From contig NC_009391.2 in the NCBI RefSeq assembly GCF_000002875.2, forward strand, positions 174,486 to 238,485: 64,000 bases of DNA, in the 5' to 3' direction. Positions 1 through 64,000 of the stretch are shown piece after piece; the stretch's first letter is position 1; every line of letters begins with the position of its first letter. Below the pieces are notes generated by a model. It ran no database searches. It had not been told where the DNA came from and saw only the letters and a program-made list of their open reading frames with translations. Position numbers and translations under genes: made by a program. This DNA is from Leishmania infantum JPCM5 (lineage: Eukaryota > Euglenozoa > Kinetoplastea > Trypanosomatida > Trypanosomatidae).

Positions 1-3000
1 GATGGTTGTGCGTGCCTCTTCGGCGCTGCTGCGCTGCACGTCGCTGCCCCAGCCCTCCTCATCGTCGTCGTCGCCTGCCGCCGTCCCCTCCCGCTCTCTC
101 GGCTGGGGTGACGGCAGACGAGGGGACGTGTCCGTGCTGAAAGTGGCCGCAGCAGTCGTGGCCGCTGACGCCGGCTTTGCGGCACCGTCCCGCCACTCGC
201 GTGCCAGCGCCTGGAAGGACATGCGGCTTAGAGTTTCCGGCTTGAGCTGCGCCACCGCCTCCATTGCCGCCACGTACACGTGCGGCACCATCGGAAACCC
301 CGGGAGCTTCGGCCACACATCAAGGACGCAGTAGAGGAGCGACTCGACGTGGGTGCAGTGCCGCCCTCGCGTCCGCGCGTCGCAGCCCTCGAGGAAGTTC
401 ATGAGAAGCACCGCCATGTACACAAGACACCGCTGCAGTTGATCCTTCAGTGCTGCCGCGGCCGGTGAGAGGGACGCGGCTGCCGCCGCCGTCGCGGGGG
501 TGAACGACCCGCCACCAGCTGCTGCTGAAGCGCGCTTCGCCGACTCCGCATCACCCGCAAAGACGAGGCGCGAGAGGAGAATCATAAACTGCGCTGCACG
601 GGAGAGCATGTCGTGCAGTGGTGTGCTCTCGAACTCCGGCGCCGCCCCACTGCCGCCCGTGCATACAGCGCCCAGCACCGCCAGCTCCCACAGCACGCGG
701 CGGGCTGCCACAAAGTTGATCTCCCTTAGACACACCTCCACGTTGACGCAGTTCGGTAGGTTCACTGCGGCCAGCTCGCGCGGGTCCAGGTCGAACCACT
801 CGCACGCCGTGTGCACACGTGCGGAGGAGAGCGCGGCATGCCCACCTCCGCCGTCACCGTTGCCCGCCGTGGCACCTGCCCGGTTCTCGTGGCGCGGCTG
901 TGGCCGAAACATGTGCAAGCGCTCCTGCAGGTCTGCTGCGATGGACGCCTCCTCGTCGTCCGAGTCGTGAGAGTTGCGCTGCTTTGCTCGCGTTCGCGAC
1001 GGGTGCAGCTGCCGTGTGGACTCGTCCTCGACGCCGTCGCTGGGAGTGGGGCCCAGGTTGCCCGCGTCAGCGCTGGCGCCGCGCACGGCGTCCTCAAAGG
1101 CGGCCTGCAAGTCGTTCCGAATCGTACGGAGGAGCCCTGTGACGTTCAGCGGCAGTGCCGGCCGCGCATGGCCGTCGCGTCGGTACGGAGACAAGTAGAA
1201 GAAGTTGCGCGTCGGCTGATCCACCGCGCGGCGGCCAGTGAAGAGCGAGAGGAACAGCCACTGCTGCAGGGCCTTCGCTGCGTTGATTGGAGCAAAGAGC
1301 GGTGTTGTGAGCGGCGCCGCACCGGCCTGCGCCGCGGCGGCAGCAGAAGCAGCAGCACCATCACCACCTCCAAGACCGCTGCCGCCGCTGCCAACCCCGT
1401 CAGCGGACCCGGCCAGCCCTTCCACAGCGGCCGCATCACCGACGGCGTCGGTCGCGAGCGCCGTCGGCGGCGTCAACGTCGGCAGCGAAGACGACAGGGT
1501 TGTACTGCTGTCGACGGAGTCTTCGGAGTCGGCGCCGCGGCTTATGCCGCCGTGGCTTCTGCGACGACCACCGTGTCTGCCGCCGCCTCTTGCGTGGGGG
1601 TTGGCCAACACAGATGGCACAACGATTGAGAAGGCGGAGTGCGGCAGTGCCTCTGCAGAAGCGGCGCCACCAGCAGCTGCTGCCTCTGCACAAGCCACTG
1701 GTCCGGCATCCGCTTGTTGTGGCACCTCTGCAGTCGAGCTGGGGATAGGCGATGGCTCATTTCCTGCGGCGGCCGCTGCCACGCCTACAGTCGACGTAGT
1801 TGCCTGCACCCAGGCCTCTGCCGTCATCCACGCCGTCGACGGCTCATTCAGCAGGCTGCGGCCGTCCTGCAGCATCGACTGAAGAATCTGGTCGCTGGCG
1901 TCCATGCTAGCCACGGCGCTGGTCTCCTCCTCGCTGCCGCTGCGACCCCTCATGGCCGCTGGCAGCGCCGCGGGAGTCACAGGCGCGATGGTGGCGCCTG
2001 CCTCTGCGTTGCGATCGTAGAGAGACAGGATGCCCGTGGAAACGCTGCTGTGCTGAGTGCCAGCCTGCAAGCTGCGCAGAAGCCCAGTTACATCGTCCGC
2101 CGTATACGAGGCACGCACCACGAGCGCGTCCACGACGAACTCTATGACCTCGCTGAAGACACTCCGCCACGGCGTCGCCTCGCTGTCGCGGCGTCCGGGG
2201 CCGTTGCTGCCTCCGCCGCCTCCGCTGGAGCCTGACGTCGACACACGCCACGCCTCCAGCAGCTGGCGCAGGAAGACTCCATCGCCGACGCTCAGCGGCC
2301 GCAGCACGGAGGAGATGACATCCTTGCAAGGCGACTCCGAGGTGTGGTAGTACACTCTCTCCACTGCAGCGGCCTCGTGAGCGCTGTGCTGAGCACCGTC
2401 ATGGACATCCACGTCGTCGCCTCTGCCCTCCCCCGCAGTCTCCCCCGCTCTGTTCGGAGGCTGATGCAACGAGTCGTTCGAGCTGTGCCGCTGCGCCTCC
2501 GAGCCCGGGCCTTCCAGCACGCGCTTCATGGCTTTCAAACAGCGGCGCCGCATCGTCTTCGACATGGCGCCCTCCGCGTCGGTCATGGCCTCACCACCAC
2601 CACCACCACTGCCGTCGGTGCCGCTGTCACGGGTCAGCACCACCTCCGGCGCGCTAATGAAGTCGCGCGAAGAGAAGTGCAAGATGCACTGCACCGTCGA
2701 CTTGAGTGTTGCCTCCATCCGCGTCGACGGCGGGGCGCTGCGGAGGTAGTCGCCGAAGATGCGGGCGTGGAGGTAGGAGCCGATGGTAGCCTGGATGTAG
2801 CTTAGCAGCGAGCTGGCCCCGTCAGCGTTGCCCTGCTCGTACACCTGCAGCGGGTTGCCTAGACGGGCGCGGGTAAGCAGGGTATGACCACGTCGGTCGG
2901 TGGCGTCGGGTTCGTCCTGCGCTGCTTGCCTCTCCTTGTCCTCAGCGGCAGTGGTGGAGCCACTCGCCTCCGCGGCGTCCGTGCCGCGCAGCTGCAGCGG

Positions 3001-6000
3001 TGCGTGCGACCCCATCAAAGACCACAGCTGGTTTACTGCCAAGTGAAAATCGCGCACGGTGGACTCGAGCACCATCGCCAGCTCCTGCTGACTGGCCTGC
3101 TGCTCCGCACTGCGGCGACTCAACCGGTAGCGGCGTTGGTGGCCGTCCCAGTCCAACGCAGAGAAGAAGGCGAAGAAGTTGTTCAGCGTGCGGCATACCT
3201 CAATGGCCTGGACGAGGAGATGGAGGTAGTCGGCACGGGTGCGCGGGCCCGCACCGCTGCCACTCGTTGAACCGGCCACAACAGACTGGCCGGCCACGGT
3301 CACCTCATCGCCGTCCGCGGTGCTCCCAAAAAACGGGTGCGGGTGAGTGGCCCCGCCACGCACCGCCTGCGCAAACTCATGCGTCCGCTGACTTAGCAAA
3401 GAAAGCTCCGCTCGCAGAGCCGGGGCGAAGCGGCTGGTGATGAGTGGCGACGGCTGCAGCACCTCCGTCAGCATCCGCTGCATCTCCTTCACGGCACCCT
3501 GCAAGGTTTTATAGCTCACCTCCTCGCGCTTGAGGTGCAGGCGATGCAGCTCGACCATCCGTGTAAGGACGACGTCGATCGGGGCGCTCGCGTCAGCCGA
3601 GTGCGAAGCGCCGCCAATGGGCTGCGGCGGCCGCCGCCGCTCATTGTGACGCGCGTTAGAGGCCACGCTGTCGGTGCTGCTGGTGCTCGAGTGCGCTGCA
3701 GGCACCGGAAACGCTCCCAAAGGTCTCCTCCGAGCTGTCTTCAAGTCCTGGAGCAGCCGTGCGTAGGCGGCGCTGCTTCGGCAGCGAAGTAGCCCATGTT
3801 GACGGCCCTGCTGCGGGGAGTGGTAGTCCCCTTGTTGCTGCCGCTGCTGCTGCACAGGGTCGGCGTGGTGTGCCACCGATGCCGGTGACTCGGACGGCGA
3901 TAGAGGGGCGTCGCAGGGCACCTGGCACCCTCCCTCGTCCTCGTCAATGGCAGCATCTTCGCTCCTATAGATGTCATCTGCTTCGTGTTTGCTGCACGCC
4001 TCCGCGGATTCGTCGAGCAGGGCCTCGATATCGAGCAGCGAGGCGGCTGACATCGCGGGCGTCACGGTCAGACTCTGCGTGAGGGCCGTGATCCACTCCG
4101 TGTGCTTCGAGAAGACACGGTGGGTTGCCTTGTGCACCGTCATGGCCTCTACAAACTCTGGAAGTACCATGCGAACCGCCACGGCGTTCACGTAGGCGTC
4201 TTCAGCGGGGACGTAGCGCACCAGTAGCTCCGGCGACGGGTGTGCAATAAGCAGCGGGGATGGCGCTGACGACGACGACGATGTCGAGCTTGCCAGCGGG
4301 AGTTTGCGTCGCGCAATGTTCGGCACGCCGTTCTCCTCCACCATATCGAGGGCAAACCGCAGCGGCGCGGCAGCCGTCGCTACATCTTCCGAAAAGAGGC
4401 GAGGTCGACGCGCGATGGCCAGCACCGTGTTCAGCAGGCCACGCTCGGCGAACAAAGGAACCATATCGCGCACATTGTAGTGCACGCAGGCAGAGAAGAG
4501 ACGCAGGGCGGCGCTGGCGAGGGGGCCGTAGCGAGTCTGGTAGACGAGCTGGTGCAGGAGAGTGTAGAGGTCGCACTGGAATTTGGGCAACGACGCCTCG
4601 TACAGCGGCCCGGCGCTGGTGCTCGCCGCACTAGCATCGACAGGGGAGTGGACTGCTGCATCCGAGCCCACAGCGCCTCCAGTGCCCGCGCGACTGCCGG
4701 CCTGCTGGTCCACGGAAGCTGGCAGCGACGCAGACGCCGCCGCTGAGGCGGTGGTGGCAGTAGGCACCGTGAACAGCAGGTTCATCGGGTTCACGGAGAT
4801 GTGCCCATTGCGGACAAGCATGCGCAGCACGTCGAGGCACGTTAGAATGGCGTCGTAAGCCTTCACTGTAATCACGGGCATCTTCGCCACCTCCTCCCTG
4901 ATCCGCCTCCGCGACGAGGCGTCTGTCGAGCTCTTTCCGTTGTGCACGTGCCGCCCGCAATCACCGCCGCCGTCGCCGTTGCCACGCTGCTCCCAGTCGA
5001 CGCCTGGCTCACTCGTGGCCCTCACGACAACCAAGGCCTCGTAGTCGATGCCGCCACGCGTCGATGCGTCACCGTCACCGCCGCTAGTGGAAGGCGCAGT
5101 GGTCGATTGAGCGGCGGCACCGCTGCCACTGACCACGTCTCCGTCCGCTCTGTCCTCTGCGTGCTCGCTGCTGAACGACGAGTGGGATGAGTCTTCTGGC
5201 GAGGACCACGAGCGTTGCGAGGCGCCTGCGCCAGTCGGGGGCGCTCGCGCCACCGTGACAGGAGTCGCAGCTGCGGTCCCGTCAGTGCTGGCGCTTGCCA
5301 CGTCCGCGACGGCAGCCGATGAGACTCGCAGCGCCATAGGCGTCTCTGCTGTGCCAGCTACAGTGGCGTTGCAAGCGGAGACGCTCGTCGGCGCAGCCTG
5401 CACCGGCGGCACTGCCAGCACCGGCGGCATCGGCGGCAAGTAGAAGCGGAGGCATCGCGCCACAGCGTTGACGAGGCGCTCGTTGAGCTCAGCGACGATC
5501 ATCTCGCGCCGGTTCAGCATGGCCAACGTGCGCGCCACAAGAGCGGGGTAGAAGGTGGGGTACTCGGCGAGGATGTGCAGCAGCTGCGTCACCATCGTCC
5601 GCCCTCGAGTCGAAACGCGAAAGCACATCGGCTGCGTCACATAGTCGTCGACCAGCAGCGCGTACTGCCAGTGCTCGGCGTACGTCGAGAATTCCTCGCG
5701 CTGGAAGCGGCGCCGCGACGGCACCGTGGCGTTGATTATGCTCCACACAGTGTTCGTCTCCGGCGCACTCGACGCGACCGCGTTCACGGTAGACTGTGCC
5801 ACGCGGATCGAAAACCAGAACTTTGAAAGATCCGCAACAGCGCCGACCAGCGCGGCGTACATGCGCCGAGCCCGCTCCTGCAGCGCCCCAAGCCGCGCCT
5901 TCTTCGACGCCCGCTCCGCCTCTATCTCCTCCGACTCTCGCTCGTCGGTCGACAGCCGCGGCGAGCTGAGGGAGGCAACGAGAAGCGCCTCTTGGTCATC

Positions 6001-7878
6001 TTCCAAGATTTCACGGATCAGCGGCGTGCACGCCCATACCTCGCGAAAGTACTCCAGTGCGCCTGTGGACTCGACACTCACACGAGACGGGTTGTCCAGC
6101 AGCTGATACGCTAGCAGTCGGCACCGTGCCCACCAGAGCAGCAACTCCGGTGTCTGGGCACACTCCAGCATGCTCTCGTGGCAAATCGCGTTGGCGTCCT
6201 CCGTCTTGAAAGGCACACTGCTGTGCTCGCTGCCGTTGACGCCGGGGTGGCTGCCCAGCCGGGCGTCAGTTTCACCACTGCTGCTGCCGGCACCAGCAGC
6301 CCCCATGATACCTCGCGCGGCGCCGACGCCGTTTGCAGTGTTTCTGCGTAATTGGAGGCCGTTCAGGGAGTGGAGAGCGTTGCCCAGCAGCGCCGTCACG
6401 AAGTCGTTGACGTCGCCCGTGTTGTTGCCGGTGCTCTGCCGCGCCTCCTCGTTCACGCCGCCGCCGCCGTTGCTGCTTTGAATCGGTATGCCCAACTCGA
6501 CAGCCTGCATGCGGCCTCCAGCGGTGGTGCGCGTCTGCCGCAGCGACGTGTGCGGCACAATCGCGGCGGAGGACGAGACACCAGTGGACGGTCCGACGCC
6601 TGCGCCGGGAGAAGACGCTCCAGCGGTGCTCTGGCCGAGGTGCTGCAACAGCGAATGTCGGCCCTGCTCGCCGCTGTCGCTGTGCTGGCTCGGCAGGTGC
6701 ATGGGCGGGAGCTGGCGACGACGACCCCTCCGGTGGTACTGCGGCTGCTGCCGCGACAGCGCTGCGGCGGACGCGCCACTGCTGGCCGACATGCAGGAGA
6801 AGGACGACGGCGACGCCACTGGAGAGGGGGGTGATGGGGTCTCCGTCGTGGGATCCGGAAGGCCAAGCAGCGCGCGAATGTCACGCACGATATCGCTGTA
6901 TTCCTCCCAGGAGGCGCGCAGGATATCGGCAAAGCTTGGCGAGCGGCCCCACCCCTCAGCGATCAAGCGGAAGACGGACATGCTGCACAGCACCTTCCTC
7001 GGCAGTCCGCGCAGTGCGGAGTTCAGCAGGAGCCCAAGGTAGATGGTGGACGGGTCCTTGCAGAATACGAGCCGTGCCGTGCACCCCGATACGGACGCGT
7101 TCGGCGGTCGCGAGCACCTATACGGCGCGCTCGTCGCCGCGATGAGAGTGAGCACTGTCTTGATATCGCGGTAGCCTTGGCGAACCTCTTCAAGGGACAT
7201 CCGCGAGCTGGTGGCCGTTGCCGCTGCAGCAGAATCAGCGGTGTCGCCGATCTGCTCCTCTCGCGCAGACGAGCAGTGCTCATCGCGGCTTCCGGAGGCT
7301 TGATGCTGGCGTGCCTCCTTCCCCGCACCTTGCCGGCCCTCCGCGGCATCCGATGAAGCAGATGGAGGGCTGCCATAGCCGTCAATGAGGGACATGAGCG
7401 GCCTACCTGTGTTGTTCTCGTACCGCAGCACAGGCTTGCCCATGACACCCCACCACCGCGTCATGGCGCTCACGCGCGAGTCACTCAGCGGCGCCAGCGG
7501 GCTGGTGTCCATGAGGTGGAACAGCACGCGATCGTTCAGCATCGCCTCCATCATGCGCGGCACGTGGCGCACCTCCCAGCGTGGATCACGCAGCAGCCGC
7601 GTGTACCTTGACACAAGCGGAGCAAAGCAGACCGGCGGCAGCACCCGCGCGGCGTCGCGCAGCTGAGTATCGCCGCGATAGGGCGGCAGGTTCATCTCAT
7701 CTTCGGCCGTGCCCACCTGCAGCACCCGCCATTCACGTCCGTTCGACTCAAACCGGATGCCATCGCCCTGCGCCTCCAAGGCGATGCTGTCGCTCGCGGA
7801 GATGCCCCATGGCAGCTGGCCGTTCTGCCCGTCCGCACCGAAGGTGTCGAAGAGGTGAACAAGGAGCTGCGGGTCCAT
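1..7878 (-). CDS. Giant conserved hypothetical protein, N-terminal 2,626 residues (continues past the left edge)
   Basis: The frame beginning at the ATG at 7878 stays open to base 1, so at least 2,626 residues are encoded and the C-terminus lies outside. The protein starts MDPQLLVHLFDTF. Helix-rich, leucine-rich blocks (for example residues around 260-350, 590-800, 1080-1200 and 2350-2570) alternate with long Ser/Ala/Gly/Gln-rich linkers. That pattern fits an ARM/HEAT-type scaffold. No catalytic motif is visible. A pyrimidine tract and AG at 7908-7909 would give a 29-nt leader, which supports this ATG. From memory of trypanosomatid gene order near the DBP2 helicase, a very large HECT-type ubiquitin ligase is one candidate; the HECT domain would lie outside the window, so this is a guess only. 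The opposite-strand ORFs here are GC-driven shadows. Confidence 0.85.
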   Translation of the reverse strand, partial: MDPQLLVHLFDTFGADGQNGQLPWGISASDSIALEAQGDGIRFESNGREWRVLQVGTAEDEMNLPPYRGDTQLRDAARVLPPVCFAPLVSRYTRLLRDPRWEVRHVPRMMEAMLNDRVLFHLMDTSPLAPLSDSRVSAMTRWWGVMGKPVLRYENNTGRPLMSLIDGYGSPPSASSDAAEGRQGAGKEARQHQASGSRDEHCSSAREEQIGDTADSAAAATATSSRMSLEEVRQGYRDIKTVLTLIAATSAPYRCSRPPNASVSGCTARLVFCKDPSTIYLGLLLNSALRGLPRKVLCSMSVFRLIAEGWGRSPSFADILRASWEEYSDIVRDIRALLGLPDPTTETPSPPSPVASPSSFSCMSASSGASAAALSRQQPQYHRRGRRRQLPPMHLPSQHSDSGEQGRHSLLQHLGQSTAGASSPGAGVGPSTGVSSSAAIVPHTSLRQTRTTAGGRMQAVELGIPIQSSNGGGGVNEEARQSTGNNTGDVNDFVTALLGNALHSLNGLQLRRNTANGVGAARGIMGAAGAGSSSGETDARLGSHPGVNGSEHSSVPFKTEDANAICHESMLECAQTPELLLWWARCRLLAYQLLDNPSRVSVESTGALEYFREVWACTPLIREILEDDQEALLVASLSSPRLSTDERESEEIEAERASKKARLGALQERARRMYAALVGAVADLSKFWFSIRVAQSTVNAVASSAPETNTVWSIINATVPSRRRFQREEFSTYAEHWQYALLVDDYVTQPMCFRVSTRGRTMVTQLLHILAEYPTFYPALVARTLAMLNRREMIVAELNERLVNAVARCLRFYLPPMPPVLAVPPVQAAPTSVSACNATVAGTAETPMALRVSSAAVADVASASTDGTAAATPVTVARAPPTGAGASQRSWSSPEDSSHSSFSSEHAEDRADGDVVSGSGAAAQSTTAPSTSGGDGDASTRGGIDYEALVVVRATSEPGVDWEQRGNGDGGGDCGRHVHNGKSSTDASSRRRIREEVAKMPVITVKAYDAILTCLDVLRMLVRNGHISVNPMNLLFTVPTATTASAAASASLPASVDQQAGSRAGTGGAVGSDAAVHSPVDASAASTSAGPLYEASLPKFQCDLYTLLHQLVYQTRYGPLASAALRLFSACVHYNVRDMVPLFAERGLLNTVLAIARRPRLFSEDVATAAAPLRFALDMVEENGVPNIARRKLPLASSTSSSSSAPSPLLIAHPSPELLVRYVPAEDAYVNAVAVRMVLPEFVEAMTVHKATHRVFSKHTEWITALTQSLTVTPAMSAASLLDIEALLDESAEACSKHEADDIYRSEDAAIDEDEGGCQVPCDAPLSPSESPASVAHHADPVQQQRQQQGDYHSPQQGRQHGLLRCRSSAAYARLLQDLKTARRRPLGAFPVPAAHSSTSSTDSVASNARHNERRRPPQPIGGASHSADASAPIDVVLTRMVELHRLHLKREEVSYKTLQGAVKEMQRMLTEVLQPSPLITSRFAPALRAELSLLSQRTHEFAQAVRGGATHPHPFFGSTADGDEVTVAGQSVVAGSTSGSGAGPRTRADYLHLLVQAIEVCRTLNNFFAFFSALDWDGHQRRYRLSRRSAEQQASQQELAMVLESTVRDFHLAVNQLWSLMGSHAPLQLRGTDAAEASGSTTAAEDKERQAAQDEPDATDRRGHTLLTRARLGNPLQVYEQGNADGASSLLSYIQATIGSYLHARIFGDYLRSAPPSTRMEATLKSTVQCILHFSSRDFISAPEVVLTRDSGTDGSGGGGGEAMTDAEGAMSKTMRRRCLKAMKRVLEGPGSEAQRHSSNDSLHQPPNRAGETAGEGRGDDVDVHDGAQHSAHEAAAVERVYYHTSESPCKDVISSVLRPLSVGDGVFLRQLLEAWRVSTSGSSGGGGGSNGPGRRDSEATPWRSVFSEVIEFVVDALVVRASYTADDVTGLLRSLQAGTQHSSVSTGILSLYDRNAEAGATIAPVTPAALPAAMRGRSGSEEETSAVASMDASDQILQSMLQDGRSLLNEPSTAWMTAEAWVQATTSTVGVAAAAAGNEPSPIPSSTAEVPQQADAGPVACAEAAAAGGAASAEALPHSAFSIVVPSVLANPHARGGGRHGGRRRSHGGISRGADSEDSVDSSTTLSSSLPTLTPPTALATDAVGDAAAVEGLAGSADGVGSGGSGLGGGDGAAASAAAAAQAGAAPLTTPLFAPINAAKALQQWLFLSLFTGRRAVDQPTRNFFYLSPYRRDGHARPALPLNVTGLLRTIRNDLQAAFEDAVRGASADAGNLGPTPSDGVEDESTRQLHPSRTRAKQRNSHDSDDEEASIAADLQERLHMFRPQPRHENRAGATAGNGDGGGGHAALSSARVHTACEWFDLDPRELAAVNLPNCVNVEVCLREINFVAARRVLWELAVLGAVCTGGSGAAPEFESTPLHDMLSRAAQFMILLSRLVFAGDAESAKRASAAAGGGSFTPATAAAAASLSPAAAALKDQLQRCLVYMAVLLMNFLEGCDARTRGRHCTHVESLLYCVLDVWPKLPGFPMVPHVYVAAMEAVAQLKPETLSRMSFQALAREWRDGAAKPASAATTAAATFSTDTSPRLPSPQPREREGTAAGDDDDEEGWGSDVQRSSAEEARTTI

Positions 7879-7907
7879 GGTGGAGCACGAGGGCGAAGGG
7901 CGGAGGG

Positions 7908-7909
7908 CT
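7908..7909 (-). promoter_or_regulatory. Probable spliced-leader acceptor AG for the giant ORF
   Basis: Read on the minus strand, a CT-rich tract (about 7925-7950) is followed by TTTGAG. The AG lies 29 nt before the ATG at 7878. Trans-splice acceptor use is inferred from the general trypanosomatid rule of pyrimidine tract plus the next AG. Confidence 0.45.
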
Positions 7910-10900
7910 CAAATGATTGGAGAGGGTCCCGCAGAGAGAGAGAGAGGGGTGGAGTCGCGCGCGACTAGAGTGCGCGCAAGCGTGTCTGTGGTCGCGTGCG
8001 CGTGTGTACGTAGCACAGATGAATCCGCCCTTGACCCAGGGAACACGACAGCGCGCGCGCCCGCACCTTTCGCGTCGAAGCACAACAGAAGAAGAAGTGC
8101 GCGCAAGCGTCCTCACATTCACGGCCACAGCAGCCACGAAGGTTGAGAGCGGGAGCCGGCGGGAGAAGGGGCCTGTCGAGAACAGCAGATGATGGCAGAA
8201 ACACGGAAAGAAGACACGCTTGCGTGTGTATAGGTATAGAAGCGAGCAAGAGCACGTCTATGCACACGTGCCAGTGCGTGTGGGTGTCTCTGAAGGGGGT
8301 GCTGTCACTGAACCACACGCACACACACAAGCCAAGTGCCGCGACGTTCGCAACCCAAAGTGAGAAGCGGAGAAACAGAACCACAAACAATACTCGCGAT
8401 ACTGCGGTGCGCACTTTTGCTCGCACACTGCCCAGGCACGCACTCGACAGGTGGGGAGAGATCGAGAAGGAGGGGAGGGGGAGAAGGGCGCGCAGACAAC
8501 CACAACCGCGCCAACAGAGACGGCAGGAATCACCAAGGACGGCTGCGCAACGAGAAAACCGGCGAGAGATCGAAGTACACACGGAATCGAACGGGGCAAC
8601 GATGAGGCAAGGCACTGCAGACGCCACGGATGAGTACTGCACAGCACAAGAAGCTCGCCAGCTGTGCAAAGACAGAGAGAGAAGCCACAATAACAACAAC
8701 AGCAAGGAGGGCCACGATCAATGGGCGGCGGCAGGCAGTGCTGACAAGATATACAGTGCCGATGCGCAACTCAAACGATCAACGCAACCACAAAATAAGT
8801 AGTAAAGGGCACACAATGCAGCGATGAGCCGCGTCGGCGTCGAATTCGACTGTGCACACGCAGATTCAGAGATTCAGGAAGGAGAATCAGCGTACGAGAA
8901 CATACACACACACACCACCACCAGAGCCAATCCAGTCAGCAGCGGAAGAGATGCGGCTCCTGGCCAGTAGAGAAAGGGCACCTGTGCGCGTCAGTGTGTC
9001 TGTGGCACTTGCACTCTTTGCCTGGGGAAGAGGGGTGAACGCGCGCGCACGCCAAGAGAAGTGCGCACAGACACGCAGGCGTCACAGTGCACACAAGACG
9101 CTAAACAACCAAGACGGCAGCTGCTCTGCACAACGCAACAGAACAGGCACACGCGGCAGCGGCAGAGTCAAGAATACAGTGCGAGCGAGAGAGAACGATG
9201 CGGGAGACGGGCACACGCAGAGAGAAGCAAAATATGAAAAAAAAAAACGGTTGAACAGAGTGCGTGTGTTTGCGTGTGTGCGTGCGTGTGTGTGTGTGTG
9301 GGGGGGGGGGGGCTCTGATGTCGGGAAAGGGGGGCTTCTGTCTATGCATGTATCAACGTCTGTTCGGCTGTGATCTGCTCTCCCTCCCGCCTGTACGTGG
9401 ATGCCGCGAACGTGACGTTGGAGACGTAGACGGAGAACAGCAGCAGCAGCGGTCTCGAAAAAAAAAAGAAGGCAAAGACAGAAAGGAAAGGAGGAGGTGA
9501 TGCATATAGACGGGCACAGACAGAGAGAGAGAGAGCGAGCGATGGGATGGTTAGATGAGCGTGTGTGCGTGCTCGTGACGCTGCGAGAGAGCAACGACAG
9601 AGACGACGACGATCTCCCACGCACCCACACGCACACACCAACAGCAACAACAATAGCCAAGACAACAACAAAGATGCGGAAGAGATAGACAGGCCAATGA
9701 AAGAAGTGAAAGTCAGGTGAGGGTTGTACGACTACCGTGGACCGGAGGGCCATCGATGCACACACGCACAGAGAGCGAGACGTGTGTGCGTGTGTGGGTG
9801 GGTGGGTGGGTGGAGGGGGAGAGAGAGATGGAGAAGCGACAAGCGGGCGAGAGAAGAAAGAGAGGTGGTAGATCGAGCACGCGAACCGCTGAGCTTCGGG
9901 CATTCATGCAGCATACACGTCATCCTCGTCTTGAAGTGAGGGGGGGGGGGTAATACGAGGAGGAGGGGCAACGTATTGCGCGCGAGCGGCACACGGAGAA
10001 TGTGGAGGAAGGCCCTGCAGGACGGCTACGCACCGCTTCTCAATGAGTGCGCATGCAATGGCGGCGTTGTGAGCTAAGCATTTGTGCGGAAGAAGAGCGC
10101 GCGGCTGCACGTGCATCTGGGGACCGTGTGCGCGCTGTGGCTGCTGCTCCTCCTCCCTATCCGCTTCGTCTCCTGAAAACGTGCACGACGACGCACAGTC
10201 GTCTCTCTCATCGCGCGTGGCTCTCTTTCCCTCCTTCCTCAGCTGCCACGTCACTCTCGCAGTATTCGAAGCGCCAGCGATGCTTCGCTTCGCGTCAGTG
10301 CCTCTGTTGGCTGTCAGTCGTTAAGTCCGCCAAACACTTTAGCTGCACGCACCGTTAACACTGCACGGGAAGTAGAGCACCATCATGGGCACACAACACC
10401 CAACAACATCACGATAGAATGATAGATATAGAAGCATAAGGCGCGCAGCACCATCGACACAACAGCCGGCAGTAGACAACGGGAGAGGAGAGGAGGGGGG
10501 TGCGGCGTAAACACATCGGCAACGCAATACACAACCCACACATCCGACGCATCCGCTCCACGCGCCGCCGACTGCCGCCCCCTCCCTCCTGCTCTTACTG
10601 ATTTGTTTTGCTACATTCACTCGCCCCGCTGTTTTTTTTTCTTTGTATGTCCACGGGTGTCAGCGGAGGAAGGAGGGGGGCGCCGCTTCTCCGCCACCCG
10701 CCCAAGGCTGTGCAGTCGCCTCTTCTCTTGTGTTGTGTCGACGCCTTCACGGCTAGGCGGACACCCGCGACGCCCCTCCTCCTTTTCCTCCCCCCTGTTT
10801 GTTTTCCACAGTCCAGCGCCGCCGATACGCGGAACAGCACACGGAAGGAGAAGGACATAAGCGGCATTGCGCCACCGAAGCATCTCCTTCGGCTGCTGGC

Positions 10901-11150
10901 ACGACTCGCACCGTAGCAGCTACGCCGAGAACAGCCACTGCCTTCGGCGCGCTACATTACTGCCATCACCCATAGTCATCAAGCCGCCGGCGCCGGCGCC
11001 GGCTTCATCCGCCCCGCTCCCACCCCTACGTTTCCGTGATCGTCCTCACACCGAAGCTCACGCCTGTGCTGTATCGGTGTCGAAAATGGTTGTCGAGAAC
11101 GAAGAGGTGCAGGGAAACAAAGGCAGACCACGGCACTTGTGCGCTCCATT
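7910..11150. other. Intergenic region, 3.2 kb, no credible gene
   Basis: This space separates the 5' end of the giant ORF from the 3' end of the EMC8/9 gene. It is dense in short CA/GT, GA and AG tracts. It includes an A run followed by a GT tract and 13 consecutive G (9300-9312) and a GGGT repeat near 9795-9815. ORFs of up to about 270 codons here encode only His/Thr/Arg/Ser-rich low-complexity sequence and look spurious. It would supply the 3'UTR of the EMC8/9 mRNA. Confidence 0.7.
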
Positions 11151-11915
11151 TTACTTGCGCGTCATGAGCGCCATCAGGGGCTGCTCCAGGTAGGTGATGG
11201 AAGGGTCCTCGAGGTGATCCTCCAGGTCGGCGATGCGGTAGTGCGCGAAGGCGTCTAGCGCGTTCGATACGCTCTCCATGACGCTCTCCGCCGACACTGT
11301 CGCCTCCGGTGCAAGCGTGTCGGAGTTCCAGCGCCCAAACGTCATCCGCTCATCCGCGGAGGCTTGCGACGGCAACGAGATCGTCTTGTTGCACGAGCAG
11401 CGATCCGCCGTCAGAGACGTGATCGCCAGTCCTGTCGGGGGCGAGGTGAGGCACTCGTTACTCACGAACCAGACGAGTAGCCTCGTGCTCGTCGGCAAGC
11501 GGGCCTGCAGCGCATCCAGCATCTTCTTCGTCAGCGGAGACACGCCGTTGTCCGTGAGGCGTTCGTTCGCGATGTACACGCCGAGCAGTGACTGCCCCGT
11601 CGTCTTGGCGGCGTACTGCACATGCGCGTAGGCGACCTCCAGCATTGGGTGCGGCGCCGTCATGGGCAGCGTGTGGAAGAGCGGTACAGCGTCGGACACG
11701 TAGCAGGTGCTCGAAGAGGTGCCGCTGGCGGCGCCGCAGCTCGTGTGTGGGCTGCTGGGACTGCCGCTGCTCTGCGCCGCCGCGCCAGCGTCGTCGCTCA
11801 GCCGCTTGCCGACGAGCATGCCCATGACCGGCTGCGCCGGGTACTTGTAGCAGTGGAGCAGCGCCTTGGTGTAAGCCTCTGGCGAGGCCACAACGCTGGT
11901 GGACAAGGCGGACAT
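11151..11915 (-). CDS. EMC8: ER membrane protein complex subunit 8/9 (UPF0172/COX4NB family)
   Basis: A 254-residue protein, slightly longer than the roughly 200-residue human EMC8/EMC9. It follows the family along its length: an N-terminal A-Y-x-K-x-LLHxxKYP block (residues 14-26) with GMLVGKRL (32-39), then VPLFHTLPMTAPHPMLEVAY (77-96). GVYIANERLTD follows (112-122), and LEDHLEDP lies near the C-terminus, matching the family's (F/L)DxHLxD segment. In other eukaryotes EMC8/9 are cytosolic MPN-fold subunits of the EMC, which inserts tail-anchored and multipass membrane proteins into the ER. A Ser/Gly/Ala-rich insert (about 44-72) is lineage-specific. The start is the ATG at 11915. A good trans-splice acceptor lies about 260 nt upstream. 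Confidence 0.93.
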   Translation of the reverse strand: MSALSTSVVASPEAYTKALLHCYKYPAQPVMGMLVGKRLSDDAGAAAQSSGSPSSPHTSCGAASGTSSSTCYVSDAVPLFHTLPMTAPHPMLEVAYAHVQYAAKTTGQSLLGVYIANERLTDNGVSPLTKKMLDALQARLPTSTRLLVWFVSNECLTSPPTGLAITSLTADRCSCNKTISLPSQASADERMTFGRWNSDTLAPEATVSAESVMESVSNALDAFAHYRIADLEDHLEDPSITYLEQPLMALMTRK

Positions 11916-13335
11916 GCAGTGTGCGCGCTGCGATGCGCGGTGGATTGATACTCTACCGGAATGCTGGGGGATGTGTGGATGAGCGACTCAGGAGAGCGAG
12001 AGAACTGTGCGTGTGCAGTCGTGTGCGGAAAAGACGTTGAGGAAGGCGAAGATGGGAAAGGAGACAGTGCTGGCACGCGCCCGTGCATGCGTATGCACGC
12101 AGATGTGGCGAAGGCACAAGGAGTGCGCGAGTTGGCGCACGGATACTCACGTAGGAAAGGAGGGTTGATAATGAACTGGAAAGCGCACGTGTGAGAGAAA
12201 GAGAAAGGGGGGCGATGGAGGTGATCAAGCATGACCGTCGCGCTGACGGAGCGGAGAGCGCGACGGTCCTTTGCGAGCACCCCTGCCTCGCCGCTCGCAG
12301 CGAGTTGCGCACTCGCGCCTGCATCATCCCCACGAGCTCGTCTCTCCACTACACCCAACCTGTCCTCCTCTAAATTGCGCAGACACCCTCCGCGCCGTGC
12401 ATACCTGCGCGGCTGTCCCCTGCGAATGCCCGCGTGCCTCCGGCCGGCAGGCGCGTACGCCTACTCGCTTTAGCGGCACGTCTGTGTCGGTGCTACCTCT
12501 TTTTTCCGGCGGTGGTGATCGTGGTGGGGTGTACATGACGGAGAAGGCAAGAACAAAAAAGAGGGGCGACACGACATGAGAAAGGACTAGACGGACAGGT
12601 GAAGGCCGCCGCCTCCCTCCTTCCCGCTCCCACCCCGAGAGAAGACAGTCATAACATAAGAGGGTGTTCGTGTGTGTTTGTGTGTGCCATGCGTGGTAGG
12701 CAGCGCAGGTGATTGGCGGTGTGTCGGTGGGCATCTCTCTGTGCCCACTCATCCAGCATGTCCGTCATCCTAAGCCACCGCCACCGTGTCGAGCGAGCGC
12801 ACACACCAAAGGGAAGGGCGAGCAAGACACCGCAGAGAAAGCCGAGAAAGTTGAGGATCGACGGCGGATGAAGCGAGACCATGTTAAGGCAGCACGCAGC
12901 ACGCGCGCGTGGATCCAACACCAACGCCACGCCCCGTCAGCTCTCTCCTTCTCTGTCTGCCTGTGAATGTCGGCTCGAAAACGAAAAACAGAAAGGTTTG
13001 TACGTACATGTGCACTGGACAAGAAGTGGACGAGGGGCGGCGTGACGCGCACACGCCCGCGTAAAGGGAAGGATCGCGAGCGAGCAAAATAGAAAAGTGA
13101 AAGCAGCCGAGAAGCACCGACTGCTCAGTGCATATACGCCACCATGCATGCACGCGTGCGCACACCAGAAGATAGAGAAATAGCGGCGGGTGCAAGTCGC
13201 GTTGTGACGGAAGGGTGGTGGTGATGGTGCCACGTGCAGGGGTGAGGGAACAGAACAGAAGGTGCACAGCGCACCCGTCACGGCCCACACACGCCCCACC
13301 AGCGGTCGCGCATACCCCTGGCATCGTTGGGCATC
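11916..13335. other. Intergenic region, 1.4 kb
   Basis: Holds the EMC8/9 5'UTR and the 3'UTR of the LRR protein gene. It has GA-rich and short CA tracts. ORFs on both strands are low-complexity, and I see no gene or RNA element. Confidence 0.65.
12176..12177 (-). promoter_or_regulatory. Probable spliced-leader acceptor AG for EMC8/9
   Basis: On the minus strand a clean C/T tract (12186-12215) is followed, with no intervening AG, by CCAG. This would leave a 5'UTR of about 260 nt. Confidence 0.55.
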
Positions 13336-15888
13336 TCACCCACGCCCCGCCACGACATGCGCGCTCTTCGACGACGACGAAGTCGTCGCGCCTGCCGGCT
13401 TTGTCTGCGTACGGCTGCCCATCATCGACCGCGCCTTGGCCAACAGGCCCGTCTGACCCCTCGTGAACATCTCGTACGCGCCCGCCATGTTGTAGTCTTG
13501 CCCTGTGAGGGTCACGAAGTCGACCTGCCGCAGCGGCGCCACGCGATCCGGGCTACGCAACAGCAGCGCCAGCAGTCGCTTCCAGTAATTCGAGTCGCCG
13601 TCTGCTCGGCTCCCCTTGGCGGCTTTGCCGACGGTGCCCGCGCAGTGCGCATCCCGCGCGGCCGTCTTGCTGCTGTTACCGGCTACGGCTTCTATCTCCG
13701 TGTCCTCCGCGATCGGGTTGCCGTGCAGGGTGAGGACGCCGAGGTACGGCAGCGGTGCTATCCTTGCCTCGACAACGCGCCAGTCAGCGATGGCGTTGCC
13801 GTGCAGCCTCAGGCTCTGCAGCGGCAGCAAGCTTAGGTCTGGCAGGGACGATATGTTGTTCTGGGTGAGGTCCAGTGTGTGCAGTGTGAGCAGGCAGTTC
13901 ACAACAAGGCGGCGCAGCACCGGCACAAGCTGATCCATCTTTGCCTGCATGTGGCAGCCCGAAACCCGAACGCACGACGCATCATACCGCGCCGCACCCG
14001 CGCCGCCGTCGCCTCCCAAGGCTCTGTTCCCGTTGCGCTGTGGAGCGCCTGCATCGCCCCCGGCGCCGCGGCCGGAGCCGTCCTCGTAGAAGGAGAAGCA
14101 GTGCCGTTGGGTCTGGAACTCGTACGCCTCCTCCTCTCCATACTTGTTGCGTGCCTTGATGAGCGTGCGGCTCGAGCCCGACTGTTGGGGTTTGGTGGGG
14201 TCGTTCTCTTGGTTGAGGAAGATGCCCTGGGAGAGCCGGGGATCAGCGGCGGCGCGAGGTAGTCGGTTGACGTGCACGTGCCCCGAGACGGGCGTCAGCC
14301 GTAGCAGCATCGACGGCTCCGTCGCCTTGACGAAGGAGAAGTCCAGGAGTGCCCATGCGTTACTGCACGCGTCGACGCGAGTGGCCGTCATCCCGTAAAA
14401 CGCCTCGACGGCGTGGTACACCTGCTCGGAGCGCGCTGCCGAGAGGTGCTGCTCACGCTTACGTGTCAGGCCTCCCTTTCCCGTCGGAAGAGATGCGGCA
14501 CTGCCCTTCTCGGACAGCCGCGTCTGCGGCGACGACAGCGGCGCTGGCGGCAGCTCGCGCAGTGTCTTCGGGGACGACGATGCGGCCGGCGCCGCGCGGG
14601 TGAGCACCTCTGGCACTGTCAGCATGCGGCGGTGGATTGTGACGATGAGGCCGTCGTCGAAGAAGATCTTGTCCTCGAAGAGGAGGTGGTCAGTGCCCCA
14701 GACAGTGCGCACGCAACTAAGCGGCTGGTTGCGCTCTGTGAACTGCTGGCCCAGCTGACTGTACGCCTCTTGCACCGTTGTCGGGGCCGGTGGCGGCGCT
14801 AACACCTCCGCCTCCTGTAGAATGTCCTTGCGCAGCTGGAGGTCGACCTCGATGGGGGCGATGTGGGCCGGGGGCGCCGTCTTGCCGTCTGAGGAGACGA
14901 TCCAGTGCAACAGCTGGAAGAAGCGGTAAGAGACGAGCAGCTTGCCTTCTGTTATAGTGACGGCGTCCTCATACGCGATCGGGTTGCCGCGGGACGCAGG
15001 CCGCTTCTGCGCTGCGGTGGCGGCGGCAGCGGCAGCAGCAGCAGCAGATACCGCGGACACATCAGAGGACAGGAAAGTGCTCGACCTTGTGCGCTGCTCT
15101 GGCGGCTGCAACTGCACCCGCACTTGCTGCTGCTGGAACCAGTGCACGCCGTCGGCAGCACGTGCGGCCGCCGCGGCAGCGGCGCTTCCGCCGCCGTTGG
15201 AGGTGTGATCGCGTGCTGAGGTCGCCTTGGCAAAGGTTTGTCCTAGACGCTGCTTGTCTGTCCTGGTTTGTTGTCGCTGTGGCTGCGGTGCAGCCGGCGC
15301 ACCGCGTCCATCGGCAGCACACTGCTCACTAGCGGCGGCCGCATCCTCTTTGCCATCCCTGGCAGCCCCGTCTGTGCTTCCAGTGCCGCCTACGTCGTTG
15401 TCCCCGTCGCCCTCGTCAGCGACGCAGCTATGATGGAGCTCGCGAAGCTTTCGGAATGAGTCGTACCGCTGCTGTTGGGTGATCCGCCACTGCTCTTGAC
15501 GCTGCAACAGCTCGCGTGCACGCCGCTTCTGGCTCCTAGCGCTACACGCGCCAGCGGTGGGGGCCGGAGCAGCGGCAGCAGCGCTGAGCTGGTTTCCCGT
15601 GTTGATATTGACGCTCCCTCTGCCGCCCGCTGCGGCAGAGCTAGCAGCGGCAGCGGCAGCGGCAGCGGCGGCAGAAGCGGCGTCTACAGCGGCGATGTGC
15701 TGCCGCTCCGACATCTGCACCCATCGATGCACGGCCTGCATGTTGCTGTCGGCACTGGCAGACGGGTAAGGAAAGTGCGTGACCAGGAGCACCTGCGGGG
15801 AGAGAACATCGTAGTAGTCGTTGATGTCTTGTGAAATGATCGCCTCCGTCACGACGCGGCGGCCGTACTCCACCTGCTCGTACTCCAT
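13336..15888 (-). CDS. Leucine-rich-repeat protein, 850 aa (LRR near C-terminus)
   Basis: Opens MEYEQVEYGRRVVTEAI. Residues about 65-330 are dominated by alanine runs and Ser/Gln/Gly-rich sequence. A better conserved segment (about 310-440) contains EGKLLVSYRFFQLLHWIV and LFEDKIFFDDGLIVTIHRRM, and a third (about 490-640) looks globular. LRRs occupy about 660-735, with the pattern LHTLDLTQNNISSLPDL, LQSLRLHGNAI and LGVLTLHGNPI. After these comes a cap-like stretch containing YWKRLL and LRQVDFVTLTGQD. The C-terminal arrangement resembles short LRR proteins such as LRRC51, many of which are ciliary, but that is suggestive only. Start ATG at 15888; an acceptor at 15949-15950 fits. Confidence 0.85.
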   Translation of the reverse strand: MEYEQVEYGRRVVTEAIISQDINDYYDVLSPQVLLVTHFPYPSASADSNMQAVHRWVQMSERQHIAAVDAASAAAAAAAAAASSAAAGGRGSVNINTGNQLSAAAAAPAPTAGACSARSQKRRARELLQRQEQWRITQQQRYDSFRKLRELHHSCVADEGDGDNDVGGTGSTDGAARDGKEDAAAASEQCAADGRGAPAAPQPQRQQTRTDKQRLGQTFAKATSARDHTSNGGGSAAAAAAARAADGVHWFQQQQVRVQLQPPEQRTRSSTFLSSDVSAVSAAAAAAAAATAAQKRPASRGNPIAYEDAVTITEGKLLVSYRFFQLLHWIVSSDGKTAPPAHIAPIEVDLQLRKDILQEAEVLAPPPAPTTVQEAYSQLGQQFTERNQPLSCVRTVWGTDHLLFEDKIFFDDGLIVTIHRRMLTVPEVLTRAAPAASSSPKTLRELPPAPLSSPQTRLSEKGSAASLPTGKGGLTRKREQHLSAARSEQVYHAVEAFYGMTATRVDACSNAWALLDFSFVKATEPSMLLRLTPVSGHVHVNRLPRAAADPRLSQGIFLNQENDPTKPQQSGSSRTLIKARNKYGEEEAYEFQTQRHCFSFYEDGSGRGAGGDAGAPQRNGNRALGGDGGAGAARYDASCVRVSGCHMQAKMDQLVPVLRRLVVNCLLTLHTLDLTQNNISSLPDLSLLPLQSLRLHGNAIADWRVVEARIAPLPYLGVLTLHGNPIAEDTEIEAVAGNSSKTAARDAHCAGTVGKAAKGSRADGDSNYWKRLLALLLRSPDRVAPLRQVDFVTLTGQDYNMAGAYEMFTRGQTGLLAKARSMMGSRTQTKPAGATTSSSSKSAHVVAGRG

Positions 15889-15948
15889 CTCGCGGCGGGT
15901 TGTGGGGAAGAGGAGGAGGGGGGCTTGATCGAGAGGTGCGCTTCACAG

Positions 15949-15950
15949 CT
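15949..15950 (-). promoter_or_regulatory. Probable spliced-leader acceptor AG for the LRR protein
   Basis: On the minus strand TTCTTTCCTCTTCAACCCC runs into TCCAG, giving a leader of about 60 nt. A second AG (15889-15890) directly touches the ATG and is an alternative that would leave no leader. Confidence 0.4.
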
Positions 15951-17145
15951 GGAGGGGTTGAAGAGGAAAGAATGAGCCTCAAGGGTGCCGACGCAAGCAG
16001 CTACCCGCTTTTCATACGCCAAAAACGCGCCAACTCGGAGAGGCAGAGAGGACGGACAGGGGGGGGGGGCTGCGTGCTCTGGCACGTGTCAGAAATCTTA
16101 TAGGTGTACTAGACCTTGCGGAGAGAGGGAGAGGCGAACAGGAAGGAAGCGGGGAGAGAGGTTGGGGAAAAGATGATGTAAGGAGACATGGAAGAAGGTC
16201 GAGGATGACGATACACATCTGCACCAGCACAGCAGCCGCTATAGCAGCTGCGGAGCCGGTGCGAGCGAGCCCGCAGGGCACGTATCGTCTCTGTGTGGCG
16301 GCTGGCACAGGGCAGCTCACCAACAGCGCGCCCCGTCAGAGATCTGAAGCGCCGCCAAGAAGGAAAGGGAGGGGTCGCCTTACTCGGCTTCTCCCTCCCT
16401 GCAAAACCTTGGTGTGCGGGGTTCGCGCGTGTATGGCTAGGCGCAGGTGCGTGTGCGCGCATGAGCAGAGAGCAAGAGGGTCGGCGCAGACGGATGCACT
16501 GAACATGAGGTGAAGCCCAATGGCAGCGACATCATGAAGCGAAAGGATAACGAAGATGGAGAGACAGAGGGTGTCCGCTAAAATGGGCAGGCGAGCGACG
16601 CACCCGCGCTGGCACGTGGGCCCGTGAGAGCGGGTGCCTCGGAGTGTACGTGGGCGTCCCAGTGTCGATGCCTGGTTCGGCGTCGTAGTCCAATGAGCAT
16701 CGATCGATCACACGTACACAAGGGAGCCAGCACGAGAGGAAGACGGGAACGATACAACGAAAGGCAGGGCTTCTCGACAGCGAGTGCATGGACCCCGACG
16801 CTCTATGTACATCCTTAGATCGCATCCGTGCGCACTGTTGCCCAACGAACGGCATACACATAGACTTAAATATACATTGAGAGACCACAAAACGGGAAGG
16901 AGGGGGGCAGCAACGGCGTGTCTAGGCCGTCTCACCACCACCACCACCTTCATCAGCGAGTGGCCCACACCCACACGTGCGTGGAGACGCGCGGGCAAAG
17001 AGGTTTGGAAGCGAGAAGAATAGAAAAGGAAGTGAAGCAAGCGAAACTAATGTACATGCTCGTCTGGAGGCAGCGGCGCAGCAGATAAGAAGAAGCGTTG
17101 GGAGGATGCTGCCGCTGCTGCCTCTATCCCTCACCAACTACACAT
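15951..17145. other. Intergenic region, 1.2 kb
   Basis: Lies between the LRR gene and the 3' end of the paraflagellar-rod-type gene. GA-rich low-complexity DNA with a 10-G run near 16061-16070. No gene seen. Confidence 0.65.
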
Positions 17146-19575
17146 CTACGGCTTGTCCACACCGAGCAGCGCACGGATGTCGTCGCCGTTCTTATACTTT
17201 TCCTCCATGGCTTGCAGCTCCTCGCGACTGTGGCGCAGCCCCGTCCACTTCGTCTCCACTGCCTGCATCTCTTGCCCCAGCAACTGCCCTTGCTGAGAGA
17301 GGTAGTCGCTCTCGTGCGCCAGACCGATCAGGCGGGCAGTGACGAAGGGGTGAGCGACCGTGACCGAGAGAGAAGGTGGAGCGGTGGTGGCGGTGGTGGT
17401 GGTGGCTGCGACGACAGCGCCGTCACCTGCTGCCGTTGCCGGAGCGGCAGCAGTGCTCTTCGTGGCCTCAGATGCCGTCGAGGGCGAGGCCGGGGACGGC
17501 TTGGCATCGGCTGCAGATGCAGCAGGCGCATCCTCCAGCATGCCCGGCGTGGGGAGCGGCTTCTCGGCCTCGCCCTCCTCGCCGGTCGTGATCAGCTGGG
17601 CCTGCGTTTGCCGTGCCAGGACGCCCCTCAACACCGGGTCCACCTCGGCTTTTCGGTCTGCCTCCATGTCGGAGACGTACTTCAGGTACAGCTGCACCTC
17701 GTCCAGCTCGCGTGAGACGTCATCCAGGCGCTGAGCGTGCGCAGCGGCGTCGGGGTCCATCGTGTCACTCGCGCGCTCTTGGTTCAGCAGAGTGCTGCGC
17801 TGCAAGAGCCGCATGCGGTCCGCCTGCGTGCATCGCTTCGCTCTGGCCTCCTCAGCCGCGTACACAAACTGCTCGTAGTAGCCCACGTACTCCTCTGCTT
17901 CACGTTGGGCGAGGTCAGCGTCGCTCTCCTCGACCGCCGCGAGGTGTTTCAGCAGCTTCGGCACGCACGCGTCCACATACTTGCCGAACAAGTCACCAGC
18001 CTGATTCCATCGCGTCAGCACCTCCTCGCAGCGGCACAGGCGCTCGCAGTGGGCCGACTGCGCCTGCAGCTGTGCATGCACCGCCGCCGCCTCCTTGGCA
18101 CGTTGTTCACGCAACGACATACATTTCTGTGCGTAGCGGCCGCGCTCGCGTGCATTTTCAGCGATCTTCTCGAGCAGTGCGCCTACCTCCTCCCACAGCA
18201 CACGGGCGGCCTTGTCCATGTCGCACAGGTGGGACCGCATGTCCGCGTCGGCTGCAGCCTCCGTCGCCTGCATGGCGATCAGCTGCTGCTGCGTCTGCCG
18301 AACGACCTCTGTCAGGGCACGGACGTCGTGTTGCACGCTGGGCAGCGCCTCCCTGGCATACCTATGCACCGCCTGCACTGACTGATGGCTGTCGTCGATC
18401 AGATCCACCACATCACGGCGAAAGTCGCGGGTGTCGTCTGAGTGCAGTGAGACGAGCGCCATGCGGGCCCTGTACAGCAGCAGGAGATCGTTCGAGAAGT
18501 CAACCTGCGCGTGCAGGTTGCGCAGGGCGGTGAGTGGGTCAGCCGCGTCGATAGCCTCCTCCTTCTGACGCTTGGCGGTCTGCACGCGGTCCTGCAACTC
18601 ACGGAGAGCCTCCTCGGACTTCTTCAGCTCGCGCTGCGCGTAGTCGCCAGGGTTGTAGTGCAGGCGCTCGTGCATAGCAACAGCTGCGCGAGAGGGGTAG
18701 ATGTCCTCCTCCGCGGCCGCTTCCTCGGCCTGCAGCACCACTCCCGTCTCTTCCGATTCGTTTACCGTGCAATCCTTGCGAGCTGCCGCTCGCTGCCCCC
18801 GCGGCTTCTTCGAAGGAGGCACCGTCACCTCGCCCTCGCCCGACCACGACAGTTGCCCGAGCTTGTCTAGCAAGCTCAGATGCGCCAGGTGCGTGTCCAG
18901 CGGCGCCAGCAGGTACGGCGATCGCAGCAGGTCGTCCAGCGCGCGCCGCATCGTGTCCATCGGGATCGCCGGCATCTGAGACATGACGTCTATCTCCGGC
19001 ACCGGCGTGCGCAGCGCGTGCTGCTCCGCCACCTCAGAAGGCGTGACTAGCATGTCCTCAGTGCACCTGTAGGCGCCAAGGTACGAGTGCAGGTTCTCCA
19101 CTGCGCGCGTGTTGTGCAGCGCGCTCTCCGTCGGGAGATCAGACAAGAGTGCCTGGAGCTCCTCCACGCGGGCGGACCAGTGTTTGCAGTGCGCCTCCAC
19201 CTTCTCCCGTAACTCCGCGTTCAAGACGGCCTGCTGACAGCCATGGTACATCACAGATGCGTGCTCGATCGGGGGCTCCAGCCGCGCCGCGTCCAGCGCC
19301 GCCTGCGAGCTCCGACCGGTGAGAGGCAACAGCTTCTGCGCTGCGGTCAACTGCGTCGACGACAATGCAGAGCTGCCGTCCGCGAGGTAAGTGCGCCCTG
19401 CCGCCGAGCGCAGAAACGAGACTGGTTGATCGCTGCCACCACTCTGCAGGTCATCGTAGCCGATGTGGGAGCGCAGCATCATCAGTGCATCCTTCGGCGG
19501 CTGCGGGACGAACGGCTTCGCTCGGTACCCGCTATGCGGCATGGTTGTCGCATAGGGCCGTCTCTCTGGATACAT
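17146..19575 (-). CDS. Paraflagellar-rod-type coiled-coil protein, 809 aa
   Basis: An almost entirely helical protein, with heptad-rich coiled coil over about residues 110-640. It follows the paraflagellar rod (PFR) family layout: Glu/Arg/Ala-rich helices with conserved aromatic spots (EEYVGYYEQF near 540). DTMDPDAAAHAQRLDDVSRE follows near 605, equivalent to the family's L/M-DP-(N/D)-A-x-x-(Y/H)-x-x-R/E-L element. A low-complexity Ala/Thr/Pro/Ser stretch (about 655-725) precedes a short C-terminal helix ending in LLGVDKP. PFR-family proteins build or attach the lattice-like rod beside the trypanosomatid axoneme. It is not one of the major rod proteins PFR1/PFR2, so a minor rod component is the likely role. 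An acceptor 16 nt upstream supports the ATG at 19575. Confidence 0.7.
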   Translation of the reverse strand: MYPERRPYATTMPHSGYRAKPFVPQPPKDALMMLRSHIGYDDLQSGGSDQPVSFLRSAAGRTYLADGSSALSSTQLTAAQKLLPLTGRSSQAALDAARLEPPIEHASVMYHGCQQAVLNAELREKVEAHCKHWSARVEELQALLSDLPTESALHNTRAVENLHSYLGAYRCTEDMLVTPSEVAEQHALRTPVPEIDVMSQMPAIPMDTMRRALDDLLRSPYLLAPLDTHLAHLSLLDKLGQLSWSGEGEVTVPPSKKPRGQRAAARKDCTVNESEETGVVLQAEEAAAEEDIYPSRAAVAMHERLHYNPGDYAQRELKKSEEALRELQDRVQTAKRQKEEAIDAADPLTALRNLHAQVDFSNDLLLLYRARMALVSLHSDDTRDFRRDVVDLIDDSHQSVQAVHRYAREALPSVQHDVRALTEVVRQTQQQLIAMQATEAAADADMRSHLCDMDKAARVLWEEVGALLEKIAENARERGRYAQKCMSLREQRAKEAAAVHAQLQAQSAHCERLCRCEEVLTRWNQAGDLFGKYVDACVPKLLKHLAAVEESDADLAQREAEEYVGYYEQFVYAAEEARAKRCTQADRMRLLQRSTLLNQERASDTMDPDAAAHAQRLDDVSRELDEVQLYLKYVSDMEADRKAEVDPVLRGVLARQTQAQLITTGEEGEAEKPLPTPGMLEDAPAASAADAKPSPASPSTASEATKSTAAAPATAAGDGAVVAATTTTATTAPPSLSVTVAHPFVTARLIGLAHESDYLSQQGQLLGQEMQAVETKWTGLRHSREELQAMEEKYKNGDDIRALLGVDKP

Positions 19576-19591
19576 GAGGCGCTCGCGAATA

Positions 19592-19593
19592 CT
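19592..19593 (-). promoter_or_regulatory. Probable spliced-leader acceptor AG for the PFR-type gene
   Basis: On the minus strand CTTCTTCATTCTCCAG follows a second C/T tract. The AG is 16 nt before the ATG at 19575. Confidence 0.55.
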
Positions 19594-21051
19594 GGAGAAT
19601 GAAGAAGCGATCGCCGGTGCGGCCGAGAGTGAAGGGGGAAGAGGTGTGGCGGGGCGGGCGTGCCGGTGATGATGAGTGATGTGCGCGCGTTTCTACCCAC
19701 GCCTTCTTATTTAGCTTTTCCTCGCGTGTGTGCCCTCCTCAGTCGGCCGATCTTGCGTCTGCGTGTCTGTGCGTGCGCGTGGTCACTGCTGCTGTGATGG
19801 GAGAACTGCGGATCATGTGCGTGAGCATAGCGATGTGCGCTCAAGAAGCGCAAGAGTGCCACAGGCGAGAAAGAGAGTACGTGAGCCGAGAGAGAGAAAG
19901 TGCAGTGCACTGCAGTCCATCCTGTGAGCGTTGGAGATGGAGGAAGAGTGGGGAGGGGTACCGGCACACCCCTTCCCTCACGCTTGCATTCGCTGAGATG
20001 CGCCGTTTGAGAAGGGTGGCGGTCTTGCCACTCCGCAGAGACCGCCGCCCCCTCCCCCCGCACAAACACACACACACACTTCCATCCTCGGCGCACAAGG
20101 GCAAGCTAAGTTGCGGGAGAGGCGCACGCAAGCCTCGCGAACTTCACGAAGGATATCGCTGCGAGACAGAGAGTGCGTACCAGTGCATGCCTCTGAGACA
20201 AGAGTTGGCCAGGGGCACCGAGAGAGAGGGGGAAGGGATAGAAGACGCAGGCAAATCAGAGACGCGCATCAGTGCATCCCACACATATCTCGCAGCCCCC
20301 CCCCATTCCCCTTGCCCCTCTCCGCACGGCCCGGGCAAGTGCACGCAGCGTGTGCGGCTGCTTCATTCTTCGATCACCGTGCGCCTCCTTCTGCTGCCGT
20401 TGCGCATGTAGAAGCCCTCACATACACGAGATCGCCACGACGACGACAACGATGATGATGCGGTTCTGTCACATAAGAGAGGAAGGAGAGTGATAGCGTC
20501 TAACATACATGCAAGATGAAAAGAGGCTACGGGAAGACGAGGGGTGGGGCACACAAGGAAAAAGAAGGAGTGAGAGTACGAGGCCACCCACACCCCAAAA
20601 CTCCCTCCCCCCCCAACGCGTGCATGCAATACGTGCGTATGCCGCGACAGTGACATCAGCAAGCGTATGCACGCACGCGCGCGCGCACGCGCAGACAAGT
20701 AGACAGGCGAAAGGAAGCTGTCACCCGGTTATGGTACATCACATGTATGAGCGTGCGTGAGCAGGCACGCACGCCTTCGCCTTCCTTACTCCAGCTCTCT
20801 CTGCATCCGCAGTCGCCGCCATTGTCAGTGCCTCGCACATGTGCGGCAACAGTAACGCGCCAAGGATGGAGGGAGGCTGAGAAGGCGAAGGCGTTCGAGA
20901 AAGCGGTGGTGGGCGTCCAGCTAGCTAGAGAGAGAGAGCGTCAGAAAGAAGGACACACACACGGAAACCGACGCCCTGCAGGTGGCACCCCTCTCCCTTG
21001 TACAACAGTGCCCACAACCTGAATGCACACCTGACGCGAGCCTAGCATGGG
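19594..21051. other. Intergenic region, 1.5 kb
   Basis: Separates the PFR-type gene from the 3' end of the second LRR gene. Contains GA, CA and CG-rich short tracts. The ORFs here are low-complexity, and no gene or RNA was recognised. Confidence 0.65.
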
Positions 21052-24000
21052 TCAATCCCGCCGTTGGCTCGCCTCCTCTTGCAGCTTCGCGATCAGCGTC
21101 TGGCTCAGGCGCGTCCCTGCCAACATCAGGACTCCAACGCGCCTGTTCACGCGCAGGAGGGCGGTGAAGTGCCGCATGGAAGGCAGAGAGATGCCGGGGT
21201 TGTGCTCCAGGTGCACCTCACGCACCGTGTGGTTCGTGGCTAGCGCGTAGCAAAGGCTCTCCGCGTCCGTGTTATCCAGGGACATGTTGTTGAAGTACAC
21301 GACGCGGAGACGAGGCAGGTGCTCAAGGAGGTGCAGTACGGCGACAAAGCCATTGTGGCCGACGTAGTTGGCGCTGAGGTCGATCTCCTCGACGGAGTAT
21401 GTGAACTCCGGCTGCACCGGGAGCTTGCGCATCAAGTAGCTGTTCGGGCGGCACTGCTGCGCCTCACAGCAGCGGGCGTAGACATCGCGAAGAGAGGGAC
21501 CGTAGAGGGTGCCGCCCTCTGCCTCGCGCAGGGCCTGCTGAACGGCAGGGTCGCCCTTGCCAACCAGCTGCTCGTAGAGCTGCCGCTGCTTCAGCTGCTC
21601 GGCAGCGGCCGTGTCATCGTTGTCGACCACAGAAGGGCACGTAGTAGTACCCAGCCTCGCTGCTGCATCCGGGCTGCGACCCACCGCGTCGCCGTCGCCG
21701 CTGATGTCGGGCAGTTCGCTAGTGGGCAGAGCTGAGGCGGAGCAGACGACCTGGGTTTTCAGCACCTCTCCGGCGCCAGCGTCTGCCGCGGCGCTGGAGA
21801 TGTAGCTTGCCACGAGTATGCTGCCACTGCCTCTCCGACGATAAATCGCCGTACGCGCCTCGATGCCGTCACCACTCTCGGAGGCGACGGAGGCGGGCGG
21901 ATGGCTACCGGCAAGCGACGCCGCAGATGGGCCCACAGAGGCGGATGCGAGAGGAGCGGCGTCAAGCGGAGCCGTACAGGCATACGCCTCCTCGTGGCTA
22001 CACGCAAAGGCGTCGTGACCGTCCTCCATAAACCCGCTCATGGCGTCGTCGGCGTCGCTGTGGTCGCCCGCCAGGCTGGCCGAGCCGCTCTCCCGCAGGT
22101 GGGAGATGTTGGTCACGCTGATGCGGGAGCTGCTGTTCGCGGACGAAGAGAAATCGGCATGCAGCGTGTCACGCATGCCGCCGCCTGGTGCGCTGAAAGC
22201 CTTATCGGCGGGGGCGAGCGCCGACGCCGGTAGCGTAGCCGTCACAAGCGCGTCGCTGGTCAGCGACGCCGTGAACAGGGAGGCCGAAATCAGTGATGTT
22301 CGGGCGGCTTCAGTGCCGAAGGCGCTTGCGCCGTCCGCCTCGGATCCCCCGCGGTGTCCGCCGTGCGCGTGCAGGCCGCCTTCGTTGATGTTGGCGGCAG
22401 ACACGGAGCGACGAGTAGGCGCAATGCCACCTTCCTCTGGCGACACCACCGCTTCGACGCCGCCTTCGACGCGGCCGTCATTGCCGAGCGACAGAAAGTG
22501 AAGGTGACGCTCGCGCGTCGCGGCCACGATGCGAGGATCCCTGGCGGCGAGCATCGTCGGGTGCGGCGTGGCAGCGGCGGTCGACAGCGACGACGGCGAG
22601 CCTGGTGTGGCGCACTGCACCGGCTGCGGGACCGCGTCGCCGAGCTGCTTGTCGTCGCTGTATGCGTGTATGACGTCCTCCTCCATGAGGCGAATGTTTC
22701 GCGCACGGTAGCGACTGACACGCGCGCTCTTCTCGAAGTTGTTCTGCGGCAGGTACTCCATCCCATGCACAAGCTGCTGAAACACGTAGAGGTGGGCATC
22801 GAAGACACCACCGCTGAGCTTCGCGATGTAGAGTGCCGTCACACCCAGGTTGCCGACGAGGGTTGAGGCGATGAGCGACTTGACGACGCAGCCGAGGGGC
22901 TCGTAGGTAAACGTCATGGTACGCAAGCGCCCTGTGCGGCTGCCCATGAACAAGTTTGATGGAAGGCCCACCATTTTCGCATCCGGGAACACCTCCGCGA
23001 CGCGGGCCGCCTTGAGCTCGCTGTACTGCTCGGTCGACATCACCTTCGGGTATCCCATGCGCGACACCTCCTCGACTTCGACGCACACAATGATGGGGCT
23101 GACCTTGTACTTGGCGACCCCAGTAATCTCCGCCGCGGCAATGTCGTCCAGCAGCCGCTCGTACACGCTGAGCTTCAGGGTGAGGCAGGTGATGGATCCC
23201 ACGCCGACCGTCTTCGCCGGTGAGTAGTCGGGCAGCACCCGCATCGGGTACAACGGAGTGACAAAGACGATGGCTGCCTTGTGGTCGACGTACTGCAGCT
23301 GGCCGAAAGCCTCCTGCTGCTCGCTGAGCGGCGTCGTCGGGCCAACGTTGTGATAGGTAACGTCGACACCGAACTGTACCCGTCCCGGCGACGCGTACAC
23401 CGGTAGAAGAACCTTCCGCACGTACCCCTCCAACTCCTCGGCGTCCGTGCACCGCGCGCGTAGCAAGTAGCCGCGCTGCCCGACAATGGTGCCGATGGCG
23501 TACACGTGGCTCTCCTGCAACTCGGAGCGATCGTGCAGGGTGTAGCGCAGCTGGAAGGAGCGGTGGCGGCCGCCCAGCTGGTAGGTGCAGCGAAGCTTGT
23601 CGCCAATGTGCAGCCGCGCCAGCCGCGTGTCGCCGTCGATGCTCGCGACGTGGGGGTCACGCAAGACAAACTGCACGCAATGCTTGCAGAACCCCTTGAG
23701 GTCCATGCCGGGAGCGGGGAGGCAGTAGAAGAGCTCCACCGCCTTCGACTTCTCCACCCACCACGCGTCCCCGTCGACGCGGTCGTCCGCGACTGTCGGC
23801 GCCGTCTCTGCCCGCTTGCCGACGTCGCTCGAGCTCGTGAAAGAGTGCTGCTCTGCGTGCTGGTAGCCGATGTTCGCTGTGGCAGGGCTCGCGCTGAGGC
23901 TGCCTCTACTCATGCTTGGCTGACGCAACGAGACGCCGGCGCCTGGTGAGCCCCCTGCCGCGGTGACAGGCTGCGGCGGCGACTGCACCACCGCCGCTCG

Positions 24001-24513
24001 ATCCGTGTAGGAAAGCACTGCGAACATCGGCGACAATTCCGCTTGCGTCGGTAGCCTCTCGCGCTGCGCGAGCCCGACCGCCGTCCTGTCCAGGTCGATG
24101 AACTCGTACTCCCACTGCGGGGAGCACTGGATGAGGAGCTGGCCTGCCTGATGCACAAACTGCAGAGCAAACTTCCACTCTCGCCGCATGTCCCCGGTGG
24201 TGCTGTTCTTGTCTGACGGCACGTGTGCGGGCTGCTGCTGCAGTGCGGAATGTTGATGGTTTAGAGACCGTGACGAGCGCCGGTGCACCTGAGACGTGGA
24301 CGTGAGGGACCCGCCATTGTGGTCGTCTGCGTCGTCAGAAGTGGTGGGGCACAGCACAGAGCTCGTCGCAGATCGCCGCGCCGCCGCCATCCCCATGCTT
24401 GCGGAAGCCAAAGAGCCGCGCTCTTGCATCAAGGCCTTCTGCACAGCCGTCGGCACCGCGCCGGCGGCTAGGTGGCCCCAGTGACCGTTCTTGCGCGGGA
24501 TGGGCGACGTCAT
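21052..24513 (-). CDS. Large leucine-rich-repeat protein, 1,153 aa
   Basis: The frame opens at a GTG at 24585, but the first ATG is 24513, giving MTSPIPRKNGHWG; the upstream 24 codons read like untranslated leader. Two ordered regions are visible. Residues about 145-590 are globular, Tyr/Val/Leu-rich and unlike any domain I recognise (for example WKFALQFVHQAGQLLIQ and GLPSNLFMGSRTGRLRTMTF). Residues about 1040-1145 are ribonuclease-inhibitor-like LRRs (EEIDLSANYVGHNGF, LRVVYFNNMSLDNTDAESL, VREVHLEHNPGI, VGVLMLAGTRL). Between them lies some 400 residues of Ala/Ser/Gly-rich disorder. The function is unknown. Lacking catalytic motifs and having a terminal LRR, it is probably a protein-binding scaffold. 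Confidence 0.82.
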   Translation of the reverse strand: MTSPIPRKNGHWGHLAAGAVPTAVQKALMQERGSLASASMGMAAARRSATSSVLCPTTSDDADDHNGGSLTSTSQVHRRSSRSLNHQHSALQQQPAHVPSDKNSTTGDMRREWKFALQFVHQAGQLLIQCSPQWEYEFIDLDRTAVGLAQRERLPTQAELSPMFAVLSYTDRAAVVQSPPQPVTAAGGSPGAGVSLRQPSMSRGSLSASPATANIGYQHAEQHSFTSSSDVGKRAETAPTVADDRVDGDAWWVEKSKAVELFYCLPAPGMDLKGFCKHCVQFVLRDPHVASIDGDTRLARLHIGDKLRCTYQLGGRHRSFQLRYTLHDRSELQESHVYAIGTIVGQRGYLLRARCTDAEELEGYVRKVLLPVYASPGRVQFGVDVTYHNVGPTTPLSEQQEAFGQLQYVDHKAAIVFVTPLYPMRVLPDYSPAKTVGVGSITCLTLKLSVYERLLDDIAAAEITGVAKYKVSPIIVCVEVEEVSRMGYPKVMSTEQYSELKAARVAEVFPDAKMVGLPSNLFMGSRTGRLRTMTFTYEPLGCVVKSLIASTLVGNLGVTALYIAKLSGGVFDAHLYVFQQLVHGMEYLPQNNFEKSARVSRYRARNIRLMEEDVIHAYSDDKQLGDAVPQPVQCATPGSPSSLSTAAATPHPTMLAARDPRIVAATRERHLHFLSLGNDGRVEGGVEAVVSPEEGGIAPTRRSVSAANINEGGLHAHGGHRGGSEADGASAFGTEAARTSLISASLFTASLTSDALVTATLPASALAPADKAFSAPGGGMRDTLHADFSSSANSSSRISVTNISHLRESGSASLAGDHSDADDAMSGFMEDGHDAFACSHEEAYACTAPLDAAPLASASVGPSAASLAGSHPPASVASESGDGIEARTAIYRRRGSGSILVASYISSAAADAGAGEVLKTQVVCSASALPTSELPDISGDGDAVGRSPDAAARLGTTTCPSVVDNDDTAAAEQLKQRQLYEQLVGKGDPAVQQALREAEGGTLYGPSLRDVYARCCEAQQCRPNSYLMRKLPVQPEFTYSVEEIDLSANYVGHNGFVAVLHLLEHLPRLRVVYFNNMSLDNTDAESLCYALATNHTVREVHLEHNPGISLPSMRHFTALLRVNRRVGVLMLAGTRLSQTLIAKLQEEASQRRD

Positions 24514-25390
24514 GGTGTGGGGGCCATGGAAAACCGGGGGAGGAGGGAAGGAAAGAGACGGCCTACGAGAGACGCGCAAGCTCACTGTCGGTGCGCAGGC
24601 CGAAATTCAACGCAGCCAGAGAGAGGGCGGGCGGGCGGGGGGTGTCCGCAGTGGTCGAAAACCGAAGGTGTTGAAGGGCACGTGGCCACCAGGAGGACGA
24701 GGAGGGGTGTGAAAAGTAAAGAGCGGGAGAGCAGGGTGCACGGGAAGTGGCCAGAGAACGACGGCGCCTCACTGATGAAACGCGCGCACGGACACTGATG
24801 ATGGTGAGGTGACTGCATATATGGACGGGTGAGCGATAGCACCGCCGCGAGACACCGCACGCTCATTCCGTGCATTGTGGCAGGAGACGTCATGGCGTTG
24901 GGAGAACACAGCTATGCAGATGTGCGCGTGATTCATCGCGGATGTCAGCACCGCCATGCACGACCAAACTGACCCGCTCACAGGGGAGGAGGGCCGAGCG
25001 AGAGCGAGAGCGAGAGATATAGAGAGAGTACACCGACATGACGTGCCGCCGCCAAGCGTTCGTGTTTTACGACTTGGTTCACGACGAGCGATAATGCGGA
25101 TGATCAGCATTCGCCTCCGTGCGCGAACAGGAAAAGACCGAAGAAAGAGAGATGAAATGGTGGGCACACCATGACGTGCTCACGCCCCGCACCGAGCACT
25201 AGGAGACGCGCGACGATCACTCCGATCCAGCGCGGTGAGACGGCAAACAATACGAGAAAGACACAGACAGCGCGAAGAGGGAGGAGGGGGAGGTGTGGCT
25301 GCAGCTCTTTCTCCCGGTGCATGAAGCAGCCGGCACAACAGCCATCAAGTGCGCCGCATTCGCCTGCGGCCATCATCGACCTTCCGCTGC
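24514..25390. other. Intergenic region, 0.9 kb
   Basis: Contains the pyrimidine-rich leader region (minus strand, about 24532-24560) of the second LRR gene and the 3'UTR of the GPHR gene. No ORF of interest. Confidence 0.6.
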
Positions 25391-27898
25391 TCAGCCCACC
25401 ACATGTTGCTCCTCACCACCGCTGGCAGTGTACACAACAGACAACATCGTATCACGCAGCACAACGCTGCGCACGACGACGGCGCCGCCGCAGCCGACCA
25501 AAAAGCACCAGTCACTTAGCCGCTGGTAGTAGTAGTATGGCAGAGAGCCCAGCACGGCGAGGAGCACGTTGGGTGCGGCGGTGCCGTCAGGCGGCGGCGC
25601 CCCGCCGGGCGTGTTTGCCACGGTTCCTGGAAGGGACGAGCGCAGCATGACCAGCTGTCCAATGAAGTACACCCCGATCATCATCGAGAGACCGACGGAA
25701 ATCGTCTCGGGCCGGCAGATGGCAGACCCGCTGAAAGACATCGTCACATGGAAGAGAGCCAAGAGCACGCCGCGGATCGAGTTCAACAACATCCACCCGT
25801 TCACCACGAGCGCCAGCGCAAGAACGACGTGAGTGCTGACCTCTACGGCAGTCACGGAGAAGGACACGGCGCCCTCGGCGTTGCGTCGACGCAAGATGAA
25901 TGTGTTCTCAAGCAGCGTCACCGCCTGCGTGACGGGGTCCTGCGTAGAGGCCTTGAACAGCCACAGACTCGCCACTGTCAGGCTGATCTTCACGGCCGAG
26001 TAGAGCGCCATGGCCACCCCGAGGCCGGCGTACCATCGGCCCACCCAAGTCGCCCCGCGCTGCGCTTCACGAAGCATGCCCTCCACCTCGTGCAGCTGCA
26101 GGTACATCGACAGACTGAGGAAGCGTGACGCCGCCGACTCGCTGCGCAGTGTGCTGATGCGCGCGATGGCCCGCTGGCGGGAGAGGGTAGGGTTGCTGAC
26201 GGCTGAGGTGGGGCTCTTGGGATAGAGACGACCGCCAGGTGAGGCGCCGCCAGCGACCGCGTGGGCGGCGTTAGAGAGTTTCTGCTGAAGCCATCCCACC
26301 GCGCCGCTGGGGCTTTGGTTCTGCGTCTGGCGCTGTGGCGCGTGCGACGGCGCTGACTGATTGCCGAGGCCGGTAGACTGCCGTAAGTCGCTGCCACCCA
26401 AAAGTCTCCCCTGTGCGGGGGAGTCGCTGATGCCGCCGCTGCCGTCAAAACCCGGATACGGGGCGTGGTAGGGGTTCACCGGGTCAAAGCCAGCGCCTGC
26501 GCTGTACAGAGCCGGGCTCTGCTTTGGCCGAGACGACGAGTGCCCGCGGTGCGGGCTTGGTGAGCCGGCAGCAAAGGCCGGTGAGGGCCACTCTTCATGC
26601 AGCACGCTGTACTGCAGGGCGGCGATCTGGCGCTGCGCTGCACCGTAGCTGTTTAGCACGTAGCATAGCTTCTTGTTGAAGTTTTGTTGTGCCTTCCGCA
26701 GGTCCTCCTCGCGTCCGCGCCAGTACGTGTAGGGCGCCAAGAACAAACATGGGGAGGTGACGGCGGCGTAGCCGGACAAGAGGCCGATCATCGCCACACC
26801 AACGGTCGCGACGCGCGAGGTTATGGCGCACACAAGCGCGTGCAAGTCCGCCGCAGCGGACGGCATCGCGTGCACGGCTTCAGCGACAGGGAATGGTCGC
26901 CGCGGCTGTTGTGGCAACTGCGCCTGTCCATCGGCATCACCGCCACCACCAGGCACCTCCACCTTCGCGTCGACAAGGAGTTCGGCGACACGGTCAGCGG
27001 CGGCCTCAAGGACGCCCTCTGCAACGCTTCTCATCTGACCGGCCTCCTGCGCCGACGATCGGGTTGCCGTGTCACCGCCAGCACCGGAAGTGCTCTTGTG
27101 TTCGATCTCCCGTGGCACGTTCAGCATGGTCGTGCGGGTCTGCAGTTGCGTGTACACTCGCCGCACGGTCGCGATAGAGGTGTGTCGCACCGCGTGCACA
27201 TCCAGCGCCATCACGCGCGCCGTCCACACGCCGGCGCAGACGAGAGCGGCCACCACCAGCAAGCACACCAGCACCCAGCGCAGCCGACCACAGAGCCCAC
27301 GCGAGCGCGTTGTGTCCTCGCAGTCGTGCCGGAAAAGCGAGCTCAACTCGGAGCGTGACCGGCTGCTAAAGCGGCTGCTGTACAAGTGACTCGCACCGGA
27401 ACCCCAAAAGCCACTCGCGCTTCGCGATGACCTCCGCGAGCTGCAGAACCGCTTGCCAGCGGTCCGGCGGCCACTGCCACGGACAACTAAGTGGCGCAGA
27501 AGCGAGATGACAAAGACGGCGGGGCAGGCGACTAGCACCGTGCTCAGCAAGAGCAGCAGCAGCCACGTAAAAGACCGCGCGCTAACCCGCATGAGCGGAT
27601 GGAACAGCAGTGACATCATCGACAGCCACGACGCCCACTTGCCACCCGCTCCAGCGATGCCGCTCGCACCGCCCTCAGCAGCCGCAGTCGAGGAAGCGGC
27701 CGCAGATGGGAGCAGCGACGCCTCTGCCATGTCTACGAGGACCGCGCTGAAGAGCGACACCGACAGCGCAAAGGTGCTGGCGAAGCACCACCGCACCGCG
27801 CTGGCGTCGCTCAGTGGCTGCACCACAACGAGGCGCATGAGAAGCTCACCGAAGTAGAAGAAGACGGCGTAGCTCGCCGCCACGTAAAAGACGCTCAT
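25391..27898 (-). CDS. GPHR: Golgi pH regulator / GPR89 family anion channel homologue (GPHR, GTG-type)
   Basis: The first ATG is 27898 (MSVFYVAASYAVFFYFGELL); the frame opens 7 codons earlier with GTG. The 835 residues show nine hydrophobic segments at about 2-23, 38-57, 110-135, 207-231, 360-385, 623-649, 685-717, 733-755 and 794-814. Family hallmarks are RVATVGVAMIGLLSGYAAV (TM5), DPVTQAV after TM6 and IRGVLLALF (TM7). SVGLSMMIGVYFIGQLVMLR (TM8) and YYYYQRLSDWCFLV leading into TM9 complete the set. In animals and plants GPHR is a Golgi/ER voltage-dependent anion channel needed for Golgi acidification. The protein is nearly twice the usual length of about 455. The excess is in Ser/Arg/Gly-rich loops at about 140-205, 245-350 and 435-590. 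Confidence 0.93.
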   Translation of the reverse strand: MSVFYVAASYAVFFYFGELLMRLVVVQPLSDASAVRWCFASTFALSVSLFSAVLVDMAEASLLPSAAASSTAAAEGGASGIAGAGGKWASWLSMMSLLFHPLMRVSARSFTWLLLLLLSTVLVACPAVFVISLLRHLVVRGSGRRTAGKRFCSSRRSSRSASGFWGSGASHLYSSRFSSRSRSELSSLFRHDCEDTTRSRGLCGRLRWVLVCLLVVAALVCAGVWTARVMALDVHAVRHTSIATVRRVYTQLQTRTTMLNVPREIEHKSTSGAGGDTATRSSAQEAGQMRSVAEGVLEAAADRVAELLVDAKVEVPGGGGDADGQAQLPQQPRRPFPVAEAVHAMPSAAADLHALVCAITSRVATVGVAMIGLLSGYAAVTSPCLFLAPYTYWRGREEDLRKAQQNFNKKLCYVLNSYGAAQRQIAALQYSVLHEEWPSPAFAAGSPSPHRGHSSSRPKQSPALYSAGAGFDPVNPYHAPYPGFDGSGGISDSPAQGRLLGGSDLRQSTGLGNQSAPSHAPQRQTQNQSPSGAVGWLQQKLSNAAHAVAGGASPGGRLYPKSPTSAVSNPTLSRQRAIARISTLRSESAASRFLSLSMYLQLHEVEGMLREAQRGATWVGRWYAGLGVAMALYSAVKISLTVASLWLFKASTQDPVTQAVTLLENTFILRRRNAEGAVSFSVTAVEVSTHVVLALALVVNGWMLLNSIRGVLLALFHVTMSFSGSAICRPETISVGLSMMIGVYFIGQLVMLRSSLPGTVANTPGGAPPPDGTAAPNVLLAVLGSLPYYYYQRLSDWCFLVGCGGAVVVRSVVLRDTMLSVVYTASGGEEQHVVG

Positions 27899-27921
27899 AC
27901 TGGTAATGGGGATGCCCACCT

Positions 27922-27923
27922 CT
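27922..27923 (-). promoter_or_regulatory. Probable spliced-leader acceptor AG for the GPHR gene
   Basis: On the minus strand a (CT)n tract (about 27954-27976) is followed by its first AG here, with a second AG directly adjacent. The site lies 24 nt before the ATG at 27898, so the upstream GTG cannot be the natural start of a well-led mRNA. Confidence 0.55.
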
Positions 27924-29035
27924 CCGCATCAACAGACGCACGCGCACGCGCAGAGAGGGGAGAGAGAGAGAGAGAGATGGCGGGCGCGAGCGGGGCGATG
28001 AATCTGCCCAAGTCAACGGCGCCACTCCACAGGAGAGATGAAAACAGACCAAAGAAACTACGTCCCTTCCGTGCGCCGGTGCGGCGGCCGTCTCTGGCGT
28101 AGTCTCCCCCCCCCTCTCCCCCACTGGGTGGTGGATGGATGTGAATGTGGGTAGTGGGTGGTAAGTGAGCGGATGGGTTTCAATAAAAAGACAGAGAATG
28201 AGGAGGAGGAGGAGCAGAAAGCAGGAGAGGGGGGAAGAGGGGGAAGAGGGGGAAGAGGGGGAAGAGGGGGAAGGAAGGAAGGAAGGGGCGTTAAGCAGCG
28301 AGTGACGTCCGACATCCGGCGACGCGCACAACCACCACCGACAGACAGACAGAGACGATGGGCAATGTGGAGGGGAGGGGGAGGGAGGCGCTGAGCGAGT
28401 GACGGGAAGAAAGGTAAGGGCACCGGGTGATAGCGGCGATGACGGTGGTGGTGGTGGCCCCACACGCTAATGCACCATTTCGCGAGCATAGAAGGTAAGT
28501 AAGGAAGGGAGAGAGTTGAAGGCAGGGAAGGGTTTCGAGCGTATCGCATCCGCATCGGCAGCCACAGGAGGCGGAGAGGTGAGGAAAGGGGGGAGGAGAG
28601 GGGGGGCGTTCCCGACGGAAGACGGAAGGACTGCCTCGCTTATTGTGTTCTCTTTGTTTTTGGTGGAGAGGGTGTACATCGCCCTCCACACAGCCGCACA
28701 CAGAGAGAGAGAGCCGTGTGTGTGAGTACGCTGGAGGGATGAGAGGGGGGCCTGGAACCCCGACGCGCTCACGCGCATACGCTTGCACCCTCCCACTCGC
28801 CGCTTCCAAGCCCCTTTTTCGCTGCAGAAGCGCCTCGTCGCCGGCGTCTTTGCGCCCACACCGTTGGCCACGCCTGTCTGGTGGCACGGCGCCGCAGCAG
28901 CATCCGAAGCGAAGGGGGCAGCGGTTATCGCCTCCTCCGTCTCCACTACGGGGCATATCCCCGGCAGAGGGGCACGCTCAACCCCAAGCCTGTCACACAC
29001 ACACACACACACGCATACACAGAGAGACAAGCACG
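27924..29035. other. Intergenic region, 1.1 kb, with a G/A minisatellite
   Basis: The space between the GPHR and Nudix genes. Apart from the purine minisatellite at 28229-28285 and a short CA tract near 28996-29012, I see no gene or RNA. Confidence 0.6.
28229..28285. repeat. Purine minisatellite: about five copies of GGGGGAAGA, then (GGAA)n
   Basis: Directly visible tandem 9-bp units running into a tetranucleotide repeat. On the minus (transcribed) strand this is a long C/T tract that could act as a trans-splicing or polyadenylation signal. Confidence 0.85.
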
Positions 29036-31381
29036 CTATCGGTTGGCGGTGGACTGGGGACGGTAGCGGCGCATGATCGCCTTCAGCTCCTCCTCGTGCC
29101 TCAGCCCTGCCACATCCGCCGGCATCGCAGCCGCAACGAGGTGCTCCGCCGGCACAGCGACACCTGTGACGGCAGGCCCAACGTCACCCCGCCCCTTCCC
29201 TACCTCATAGGCGTCCTCAGCGCTGCCGCAGTCTCTGATGGCGTCTACTGAGACGGTTGAAATAGCAGAGGATGTTGTAAGATGGTCAGTGGTCGGCGTG
29301 ACTCGCGAAGGGCTCACGGTGATAGGCTCTAAGACTTCACCAGCGTCAGAGGATGTAGGGCGCATCGCCGCCGAAGTCTTGCCTGTTAGGTGCTGCTTCA
29401 CGGCCGGCATCTCTGTCGAGGTTGGCAGCCGGCGCCTCGTATCTTGTGGTACAGCACTGTCGCTGTGGAGCAGCGGCTCCCCATGAAGAACTTCGGTGGT
29501 GCTGCGCAGCTCCGCAGAGAGCGCGGCCTCGTCAGCGGTCGCACGCCAGCACGGGACGCGACTGCCGCGCAGCTGCCGCAGCCACCAAGAGCGAGAATCG
29601 CTCGTCTCACGACTCGGTGCGACGGCATCCGCTGCAGAGATCACAGTATCGCCGTGTGCCGTCGCATTCTCGAGAGACCGCATCTCTGCACTGGCACCAG
29701 CAGCAGGACGGCGATGACGCACCACGCTAATCGGCGCGTTCGCGTCGTAGTAGGCGCGACGCCGTGCTTCGCCATCCAGGTCCGCTTTCACGCCGAGCGC
29801 AGCGCCGACGGCGGCACCAGCGCTCGCGATCGCTGCTGCCACGGTGTACAGCGCACACACAACGAGGCCCAGCGCCGCCGCAAAGCACACAACGTGCTCG
29901 GCGGTGGGCGTCGCAGGCGCAGCGCGGAGCAGCGCACCCGCCGACGCAGGGAGGACCGCGTACCGGCGCTCCATGGAGGAGCCGTAGAGCACGCACCGCC
30001 ACCGCTGCCGCTCCCTCGAGAGGTGCGACAGAGGCGCCGACGAGCGCGACCCGCTTCGTGAGCTGCCAAGCGTGCTGCTGGCGTGTTGTTCGTCACCGGC
30101 GTTCGTTTCTCCTCGGCCCGCCACGCATCCCTCACGCGTACGCAAGCGCATCTTCGCCGTCATCCACGCGCGCCACCAGTAGAACTGGTAGAGGAGCTCG
30201 TAGTAGCCGTGCATAGGAAAAAGCACCCCATATTGCAGGAGGCGGCTGTTTGACTCGACGAAGGGCCAGTCAAAGGCTTGACAGCTGTCCAGCGACAGCA
30301 ACTCATTCGCGGTGCGCAGCGTGAGACCCCACACACGCCACGATGGTGACCCAGGGGAAGCTGGCGAGGCATCCTCCCGCGTCCTCGACGTCCCGCCATC
30401 CTCACTGCACCCCTTCCCGCCCGCCTCAGTGCCACCCGCGGTGGCAGAAGAGGACGACGGCGCCGGTGCACCAGGTAGCAGAAGACTTGGAAAGGACAAG
30501 TAGGTGTTTGGGAACACCTCCCCTACCATCAGTCGCGTGTCTGCGTCCTGCGGGTTCACGAAGCTCCGGAGCGGGTGCACCACACGCCCGCGCTCCACGT
30601 GCGCTGCCGTCAGCGTCCGCAGCGGCACCCACCGCACACTCTCCACCGCGTGCGACGCCAGCTGCAGTGTTGGCGTGATGTCGCCCACGTGCAGAAACAC
30701 GAAGCGTGCCTGCACGAAGCCGCGGCTGCCGACGATGCGACTGTGCAGCTGGTAGTCTGGCAACCGCCCGAGGCACATAAACTCGCGATGGTGCTGCAGC
30801 GGGAAGCCGATCTCCTCATAGGTTTCTCGGCAGACGGTATCAAAGTCGTCGTGGTCGTCCGGGTCACGGCGTCCACCTGGAAAGACGATCTGCCCGCTCC
30901 ACCGTCTCGCCTCCCTGTTCGTCCGCTTCAGGAAGAGCAGCTGCAACGAGGAAGGGGCACCGGCGTCGACGAAGTCGGCATACGGGTGATGGCAGCGGTG
31001 GTGCGCCAGATACTCAAAGAACTCCAACGGGTCAGTCCAGCCGCCTTCTGCTGAGTCACGCGCGATCGAAGAAGAAGCGGCAGAGGCGGCTGCGCTGGAA
31101 AAGCGCGACGAGGTGCGCCCACTGCCACATGGCAACGACGCTGCACCCGATGCCTTTGCCTCTGTCGCGTCGGGGTCCGCATATCCGCGCCGCGCGGTGG
31201 CGACCCTGAAGGTGCTCAATGCCTTAGTGAGAGTTCGTTGCGTGTCATCGCCAAATCGCAACACCAGCGCGGCGGCAGAGCGGCGACTGCCGGGGCGGTA
31301 CACATGCAGACGGCGCTCCGCGAGGTGCCGCGTAACCTGCGTCAGCAGGGCCAGGTCCACACCGGGTATGCCCGATAGCAT
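29036..31381 (-). CDS. Nudix hydrolase, CoA-pyrophosphatase-like, with membrane segment, 781 aa
   Basis: Start chosen at the ATG at 31381 (MLSGIPGVDLALLTQV). A trans-splice acceptor at 31452-31453 excludes the longer frame, which would read through a (GT)n tract. The Nudix fold spans about residues 140-290: LLFLKRTNREARRWSGQIVF, then the Nudix box at 169-193 (GGRRDPDD ... DTVCRETYEEIGF). The box is of the FPGGxxDxxD-type seen in peroxisomal CoA/NUDT7-NUDT8/PCD1 enzymes, with REx2EE intact for metal binding. The first glutamate is replaced and spacing is two residues longer than GX5EX7REUXEEXGU. A second conserved block (about 345-410) precedes a strongly hydrophobic segment (about 496-530). 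Residues 530-781 are Ser/Thr/Ala-rich. The substrate is unknown; a nucleoside-diphosphate-linked compound is expected. Confidence 0.85.
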   Translation of the reverse strand: MLSGIPGVDLALLTQVTRHLAERRLHVYRPGSRRSAAALVLRFGDDTQRTLTKALSTFRVATARRGYADPDATEAKASGAASLPCGSGRTSSRFSSAAASAASSSIARDSAEGGWTDPLEFFEYLAHHRCHHPYADFVDAGAPSSLQLLFLKRTNREARRWSGQIVFPGGRRDPDDHDDFDTVCRETYEEIGFPLQHHREFMCLGRLPDYQLHSRIVGSRGFVQARFVFLHVGDITPTLQLASHAVESVRWVPLRTLTAAHVERGRVVHPLRSFVNPQDADTRLMVGEVFPNTYLSFPSLLLPGAPAPSSSSATAGGTEAGGKGCSEDGGTSRTREDASPASPGSPSWRVWGLTLRTANELLSLDSCQAFDWPFVESNSRLLQYGVLFPMHGYYELLYQFYWWRAWMTAKMRLRTREGCVAGRGETNAGDEQHASSTLGSSRSGSRSSAPLSHLSRERQRWRCVLYGSSMERRYAVLPASAGALLRAAPATPTAEHVVCFAAALGLVVCALYTVAAAIASAGAAVGAALGVKADLDGEARRRAYYDANAPISVVRHRRPAAGASAEMRSLENATAHGDTVISAADAVAPSRETSDSRSWWLRQLRGSRVPCWRATADEAALSAELRSTTEVLHGEPLLHSDSAVPQDTRRRLPTSTEMPAVKQHLTGKTSAAMRPTSSDAGEVLEPITVSPSRVTPTTDHLTTSSAISTVSVDAIRDCGSAEDAYEVGKGRGDVGPAVTGVAVPAEHLVAAAMPADVAGLRHEEELKAIMRRYRPQSTANR

Positions 31382-31451
31382 CGGAGAAACGCGAAGGGGA
31401 GGCAGGGGAGGGGGAGGGGAACGACAGTACGATGCAGACGGAAAGGTAGAG

Positions 31452-31453
31452 CT
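31452..31453 (-). promoter_or_regulatory. Probable spliced-leader acceptor AG for the Nudix gene
   Basis: On the minus strand TTTCTTTCGCTCTATCCAG ends at this AG, 70 nt before the ATG at 31381, with a further C/T-rich stretch in between. Confidence 0.5.
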
Positions 31454-31523
31454 GGATAGAGCGAAAGAAATATGAGAGGCGAGCGGATGGGCCTCGCAAG
31501 GGCACGGCTCGCCCTCTATGCGA

Positions 31524-31525
<2 letters not shown>

Positions 31526-31574
<49 letters not shown>
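31526..31574. repeat. (GT)n microsatellite, about 24 units
   Basis: Uninterrupted GT dinucleotide array upstream of the Nudix gene. Read in frame it generates the poly-His-Thr stretch of a spurious N-terminal extension. Confidence 0.95.
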
Positions 31575-31577
<3 letters not shown>

Positions 31578-32684
31578 GCAACGGCAAGAGTGAAAAGAAG
31601 AAGAGCGATGAAAAGGTGCGCCAGCGGTGTGGTCGCTGCCGATGAAGCTTCCAAGCTCACCGAAGTACAAGGTTGTGGCCGTCGAGGGGGGAGGGGGGAA
31701 AGAGAGACGAGGGGGCACATGTGCTTACACAAACGGTGCGCCATCGAGGGTCTCATGACAGAGGCGGCGGCGAAGCATCGGTGGCTGGCCATGCGCACAT
31801 CCCATCGCTGCGACCATTCTTCCCCACTTCCCTCACCGGCCTCCCACGCATCTTAACAACGGCTCTCGACCGCAAAGCCAGCGTCAAAGGCCAGGCCATG
31901 TGATCGGCGCGTGCTTGTGCGCGCGGCATGCGCGCGTGTGGCATGCTACGCTGTTCCTACTTCTCCGCATGTCGCTCCTTCTTTACCCAGAGAACATACA
32001 CGTACACAATCACACACACACACACGCACACAATTTTAAAGTCTATGTCGATGCTCGCCGATCAAAACCCATCCATCCACTCATCACCATCACTGCCGCC
32101 ATTAGCATTGCTGAGCATCAAACACGCGCACACTGAGAGAGATGAGAGGAAGAAAGAAGACAACTGGACAAGAGTAAAAAATCGAAAGTAGACAGTAAGT
32201 TGCAACGCACACGCGCACATGCACATCACGCACGCACGCAGGCACGCACGCATCCTTGAAATAAGCCAGATACACACATGAAAGGAGGTCATGGTCGCCT
32301 TTCCTCTATGTGTATGTGTGTGTGTGCGTGTGAGTGCGCCTGCGTCGCACATGTGTGCGCGTTCCTTTTAACGGATTAATCATTTTCCTTATAAGAAAGA
32401 AAGGGGGAGGGGAAAAAGCCTCCCCGACGCGCGCGTCCAACGTACACAGAGAGAGGGGCACAAGGCGCTGCACGCGCGCCGCCACACAGGCCTCCTCCTC
32501 ATCGTCTTTTCCCCTCCCTTCCTCTCCCGCACACATAAGCAAATTTACCGAAGCACCAACATCAACCCAGACGCCAGCACAGAGCCGTGCCATCAGCGAG
32601 AGCGTCGGCAGACGTACAGCACGCTGAGATGGCAATCAGAGTCTCAATAAGGGTCGTAGGTGCGCACGCACACACGCACGCACA
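31575..32684. other. Intergenic region, about 1.1 kb
   Basis: Between the Nudix gene and the helicase 3' exon; includes the helicase 3'UTR. CA-rich short tracts, no gene seen. Confidence 0.6.
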
Positions 32685-33025
32685 CTAGTACGGTGTGAAG
32701 CTCTCGCTGCGCGGGGGGCCACCAGGGGCACCGCCGGGGCCGCCGTAGCCGCGGCCACCGCGGTAGCCACCACCACCGTAACCACGGCCGCCACGGTAGC
32801 CGCCACCACCACCGTACCCACGGCCGCCGTAACCGCGTCCGCCGTATCCACGTCCGCTGCGGCCGCCATCGTTGCGCGCGTACTGGCAGACGGCGTAGAG
32901 CTCCGGCGAGACCTCCTGCTTCGCGCGCAGCAGCAGGTCGATCAGGTCACGAATGGTCTTGCTGTTATCAGCCGATGAAACAAAGGAATAGGCGTCGCCG
33001 GTCTTACCGGCACGACCCGTACGAC
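32685..33025 (-). CDS. 3' exon of DBP2-type DEAD-box RNA helicase (exon 1 not present in window)
   Basis: Encodes the last 112 residues of a DEAD-box helicase. It begins inside motif VI: the first two bases (GT) complete a glycine codon started in exon 1, giving [16 protein letters not shown]. Then [20 protein letters not shown] follows, and a C-terminal RGG/GYGG-rich tail ending in ESFTPY. This is the architecture of p68/DBP2-like helicases that unwind RNA and ribonucleoprotein complexes. The exon is preceded on its own strand by TTTTCTACGCGTGCAG, an intron 3' splice site. Trypanosomatid DBP2-type helicase genes are known to be cis-spliced. No helicase motifs I-V are found upstream on the minus strand between 33,026 and the gap, so the gene is incomplete here. 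Confidence 0.88.
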
Positions 33026-33027
33026 CT
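33026..33027 (-). promoter_or_regulatory. Cis-splice 3' acceptor (phase-1 intron) of the DEAD-box helicase
   Basis: Reading on the minus strand, a C/T-rich stretch (about 33068-33102) and a TATTGAT branch-point-like sequence precede GTTTTCTACGCGTGCAG. There is no AG between branch-like site and acceptor. The position splits the glycine codon of HRxGRTG, so the reading frame is correct only if exon 1 ends in phase 1. Confidence 0.75.
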
Positions 33028-33783
33028 GCACGCGTAGAAAACACGTGCATCAATACGCGAGGGCGCAGGCGAGTGAAGGGGGAGAACACAGCGAGAGAGC
33101 ACGCGCACGTGCACATGGGTTTGTGTGCACGAACACGTTCAGCACGCAACGCAGAGTTCGTCCACACGCATGTTGTTGTTTGGAGGCGCATGCACGCACA
33201 CACAAGCGCATGCACGCATACGCGAAGGAATGCGAATATGCAACGCGCACAGGGTTGACTCATACAAGGCGCACGCACACACGCACACACGTGTGAGAGA
33301 GCGCAGGAGGAAGAGGAGTGTGGAAATATTGTGAGAGCGAGAGAGAGGGGGGCGTGAGAGAGGAGAGTAGAAAGCAAGCTGTTTCCTGCGAAGGCAGGAG
33401 AGAGCGTTAAACACAAGAAGGGGGGCAACACAGGCACAGGCACACTGCATGTATGCGAGCCGCCACAAAACCAAAAAAAAAAACAATGCGCCTGCGCCTG
33501 TGCGTATACCTATCGATGGGTGTGCGTACGTGTGTGTGTGTGTGTCTCATCAGCTGACCTGGACGATAAACAAAACAAAAAGGTAAGACCTTTTGGGGAG
33601 CAGAACACAAGAGGGAGAAGAGGTGGTGGTGGTGAGGGCGGGACGTGGGCCGCGTGTGGTCGCTGCGACGGGGTCACCCACGTATACAGACGTGCACCAC
33701 ACGCGTGCACACGGGTGTCACGCAAGCAGCTAGAAGCAAACGAAAAAGAAAAATGAACATGCTGCGCGTGCGCTTGCTGCTGT

Positions 33784-33870
33784 GCGGGGGATGGGGGGAG
33801 GGGGGCATTGAAAGGGGTGGGTGAGGGAGCAGGGGGGAAGGGGAGGGGGGAGGGAAGAGGGAGGGCGTTC
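33784..33870 (+). repeat. G-run cluster with G-quadruplex potential
   Basis: More than eight runs of three to six G on the plus strand within about 90 bp, separated by 1-8 bases, followed by a C run near 33873-33880. Confidence 0.7.
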
Positions 33871-35183
33871 TCGCCCCCCCCGTCTCCCGTGGATCGCGGC
33901 GTTTTGTACTGTGCTATAAGCTCGCGTGCGCTCGTCTCCTCTGCTTAGCGGAGGTGACGCGGCGCAGTTAGTTGCGAAAGGCGGTCTCCGTACGTGTGTG
34001 CGTGTGTGCGTGCGCTCTCGATGCGTCGGTGCCGGCGTGTGCATGCGTGCGCGCCTTGTTGACGTGCAAAACATGCATGCACGGGCGTCTGCATGGACGC
34101 CTGTGTAGAGGTGTCACTGCTCTTTTCGCGTGTGTATGTGTGTGCAGCCGCTGCTCTGCAGAATCTCTCTCTATCTCGCTGTGCTTGCGTGTGCCCGCCC
34201 CTTCAACTCGTCCTGTGGGCATCGTCTCAAGCTGGCTGCATCGTCCTTCTCTCTCCCCACTGTCCACCGCCTCTCGACCGAACCCGAGTTGGATGCGCCC
34301 CCTTAGCGCTTCCGCACGCGTGAGCGCACAAGGCACATGCGGCGGTATGTCCTATACGGTAAGGGAGGACGCAAGGCGTGTTTCAAACCGGACAAGAGGG
34401 AGACAAGTGCAGAGAGAGATGGACCGAAGGGCTGGATAGCGGGCAAGTTGCGGGACGAAGGACACAGGGCATCATGTGGTGCGTCCTTCAGGCCGCCAAC
34501 ACGCATACAAAGACGTTGGCCCCACACGCACGGAGCAGAGATTACCCGGAGAGAGACACAGGCTCGCGAGGAGCACCAAAACTCAGGAAGTAGTCTGAGT
34601 GCACGCATAAATGCACGCGTACTCGAATATGCAGAGGTGCGCACCCGCGCGTGGCCGAGTAAAGGCACACGCGCACACAAGCATCCACCGGTGCTTCTTC
34701 TCAGCGGGCAAAGCCCGCGTGTCTCCCACGGCACACGCACCGAAGTCATAGAGATGAGGTGCAGCACACAGAGACGCACACACATTCCCATGCGCATGAC
34801 CCTCCATCGCGCTATCACTGCTTGCCTCGCTCGCCTTCCAAACGGCTGCGCGGGCGGCGTGCTCACGTGAATGTGGGCGTGCGTCGCGGGAGACTGAGAA
34901 GTGAGAGGTGGGGTGAGGGGTAGAGTCCGGCACGCCTGCGTCTCGGTGCAGGAGTGATAAGGTGGGAGAGGGCAAGGATAGGAGAAGGCACGACGCAGTC
35001 GGACACGCAGAGGGAAAGAGACACAAACGTCAACACACACATGTATACAGGCGTAGACATCGGTGCACATATCCATACACGCACAGCTGCATACAAACAC
35101 CGTTTTATGTGCGGGAGGTAGGTAGAGAGGATAAGCATGTGCATGGAGGTGGTGGTCTGTACGCGTGTCTAGTTGTGAGTACA

Positions 35184-35262
35184 TATGTGTGCATGTGTGT
35201 GTGTGTGTGTGCATGTGTGTGTGTGTGTGTGTGAGTGTGTGTGTGTGTGTGTGCGTGTGTGC
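35184..35262. repeat. (GT)n compound microsatellite
   Basis: GT array interrupted by single GCAT, GAGT and GCGT units. Confidence 0.9.
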
Positions 35263-36399
35263 GCGCACATGCGTGCATATATGTGCCTCTAATGTGTGCG
35301 TTGCTGCCCATCGCGCCTTCTCCTGTCACCTCGGGCTCCTTTACCCCGCCCTTGCGCGTTCTTCGAATCGGTAATCACCACTCATGCCCCGCTCCGGTCT
35401 CACAGACTGTGCGGGAGGAAGGGGCTGGGTGCGTGGGTGGGGCATCCGGCGATAGGCCCACTTACCAAAGAACAAACACGCCCGCTCGCAGACGCTAACG
35501 AAGTCTCACGCATACGTGTGCAGAACCGCCAAGCGCGTACTAAAACGAACAGCCGCCCCTTGCACACGTGGGAGGAGCCATCGCTGGCCTGCATCCCTGC
35601 AGCCCTCATCACGCAACATACATACATAGACTTACACATCGCGCCTGAATCTTTTTATGTGTGCGCGAGGCGGGGGGTTCGCCATGCTTAAAAAACGCCG
35701 CCTCGTTACGCACACACGTGCGGCCACACGATCGCTCAGACATGCCTGCGATCACCGAGGCGCTCTCGGGACGCAGGCACACTCACGCACGCGCAGAGGG
35801 CGGGGCGTGAGGAGCGCTCAGCAGCAGCACAGAAGCCCCCTTCAGCGCAGACGGCGTACCAAGGTGGGGTGAGGACACGAAGAGGTTGCACAAGGAAGCA
35901 GAAACCTATCGCTGCGTGCGCACACCATCATACACACACAAGGCTAGAGAGCTGCGCAGTAGGGAGAGTCGAGGACGGCACAGTACCATCGTGCCGCCGT
36001 TACGCACGTGCGCGCACACGTCCAAGCAGAAAAAAGTCAAGGCCAAAAAGAATCAAGTCGTTCAGCTGATAAGAGAAGCAGATGCAGACACGCACACACA
36101 CACACATCGGTAGAGAGAGGTGGGAGAGGGAGAGGGAGAGGGGGAAGGGGGAGGGGGGGTTAAAGGCGGCTGCCAAAACAAATCGAAACGAAATAGATGG
36201 CCGCCCACCCCCACCCTTCCGCCACCACCACCACCCGGACACCTTCACCCACGCCTTCCGCAAGGTCTGGCTTTGCCTTCTTCCTTCTACCTCGCTCTCT
36301 GGGTTTCTGTCTCTCTCACGCTCTCACTCTCGCGCGCTCCTTGTCTTCCGTGCCGCCCACAGCAGCCTCGCACGGCCTTCGTTGCCCTTGTCGCTGGCG

Positions 36400-36500
36400 N
36401 NNNNNNNNNNNNNNNNNNNNNNNNNNNNNNNNNNNNNNNNNNNNNNNNNNNNNNNNNNNNNNNNNNNNNNNNNNNNNNNNNNNNNNNNNNNNNNNNNNNN
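36400..36500. other. Assembly gap (run of N)
   Basis: 101 undetermined bases. A round size near 100 normally marks a gap of unknown length. Coding sequence begins in mid-protein immediately after it. Confidence 0.98.
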
Positions 36501-39306
36501 CTCTGTTATCATCGTGACCACAGTGTCATCCGTTAACGACTATAACAAGGAGAAACGGTTCCACAAGCTGACGGAGGAGAACTCCGCGCAGCCGGTTCGC
36601 GTGCGCCGTGGCGGAAAAGATGTCACGATCGATGTGACGGAGATTGTCGTGGGCGATATCGTGAACCTGTCGCCTGGCCTTGTGGTGCCTGTGGATGGGT
36701 TCTACGTGACGGGCATGAGCGTTGTGATCGACGAGAGCAGCGTGACGGGCGAGAATGACCCGAAGAAGAAGAACGCGAACGCGCCGATCATTTTGACAGG
36801 GACTGTGGTGAACACTGCGGAGGATGCGTACATGCTTGCGTGTGCCGTGGGTGAGCGCTCGTTCGGCGGCAAGCTGCTGATGGAGTCGCGCGGCGCTGGT
36901 GCGCCTCGCCCGACGCCGCTGCAGGAGCGCCTGGACGAGCTTGCCGACCTCATCGGCCGCATCGGTCTCGGCGCTGCGATGCTACTGTTCGCCTTGCTGT
37001 CCTTGATGGAGGGGTTCCGGATGCTGCAGCACGACTCGGGAGCTTCGTGCCGCCACTTCCTCGACTACTTCCTTCTCTGTGTCGCCATCATTGTGGTGGC
37101 CGTGCCGGAGGGTCTTCCGCTGGCCGTGACGATCGCGCTTGCCTACTCTCAGAACAAGATGCATGACGACAACAACCAGGTGCGCCGCCTGCGCGCGTGC
37201 GAGACGATGGGCAACGCGACGCAGATTTGCAGCGACAAGACAGGCACGCTGACGCAGAACCTGATGAGCGTGGTGCAGGGCTACGTTGGCATGCAGCACT
37301 TTTCTGTGAAGCGTCCTGGCGACTTGCCGGAGCCGGTGCCGCTGTCTGGCATGCGCGCGACCTCGCTTCGCCAGCTCAGCGAGGGCATTGCGATCAACAG
37401 CTCGAGCGAGAAGGTTGTGAGCACGACGGACAAGGAGGGCCACACGGTCGCGCCGTACTGGCAGTGGGTGGCGGACAAGGGCAACAAGACGGACAACGCG
37501 CTGCTGGACTTTGTGGACCGCGTTGCGATGACGGAGGCGGACGCACGCGACATGGGGTCGCGGCCGCACCAGCGGATTCGCGAGGCGTGCCGGCAGCGCG
37601 GGTTCACGATCTTCCCGTTCACGAGCGACCGGAAGCGGATGAGCGCTGTTGTGCGGCAGGAGGACGGGACGCTGGTGCACCATGTGAAGGGCGGGTCTGA
37701 CCGTATTCTGCCGCTGTGCGACCGGTACGTGAACGAGGCGGGCGACGAGGTGCCCATGACGGACGAGGCGCGGGCGCGCATTGCGCAGCAGGTGAAAAAG
37801 TTGGCGGACATGGCGAACCGCACCATCGGTGTCGCGTACGCGGTGCTTGGCGGCACTGAGCTTCCCGAGGATGAACCGACCGAGAGCTTGGTATGGCTGT
37901 CCCTGCTCGGCATCCAGGACCCGCTGCGACCGGAGGTGGCGGATGCCGTGATGAAGTGCCAGGCGGCGGGAGTGACGGTGCGCATGTGCACAGGTGACAA
38001 CATCGATACGGCGGTGGCCATCTCACGCCAGTGCGGCATCTTCAATCCCTACTACGGCGATCTTGCGATGACTGGCCAGGACTTCCGCAATCTTGTGTAC
38101 GACGCGTACGGCGACGACGAGCGCATGGCGAAGTTCTGGCCTGTGCTGGACCACATGACGGTGATGGCGCGCTCGCAGCCGCTGGACAAGCAGCTTCTTG
38201 TGCTGATGCTGATGACGCGCGGCGAGGTTGTCGCTGTGACCGGCGACGGCACGAACGACGCACCTGCGCTGCGCCTTGCGAACGTTGGGTTTGTGATGCG
38301 GAGCGGGACGGACATTGCGGTGAAGTCTGCGGACATTGTGCTGCTGGACGACAACTTCCGCTCTGTGCAGCGCGCCGTTGTGTGGGGCCGGTGCGTGAAC
38401 GACAACATCCGCAAGTTCTTGCAGCTGCAGCTGACGGTGAACTACGTGTCCGTGGCACTGACGTTCATCGGGTCGCTCATGGCGGGCGGCCATTCCTCGC
38501 CGCTGACGACGGTGCAGCTGCTGTGGGTGAACCTGATCATGGACACACTGGCCGCCTTGGCGCTTGCGACGGAGGAGCCGAGCGAGGAGTGCCTGAAGCG
38601 GCAGCCCATTCACCGCAAGGCACCGCTGGTTTCGCGCCGCATGCACATGACGATATTCAGTGTAGCAGCTTACATGCTGGGCCTAACCCTAAGCTTGCAG
38701 GCGTACGCACACGTCTGGTTCAAGGCGGGGCCGCTCGACGGCGTGGAGCACAGCACAATCGTCTTCAACGTGTTTGTGTTCGGCTCGGTGCTGCACATGT
38801 TCAACTGCCGCAAGCTGTACGATGAGCTGAACGTGCTGGAGGGTATTTGGTCCCGCTCAGCACCCTGTATCGGCGTCATCAGCTTCTGCTTTTTCTTTCA
38901 GATTATCGCCGTGCAGGCGCTCGGCGGATTCATGAAGGTCACCGCCCTTCGGTCGGAGGAGTGGCTTGCGTGCGTGATCCTCGCCACCGGTGTGCTCTTC
39001 ACCGGCTTCGTATCGCGGCTCATCCCTGTTTGCGAGCCGCAGTTTGAGAAGACCTTCGACGGAAGCATGCTCGACGAGGACGCCAAGGCAATGCTGGCGA
39101 GGCTCGACAGCGCGGTAACCAAGGCGCAGGCGGCGACTGACGAGTTTAAGGAGGGCATCTACCTTGAGAAGGCGCGTCGGCTTCGAGCGCGTGCCCTGTG
39201 GAGTGAGGCACGCCACCACCATCTCAACGTGAGCCGTATCGTCAACGCGTTCCGCCGCAGAAGGGCGGAGCGGATCGAGGAGGGTAGTCTCTTGAGCGTC
39301 ATGTAG
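36501..39306 (+). CDS. PMCA-type Ca2+-transporting P-type ATPase, N-terminus lost in the gap
   Basis: About 935 residues follow the gap, starting SVIIVTTVSSVNDYNKEKRF, the actuator-domain entry of P2B pumps. Seen in order: VIDESSVTGEN (actuator loop), two TM segments with PEGLPLAVTIALAYS (M4 Ca2+ site), and CSDKTGTLT with the phosphorylated Asp at 37234-37236. KGGSDR (nucleotide site), CTGDNIDTA, GDGTNDAPAL and six C-terminal TM segments (NYVSVALTF; LLWVNLIMDTLAALALATE) follow. The roughly 90-residue tail carries a basic amphipathic helix (39184-39270) resembling the PMCA calmodulin-binding domain. Such pumps expel Ca2+ across the plasma membrane or into acidic stores. The N-terminal cytosolic part and M1-M2 (about 150-200 residues) are missing. 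The frame continues leftward through the N run only by chance. Confidence 0.95.
39184..39270 (+). other. Calmodulin-binding-like helix in the Ca2+-ATPase tail
   Basis: The encoded residues include ALWSEARHHHLNVSRIVNAF followed by four arginines. Mammalian PMCA calmodulin-binding domains have a Leu-Trp near the start and (I/V)-R-V-V-N-A-F near the end at similar spacing. The similarity is seen; calmodulin binding is inferred. Confidence 0.6.
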
Positions 39307-39438
39307 GCGTAGGCGAAGAGGAGAGAGGGCAGGCGCGGCACGCGTGTGGCTCATGACGCCCTCTCCTCTCTCCTCAGCGACACCGTTGTTTTTCTCTCCT
39401 GTGCTCCCCAGAGAAGGAGTCTCTCCCTCCCTCCGTGG

Positions 39439-39439
<1 letters not shown>

Positions 39440-39473
<34 letters not shown>
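39440..39473. repeat. (CA)n microsatellite, about 16 units
   Basis: Uninterrupted CA array in the Ca2+-ATPase 3' flank. Confidence 0.95.
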
Positions 39474-39474
<1 letters not shown>

Positions 39475-39739
39475 CTGTCGACGCGTAAGCAGGCTCATCT
39501 GTCTATGTATTGGTGACTTTGTTCGCTTGCCCTGCATCTTCGGTGCAAGTCTGCATTTAGGAAGAGGCGTACGTTACCACCGCGACAGGCCTGCCAAGGC
39601 ACTCGGTCCCCCGGGCTTTCAGCACCCCAGCGCAGCAGGCGTAAAGGAGTCACGGCGCTGGCGCCTCCGTGCCAATACGCCACGGCGCGGCACGCGGATA
39701 GGTGTGTAGGCCCTCTTTCCCCAGTTCTAAAGGACAAGG

Positions 39740-42470
39740 CTGCGGCAGCTGCGCCCTGGCTTTTCTGCCATGTCTCCACTCGACGGATGCACCCCACGCG
39801 TGGCCACACGGTTAAGGGTTACCTGGTTGCACGGGGGTTTTCGATCAGGTGCCGGACGGCGTCGCCCACCAGCCCTCGCGTTATTGGGATGGGTGCCGGC
39901 TCGCGCCGCCGGGTGCGGGACGGGAAAGGGACGACGCGACCGGGCCAGGGCCATCCCAAATGGCGGGCCGAGCGACGGATGCTCGACGCGCGCAAGGGAC
40001 AACGGCACGCCGACAGGGCACAGCGCAGACGGGGCCACTGGGATTTCACTGGATGACCCCGCGCTGTCCGGCTGCTTTGTCCGCGGCCGGGGCACCGTCG
40101 CCACGGCGCCTTGTGGCCAGCCGCGCTGCCCAGCCCCCCGCCCCACTCTGAGGAGGAGGGTGGGCGGGTCGCCCATGCCGCCACACACCGCCACAACGCC
40201 CCCGCCCGCGATACGCTAAAATCACCCCCCGATAGCAACCACCACCGAGAAAGCCGCCCCATCTGGCATCACCGCTGGTAGACCATTCTGGGCGACAAGA
40301 CTGGCACCATCGGGGGCAGCCCTCGAGACGGTGCCCCGCCCGTCGCCGGAGCATTTCCCCCTACCGAGCACGCCCGCGAAACCGCACCAAGGAACCAGCC
40401 TTGAGGGACGGATGCGGCCCCGCAACGCCCCCACCCCCAGCGACCCCCGATCACGGGCACGCATCTTGGCTACCCATGCCCGCGTGCACTGCGCGCACGA
40501 GTGGTGGGACAAGTTGGCCGCCACCTCAGCGCGATAAAGCAGGCAAAGGTGTTGGCGGAGGTCGGCGCAGCGTTCGGCCGCCCCCCCCCTCGCGCCCCAC
40601 GGCGTTTTACGGAGACCCTGCGCTACGCCCTTCCAACCGCCCGAAATAGGCGGGCCCGGGATGTTACCCTACAAAGTCCACTGGGGCCCCGCCATCGGCC
40701 TTGACGAGATTTACTGTGAGGGTGCCAAAGCCCTACAGATGCACGGCGGGGAGGGCGCACCGCTGCACATCCACGGCCGGAGCGTCACCACCAGCCGCGC
40801 CGCTGCCGCAATGAAGGGTGGAGCGGGGCGCATTTTGCCCCCTCTGAAGCTGCACATGCCGGGTGCTGGCCGTGCGCCCTGCCGTCCCTGCGGCGCTGGC
40901 TGGCAATACCCGCAGTTTACTCGAGCGCATGATCCCGCGACGGCTTGACGACCGCGTGGGAAGACAAGCACCAGCTGCAGCCGCCCGGCCTCCGTCCCTG
41001 CCGACCCGCGGTGAGCCTCCCTGAGCCTGCTCCCCTCTTCCTCCCACAAAGCAGCCCGGCACCAAGAAAGGGGCTGTGGTAGAGATCCTCTTTCGGGTAC
41101 GTGCGTGCAATAAGGCGCTGCAGCTGGCCGCGATACTGTGCAACGAAGAGCCCGCACCTCGTTTCGAAGGAATTCGCAGCGCCTCAGCTCCCAGCGCCCC
41201 CCCCCCCTCCCCCCAGAGGGCGGATTCTAGCGCGACCTGCGTGGCATCCCTGCTTTTGAGGGATGTGAAGAGTGTGAGGATATCAGGGAAGAAGGCGTGA
41301 TGCGGTCCGGGTATCCTGTTGGGCTCTACCCTCGGCAAGCCCACCGCGATGCTCAAGAGAAGAGCGCGCAGGACTGGCAGTTTGCGGGGCCCTCGACGTA
41401 GCCGCGGCTCGGGCTGCCGGGCTGGGGGCGGTCTGCTCGCACGGGTGGGCTCCGCCACTCTTTCCACATGGCATCGCTTGAATCAGAGCTGCGCAACGGC
41501 GCTGCCGCATGGCAGGGTGGGGCTGGCCGAAACGGCGGGGGGCCCGCGAACACGCTCACGCCAAAGCGTCCGCAGCCACCCCTGCGATCCCACGGCGCCC
41601 CCCCCCCTCAATCCCCCAAACGGGTATGCGGGCATCGACCTCTTAGGGGCACCGCGCGGACCTCCTCCCCCACCCCCTCCTGCGCAGCGGCTGCGTGCGT
41701 TCCAGTGCCTCGCTTCTTGGCGGGCTGCGGGCGGCCTCTCTGGATGGAGGCAAAGACAGCGGCGCGCAGGCAGCGGCTCTGCCGTTGTGTGCGGGCTACC
41801 TTGCGCGCTGTGGGCGGATGGTGCGGTGAAGACGGCCACGAAACTGGGGGCGGCCGTGATGCTTCACGCTAATAATACGCCCGCGGGCACAACGGCAGGA
41901 GGCTGCGGCCGCCGCGCGGGGTGTGGCGCGATGGGGCTGGGCTTGGCCTGCTGTGAAAGGCGCGGCGCCCGCTACACTCGACCCTGCGGGCTGAGGGGGC
42001 ATTGGCGCGGGGGGGGCAGTGAGGGCACCCCGAGCTGCAGCACCGAGTCCTCCAGACTCTGCTGTGGGGAGTCTCCGCGCCATATTACGGGATGTGGCGG
42101 CTTGGGGCGGCTGGGGGGGGGGCGTGGCGCGCGGGCGGGGCACAGAGTCTCGGGGGTCCCTGGCCTGGGGCCGGCCAGCTGCCTCCTTGGGTCCACTCGG
42201 CATGCGCCTTGGCCATCCCGTGCCACCACCCGCGCGACAGACGCTATCGCCACTGCCCTCGCGCAGGGCGCTGGACGCGGCCGGCGTGGATCAAGGCGTG
42301 CGGCCCACTCGGGTGTCCGCGTGGGGCCGATCACGGGGCACGCGCGCGAGGAAGGGGCGGGTCGCGGACACGGGGGGCCCGCTAGACGCGTGGACCCGAT
42401 CCGACGCCAGGACGGCTGGCCCTCGCGCGCCAGGGCGTAGCCGCGGCGCAACAGAGGTGAGTGAGCTGTA
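39740..42470 (+). mobile_element. Possible decayed non-LTR retroposon (DIRE/SIDER-like), very tentative
   Basis: Leishmania genomes carry many degenerate ingi/L1Tc-clade remnants in intergenic DNA. Hints here are CCCTGGCT at 39754, the octamer that begins the promoter signature of that clade, and a C-x2-C-x12-H zinc-finger-like peptide (CRPCGAGWQYPQFTRAH, 40880-40930) in a 95-codon frame. The block also has an isolated, compositionally distinct character. No reverse transcriptase or endonuclease motifs were found, and there is no poly(A) tail or target-site duplication that I can see. Confidence 0.25.
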
Positions 42471-44581
42471 GCTGTTTTTTGCTTTCTCAAGTTTTTTTTT
42501 ATGAGAGCGTTTTTTGGATGGAAAAACATAGAAAAAGGGAAACTTTTTGTTTTTCGCGACGTCAAAAGCTTTTCGCCTATGGCGGATGTATTCCCTACCA
42601 CCATGCCGTCGGACTTCGACGGAAAGGTGTGAACCGTATTCCGGATGTGCTGCGCACTTTGGTTGGGAAAATGCGTGTCGCTACGTCTGTTTTGTGGTGA
42701 AAGCTGCGGTGCTGCCTTTTGGTCGTGGGGGCAAAAGGGCCGGTGGCCATGAGGCGTGGGTGGATCTAGGCTGTGGGCTGTAAGGCCGCTGGGGATGGCT
42801 TTGAGGGAAACCGGGGATATGACAGAGCTCAGGTGATTTGTGTGGCGGGATACGAAAGAATCGGGTGTGATTCAGAGGCTCCTGCTTTCATTTGTTGATG
42901 CTTTCCACCTTGCGGCAAAGTGTGGCACCTCAGTTTATCCCCGGGGGTGGTGGAGTGGTGGGGAGGTGTCGATGGAGTGGTCGGGGTGGGAATTGGTAAG
43001 CTGTAAAGGGGCCGGCTTTTCAAAGTCTGCTGGTGAAGCTGTTTTTGCTTTCTTATTACATGTGGGCTGATATCATTGCCGGCTCTTAGGTGCAGAGGTG
43101 GCGGACTGATGCGCCGACAAACACCGGAGAGGCACGTTGCCTCGTCGTCTCTCAGCTTGATTCTGCTGTCGCGGACTCATTTCGAGTTGGTTTATGCCGT
43201 CAGCTTCCTGTCTTCTGCGTTCCGTGGGCTTGGGGCTGCAGTTTCCTTGACTGAATGCTTTGTTGCTAAGGAGTAGTCGCTGGGAGTGGCGGTTTGACCT
43301 GTTTGAGCTTGATAGCAGGTGGTGGTGGTGGCAGGGTTCACAAAAAGCCTTTGCGAGTGATTTCTCGCAGCTTTATTGCTGACGATAGGGGGGGGGGAGG
43401 TGAGTTTATGAGGCTCCTTCGGTGGCTCCATTGTACGTGTGGAGAGTGTTTGCGGCGACTGGACGACTTGGCAGTGCTGACGGTGCGTTTCGGTTGGCTC
43501 GTACCTGGAATAAAACACCTTTGCAAGATTCAAGAGCAGAGGAAAAAGCCATTTTCTGTGGTTTCAACGTGTCGTACTGAAGGGCCGCTGGCTGCGGTCG
43601 GGGTCAGCTAGCGGTGACTGAACGCTGTGTTAGGTGTTGGTGAAATCATCTAAGTGGAACTTGAAGCATCGGCGGGCCGACATACAAAAGCTGTTCGAAT
43701 GCAGCTTAAGTGCTTCTGCAATGCACTCCTGATGCCCGACTAAGCAGTTGCTTGCTTGAAAGGTAACACACTAGCTCGCACGTGTTTGATGGCGCACTGC
43801 TTGAACGGTTCTTTTCAATCATACTCCTGGTTTGGCGCGCGGTTTAGTGTGTGCAATGAGATTTGGTAAAAACGAGTCTCCCAGCGCTTGTTTCCCTCGT
43901 TGTCTCTGTTTCAGCTGTCTTAACTGAAGTTTCACCACCTTTAGAAGACTCTCAATTGCTTAGGCCTAGTATAATTATCGTTTCTGTTGGTGTCGAGCAG
44001 CGTGACAACTTTTTATATTTCTAGTGGTGGCAGTCTTTGTTGTATACGAGCTCATTATTGGAAAGCTCTTCCTTAGCATTGTGCACAGGGTGGGTCTCGT
44101 TCAATTGGACGAAAACATCAACACTGTTTTTGCGTTCGAGGCATCTGGTATTCTAATCACCAACAACTACGATAGCTCTTCTCTGAAGGCAAACACGAGG
44201 TGACACAGTCACCAAGACAAGGCTGCACTGGCGTAGATCAACATACAGCAGCCCCAGACAAAAAGCAGTGTACCCCCGAATATTGTAACTGAAGCGTACT
44301 TTTGAAGTGCAATGGTGCCACGGGAGGGTGTGCAACATCAAGGGCTGGCGAAGCTCTGCGACTGACTTACTCTTTGCACGTGAAGAAGCCCATTCTCGAT
44401 ATAGCACCTGCACGTCAACGGAAAATCAGACGATGCTAGACAGTTCGTCTCAGTGCGTACTTCCCTCTACTCTTTCTGCTTTGAAATATGATAGCCCTTT
44501 TCGAGTGGTTTTGCAGAGGCGCTGCGGCCCCCCCACATATACCGTTGCACCACTACAGCAGTTGCTCTCTAAGCTGCAAGA

Positions 44582-45061
44582 ATGACAGCGGAAAGTGATC
44601 GGCAGCGGTTTTCAAGGTACGTTTTAGAAATATCGCAGATACAGCGAAATCATGTAGCGGATAGAGTAGAGCAGCTTGCTCATCACGAGAGCCTCTCGTG
44701 GCAGTACTTTTTCGGCTGCATCGCTTTTTCCACCGGAAGTGTCCTGGCCGCATTCAAAGCGTGGGGACCACGGCACATTTTCAAAAATAGCATGTATTAT
44801 GCGCGGCCCTTGCCTCCTGCCATCAGCATGGGAGTAGTGCTGTACGGAATCACGTTCACGTGTCGCGGCATGTTGATGAGAAATCGTATTTGCATCATGA
44901 TAGAGGACTACGAGTACGAGTTGAAGCGAGTGAAAGCGCATCACTGCGAAGAAGGGGTGACGCAGCTGGCATGGCTTGAATTTGTTTTGGATCAACTGAA
45001 GCAAGGGTCGGAGCAGCGCTTCGACTTTCAAAAACTGCGGGAGACCCCCGCGATTCGGTGA
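44582..45061 (+). CDS. Small two-TM protein, 159 aa, unknown function
   Basis: ATG at 44582, TGA at 45059-45061. The N-terminal 38 residues are charged and helical (QRNHVADRVEQLAHHESLSW). Hydrophobic segments lie at about 40-58 (YFFGCIAFSTGSVLAAF) and 79-98 (ISMGVVLYGITFTCRGML), separated by a short polar loop. The tail is charged (EDYEYELKRVKAHHCEEG). Codon use is AT-richer than in the left-arm genes, like the start of the dynein downstream. Trans-splice candidates are AG at 44515-44516 and 44557-44558. The hairpin topology suggests an organelle membrane protein. I do not recognise the family. Confidence 0.75.
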   Translation: MTAESDRQRFSRYVLEISQIQRNHVADRVEQLAHHESLSWQYFFGCIAFSTGSVLAAFKAWGPRHIFKNSMYYARPLPPAISMGVVLYGITFTCRGMLMRNRICIMIEDYEYELKRVKAHHCEEGVTQLAWLEFVLDQLKQGSEQRFDFQKLRETPAIR

Positions 45062-45330
45062 AAAAAGAATCGAACATTTTGTGTTAAACAGACCAGTTTT
45101 ACATAACTAAAAGGTCTGGACTTCATGTTTTTGGTGTGCAAACTGCTTGATAAATTTTTGTGATGAGCGTTTCTCTGGCTGATGTCGCAATTTTACTGCA
45201 GTCTGTGTTGACCAACGCGCGAGAAAAGATAGCTTTGCTGTCTCTGCAGAGGCTAGTGTGATGAATTGGTTTGTGCATCTCCATCTTTCTTCCTTTCATT
45301 TTCTCTTTTCCCTTTGCAGACACACAGACC
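45062..45330. other. Intergenic spacer with dynein leader signals
   Basis: 269 bases, AT-rich, ending in the long T/C tract that serves the dynein mRNA. Confidence 0.7.
45318..45319 (+). promoter_or_regulatory. Spliced-leader acceptor AG for the dynein-like gene
   Basis: A long T/C tract (45280-45316) ends in TTTGCAG, and the ATG follows 11 nt later at 45331. This excludes the upstream TTG-initiated extension at 45271. Confidence 0.7.
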
Positions 45331-48300
45331 ATGGAATCCAGTAAAAATCACGAAAAAGTAGGCGGGCGCTTGGAGAAAGTGCTGCGCTACTACTGGGATG
45401 GTGTTCCTGTACCACTTATGTGCAATGAAGGAAAGCAGCGAAGTCAAACTTTTGTGTGTCGGAGGCTCGCCTTCGCACCAGATTACCATGGTGAAACTAT
45501 GGAGCTGCCACTTTTACAGACACAAAAAAGCCAACTTTTTAGGGCGCTTTGTGAATATGTTGATTCTCCCCAGTCCGTGAGCTGCCGCATCGGTTCCCAT
45601 TATTCACCACATGTGGGACTATTTCGCTTTGATGAAGGAAAGCGGCTTCATGGTGCTTCTAGTCAGGACAGCGAGTCAGTTGTGCGCGTACCGATAGAGT
45701 GCTGCGAGAAATCCGATGAAGGCACGAATGGCGTCTCCATGCTGCATCGTCGCATTCGAACGGCGAAAATGGTGTCTCTGTACAAGCCGCTGATCAAGGA
45801 ATACTCTCCCCTCAGCCGGCACAGCCTGCGAAATATTTTGATACTAGCGAGCAGAGGGTGCACCTCCATCTCCAAGGAGGTCGTGGCGCGCGAGATATGC
45901 GACGTGAACGAAGCGTACGCAGAGGCAGTATCAGAGGGTATCTTTTACTATATGTGCCTTAACCATCTGTTTCGAAGGATTTTGGCTCCACTTCAGCTAG
46001 CGACTGAGCCGGAGCCCACCATACGCAGCATCACTTACGCATCAGCTCAGGAAATACCGCTTTCGCGGGAGCACTTTAAAGCGGCCAAGGAGCAGCTCAA
46101 ATCTCAATTGCTTTGGAATCCTCTCACTGGCAACTATTTCAGAGGACTAATGTCGATCTGGGAAGAGAAATTTTCGCGACTCCGGTTTTTCAGCATTGAC
46201 GTGACCGTTGCTTGCATCGACGTCGTCGCTTTTCTCAAGCAAGTGTCCAAGACGATGAGCTCCGCCGTTTCACGAATTCGCGTCGAGTTTTACGGTTGCG
46301 TCGAAGCGCTCTTTTTTTCACATTTCAAAACAGCTCGTGAGGTGCTGCTCCTGACTGAACGGGAGTATGAGGACAGCGTGTTCAAAAAGGTTTTTGTTGC
46401 CACAGAGGTATTCTTAGTCAACAGGATAAGATCCCTTTTTTTCGATGCCCTGGATTCCCTTGTGCGGTTTTTTGATTGTGACGGCTTAGCCAACGAGGTC
46501 AGAATATCACCGCGTGCTCGACGACTGCCTTCCTTGCGTGTTGAACTAGTCGTCGGCGAGAGCTTCCAACCCCGAGCCCCATCGTTTTCTCTTCTGCTGT
46601 TTGGCATAGCGGACTTTTTTACAGAGGTGGAAAAGAGCATTAATGGCTTACCAAGGCTGGCTTGCGCAATTTTCCGAGAACCGAGGCTTGGCGACAAGAA
46701 ACTCACCATTGTGTCGCACGTGGAGATGGCCTCGTACCGTGCGTCGATCGCAGGAGTGCTAGAAAGCGCATCAGTACTGATTAACAAGATTTTGTCCTCC
46801 TATAGCAAATTTTGCAAGATACCAGTGCACAACCTTGCCATTGCAAAGACGGGAACACCGGCGGAGGTGGTGGAGCTCGTGGTGCTCGCGCGACGAAACC
46901 TGACCGATATTCGTCACGTCTCTCATGATGTTCTGTTCTACGGGCGCCTTGAGATCAGTTGCCGTCCGTTGCGGTTGGAGCTGACGCAGAAGTGGGAAAA
47001 TTATTTGTCGGCTTTTGTGTCTGCATTCCAGAGCACCATAGTGAGTATTGTCGACGAGGCAAAGGCAAAGAGCCGTGCGATTCTTGACATGCTTCAAGCC
47101 ACCCCTTCGACGGTGCAGGAGTTGGAGCAGCACTTGCGCAATACCAAAGCGGCGATTGCTTTGGCCGACTATCTGTGCGACACGAGTCACAAACAGATCG
47201 CCGACAGGGTCAGCTGCATTGAAAACCTGTTTATTCCAGTCAACGAGCACGCATGCCGCTCTGTCTTTGAGTTCAAGAAACTTCCAGGTGAGCTTCGAGG
47301 CCAGGCAGACAAAAGCGGCGACATTCGAGCCAAATGCACACCGCTGTTGAGGCGCAAGCTGGAGAATCTACGTAGTACCATTCGTGACTACTACCGAACT
47401 CTTTCTACAGGTGTGAAGGAGTTGTACCATATGTTCGATTTGGATACTTGCGACATTGCAGCTCAAACCTGTGCCGAGCTGCGCAAGCTAGTCGCACGCA
47501 TAGAAAAAACGCAGAAGAGTATGGAGCACGAAATGACGGTGCTGGGTCTGCCATCCGAGGACTCGTTCGATGATTATTTGCCCCTCATGACTCACTTCGA
47601 GATTATCGAGCAGTTTTGGATCACAGTGTTCGAATCGACAAAATTGCGTGAGCTGTACCGGACACCAGTATCTTCCGTCAACGCTAGTGCATTTGTCGAG
47701 CGCGCCCGTGAGTGGCGCCGGCTCATTCACAGCTCCATCCGCAACTTGCGCGCCTACCCCGCCTTGGTTCATCTCGGCCGCGAGCAGGAACTGGCACTCG
47801 CCAAGTTTGAGGAGTTGGAGCTGTTTCTTGAACTCATCACGACGCCTGGACTGCGCAAGAGTCACTGGCGCGACATCGCGAAGCTGATCTCGGCACAGTT
47901 GCGGGACGACGTCATGTTGGTGACGAACATGACAGTTACAGTGAAGCGCTTGCTCGACGCCGGCCTGCTCGACCACATTGTCCCCTTGGCGCAGATTGTT
48001 AGCCAGGCTCGCTGCGACTACGAAGTGGAGAACGAACTTGAGGAGATGCGGAGCTATGCCAAGCGCACGCACCTTGTTCTTGAAAACACAGCAGCTGAGA
48101 ATGACCTGAACGCACTGCTATTGCAGGAGCCTCAGCGTGAGATGGTGTATCGAATCGAGGAGTACGTGCTCAAGTGCCGTGCGATGCGACGCCGGCCCAA
48201 CTTGGGGCCATCTGTCCTGAAGTCCTTGGACGAGTGGGTTGACGCGTGTGAGAAGAGCCGCGGGGTGCTTTTGGCGTGGGATCAGGTGAAGGGGCGGTGG

Positions 48301-51300
48301 GTAAAGCTGCGTGCGTGTCTGTCCTCGCTGCGGAGTGCGGTCGCCGAGGGCATCTGTTCGGCCGAAGAGGCACGCATCATCACTAAAAGTCTCACAATGG
48401 CTTCAGATGCCTTCAAGGAGTTGTGTGCAATCTTGCGCAAGCCGCAGTTTTCTCTTTACACAGCCATGATGCAAGACACAATACAGGATTTCCTTCTGAC
48501 TATCAAGTCAGAAGTGGACGATGCGGCTGAAGTGCTGCGGGGTATGACGGAGCGCCGCCGAGCTCTGTTCCCGCGGTTTCGATTCCTGCCCGACTCGGAG
48601 CTCACAGGGTTTCAATCCGTGCAAAGCGCTCACAGTTTTGCCCACCTCTTCCAATACCTGTATCCGCGCATCACCGATGTAGAGGTGATAGACGGGGTTG
48701 TCACTGCTGTGGTGGCGGCGGACGGCGCACGCTTGCCCTTGTCTTCTCCTTTGGCGCTCACGAAAGATATCCCAGACGCTTGGATTCAGTGCTTTGACCG
48801 TGCGGTGCGCGCGTCTCTCGTCGCTGCAGTCAAGGAGTGCGTGGCTGCGTATTACCGATGCAACCTGGAATCTTGGTTGCGGCAATGGTGCGGTCAGGTA
48901 ACGGTGCTCGCGCTGCGGATTCTACATACGGAAGGACTGCGGCGGGCACTACAGCTCGCTGGGCAAAATGGGCTGATTGCCTACATCACCAAAGTGTCAG
49001 ACCTCTGCAGCGCTATCAGCAAGCTGGCGCAGGGCGGATACGACAAAGGCGCGAAGGGTGGGCAACCGCGCAGCTACGAAGCCGTCGTGGCAGCTGCTCT
49101 GGCGTACGAGGAGTTCGCCTTGAGAGAGGTTCAGCTAGCGGTAGAATGGCACGTGAGCAGTGTCACCGAGCTGGAGTCTACTCGTGTCGTGCAGACTTTT
49201 CTTACACCGGCGGAGGATGGCATCTGCGTTCGCATGATGGGCGTTCTCTTCGACTACGGGCTGGAATTCCTCGGGCATGCCAATGCACCAATGATGAGTG
49301 CGGCGCAGTGGGTGCAAATGGCGCCAGTGCTCGTCGATATGGAACTGTCCCGGAGTGTTTCGCTGGTGCGCGCCAGCGACGACGTTGCGGCGGAGGGAGA
49401 GGTCTTGGAAGCTGCCGCGATGCTGCTTGGACGCTTCTTCTTTCGGGTTGAAGCCACAGAGCATGTGCCCACCGAAACACTTCAACGTTTGCTACGCGGG
49501 TGTGTGGAAGTTGGGGCGTTGGCTTGTGTGATGAATTGTGAGGCCGTGCCGAGGGCCGTGCTGGAGGAAGCCGTTTTGCCTATTGCCACCGCCTCTGTCG
49601 AGCAGCGCCGTTCCTCCGTCTGGCAGTTGCCCTATGGTGGAAGAGACGACATGGTCTCGGTTTCCGTGCACCCGCTGTTCCGGTTGGCCTTCTCTGCCGC
49701 TGCGCCGGTAGCGTTGCCCCGCAGTCTCGACCTCATCTGCAGAGAGGTGCGCGTAGCTCCCTTCGATGTTCAAGAAGCGCTGCACGATTATCTGACTCGG
49801 ACGGGGGTGGTACCAGGGGGTCCTCTGTCCGCTGAGGAAGCTGAGTTTGCCAAGCTGTACCGACAGCTGCAAGAGTTGCATCCGACCGTCTTCACGGCGC
49901 GCCAACTGCGCGTGGTGCTGCGCGAGGCGTTCGCGAGTGCTGATACGCGCGATGGGAGGGGGTCTAAGCTCATCGGGTCGTCACAGCAGCGAGTAGTACC
50001 GCGCCTTCTGACTGCCTTGGGAAGTGTTTTCACGGCTTTCTTCTTCTCCACAGACGGCGAGGCGGTTCAACGGAGCTTAGAGACGCAGATTAAGGCAAAA
50101 CTACTGCTACCCTCGTGCAATGGGGTCGCCCCGCAGGGCTGGTACGACCCGCCTGCCCAGCGGACCACACAAAGCGCGGCAGCGGATGCCTTGCTCGAGC
50201 GCTTTACATCATGGATGAATGTTCACCGGCGCGTGCTCCTTGTCGGACCGCCGTTCGCGGGGAAGACGCGACTGTGGCGAACGTGGGCTGGCTCCCAATC
50301 GCCGCTGATCGTCTCGCTGCCTCTCATATCCGCGGCGGACTTTTATGGCACCTCTACGGAGCCGAGTTTTCTTTCCTTGATCACTTCACAGATGACGGCT
50401 GCTCGACACAGGAGCAAGGCTCCGGTTGTAGTGATGGAGGATGTCGACTCGGCCTCATCCTTTGCACTCTTTCTGGGTTCTTGGCCGGACAGGGCACGGG
50501 TGCTGGAGGGAGAGCTGCACAACAGCAACAGCGTCATCACTAGCCCACTGGTGCGCGTGATCGGCACAGCGCAGGGGCTGCACCACGTTACACCCGGGAC
50601 CCTCAACCGGTTTGCGATGATGGCGCTCGCGGGGCCATCTTCGTGGCACGAAGGGATCTCTCACGCGCTGGGCTCCATGCCGGACGCAGAGTGGGTCGCG
50701 AGGGTGTTGGAGAAGCTTTTGCCACCGCTGGTGGAGCGTGCATCGAGGGCCTCGCCCGAGCTCGTAGGAAGGGCAAAGGAGCTGACAAACATGTACGCCA
50801 TGGCTCAACGCGCGGCAGCTCTGTGTAGTCGATGGTACGCCTACGCACTCACGCTTCATACACACAGAGGAGCGCTGGAATTGCAGGAGGACGAAGACGA
50901 GGTGCCGCTGCGCTTGTTTGCCGTGCGCTGTGCGGTGATGGCGGCTACGTGGTCGGTGGGACTCTCGCTCCCTATGGAAGATCGCGATGTATTGAAACTA
51001 TTGCTCCTCGGCGCAGAGACGGACGTGATGAAAGCGCTGGCGGACTGCGAGCTCTCTGGAGAGATCTTTCCAGTCTTGTTGAAGGATAGCGTGAGTCCGC
51101 TCGAGCAGGTCGTCCTGCCTCGTGGGTGGATATCGTTTGAGGAGGCAGCTACGCGCACCGACTTGCCTCTGTCGTGGTCAGCAGATTCCCACACCGATCC
51201 GCATCTCTGCGCGTGGTCGCAGGTGTTTTTGACACCGTCGCGAGCGGCGATACTGCGGGCGACGGAGTGTTTGATCAACTGCGGCCAACACGTTCTCTTC

Positions 51301-54300
51301 CATGCCGGCCCAGTGGCCGGCAAGTCGACACTGTTGCACACTATGAAGGCGAACGAAGTCGATTGGGTTGTGCAGGTGTACAATGCAAGCGGCGGCATGC
51401 AGCCCATTCACATCCAGCAGAGGATGGCAAGTGAGCTGGTGCCGCGCTCGGATGGATGCCACAGCCCAACTCTGGGGCGGCGACTTGTGGTATGCATCGA
51501 CGATTTGCATCTGGCGCCGGTGGTCGCACGCAATGGCGACGACGATCCACATACCGCCGCGATGACGCTCGGTGGGTACTTGATGCGCTTCTGTGACAAG
51601 TTCCGTGCGATTAGCACGCCAAGGACTGGCACCATGCCCCTCGCTAACGTTGTCTTCTGCGGCTCGAGCCTGTTTCAGGCCGGCTCAGGGAGTCAATGCA
51701 GCACTGGGGCTCTCAGCGGGTGTGTGGATGTGCGCTTGCCAGGGTTCGACAGCGACGAAATCGCGTGCGGCGTGCACCTGTTGTGCAACTTGGCCTCTTC
51801 TCGAAAGCGCACCAAGGAATTTTTGCAAGGCTGCGCCACGTTTCTGGGGCTTGTTCATGGCGCCTACACTCACCTGAGACTGCGCGTTGCTGCCCTTGCG
51901 TCGTGCCCCGCGGTGGCCGTAACACGCCCCGCATTCACACCAGCCCCGTCTATTTCCGCAGTGGTGTCGTCCACGCCTCTGAACGACACAAATGTGGATG
52001 CATCGGCGAGCCAGCAAGGCAGCATTCCCTCATTTTACGCCGAGCACCTCCGAGATGCTCTGCAGGCGGCAGAAGTGGTGCGACTGCACTTGATCAGCAA
52101 CGCGTCGGATGTGCAGGTTGCCACCCGCGTTTTCCTTGATGTGACAGCCTTTTACGAGGCGCAGCTGCGTGCACCGCCATCGCCGAAAGTAACGCAATGC
52201 TCAGAATCGTTACCGTTGTCGCCACCGCCGCCAATGGCAGCAGTAGGCCTGGGGGCGAATGACGCATCACACGCGCTGCACGGCTCTGCAGTCGAGGCCG
52301 CGGAGAGCACCATGCGCGAATGCATCCGTGGCAGCGTCAACTTCACAGACTTGGTCCGTCAGCTTCCGAATCTCCCGGAGCCTGACGCGATCGCCGCGGA
52401 GGACGAGTCGTTCGTTGCTGACTGCATTGCCGAGTTTGCATCTGCCTTGCAGGACGAGAGAGAGGAGGACCTTTCGACGCTGGAGGAAAGGCGTGGGCCA
52501 GGAGGCGGGGCGAGCATCAAAGGCGTTCCAACACGAGGCGAGACGCGGCACACCTCGGTGTTTGTCAGCTATCCAGACTTCCTCAGGAAGGCAGCGGTGC
52601 GGTCAGGGGGTGCACACAAGGGGATGCTGGTGCGAAGGTCGTCAAGCGTGGCTGCGCTGAGTGGTAATTCGTCCTTGCGCGGATCCTTTGCCATCACTCC
52701 GGGATGCTCAAGCGGGTTAAGCATGGCGGCGGCAGTGTATCAACAGCAGAAACTGCACCCCTCTACCCACATCGTGACAACCCCTACGTACCAGACCACG
52801 TGGCTCACCACGCGCCTTGTGTTTCTCCAAGACACGCTTTCCGCTTCCCATGCGCAGGTCGTGTTTCTGGGAGAGAATGCGTTTGGCCTGCGCCGACTCT
52901 TCCGCTTGTGGTGCGCTAACACACATGTGCCTTTCATGTGGTTCCGGATGCATCCGTCTGCATCCCCTGCAGAGGCGAACGCCACCTTCCGCCATGATCT
53001 TCGCTCTGCCATCACGTTCGTCTGCATGAACAGCATCCACGCGGTCATTTACCTCCCCCCTGAGCTGCTGCGCATGCCGGAAGTGCTACTGATTGTGGAC
53101 CCGCTAGTGCGCAGCGGCGATGTATCGGGTCTGTTCTCGGACGAGGAGCGCAGCTCTCTGATGCGTGGCTTCCGTGTAACCCATCCGCGATCACTAAAGC
53201 CGTTTACCCTGGTCGACGACAGTGAGCTGCGTGACCGCCTCCGAAGCTCCTTTAACTTCGTCTTCCACCTGCGTGACGCAGCAGAGGTGAAACGAATGGC
53301 GGCCGCCTACCCCTTTCTGCGGCAGCAAAAGACGAGCGTGCTGCGGCTGTACACGGAGGAGCTGCGGAGCTCGTTGGTGCAGGAACTGGTGTTGTCCGTT
53401 CTGCGGAGCAGCGGCGGTGCAGATGTCGACGGCATCCCCACCCTCGACAGTGAAGACACGGAGGAGGGGGAAGACGAGGGCGTTAAGGAAGGTGACCGTG
53501 ACGGGGGTGATCGCCCTGTGAGCCTGTCGCAACGGGCTGTGTGTAGGGCTCTGTGTGCCATATTCGCACATGTCTCCGAAAGGCACCCGACCTCCTTGAT
53601 GCAGCTGATTGAGTTTGCGTCGCTGTACCGGGACCTGAGTTCGGCGGCGCGCGTGGAGGTCTTGGAAAGCGCTAGAACGGGCACGGTCATCATGGACCGC
53701 GGGGATGAAGCAGTACAGATGGTGAGGACTGTTTCACAGCGAACTCGCGCAATCGCTGAGGGGCTGGCCGCCGAGCAGCTGCGCATAGCCTTTCTCTCTG
53801 AGAGGCTGCGCGACGAGGAGAACCAGCTCACGACGCAATCGCTTGAGGCACAGGCGTTCGGCGACAAGCTGCAAGAGAAGAGGGAAGCTCTCGTCTGGCA
53901 ACGCGCAACTCTCGCCGATGCCCTGAAGAAGGCAGAGGAACGACTGGAGAAGGCCGCGCGGCAGCTGCGAAAGGCGAAGGTGAACAACATGCGCGCACTC
54001 GCCGTCTCGCGTGTGCCGGAGAAGGGTGCCCTTCTTATCCGCTGCCTTTACGCGGTGCTCGGTGAAGACCTTCCAAAGCACAACGATAACCCTCACGAGC
54101 TGTGGAGCACCGCCATGAAACGGGTGTGCACAAAGGAGTTCACGATGACTCTGACAGGGATCGCGCCGGACGAAGACCGGACTGCCTTGAAAACCTACCT
54201 CCTGCTGCGTCAGGAGCTGGATGCGGTGCGGTACGCGCCGGCGCAACCGTACGCCCAACTACTGGCCGACTTTGTAGTGGCGTGGGTGGACTGCGGGAAG

Positions 54301-57300
54301 TTCCGCGCTGAGGACTACGCAACTGGTGTACAGGACATTGGGAAGTCTGAGGATGACCTGAAGAAGGACGAGGAGCTCTACGCGACGCGGCTGAAGGGCG
54401 TGCAGTCCGCTCTAGGGACTGTGGCGTGCATCAAGGCTGAGATTGATGCAGCACAGCGCTCCACAGAAGCGTTTCAGGGAGAGCAGCGGCAGTTGGCGGG
54501 CATCGAGGACCGACTGATGAAGTACACCGGACTTGTCGACCGCTTCTCACGATTTCTGGCGGCGCCGGCGGACGTAGCGGAGCGCACGAAGTTTGCGCGC
54601 TGCGCCGCCGCGGACACTTTCCTCGTCTCTGCCTTCTACTCGCTTCTTGCCATGCACGACAAGGCTAAGGACACGTACGTGTCTCTGCAGCAGCTTCTCG
54701 TCGAGACGGTGCATCCCAGGCTGCACTCCACAGCGCCGCAGGAGGCATTCGCCTACATGCTGTACCAGACACACGCCCCACGCACCCGCGCGCTAATGTT
54801 GCCTGGAAGCGAGAACTTTGCGTGGGAGTACAGGGCCCTTTTCATGGCGCTGTTCAAGCGCGTCGCTTCGCGGTGGACTTTGATCGGGGCGGCAACGCCA
54901 CTCATCGAGCAGGAAGTGTGCAAGTATCTGTCTCTTTCATGCACGGGCTGCGTCGTCATGTCGATGACGGACCCGTCGGCGAAGGAGCGGCTGATCGCGG
55001 CTATGCGAGCTGGGGAAGGTGTTCTTCTTCGTGACGTTCACGACCCGGAGTCGCTCGATTTCATCCGCTACCTCAACCCTCTTTACTGCAAGCTGAAGGT
55101 GCACTGGAACGCAGAGCTGGGTCCGCGGAGGGCGTCGACAACGATTGCGACTGCGCAGTCGCCCCAGCCATCGACGATGCCCTCTGCTCCCCGTCCTGCA
55201 GACGAAGAGGATGCCACTGCACGGTCCGTCTCGCTGTTGCTGGAGGGCCGGGAGGTACGGGTACACCTTTCCTTTTACATGGTGTGCACCTCCTCGCTGG
55301 CGGTGCCCGTCGAAACGAACGCGGTCTGTGACGCCGTCAACGTCTACAACCTCTGCACCCCAATGCCCCAGCGGCTGTACTACGAGTGTCTGCTCCGCGA
55401 CGCCGTTTGCACCACGTCAGTGTCCACCAAAATGTGCAACATGCGCGAGGAAATAGCGACACAGCAGCAGGTCTACTTCAGGGTGCTGCAAGACTTTGTG
55501 CAGGCACACGATGCTGCTGCGAAGCTTCTCGCGGCGGACATCGGCGACATCCGCGACGGGCTGTGCGGGGACAAGCTGGTGGCGGACGCCGATCGCGCGC
55601 TCGTCGACGTGGACATGTACGAGGGTCAGCTGTCCCAAACCGTCTACTACGTGCAGAGCTGGCAGAAGGCGGTGCAAGAAGGCTGGGGCCCGGTGCTGCC
55701 TGCCTTGGAGGCAGTAGCGAGCTTTGCCGAGCTGATCGAAGCGGAGAGGCTGCAGCGTCCGTGGAGCGCGTCTGCGTTGGATAGATGTCTGATGGATATT
55801 GTGCGCTTTCCGCCCGTGTTCACGCGCCACTTCGCGCCGCAGTCGTTTAGTGATCTTCCGGCGCCGCTCAAACGCTACTACGCAGCGGTGAACTACGTGC
55901 AACGCGTGGTAGAGCAGCTCGCCGCCGGCTGGCCTGTGTCAGTGAGGGGCATCTTCTCGCTGCTGCTGCTTGCGTCGGCGATGGCGGCCGCACCAGTCGT
56001 TTTTGCTGCGAAAACCGACGCGCGTGTGCTGACGGCAGAGCAGACACGAGTGCTACAGGTTCTCCTCCGAGAGGGACTCGGCTGTGTCTCGCCCAGTACA
56101 GGAAAGGACCAGAAGGATGCCTCGATCAGTTCCTTGTTCTCGCTTCTTTCGTCTGTTGGTTCCACAGAGGAGGAGCTGCGCCGAGGCATGCTGGAGCTCT
56201 ACACCACTTCTGAGGATGCTTTGCTCCACCATGTGGCGCGAAGAGGCAGCGCCGTTCCAGGCGAGGAGAAGGACCTCAGCAACGACCCCGAGGCTGATGT
56301 AGACGAGAATCAGTTCTACGTGGCACACTTCTTCTCGTCCATGGCGGAGCTGCAAGTGGAGCAGGCAAACCACTACGCTGCCTCCCTCTATGGCACTTTC
56401 ATGGAGTCCGTCACACGTTTGGAGGGTGCAGCAGGTGAGCCGAAGCCCCCCGCGATGCCACTTGCCGCGGACGGGCGCACTGGCAAGCGCTGGATGCGCA
56501 CGTCAATGGATATGCCGTCGCAGCGCATTGCCGACGAGACACAAGAACCAGGCATGAGCAGCTCTCGCAGCGACGGCGGGAAGGACAGTGCAAAGGAGGC
56601 GGAGCTGCGTGATTTTATTTCAGTGGGGATGCAGATGGAGCGGGCCGCGATGGCGCAGCAGCCTCTCTGCCTCATCACTGACTCAGCACTTACAAGTTCT
56701 CTGTCGTGGCTTCGCCATGAGGCTGTGGAGGCGAAGCTCGATTTTGTCTGGCAGGAGTTGACTCTTTGTAGGGCGACTACGGCATTCTATTCTGCCACGA
56801 CAGTATCGCCCCCCAAGAGCGGGGCACAAGGCGTCACGTTTGCGACTGCGACGCAGACGCTCATCTCGCTGACGAAGCAGTTCCGGTTCTCAGGGAAGGG
56901 CAGAGGCGTGTGTCTGGCGCTTGTCGTGGACGCAGATGTTAAGCAAGGCGTCAGCGAAAAGGACGCACGCATCTTCAGAGAAGAGTTGCAGTGGTTACTT
57001 TCTCTGTACACCAACACCTTTCGACCGTCAGGCGGCGGCAAAGTCGGAGCGGCAGTGCATCTTGCAGTGATTTGCTCGCCCGCAACAGAGCGGGTGCTAT
57101 GGGGAGGGGCCGCGGCTGGTCACGTGACGCTGTGCTGCTATATCCCGTTGAGCACCATTACCCCCCAGCAGCGCCTCGTCCAGCTTCTCCAGCCGTCGCG
57201 CCGCTATTTCACTGACAGTGGTGTTGTGCAGGCTTGCGAGACGATTCTGCAAAACGTGGCGGCAGAGATGGCCCATCGCAGTAGCATCAACGCAAACCAC

Positions 57301-59880
57301 AGGCCCCCTCCAAATAATACGATGCGCGTCCGCGGACCGACCCTCGCGAAGCTGACGATGCTCCAAAATGCGGCGCAGGCGTCGATGCCGCTTCCAACGC
57401 TCCCGCGTTTCACCTCGCCTGCCGCCCTCACTGCCTTACAGAATGCGGTGGAGAACTTGCTTTGCTGTGCTCGTCTGGCGCATCATGAGATGGTGGTGAG
57501 TCATGTAGTGTCCACCATACGTGAGCGCATGCGCTGCGAGGGGAACAAACTCGGCTGCTTCGTCGACGATCCAGCCCCGCTGGCGCAGCTGCATGACCTG
57601 CTGTCTGAATGGATTGTGCGGCGCTACGAGGCGCTCGTTGCCAACCTCAGCAGGTCAATCGCTGAGGAGGTGCAGAGCCCTACCAACGACAGGGCTGCTG
57701 CGGCCGAGAGCACTGCGAAGGCTGGAGGCGCGTCCTCGAAGGTGTCCTTGAACGGCGACCTGACCCTTCCGCTTGCATCACAGTCCATGCTGCAGCGCGA
57801 CGCGGTGGAGAGAAACGCCCTCCAGTACGGCCTGAAAGCCTACTACTATTTGCGCCGCCGGCAACTGGGGTGGCAGCTTCTTCTGGAGCGGCACTTTCAA
57901 GCGACACGGCAAACGTCACAAGAGCCCACGCCCGTCAGCTCTCACGCCAGCGTCGAGCGCTTTACCCATGCTGTGCTCTCCATTATGACTGCAAACTCGA
58001 AGACGGGTGACGCACTGCCGTCTCGCGGTTCTGCCAGCCGTGACAGCAGCTTGGCGGATCTCCAAGTGCTGAGTGCCGCTGAGCTACCACTTCACCTCGA
58101 GCGATCGAGTCAGCGTTCGGCGCAGCGGAGTCTGGTGGAGCGCGCGGGGAAGCAGTGGCGCACTGGACTGTTTGCGATGGCCCGGCAGTTCGCCTTTTTC
58201 TTCATGTCTTGCCACCAACGCAACGACACACTTCCAGTGGTGGAGCAACAGGCGCAGTGGACCATGCTGCGTGCCTTGATCGGGATGCCAGAGCACGGCG
58301 ACGAGGTTTCTTGTTTCTGGGGGCAGAACAGCGATGCCTACTCCGCCGGAGAAACGTGGCAGACGCTTATCCTTGATGCGCGCTACCTTGATCACTTCCG
58401 GCTGGAGGTCGCCATGTTCCCCTCTGATTTGATGGAGCTGTGCGGCGAGGCGGCGGCGGCGAGACGGCTGCGGCGCATGCAGCTGGACAGCCTTTTGCAT
58501 CTGTGCTTTCCTACTAGCGGCAGCAGCACCTACAAATCGAGCAAAGCGGCATGCCAGACGCTCGATATTCCAAGCACCGCCCCGGCCATCGCGGCGGCGG
58601 AGGATCTAGGGCGGCCCGTGCACACGCGAGATGAGCCGGCCAGCGTCTTGGCTTCTCCTGTTGTCCCCGAAGAGGCCGAATCGAGGTGTGGGGAGTCACT
58701 GCTTCATTTGCCGGCGGCGTCCTCATCATCGCATCGGGCTGTGGTGGCGGACATACTGCAGTCTTTTTCCATGGGCCTGGCACGCCACGCATCAGTCACC
58801 GTCGGCGAGCCGTACACGCAGGTGTGGCTGCCATCTCTGCGCCACCCTATGCTCGATCTCGAGTTTCTCACAACGATTGTGCGGCGCCCTGCGTCGTCGC
58901 CCAGCGATTCCGCCACAGAGGCACGAGCGGCGCACGCCACGTCGCGCGACGATAAACCCTTCTCTGATGGCATGTGGGAGGAAGGCCAGCAAGACGGTCA
59001 CTATCGTTTGGCAGGCGAGAGGGATCACAACGCTGCTGCTAGTCGGCTCATTTTGGTGGTGACGCAGCGGCGCTATCTGCTTCCGTCCGACGTTATACTT
59101 ACGGGTGCTCGACTGTCTCTGGCGCTCGTGAGGCAGCTGGCCGCGCAGACGCAGTGGCCGGTGGGTCGAGATGGCGACGAGACTACCGCAGGACTGACGG
59201 CGGCGGTGGTGGTGGTTCGGAGAGTGCTGGTTCGACCACGCGCCCAGATCGTGGAAGGATGTTCGGAGAGGGCGGAAACGCCTGCTCGAACACCTACCTA
59301 CGAGGTAGGGATGTGGATGTGGCCGACAAATTCATCGTGGGACACAACCCATAGCAGCTCGCAGCTGCGATGGTACGCCGTCACGTGCTCACGCCTACCG
59401 GCCGACGCGCTCCTGTGGGACGCCACGATCGTGTGCCGCCCTACTGCGGCATCGGCTGCTCACTCCTCGTCCACAGCGTCAGAGTCGCCGCGACGCCGAG
59501 AGGATGCTTCAGACAACACGTTCGTCACGGAGATAGAGGAGCCGGCAAAGACAGCCACACCGAAGCAGGTGGACCTCGACGCACCTCGTTCATGGAGCGT
59601 TACTGAGGTGCCGGTCCCTGTACGGTGGCATCCTCTCTCAGGCGACTCGAGCAGGGGTGTCAAAGGAAAAGGTGCTATCATGTTAGAGCTCTACCTCTGC
59701 GTCGAGTATGAGCCACTGGCGATACACAACTATGGTTTCGGGTCCGATACCTCGAACAGTTCCCCATCGTCGTCGTCGATGACTACCGCCACCGGTGCCT
59801 GTGCTTCCTGTGCCACTCGAGGGGCCTGGGACACACTGCAACTTCACGAGACTCTGGACGCCTACGTTTGGATAGAATGA
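45331..59880 (+). CDS. Highly divergent dynein heavy chain with degenerate AAA1 (4,849 aa)
   Basis: A single uninterrupted ORF of dynein length. The tail (1-950) is poorly conserved. The linker ends in the family signature ERRRALFPRFRFLPDSEL (about 1073-1090). AAA1 begins FDYGLEFLGH (1307), but its P-loop region (about 1347-1365) has no GxxxxGK(T/S), and Walker B reads ACVMNCE (about 1398-1403) instead of CFDEFNR. AAA2 has GPPFAGKT (1639-1646) and VVVMEDVD (1699-1706). AAA3 has GPVAGKST (1993-2000) and VVCIDDLH (Asp 2057-2058). AAA4 has GENAFGLRR (2514) without the lysine. Stalk coiled coil spans about 2790-2880, the microtubule-binding domain begins VNNMRAL (2884), and the return helix is at about 3000-3065. 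AAA5, AAA6 and a long C-terminal region follow. With AAA1 inert it is unlikely to be a conventional motor; a static tether or regulatory chain is inferred. Confidence 0.88.
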   Translation: MESSKNHEKVGGRLEKVLRYYWDGVPVPLMCNEGKQRSQTFVCRRLAFAPDYHGETMELPLLQTQKSQLFRALCEYVDSPQSVSCRIGSHYSPHVGLFRFDEGKRLHGASSQDSESVVRVPIECCEKSDEGTNGVSMLHRRIRTAKMVSLYKPLIKEYSPLSRHSLRNILILASRGCTSISKEVVAREICDVNEAYAEAVSEGIFYYMCLNHLFRRILAPLQLATEPEPTIRSITYASAQEIPLSREHFKAAKEQLKSQLLWNPLTGNYFRGLMSIWEEKFSRLRFFSIDVTVACIDVVAFLKQVSKTMSSAVSRIRVEFYGCVEALFFSHFKTAREVLLLTEREYEDSVFKKVFVATEVFLVNRIRSLFFDALDSLVRFFDCDGLANEVRISPRARRLPSLRVELVVGESFQPRAPSFSLLLFGIADFFTEVEKSINGLPRLACAIFREPRLGDKKLTIVSHVEMASYRASIAGVLESASVLINKILSSYSKFCKIPVHNLAIAKTGTPAEVVELVVLARRNLTDIRHVSHDVLFYGRLEISCRPLRLELTQKWENYLSAFVSAFQSTIVSIVDEAKAKSRAILDMLQATPSTVQELEQHLRNTKAAIALADYLCDTSHKQIADRVSCIENLFIPVNEHACRSVFEFKKLPGELRGQADKSGDIRAKCTPLLRRKLENLRSTIRDYYRTLSTGVKELYHMFDLDTCDIAAQTCAELRKLVARIEKTQKSMEHEMTVLGLPSEDSFDDYLPLMTHFEIIEQFWITVFESTKLRELYRTPVSSVNASAFVERAREWRRLIHSSIRNLRAYPALVHLGREQELALAKFEELELFLELITTPGLRKSHWRDIAKLISAQLRDDVMLVTNMTVTVKRLLDAGLLDHIVPLAQIVSQARCDYEVENELEEMRSYAKRTHLVLENTAAENDLNALLLQEPQREMVYRIEEYVLKCRAMRRRPNLGPSVLKSLDEWVDACEKSRGVLLAWDQVKGRWVKLRACLSSLRSAVAEGICSAEEARIITKSLTMASDAFKELCAILRKPQFSLYTAMMQDTIQDFLLTIKSEVDDAAEVLRGMTERRRALFPRFRFLPDSELTGFQSVQSAHSFAHLFQYLYPRITDVEVIDGVVTAVVAADGARLPLSSPLALTKDIPDAWIQCFDRAVRASLVAAVKECVAAYYRCNLESWLRQWCGQVTVLALRILHTEGLRRALQLAGQNGLIAYITKVSDLCSAISKLAQGGYDKGAKGGQPRSYEAVVAAALAYEEFALREVQLAVEWHVSSVTELESTRVVQTFLTPAEDGICVRMMGVLFDYGLEFLGHANAPMMSAAQWVQMAPVLVDMELSRSVSLVRASDDVAAEGEVLEAAAMLLGRFFFRVEATEHVPTETLQRLLRGCVEVGALACVMNCEAVPRAVLEEAVLPIATASVEQRRSSVWQLPYGGRDDMVSVSVHPLFRLAFSAAAPVALPRSLDLICREVRVAPFDVQEALHDYLTRTGVVPGGPLSAEEAEFAKLYRQLQELHPTVFTARQLRVVLREAFASADTRDGRGSKLIGSSQQRVVPRLLTALGSVFTAFFFSTDGEAVQRSLETQIKAKLLLPSCNGVAPQGWYDPPAQRTTQSAAADALLERFTSWMNVHRRVLLVGPPFAGKTRLWRTWAGSQSPLIVSLPLISAADFYGTSTEPSFLSLITSQMTAARHRSKAPVVVMEDVDSASSFALFLGSWPDRARVLEGELHNSNSVITSPLVRVIGTAQGLHHVTPGTLNRFAMMALAGPSSWHEGISHALGSMPDAEWVARVLEKLLPPLVERASRASPELVGRAKELTNMYAMAQRAAALCSRWYAYALTLHTHRGALELQEDEDEVPLRLFAVRCAVMAATWSVGLSLPMEDRDVLKLLLLGAETDVMKALADCELSGEIFPVLLKDSVSPLEQVVLPRGWISFEEAATRTDLPLSWSADSHTDPHLCAWSQVFLTPSRAAILRATECLINCGQHVLFHAGPVAGKSTLLHTMKANEVDWVVQVYNASGGMQPIHIQQRMASELVPRSDGCHSPTLGRRLVVCIDDLHLAPVVARNGDDDPHTAAMTLGGYLMRFCDKFRAISTPRTGTMPLANVVFCGSSLFQAGSGSQCSTGALSGCVDVRLPGFDSDEIACGVHLLCNLASSRKRTKEFLQGCATFLGLVHGAYTHLRLRVAALASCPAVAVTRPAFTPAPSISAVVSSTPLNDTNVDASASQQGSIPSFYAEHLRDALQAAEVVRLHLISNASDVQVATRVFLDVTAFYEAQLRAPPSPKVTQCSESLPLSPPPPMAAVGLGANDASHALHGSAVEAAESTMRECIRGSVNFTDLVRQLPNLPEPDAIAAEDESFVADCIAEFASALQDEREEDLSTLEERRGPGGGASIKGVPTRGETRHTSVFVSYPDFLRKAAVRSGGAHKGMLVRRSSSVAALSGNSSLRGSFAITPGCSSGLSMAAAVYQQQKLHPSTHIVTTPTYQTTWLTTRLVFLQDTLSASHAQVVFLGENAFGLRRLFRLWCANTHVPFMWFRMHPSASPAEANATFRHDLRSAITFVCMNSIHAVIYLPPELLRMPEVLLIVDPLVRSGDVSGLFSDEERSSLMRGFRVTHPRSLKPFTLVDDSELRDRLRSSFNFVFHLRDAAEVKRMAAAYPFLRQQKTSVLRLYTEELRSSLVQELVLSVLRSSGGADVDGIPTLDSEDTEEGEDEGVKEGDRDGGDRPVSLSQRAVCRALCAIFAHVSERHPTSLMQLIEFASLYRDLSSAARVEVLESARTGTVIMDRGDEAVQMVRTVSQRTRAIAEGLAAEQLRIAFLSERLRDEENQLTTQSLEAQAFGDKLQEKREALVWQRATLADALKKAEERLEKAARQLRKAKVNNMRALAVSRVPEKGALLIRCLYAVLGEDLPKHNDNPHELWSTAMKRVCTKEFTMTLTGIAPDEDRTALKTYLLLRQELDAVRYAPAQPYAQLLADFVVAWVDCGKFRAEDYATGVQDIGKSEDDLKKDEELYATRLKGVQSALGTVACIKAEIDAAQRSTEAFQGEQRQLAGIEDRLMKYTGLVDRFSRFLAAPADVAERTKFARCAAADTFLVSAFYSLLAMHDKAKDTYVSLQQLLVETVHPRLHSTAPQEAFAYMLYQTHAPRTRALMLPGSENFAWEYRALFMALFKRVASRWTLIGAATPLIEQEVCKYLSLSCTGCVVMSMTDPSAKERLIAAMRAGEGVLLRDVHDPESLDFIRYLNPLYCKLKVHWNAELGPRRASTTIATAQSPQPSTMPSAPRPADEEDATARSVSLLLEGREVRVHLSFYMVCTSSLAVPVETNAVCDAVNVYNLCTPMPQRLYYECLLRDAVCTTSVSTKMCNMREEIATQQQVYFRVLQDFVQAHDAAAKLLAADIGDIRDGLCGDKLVADADRALVDVDMYEGQLSQTVYYVQSWQKAVQEGWGPVLPALEAVASFAELIEAERLQRPWSASALDRCLMDIVRFPPVFTRHFAPQSFSDLPAPLKRYYAAVNYVQRVVEQLAAGWPVSVRGIFSLLLLASAMAAAPVVFAAKTDARVLTAEQTRVLQVLLREGLGCVSPSTGKDQKDASISSLFSLLSSVGSTEEELRRGMLELYTTSEDALLHHVARRGSAVPGEEKDLSNDPEADVDENQFYVAHFFSSMAELQVEQANHYAASLYGTFMESVTRLEGAAGEPKPPAMPLAADGRTGKRWMRTSMDMPSQRIADETQEPGMSSSRSDGGKDSAKEAELRDFISVGMQMERAAMAQQPLCLITDSALTSSLSWLRHEAVEAKLDFVWQELTLCRATTAFYSATTVSPPKSGAQGVTFATATQTLISLTKQFRFSGKGRGVCLALVVDADVKQGVSEKDARIFREELQWLLSLYTNTFRPSGGGKVGAAVHLAVICSPATERVLWGGAAAGHVTLCCYIPLSTITPQQRLVQLLQPSRRYFTDSGVVQACETILQNVAAEMAHRSSINANHRPPPNNTMRVRGPTLAKLTMLQNAAQASMPLPTLPRFTSPAALTALQNAVENLLCCARLAHHEMVVSHVVSTIRERMRCEGNKLGCFVDDPAPLAQLHDLLSEWIVRRYEALVANLSRSIAEEVQSPTNDRAAAAESTAKAGGASSKVSLNGDLTLPLASQSMLQRDAVERNALQYGLKAYYYLRRRQLGWQLLLERHFQATRQTSQEPTPVSSHASVERFTHAVLSIMTANSKTGDALPSRGSASRDSSLADLQVLSAAELPLHLERSSQRSAQRSLVERAGKQWRTGLFAMARQFAFFFMSCHQRNDTLPVVEQQAQWTMLRALIGMPEHGDEVSCFWGQNSDAYSAGETWQTLILDARYLDHFRLEVAMFPSDLMELCGEAAAARRLRRMQLDSLLHLCFPTSGSSTYKSSKAACQTLDIPSTAPAIAAAEDLGRPVHTRDEPASVLASPVVPEEAESRCGESLLHLPAASSSSHRAVVADILQSFSMGLARHASVTVGEPYTQVWLPSLRHPMLDLEFLTTIVRRPASSPSDSATEARAAHATSRDDKPFSDGMWEEGQQDGHYRLAGERDHNAAASRLILVVTQRRYLLPSDVILTGARLSLALVRQLAAQTQWPVGRDGDETTAGLTAAVVVVRRVLVRPRAQIVEGCSERAETPARTPTYEVGMWMWPTNSSWDTTHSSSQLRWYAVTCSRLPADALLWDATIVCRPTAASAAHSSSTASESPRRREDASDNTFVTEIEEPAKTATPKQVDLDAPRSWSVTEVPVPVRWHPLSGDSSRGVKGKGAIMLELYLCVEYEPLAIHNYGFGSDTSNSSPSSSSMTTATGACASCATRGAWDTLQLHETLDAYVWIE

Positions 59881-60022
59881 GCCGGCGTTCTCGCGGCACA
59901 CACGTCGTGCACGCGTGGAGCAACGCCGGTGAAATCCGTGCGCCCGCCCATCGTTTCTTTGCCTGTCTATTTCTCTCCTGCTAACTGTCGTGACCTCTGA
60001 TGTACATAGGCGGCAAATTTTG

Positions 60023-60050
60023 CCCCCCCCCCCCCCCCAAAAAAAAAAAA
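60023..60050 (+). repeat. Poly(C)16-poly(A)12 tract
   Basis: Homopolymer C followed immediately by homopolymer A, about 140 nt downstream of the dynein stop codon. Confidence 0.9.
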
Positions 60051-60997
60051 CAAAACAAACAACACAGGTGTGACAGCAGAGGGAGGATCCGATGAGCTGG
60101 TGGTGAGCACGACTTGGCCACCGCGTAGTGAAACAAGAGTCTTCTCCTCCACTAGGTGGGCCATCGTTTTCTCCTCCTCGCCTTGCGTGCGTTCCGTGCG
60201 CTTGCTGAGGGTGTTCTCTTGCAGCTGTGCTCGCCCGGCTCCAGGGGTCAAATAGACGGCCCCACAAAGGGAACCCTCTTGCCTTCTGCATGCCCCCTTC
60301 GCTAAGGTTTTCAGGGACCGCGCACACTTGCGTTCGTGACTTTGTGCCTGCCAGACACACCTCTGAACCAGATCCTCTTTCTCGTCCCGTTTGCTTCCTC
60401 CCCTTTACGCTATTCCCCCATCAACCCATACACCCCTCCCCCTGAACACGTGTGTTTACATGTGTATTCGAACTTCACGCTTCCGGCCACCCACTCCGCC
60501 ACCAACAAAACACACACACAAAAACACACACAATACGCACGCGTACAACACATGGAAGCGAAGGATACGTACGAGTGTGCGCGCTGTAGCTTTCCGCTCT
60601 TGCCCCCCGTCTGTAAGCCCCCCTTTCCCTTTTCTTCGTTTTTCCCTTTTCGCTTCACCGTCTCGTTCCCACACGACACACGACACACGACACACGAAAG
60701 GATACTCTCCTTCTTTCCGCCTGCTTCCTCTTCCCTCTTGTTCTGCACGTCCTGTGTCGGTCTCTCTCTTTCCCCACCCCCTTCTTGGTCTTGTCTCGAT
60801 TTAGTGAAGCGTGTGCTGGCATTTTGCTAGTGCCTGTGTGTGTGTGTGTTTGATTGCGCACCTTTCACACTCCCTCCCTTGCCCCCGCCCGCCTCGTACC
60901 TTCCCACTCTTCCATTCGCCCTTTCTCTCACTGTGCGCTTCTCTCGCCACACCCTCCCTCACCCCTTCGTCTCGCTCTCCCCGTTTGATAGGGCTTC

Positions 60998-61022
60998 TCT
61001 CCTCTCCTCTCCTCTCCTCTCC
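60998..61022 (+). repeat. TCTCC pentanucleotide repeat
   Basis: About five tandem TCTCC units inside the pyrimidine-rich leader region of the next gene. Confidence 0.85.
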
Positions 61023-61214
61023 TGCTCCCCTCCCCCACTCCCCCCACCCCCTCAGTTGCTGCTGGCGGTGTTTGAGCTTCGACAGCGCTTGTGCCCCGCG
61101 CGCGCTCTCTTGCCCATCTTTAACGGCGTCTTTTATTCTTGTGACCCTCCCTCTTCGCCCCACCCGCAAGCTGCCTCTTCAACCCAGCCGATCTCTTTTT
61201 CTTGTTCCGACTCG

Positions 61215-61216
61215 AG
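61215..61216 (+). promoter_or_regulatory. Candidate spliced-leader acceptor for the WW-like membrane protein
   Basis: ATCTCTTTTTCTTGTTCCGACTCGAG: strong T/C tract then first AG, 216 nt before the ATG. A later AG near 61408 in the GT tract is an alternative. Confidence 0.35.
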
Positions 61217-61431
61217 GCAAGGGTGAGACCAGGGTGTGTGGGGGAGGGGGTCAGTCATAGCGACACGCACAGAGCCCCCTCCCCCCCCCCCCACACACAC
61301 ACACGGTACACCGTATCGGGAATTCGTTAATCAGCGGTCGCCGTCTTAGGAGAATCATTGAAGACTCTGTTGGACGCGTGGCGTGTGTGTATGTGTGTGT
61401 GTGTTGTAGGGACGCCTTTCTTCGTTTTGCT

Positions 61432-61811
61432 ATGCCATCCTCTGCGGCACCGTCACCCACACCAGGCGGCACGCACCTCGAAGACGCTGGTAGTGCTGAG
61501 CCCGCAGCCGTCCCCTCCTCTTCACCTACATCCTCCTCTAGTAGTGCGGGCTTCTCCCACTGGTGGCAGCGTCTCTACTCTGCCCACACCTTCGCAGAGG
61601 GGCTGCGCGTGGTGTTTGAAGTGGTGCCGCTGTGGGTTCCTGTCGCCGGCGTGATCACGACTGCAGGCACGTACTATGTCACCTTCCGCGTGCGTCTCTT
61701 TCTCGCGCAGTGGCGCATCGCCGAGCGTCGCCGCGCTGAGCGCAAGTACGAGCTGCTCGACAATCTGCGCGGCATGAAAATCGTGCCGGTTGGCGCGGTC
61801 CACGCACTCGG

Positions 61812-61850
<39 letters not shown>

Positions 61851-62628
61851 GGAAGAGGACGAGACGGCAGTGTCGCGACGCGACGTAGATGAGTTCCGCA
61901 GCAGCCTCGGTATTCGTCTACCCCGCGATGAGGATTTGATGGCTATTGTCGAGCGCATGCTCATGTCAGACACGCTGCCGGATGGGTGGGTGCTCTACCG
62001 CACGAGTGCCGGCATCGTTCGCTTCATGAACCTGAACACACAGGAGCTCTTCTTTTTCCCGCCCAACAAGCGCAAGGAGAAGGCGCTCATCGAGTCCGAA
62101 CTGAAGAAGCGCAACCGTGAGGCCATGGAGAGTAGATACAACTTCTCGTACGAGGATGAGGGCATGAACTCGAGCTCCCTTTCTCCTTCTCGCTCCGACA
62201 CGCAGAATTTTGAGACGTCGCACCGCTCTGCTCGCGAGGACGGCGGAACGGCAGGGGGAAACGCCTCTCCTATCGATTTCGACGACGGCGCCGGCGCCGA
62301 GGACCCGAATGACGGCCTCAGTAGCACCTTCCGCCGCGTATTCAGCTACTTCCTGGAGCGTGAGCAGAAGAAGATTGAGCAGGGTGTCGCCTTAGCGCGG
62401 TCGTCGCGCGAAGGGTCGGTGCTCGGCGGCCCGTCGGCAGGCCCCTCCAGCGCTTTTTTGGGCGGCACTGGTAGTGGCCAAGGAAGTGGCAGCGGTGCTG
62501 GGGGTGCCTCTGGCGTCGCAGGTGGCGGCCACGACGGGGCCACTGCATCCCACCGCACGAGCGCCTCTATGACGTACCGTGTGGTGTCCTCGAGCTCCAT
62601 TCACGGCGGGCGTAGTGGGAACAATTAG
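61432..62628 (+). CDS. Membrane protein with acidic tract and WW-like motif, 398 aa
   Basis: Start taken at the ATG at 61432 (MPSSAAPSPTPGG); the frame extends 18 codons upstream through a GT repeat. A Ser/Pro-rich N-terminus is followed by a hydrophobic segment (about 61-85, VVPLWVPVAGVITTAGTYYV). A basic helix follows (RIAERRRAERKYELLDNLRG, about 95-114), then an Asp/Glu run (about 128-144). Residues about 181-211 read TLPDGWVLYRTSAGIVRFMN and end FFFPP. This fits the WW pattern LPxGW...G...(Y/F)xNxxT...P, with the second Trp replaced by Phe. The C-terminal third is Ser/Gly-rich disorder. A single-pass membrane adaptor binding proline-rich partners is possible. The family is not recognised. 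Confidence 0.78.
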
Positions 62629-64000
62629 AGGAGCGGAGAAGGTCGGTGCTCCTCTCTTCTCCTTCCCTTCTTTCCCATTGGCCGCCTCCCCTCCTCCCCC
62701 TCCCACATCGTTTTCGTGGAGTGGACCGTGCTGCTCGGCAAACAGGAGACAGGAAAAAAGGAGGAGGGGAGGAGGAGGGGGGAGGGGTCGAACAGCAGAC
62801 GCCTTAGCCTCACACAGGTGTCGATATGACGCGCGTTGTTGATAAGGCGGCAGAGTGTTTATTTTTTTGTTTGCCCCCCCCCTCTTCCTCCCCTCTTGCC
62901 CTCCGTTTTGCTACCTTGAAAACCAGTGGCTACTCCCTCCCTCCCTGCCCTCCGTCCCTATCTTCCTCCCCCCTCCGCTTTCTTCCTCTGCCTGAGTGTC
63001 TGCCCGTGTGGCCGTCTGGGTCGCATGCATGCGTTGTGTATGGATCACTTTTTTTGTGTGTGTTTTTGGTGAAGAGGGGTGCGGGAGAGGTGAATGGGGA
63101 GTGAGTGGGTCAGGGGAGGAGGAGGAGAGATCAGGCTTGCATCTGTTCTCTCCTCTCCTCCTCCACCTCCCTCTTTTTTTTTGCCGGTTGCGTGTGTTTT
63201 TCCTTTTTCGGAATTTCTTTTTGTGTGTCAGTGTGTGTGTGTGTGCGATGGGGCGGAGATTGGGGGAGATGAGGGTAGGGTAGGGGGTGAGGTGGTGAGG
63301 GAAAAGGGGAAAGGAGGATAGGAGGGGGTGGGTGAGAAGAGTGAAAGCAAACGAAACGTAGAACCAGTTGCCATCGCGTGCTGCCACGGTGAGGTGTACC
63401 CTCAAGGGTTGTTGTGACCTTCTCTCTGCCTTTCTCACTGCTTTGCGTTGTGGTCGCTTTTCGCCGCTCCTCCCCTCCCTTCCCTTCCCTTCCCTCACCC
63501 ACCCGCGCCCTTCTGCTGCACGCACTGCATTTCTTCGACGCATGTGCGTGTCTCTGTCTCTCTTTTTTTCCCTGCCGTTCTCTGTCGTTGTGGGAAAACT
63601 GCGAGGGAAGGAAGAAAGAGGAGTCTGAGAGAGAGCAGGATGGCTGCGAGGTGAGGGGTGAGGAGGGGTGGGAGGGCATGAGAGATGCAAGAGCCGAACC
63701 TTGGGGTATGGGTTTTGCCTGCTTGTTGCTGCGCGCATTTCTCTCACAAGCATCCTCTTCCGCTCAGTCTCGTGCTCGACTGCTCTTTTCTTTTTGTTGT
63801 TGTCACTCGACTTCGCCTTCTTTCTCTCTGTGTTTCTCTTCTCGAAGTGAGCGGTGCTGTCGATGATACTGGAAGGCGCTGCTGCTGCTAAATGTGCGGA
63901 TGCGCGTGTGTATGTGGGCGATTCACTACCGCTGCGACTCACTCGCCTCTTTGCGTTGTTGTTCTCCCTTCTTCAATCCTCGTTGTTCGCGTATGCGTGT
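62629..64000. other. Gene-free right end, 1.4 kb
   Basis: 3' flank of the preceding gene. C/T-rich and GT-rich low-complexity DNA with no ORF resembling a protein; presumably the leader region of a gene beyond the window. Confidence 0.55.

Follow-up and report, generated by a model that had tools for sequence, protein, structure and literature searches.

A divergent Leishmania dynein heavy chain without the AAA1 catalytic motifs belongs to a conserved family of probable pseudo-motors

The window, by which we mean the whole 64,000-nucleotide stretch of DNA that was analysed, holds a dynein-like open reading frame on the plus strand that runs from an ATG at 45331 to a stop at 59880, 14,550 bases in all, which bears out the earlier note's description of a frame free of stops over 14.5 kb. 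The program-made reading frame starts further upstream, at a TTG at 45271, and the protein length of 4849 aa used here is counted from the first ATG, at 45331. A protein search matched the product to L. donovani protein P0002 with 100% identity and equal length, and by sequence match the host of the window is a member of the Leishmania donovani complex. Elsewhere in the window the minus strand carries a nearby gene with a match to the Pfam paraflagellar rod family (17146-19575, E 7.5e-9), a gene for a Golgi pH regulator-like protein (25391-27919) and one for a NUDIX-domain protein (29036-31798), and the plus strand carries a gene for a P-type cation ATPase (36082-39306). Up to the gap at 35269-36081 most large open reading frames are on the minus strand, and beyond it most are on the plus strand; the gap resembles a divergent strand-switch region that separates gene arrays. 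The dynein-like gene and its parts are as follows.

45331-59880, plus strand: complete open reading frame of the AAA1-less dynein heavy chain (translation; match to L. donovani P0002)
45331-47589, plus strand: N-terminal tail (matches to solved structures, the best named ones being the tails of DNAH1 and DNAH3, single-headed inner-arm dyneins)
47590-48840, plus strand: linker, Pfam DHC_N2 (residues 774-1190, 148 bits, E 4.5e-43)
49243-49740, plus strand: degenerate AAA1 module (profile alignment), AAA+ fold still predicted
49249-49278, plus strand: opening of AAA1, FDYGLEFLGH (in-frame translation)
49366-49422, plus strand: place of the AAA1 Walker A, VRASDDVAAEGEVLEAAAM, without a P-loop (translation, family alignment)
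49522-49542, plus strand: place of the AAA1 Walker B, ACVMNCE, canonical CFDEFNR (translation, family alignment)
50245-50268, plus strand: AAA2 Walker A, GPPFAGKT, intact (P-loop in 20 of 21 family members)
51304-51327, plus strand: AAA3 Walker A, AGPVAGKS (P-loop in 17 of 21 family members)
51493-51513, plus strand: AAA3 Walker B, CIDDLHL (C[IV]DD in 21 of 21 family members)
52870-52896, plus strand: degenerate AAA4 Walker A, GENAFGLRR, canonical GVGGSGRQS (alignment with canonical dyneins)
53578-54600, plus strand: stalk coiled coil and tip (AlphaFold2 model, mean pLDDT 88.3; Foldseek matches)
53968-54240, plus strand: predicted microtubule-binding tip with the motif SRVPEKGxLL...ELW (profile alignment, AlphaFold2 model)
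54598-55350, borders approximate, plus strand: AAA5-like module (hhalign against canonical dyneins)
55351-59877, start approximate, plus strand: C-terminal third, about 1,500 aa, in which AAA6 and the dynein C-terminal domain are not recognisable by sequence

Judged by its profile matches and the order of its modules, the protein is a divergent dynein heavy chain. An hhalign comparison with canonical dyneins was collinear from the tail to AAA5 (2459 columns, E 1.2e-87) and confirmed the succession of linker, AAA1 to AAA4, stalk and AAA5. The match of the tail to DNAH1 (9d2f_U) covers query residues 320-1339 at E 1e-25, while a Pfam scan of the protein gave no match to DHC_N1, found AAA_7 at 8e-7 and returned AAA_6, AAA_8 and AAA below threshold only. 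Dynein rings are matched by a structure model of AAA1-AAA3, of middling confidence (pLDDT 64.3), and the AAA1 portion of this model matches an AAA+ fold. Pfam MT had no match in the protein, and stalk and tip were recognised by predicted structure, with Foldseek matching the stalk model to the dynein stalks 8i3j, 3wuq and 5ayh at an identity of 12-16% to the dynein rows; on this model, the tip likely binds microtubules. In the C-terminal part, PF03028 gave no match at E 0.01 and profile comparison was likewise without a match; this Pfam model is also described as having missed true dyneins (PMC2239267). The alignments show that the protein has retained the linker, the order AAA1-AAA5, the stalk and the tip, and that nucleotide-binding motifs are present in AAA2 and, for the majority of members, in AAA3.

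Re-translation placed the three stretches that the earlier note had singled out in frame, FDYGLEFLGH at 49249-49278, VRASDDVAAEGEVLEAAAM at 49366-49422 and ACVMNCE at 49522-49542, and its claim that AAA1 has lost both Walker A and Walker B holds for a whole family of related proteins. Between the start of AAA1 and AAA2 the Walker A pattern [AG]xxxxGK[ST] is absent in all 21 members, window protein included, as is the DE Walker B of AAA1 in the family alignment, whereas all 12 further dyneins identified in this genome keep GPAGTGKT and C[FL]DEFNR. The Pfam model of AAA1, AAA_6, scores 21 bits in the window protein, compared with 358-508 bits (best piece) in those 12 dyneins. Among the 122 non-family dyneins, which are all those returned by three protein searches and in which the patterns were sought anywhere in the protein, a strict AAA1-type Walker A occurs in 119 and an equally strict AAA1-type Walker B in 118; the three Walker A exceptions are variant AAA1 P-loops with GKT still present, and the fourth of the Walker B exceptions has GFDEFNR. 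The annotated insect and sea-louse dyneins P0101 and P0034 show the odd AAA1 P-loops GPTATGKT and GETATGKT, which are possibly true variants or the product of bad gene models.

An intact P-loop elsewhere in AAA1, which the earlier note had named as a finding that would speak against it, was rejected, the pattern search having found none before AAA2 in any of the 21 members. A mis-assigned AAA1 was likewise rejected, by P-loop spacing and profile alignment: the first P-loop downstream, GPPFAGKT at 50245, falls on that of AAA2 in the alignment and lies about 290 residues past the expected AAA1 site, while 281 residues separate the AAA1 and AAA2 P-loops of the canonical dynein C36, taken for comparison. 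The sensor-I/PGYAGR stretch of AAA1 was not recognisable by eye in the family alignment; P0014 has an asparagine inside the former sensor-I stretch, which counts against the pseudo-motor reading. Judged from its motifs, AAA1 has close to certainly lost catalysis.

Two protein searches gave 22 members of the family, and L. donovani P0002 was dropped from them because it perhaps derives from the window's own assembly and so is not independent; the 21 counted here are P0001 (the window protein), P0003-P0016 and P0019-P0024. Their open frames span 4529-5304 aa, and identity to P0001 ranges from 94% to 29% among the 15 members of alignment A1 and is 26-28% over AAA1-AAA3 in the deepest seven members. 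A profile built from 14 members gave scores of 3802-5516 bits for the seven deep-clade members and 179 bits for the dynein that followed them (best 120 of 201 matches); the remaining members are missing from that list because the word filter of the search takes a single member as its starting point. The nine of 21 members that are assigned come from Leishmania, Porcisia and Leptomonas, all Leishmaniinae, and no match named as Trypanosoma brucei or T. cruzi stood among the matches listed, one list holding the best 120 of 201, in which Leishmania members likewise do not appear.

At the place of the AAA1 Walker B, Leishmania and Porcisia mostly have [CS][VL]xNCE, Leptomonas and three further members have CLANCE, the seven deep-clade members have CFHD or CLHD, and P0010 and P0015 deviate from all of these; read from these alignments, the loss of AAA1 predates the genus Leishmania. 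The ring has worn further in some lineages. In four of the seven deep-clade members (P0020, P0022, P0023 and P0024) the AAA3 P-loop is gone, with GK changed to GR, and P0020 has lost the AAA2 P-loop too and has no P-loop anywhere in the protein, so that nucleotide at AAA3 appears not to be needed throughout the family. An AAA2 arginine, which was placed by eye and which we take to be the one that would serve AAA1, persists only in Leishmania, Porcisia and P0010, and its absence from the other members argues for additional ring loss there.

A DHC_N2 profile search of the genome (32.07 Mb, 75 contigs) returned 13 dynein genes, a lower bound. Profile searches turned up just 12 canonical heavy chains, whereas ten axonemal chains, a cytoplasmic one and two for IFT would make 13, so that one may fall in an assembly gap. 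In a tree made by a quick method from 31 sequences and 1332 columns, the family, represented by 7 of its 21 members, six of them flagged for unusual composition, forms one clade (SH-aLRT 100) on a branch of about 2.5 changes per site, with the join point to other dyneins not fixed. Nearest to it by sequence and profile are the single-headed inner-arm dyneins DNAH1, DNAH3 and DNAH7 (IDAa-e, g), the nearest named matches being DNAH1 and DNAH3 among solved structures and DNAH7, DNAH3 and DNAH1 in the profile search (best 120 of 201). These dyneins share with the window protein the lack of DHC_N1 but, unlike the family, have an intact AAA1. A 2007 dynein survey that included L. major is described as having chosen its score cut-off so as to keep extremely divergent sequences out (PMC2239267), and the window protein may thus have been omitted from it. 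Among the papers listed, judged by title and abstract opening, we found no natural AAA1-less dynein of trypanosomatids and, under the gene's systematic names, no description of such a dynein, though supplementary tables may name the gene; a term search of PMC6615630 and PMC7617938 gave no match.

In the 96-nm repeat of the L. tarentolae axoneme (PDB 9Y6S), the outer-arm and seven inner-arm heavy chains are reported as assigned (PMC12637542), and these dyneins have genus and superfamily in common with the family. The L. tarentolae member P0005, however, reached only 34.8 bits against its best 9y6s chain, whereas three other dyneins of the window's genome (3 of the 12), used as controls, matched their 9y6s chains across 1333 aa at 2790-3016 bits. 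With no near match in 9Y6S, P0005 is not one of the modelled chains, and membership in the modelled 96-nm repeat was rejected. Its absence may place the protein outside the repeat, at sites of low occupancy or in a role in flagellum assembly. Low-occupancy axonemal sites may be compatible with absence from the cryo-EM model; the inner arm IDAc is described as sitting on a subset of doublets only (PMC12637542).

The conserved pseudo-motor dynein is real, and the dynein-like protein is probably a retained clamp or regulator rather than a walking motor; the structural role that the earlier note suggested for it is a putative one. Known dyneins are ATP-driven motors that act through AAA1. Giving it about an even chance on the motifs and the structure models, we propose that the protein is a static microtubule clamp or anchor, perhaps tuned by AAA3, outside the modelled repeat. 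The power-stroke ATPase AAA1 would have been erased before the 21 members split, and the gene kept since. Established dynein mechanics suggest that, with no ATP turnover at AAA1, the linker would not swing and the tip would lack AAA1-driven release, so that the linker would stay static and the grip of the stalk unchanged because AAA1 could not cycle ATP. Nucleotide at AAA2 and AAA3 may hold the ring, the tip would grip the microtubule and the tail would be tethered to another structure, and the whole might be a microtubule clamp that stays fixed or switches slowly. We are a little more tentative, somewhat short of an even chance, about the wider view that the family is an old separate class of dyneins in Leishmania and its relatives, perhaps in kinetoplastids at large, in which a half-megadalton clamp, possibly gated by AAA3, has had its power-stroke site erased and stands outside the 96-nm dynein row. 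If the loss is clade-wide, the dynein scaffold would be usable without a power stroke, and the family would be natural material for testing AAA2, AAA3, linker and stalk on their own.

A different role, which we consider unlikely but still worth weighing, is that of a regulatory partner that forms no static link itself and instead tunes a catalytically active dynein heavy chain by pairing with it or docking onto it, much as pseudokinases do with kinases. Inactive subunits are common in AAA+ rings, and the kept linker, ring modules and stalk would permit pairing, yet DHC_N1 gave no match and the tail resembles those of single-headed inner-arm dyneins.

Rather less probable is an assembly factor that would help to build the flagellum rather than beat it, by analogy with human DNHD1, which, compared by description, appears to be the closest known analogue. 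DNHD1 is described as dynein-like and 4753 aa long (4849 aa in the window protein), is classed as an orphan, and has been linked to the form of the sperm flagellum and to cilium number and length. Knock-down of zebrafish DNHD1 is reported to have left fewer and shorter cilia, while their beat frequency did not change significantly (PMC9749982), and an assembly role would also fit the absence of P0005 from the modelled 96-nm repeat. Staining of IFT20 and CFAP65 in human sperm carrying DNHD1 mutations is, however, described as being as in controls (PMC9916431), so that DNHD1's own mode of action is not settled. No DNHD1-named sequence was among the matches listed in the three protein searches, one of which gave the best 120 of 201 and in which many rows were nameless. 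PMC8754002 calls this orphan dynein-like gene a "ghost gene" that is possibly turning into a pseudogene, whereas the AAA1-less family is conserved. This family may supply a conserved and tractable counterpart to the orphan human gene, in organisms in which tagging and knock-out are routine.

Slow decay of a paralogue under relaxed constraint is improbable. The protein appears to evolve faster than other dyneins, on a rough comparison over differing regions in which its match to L. tarentolae reached 8783 bits over 4869 aa (1.80 bits per residue) and three paralogues, over 1333 aa, scored 3015.6, 2789.9 and 2888.7 bits (2.09-2.26 bits per residue), and the loss of further P-loops in some members could be read in the same way. 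With P0015 and P0016, AAA1 shares just 29% and 26% identity, under the tail, AAA3, AAA4 and the tip (50% and 41%) and above the C-terminal third (28% and 20%) and the AAA1-AAA2 spacer (24% and 18%), which suggests that the dead module is constrained, but less than the remaining ring over long times. Against decay stand the 21 long open frames, kept down to the deepest identities over AAA1-AAA3, and the identities to L. major, L. mexicana, L. tarentolae, L. braziliensis, Porcisia and Leptomonas, which are 98, 93, 87, 84, 78 and 45% in AAA1, above the 90, 86, 75, 67, 53 and 32% of the C-terminal third; those of the tip are 97, 89, 79, 78, 73 and 57%. The earlier note had held that the gene is under selection rather than decaying: retention of the gene is supported by protein conservation, with equal loss in 21 of 21 members and long frames in distant ones, but the conservation of AAA1 itself, good within Leishmaniinae, is average to low in distant members.

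That the protein is still an ATP-driven motor, with AAA3 (or AAA2) replacing AAA1, is very improbable: 17 of the 21 members have both a P-loop and a C[IV]DD Walker B at AAA3, but the other four lack the AAA3 P-loop, and known dyneins depend on ATP hydrolysis at AAA1 for movement. A sequencing error, mis-assembly or wrong frame is hardly credible and was rejected, since the check for a local error or deletion that the earlier note had suggested found that, among others, L. major, L. mexicana, L. tarentolae, L. braziliensis, Porcisia and Leptomonas have lost the AAA1 motifs in the same way, with the reading frame preserved.

The base composition of the locus also varies. G+C is 0.48-0.52 across 44001-48000, lower than in the remaining window, and third-position G+C in the dynein open reading frame rises from 0.55 in the first 1,500 bases to 0.65-0.77 further on (measured to 57330).
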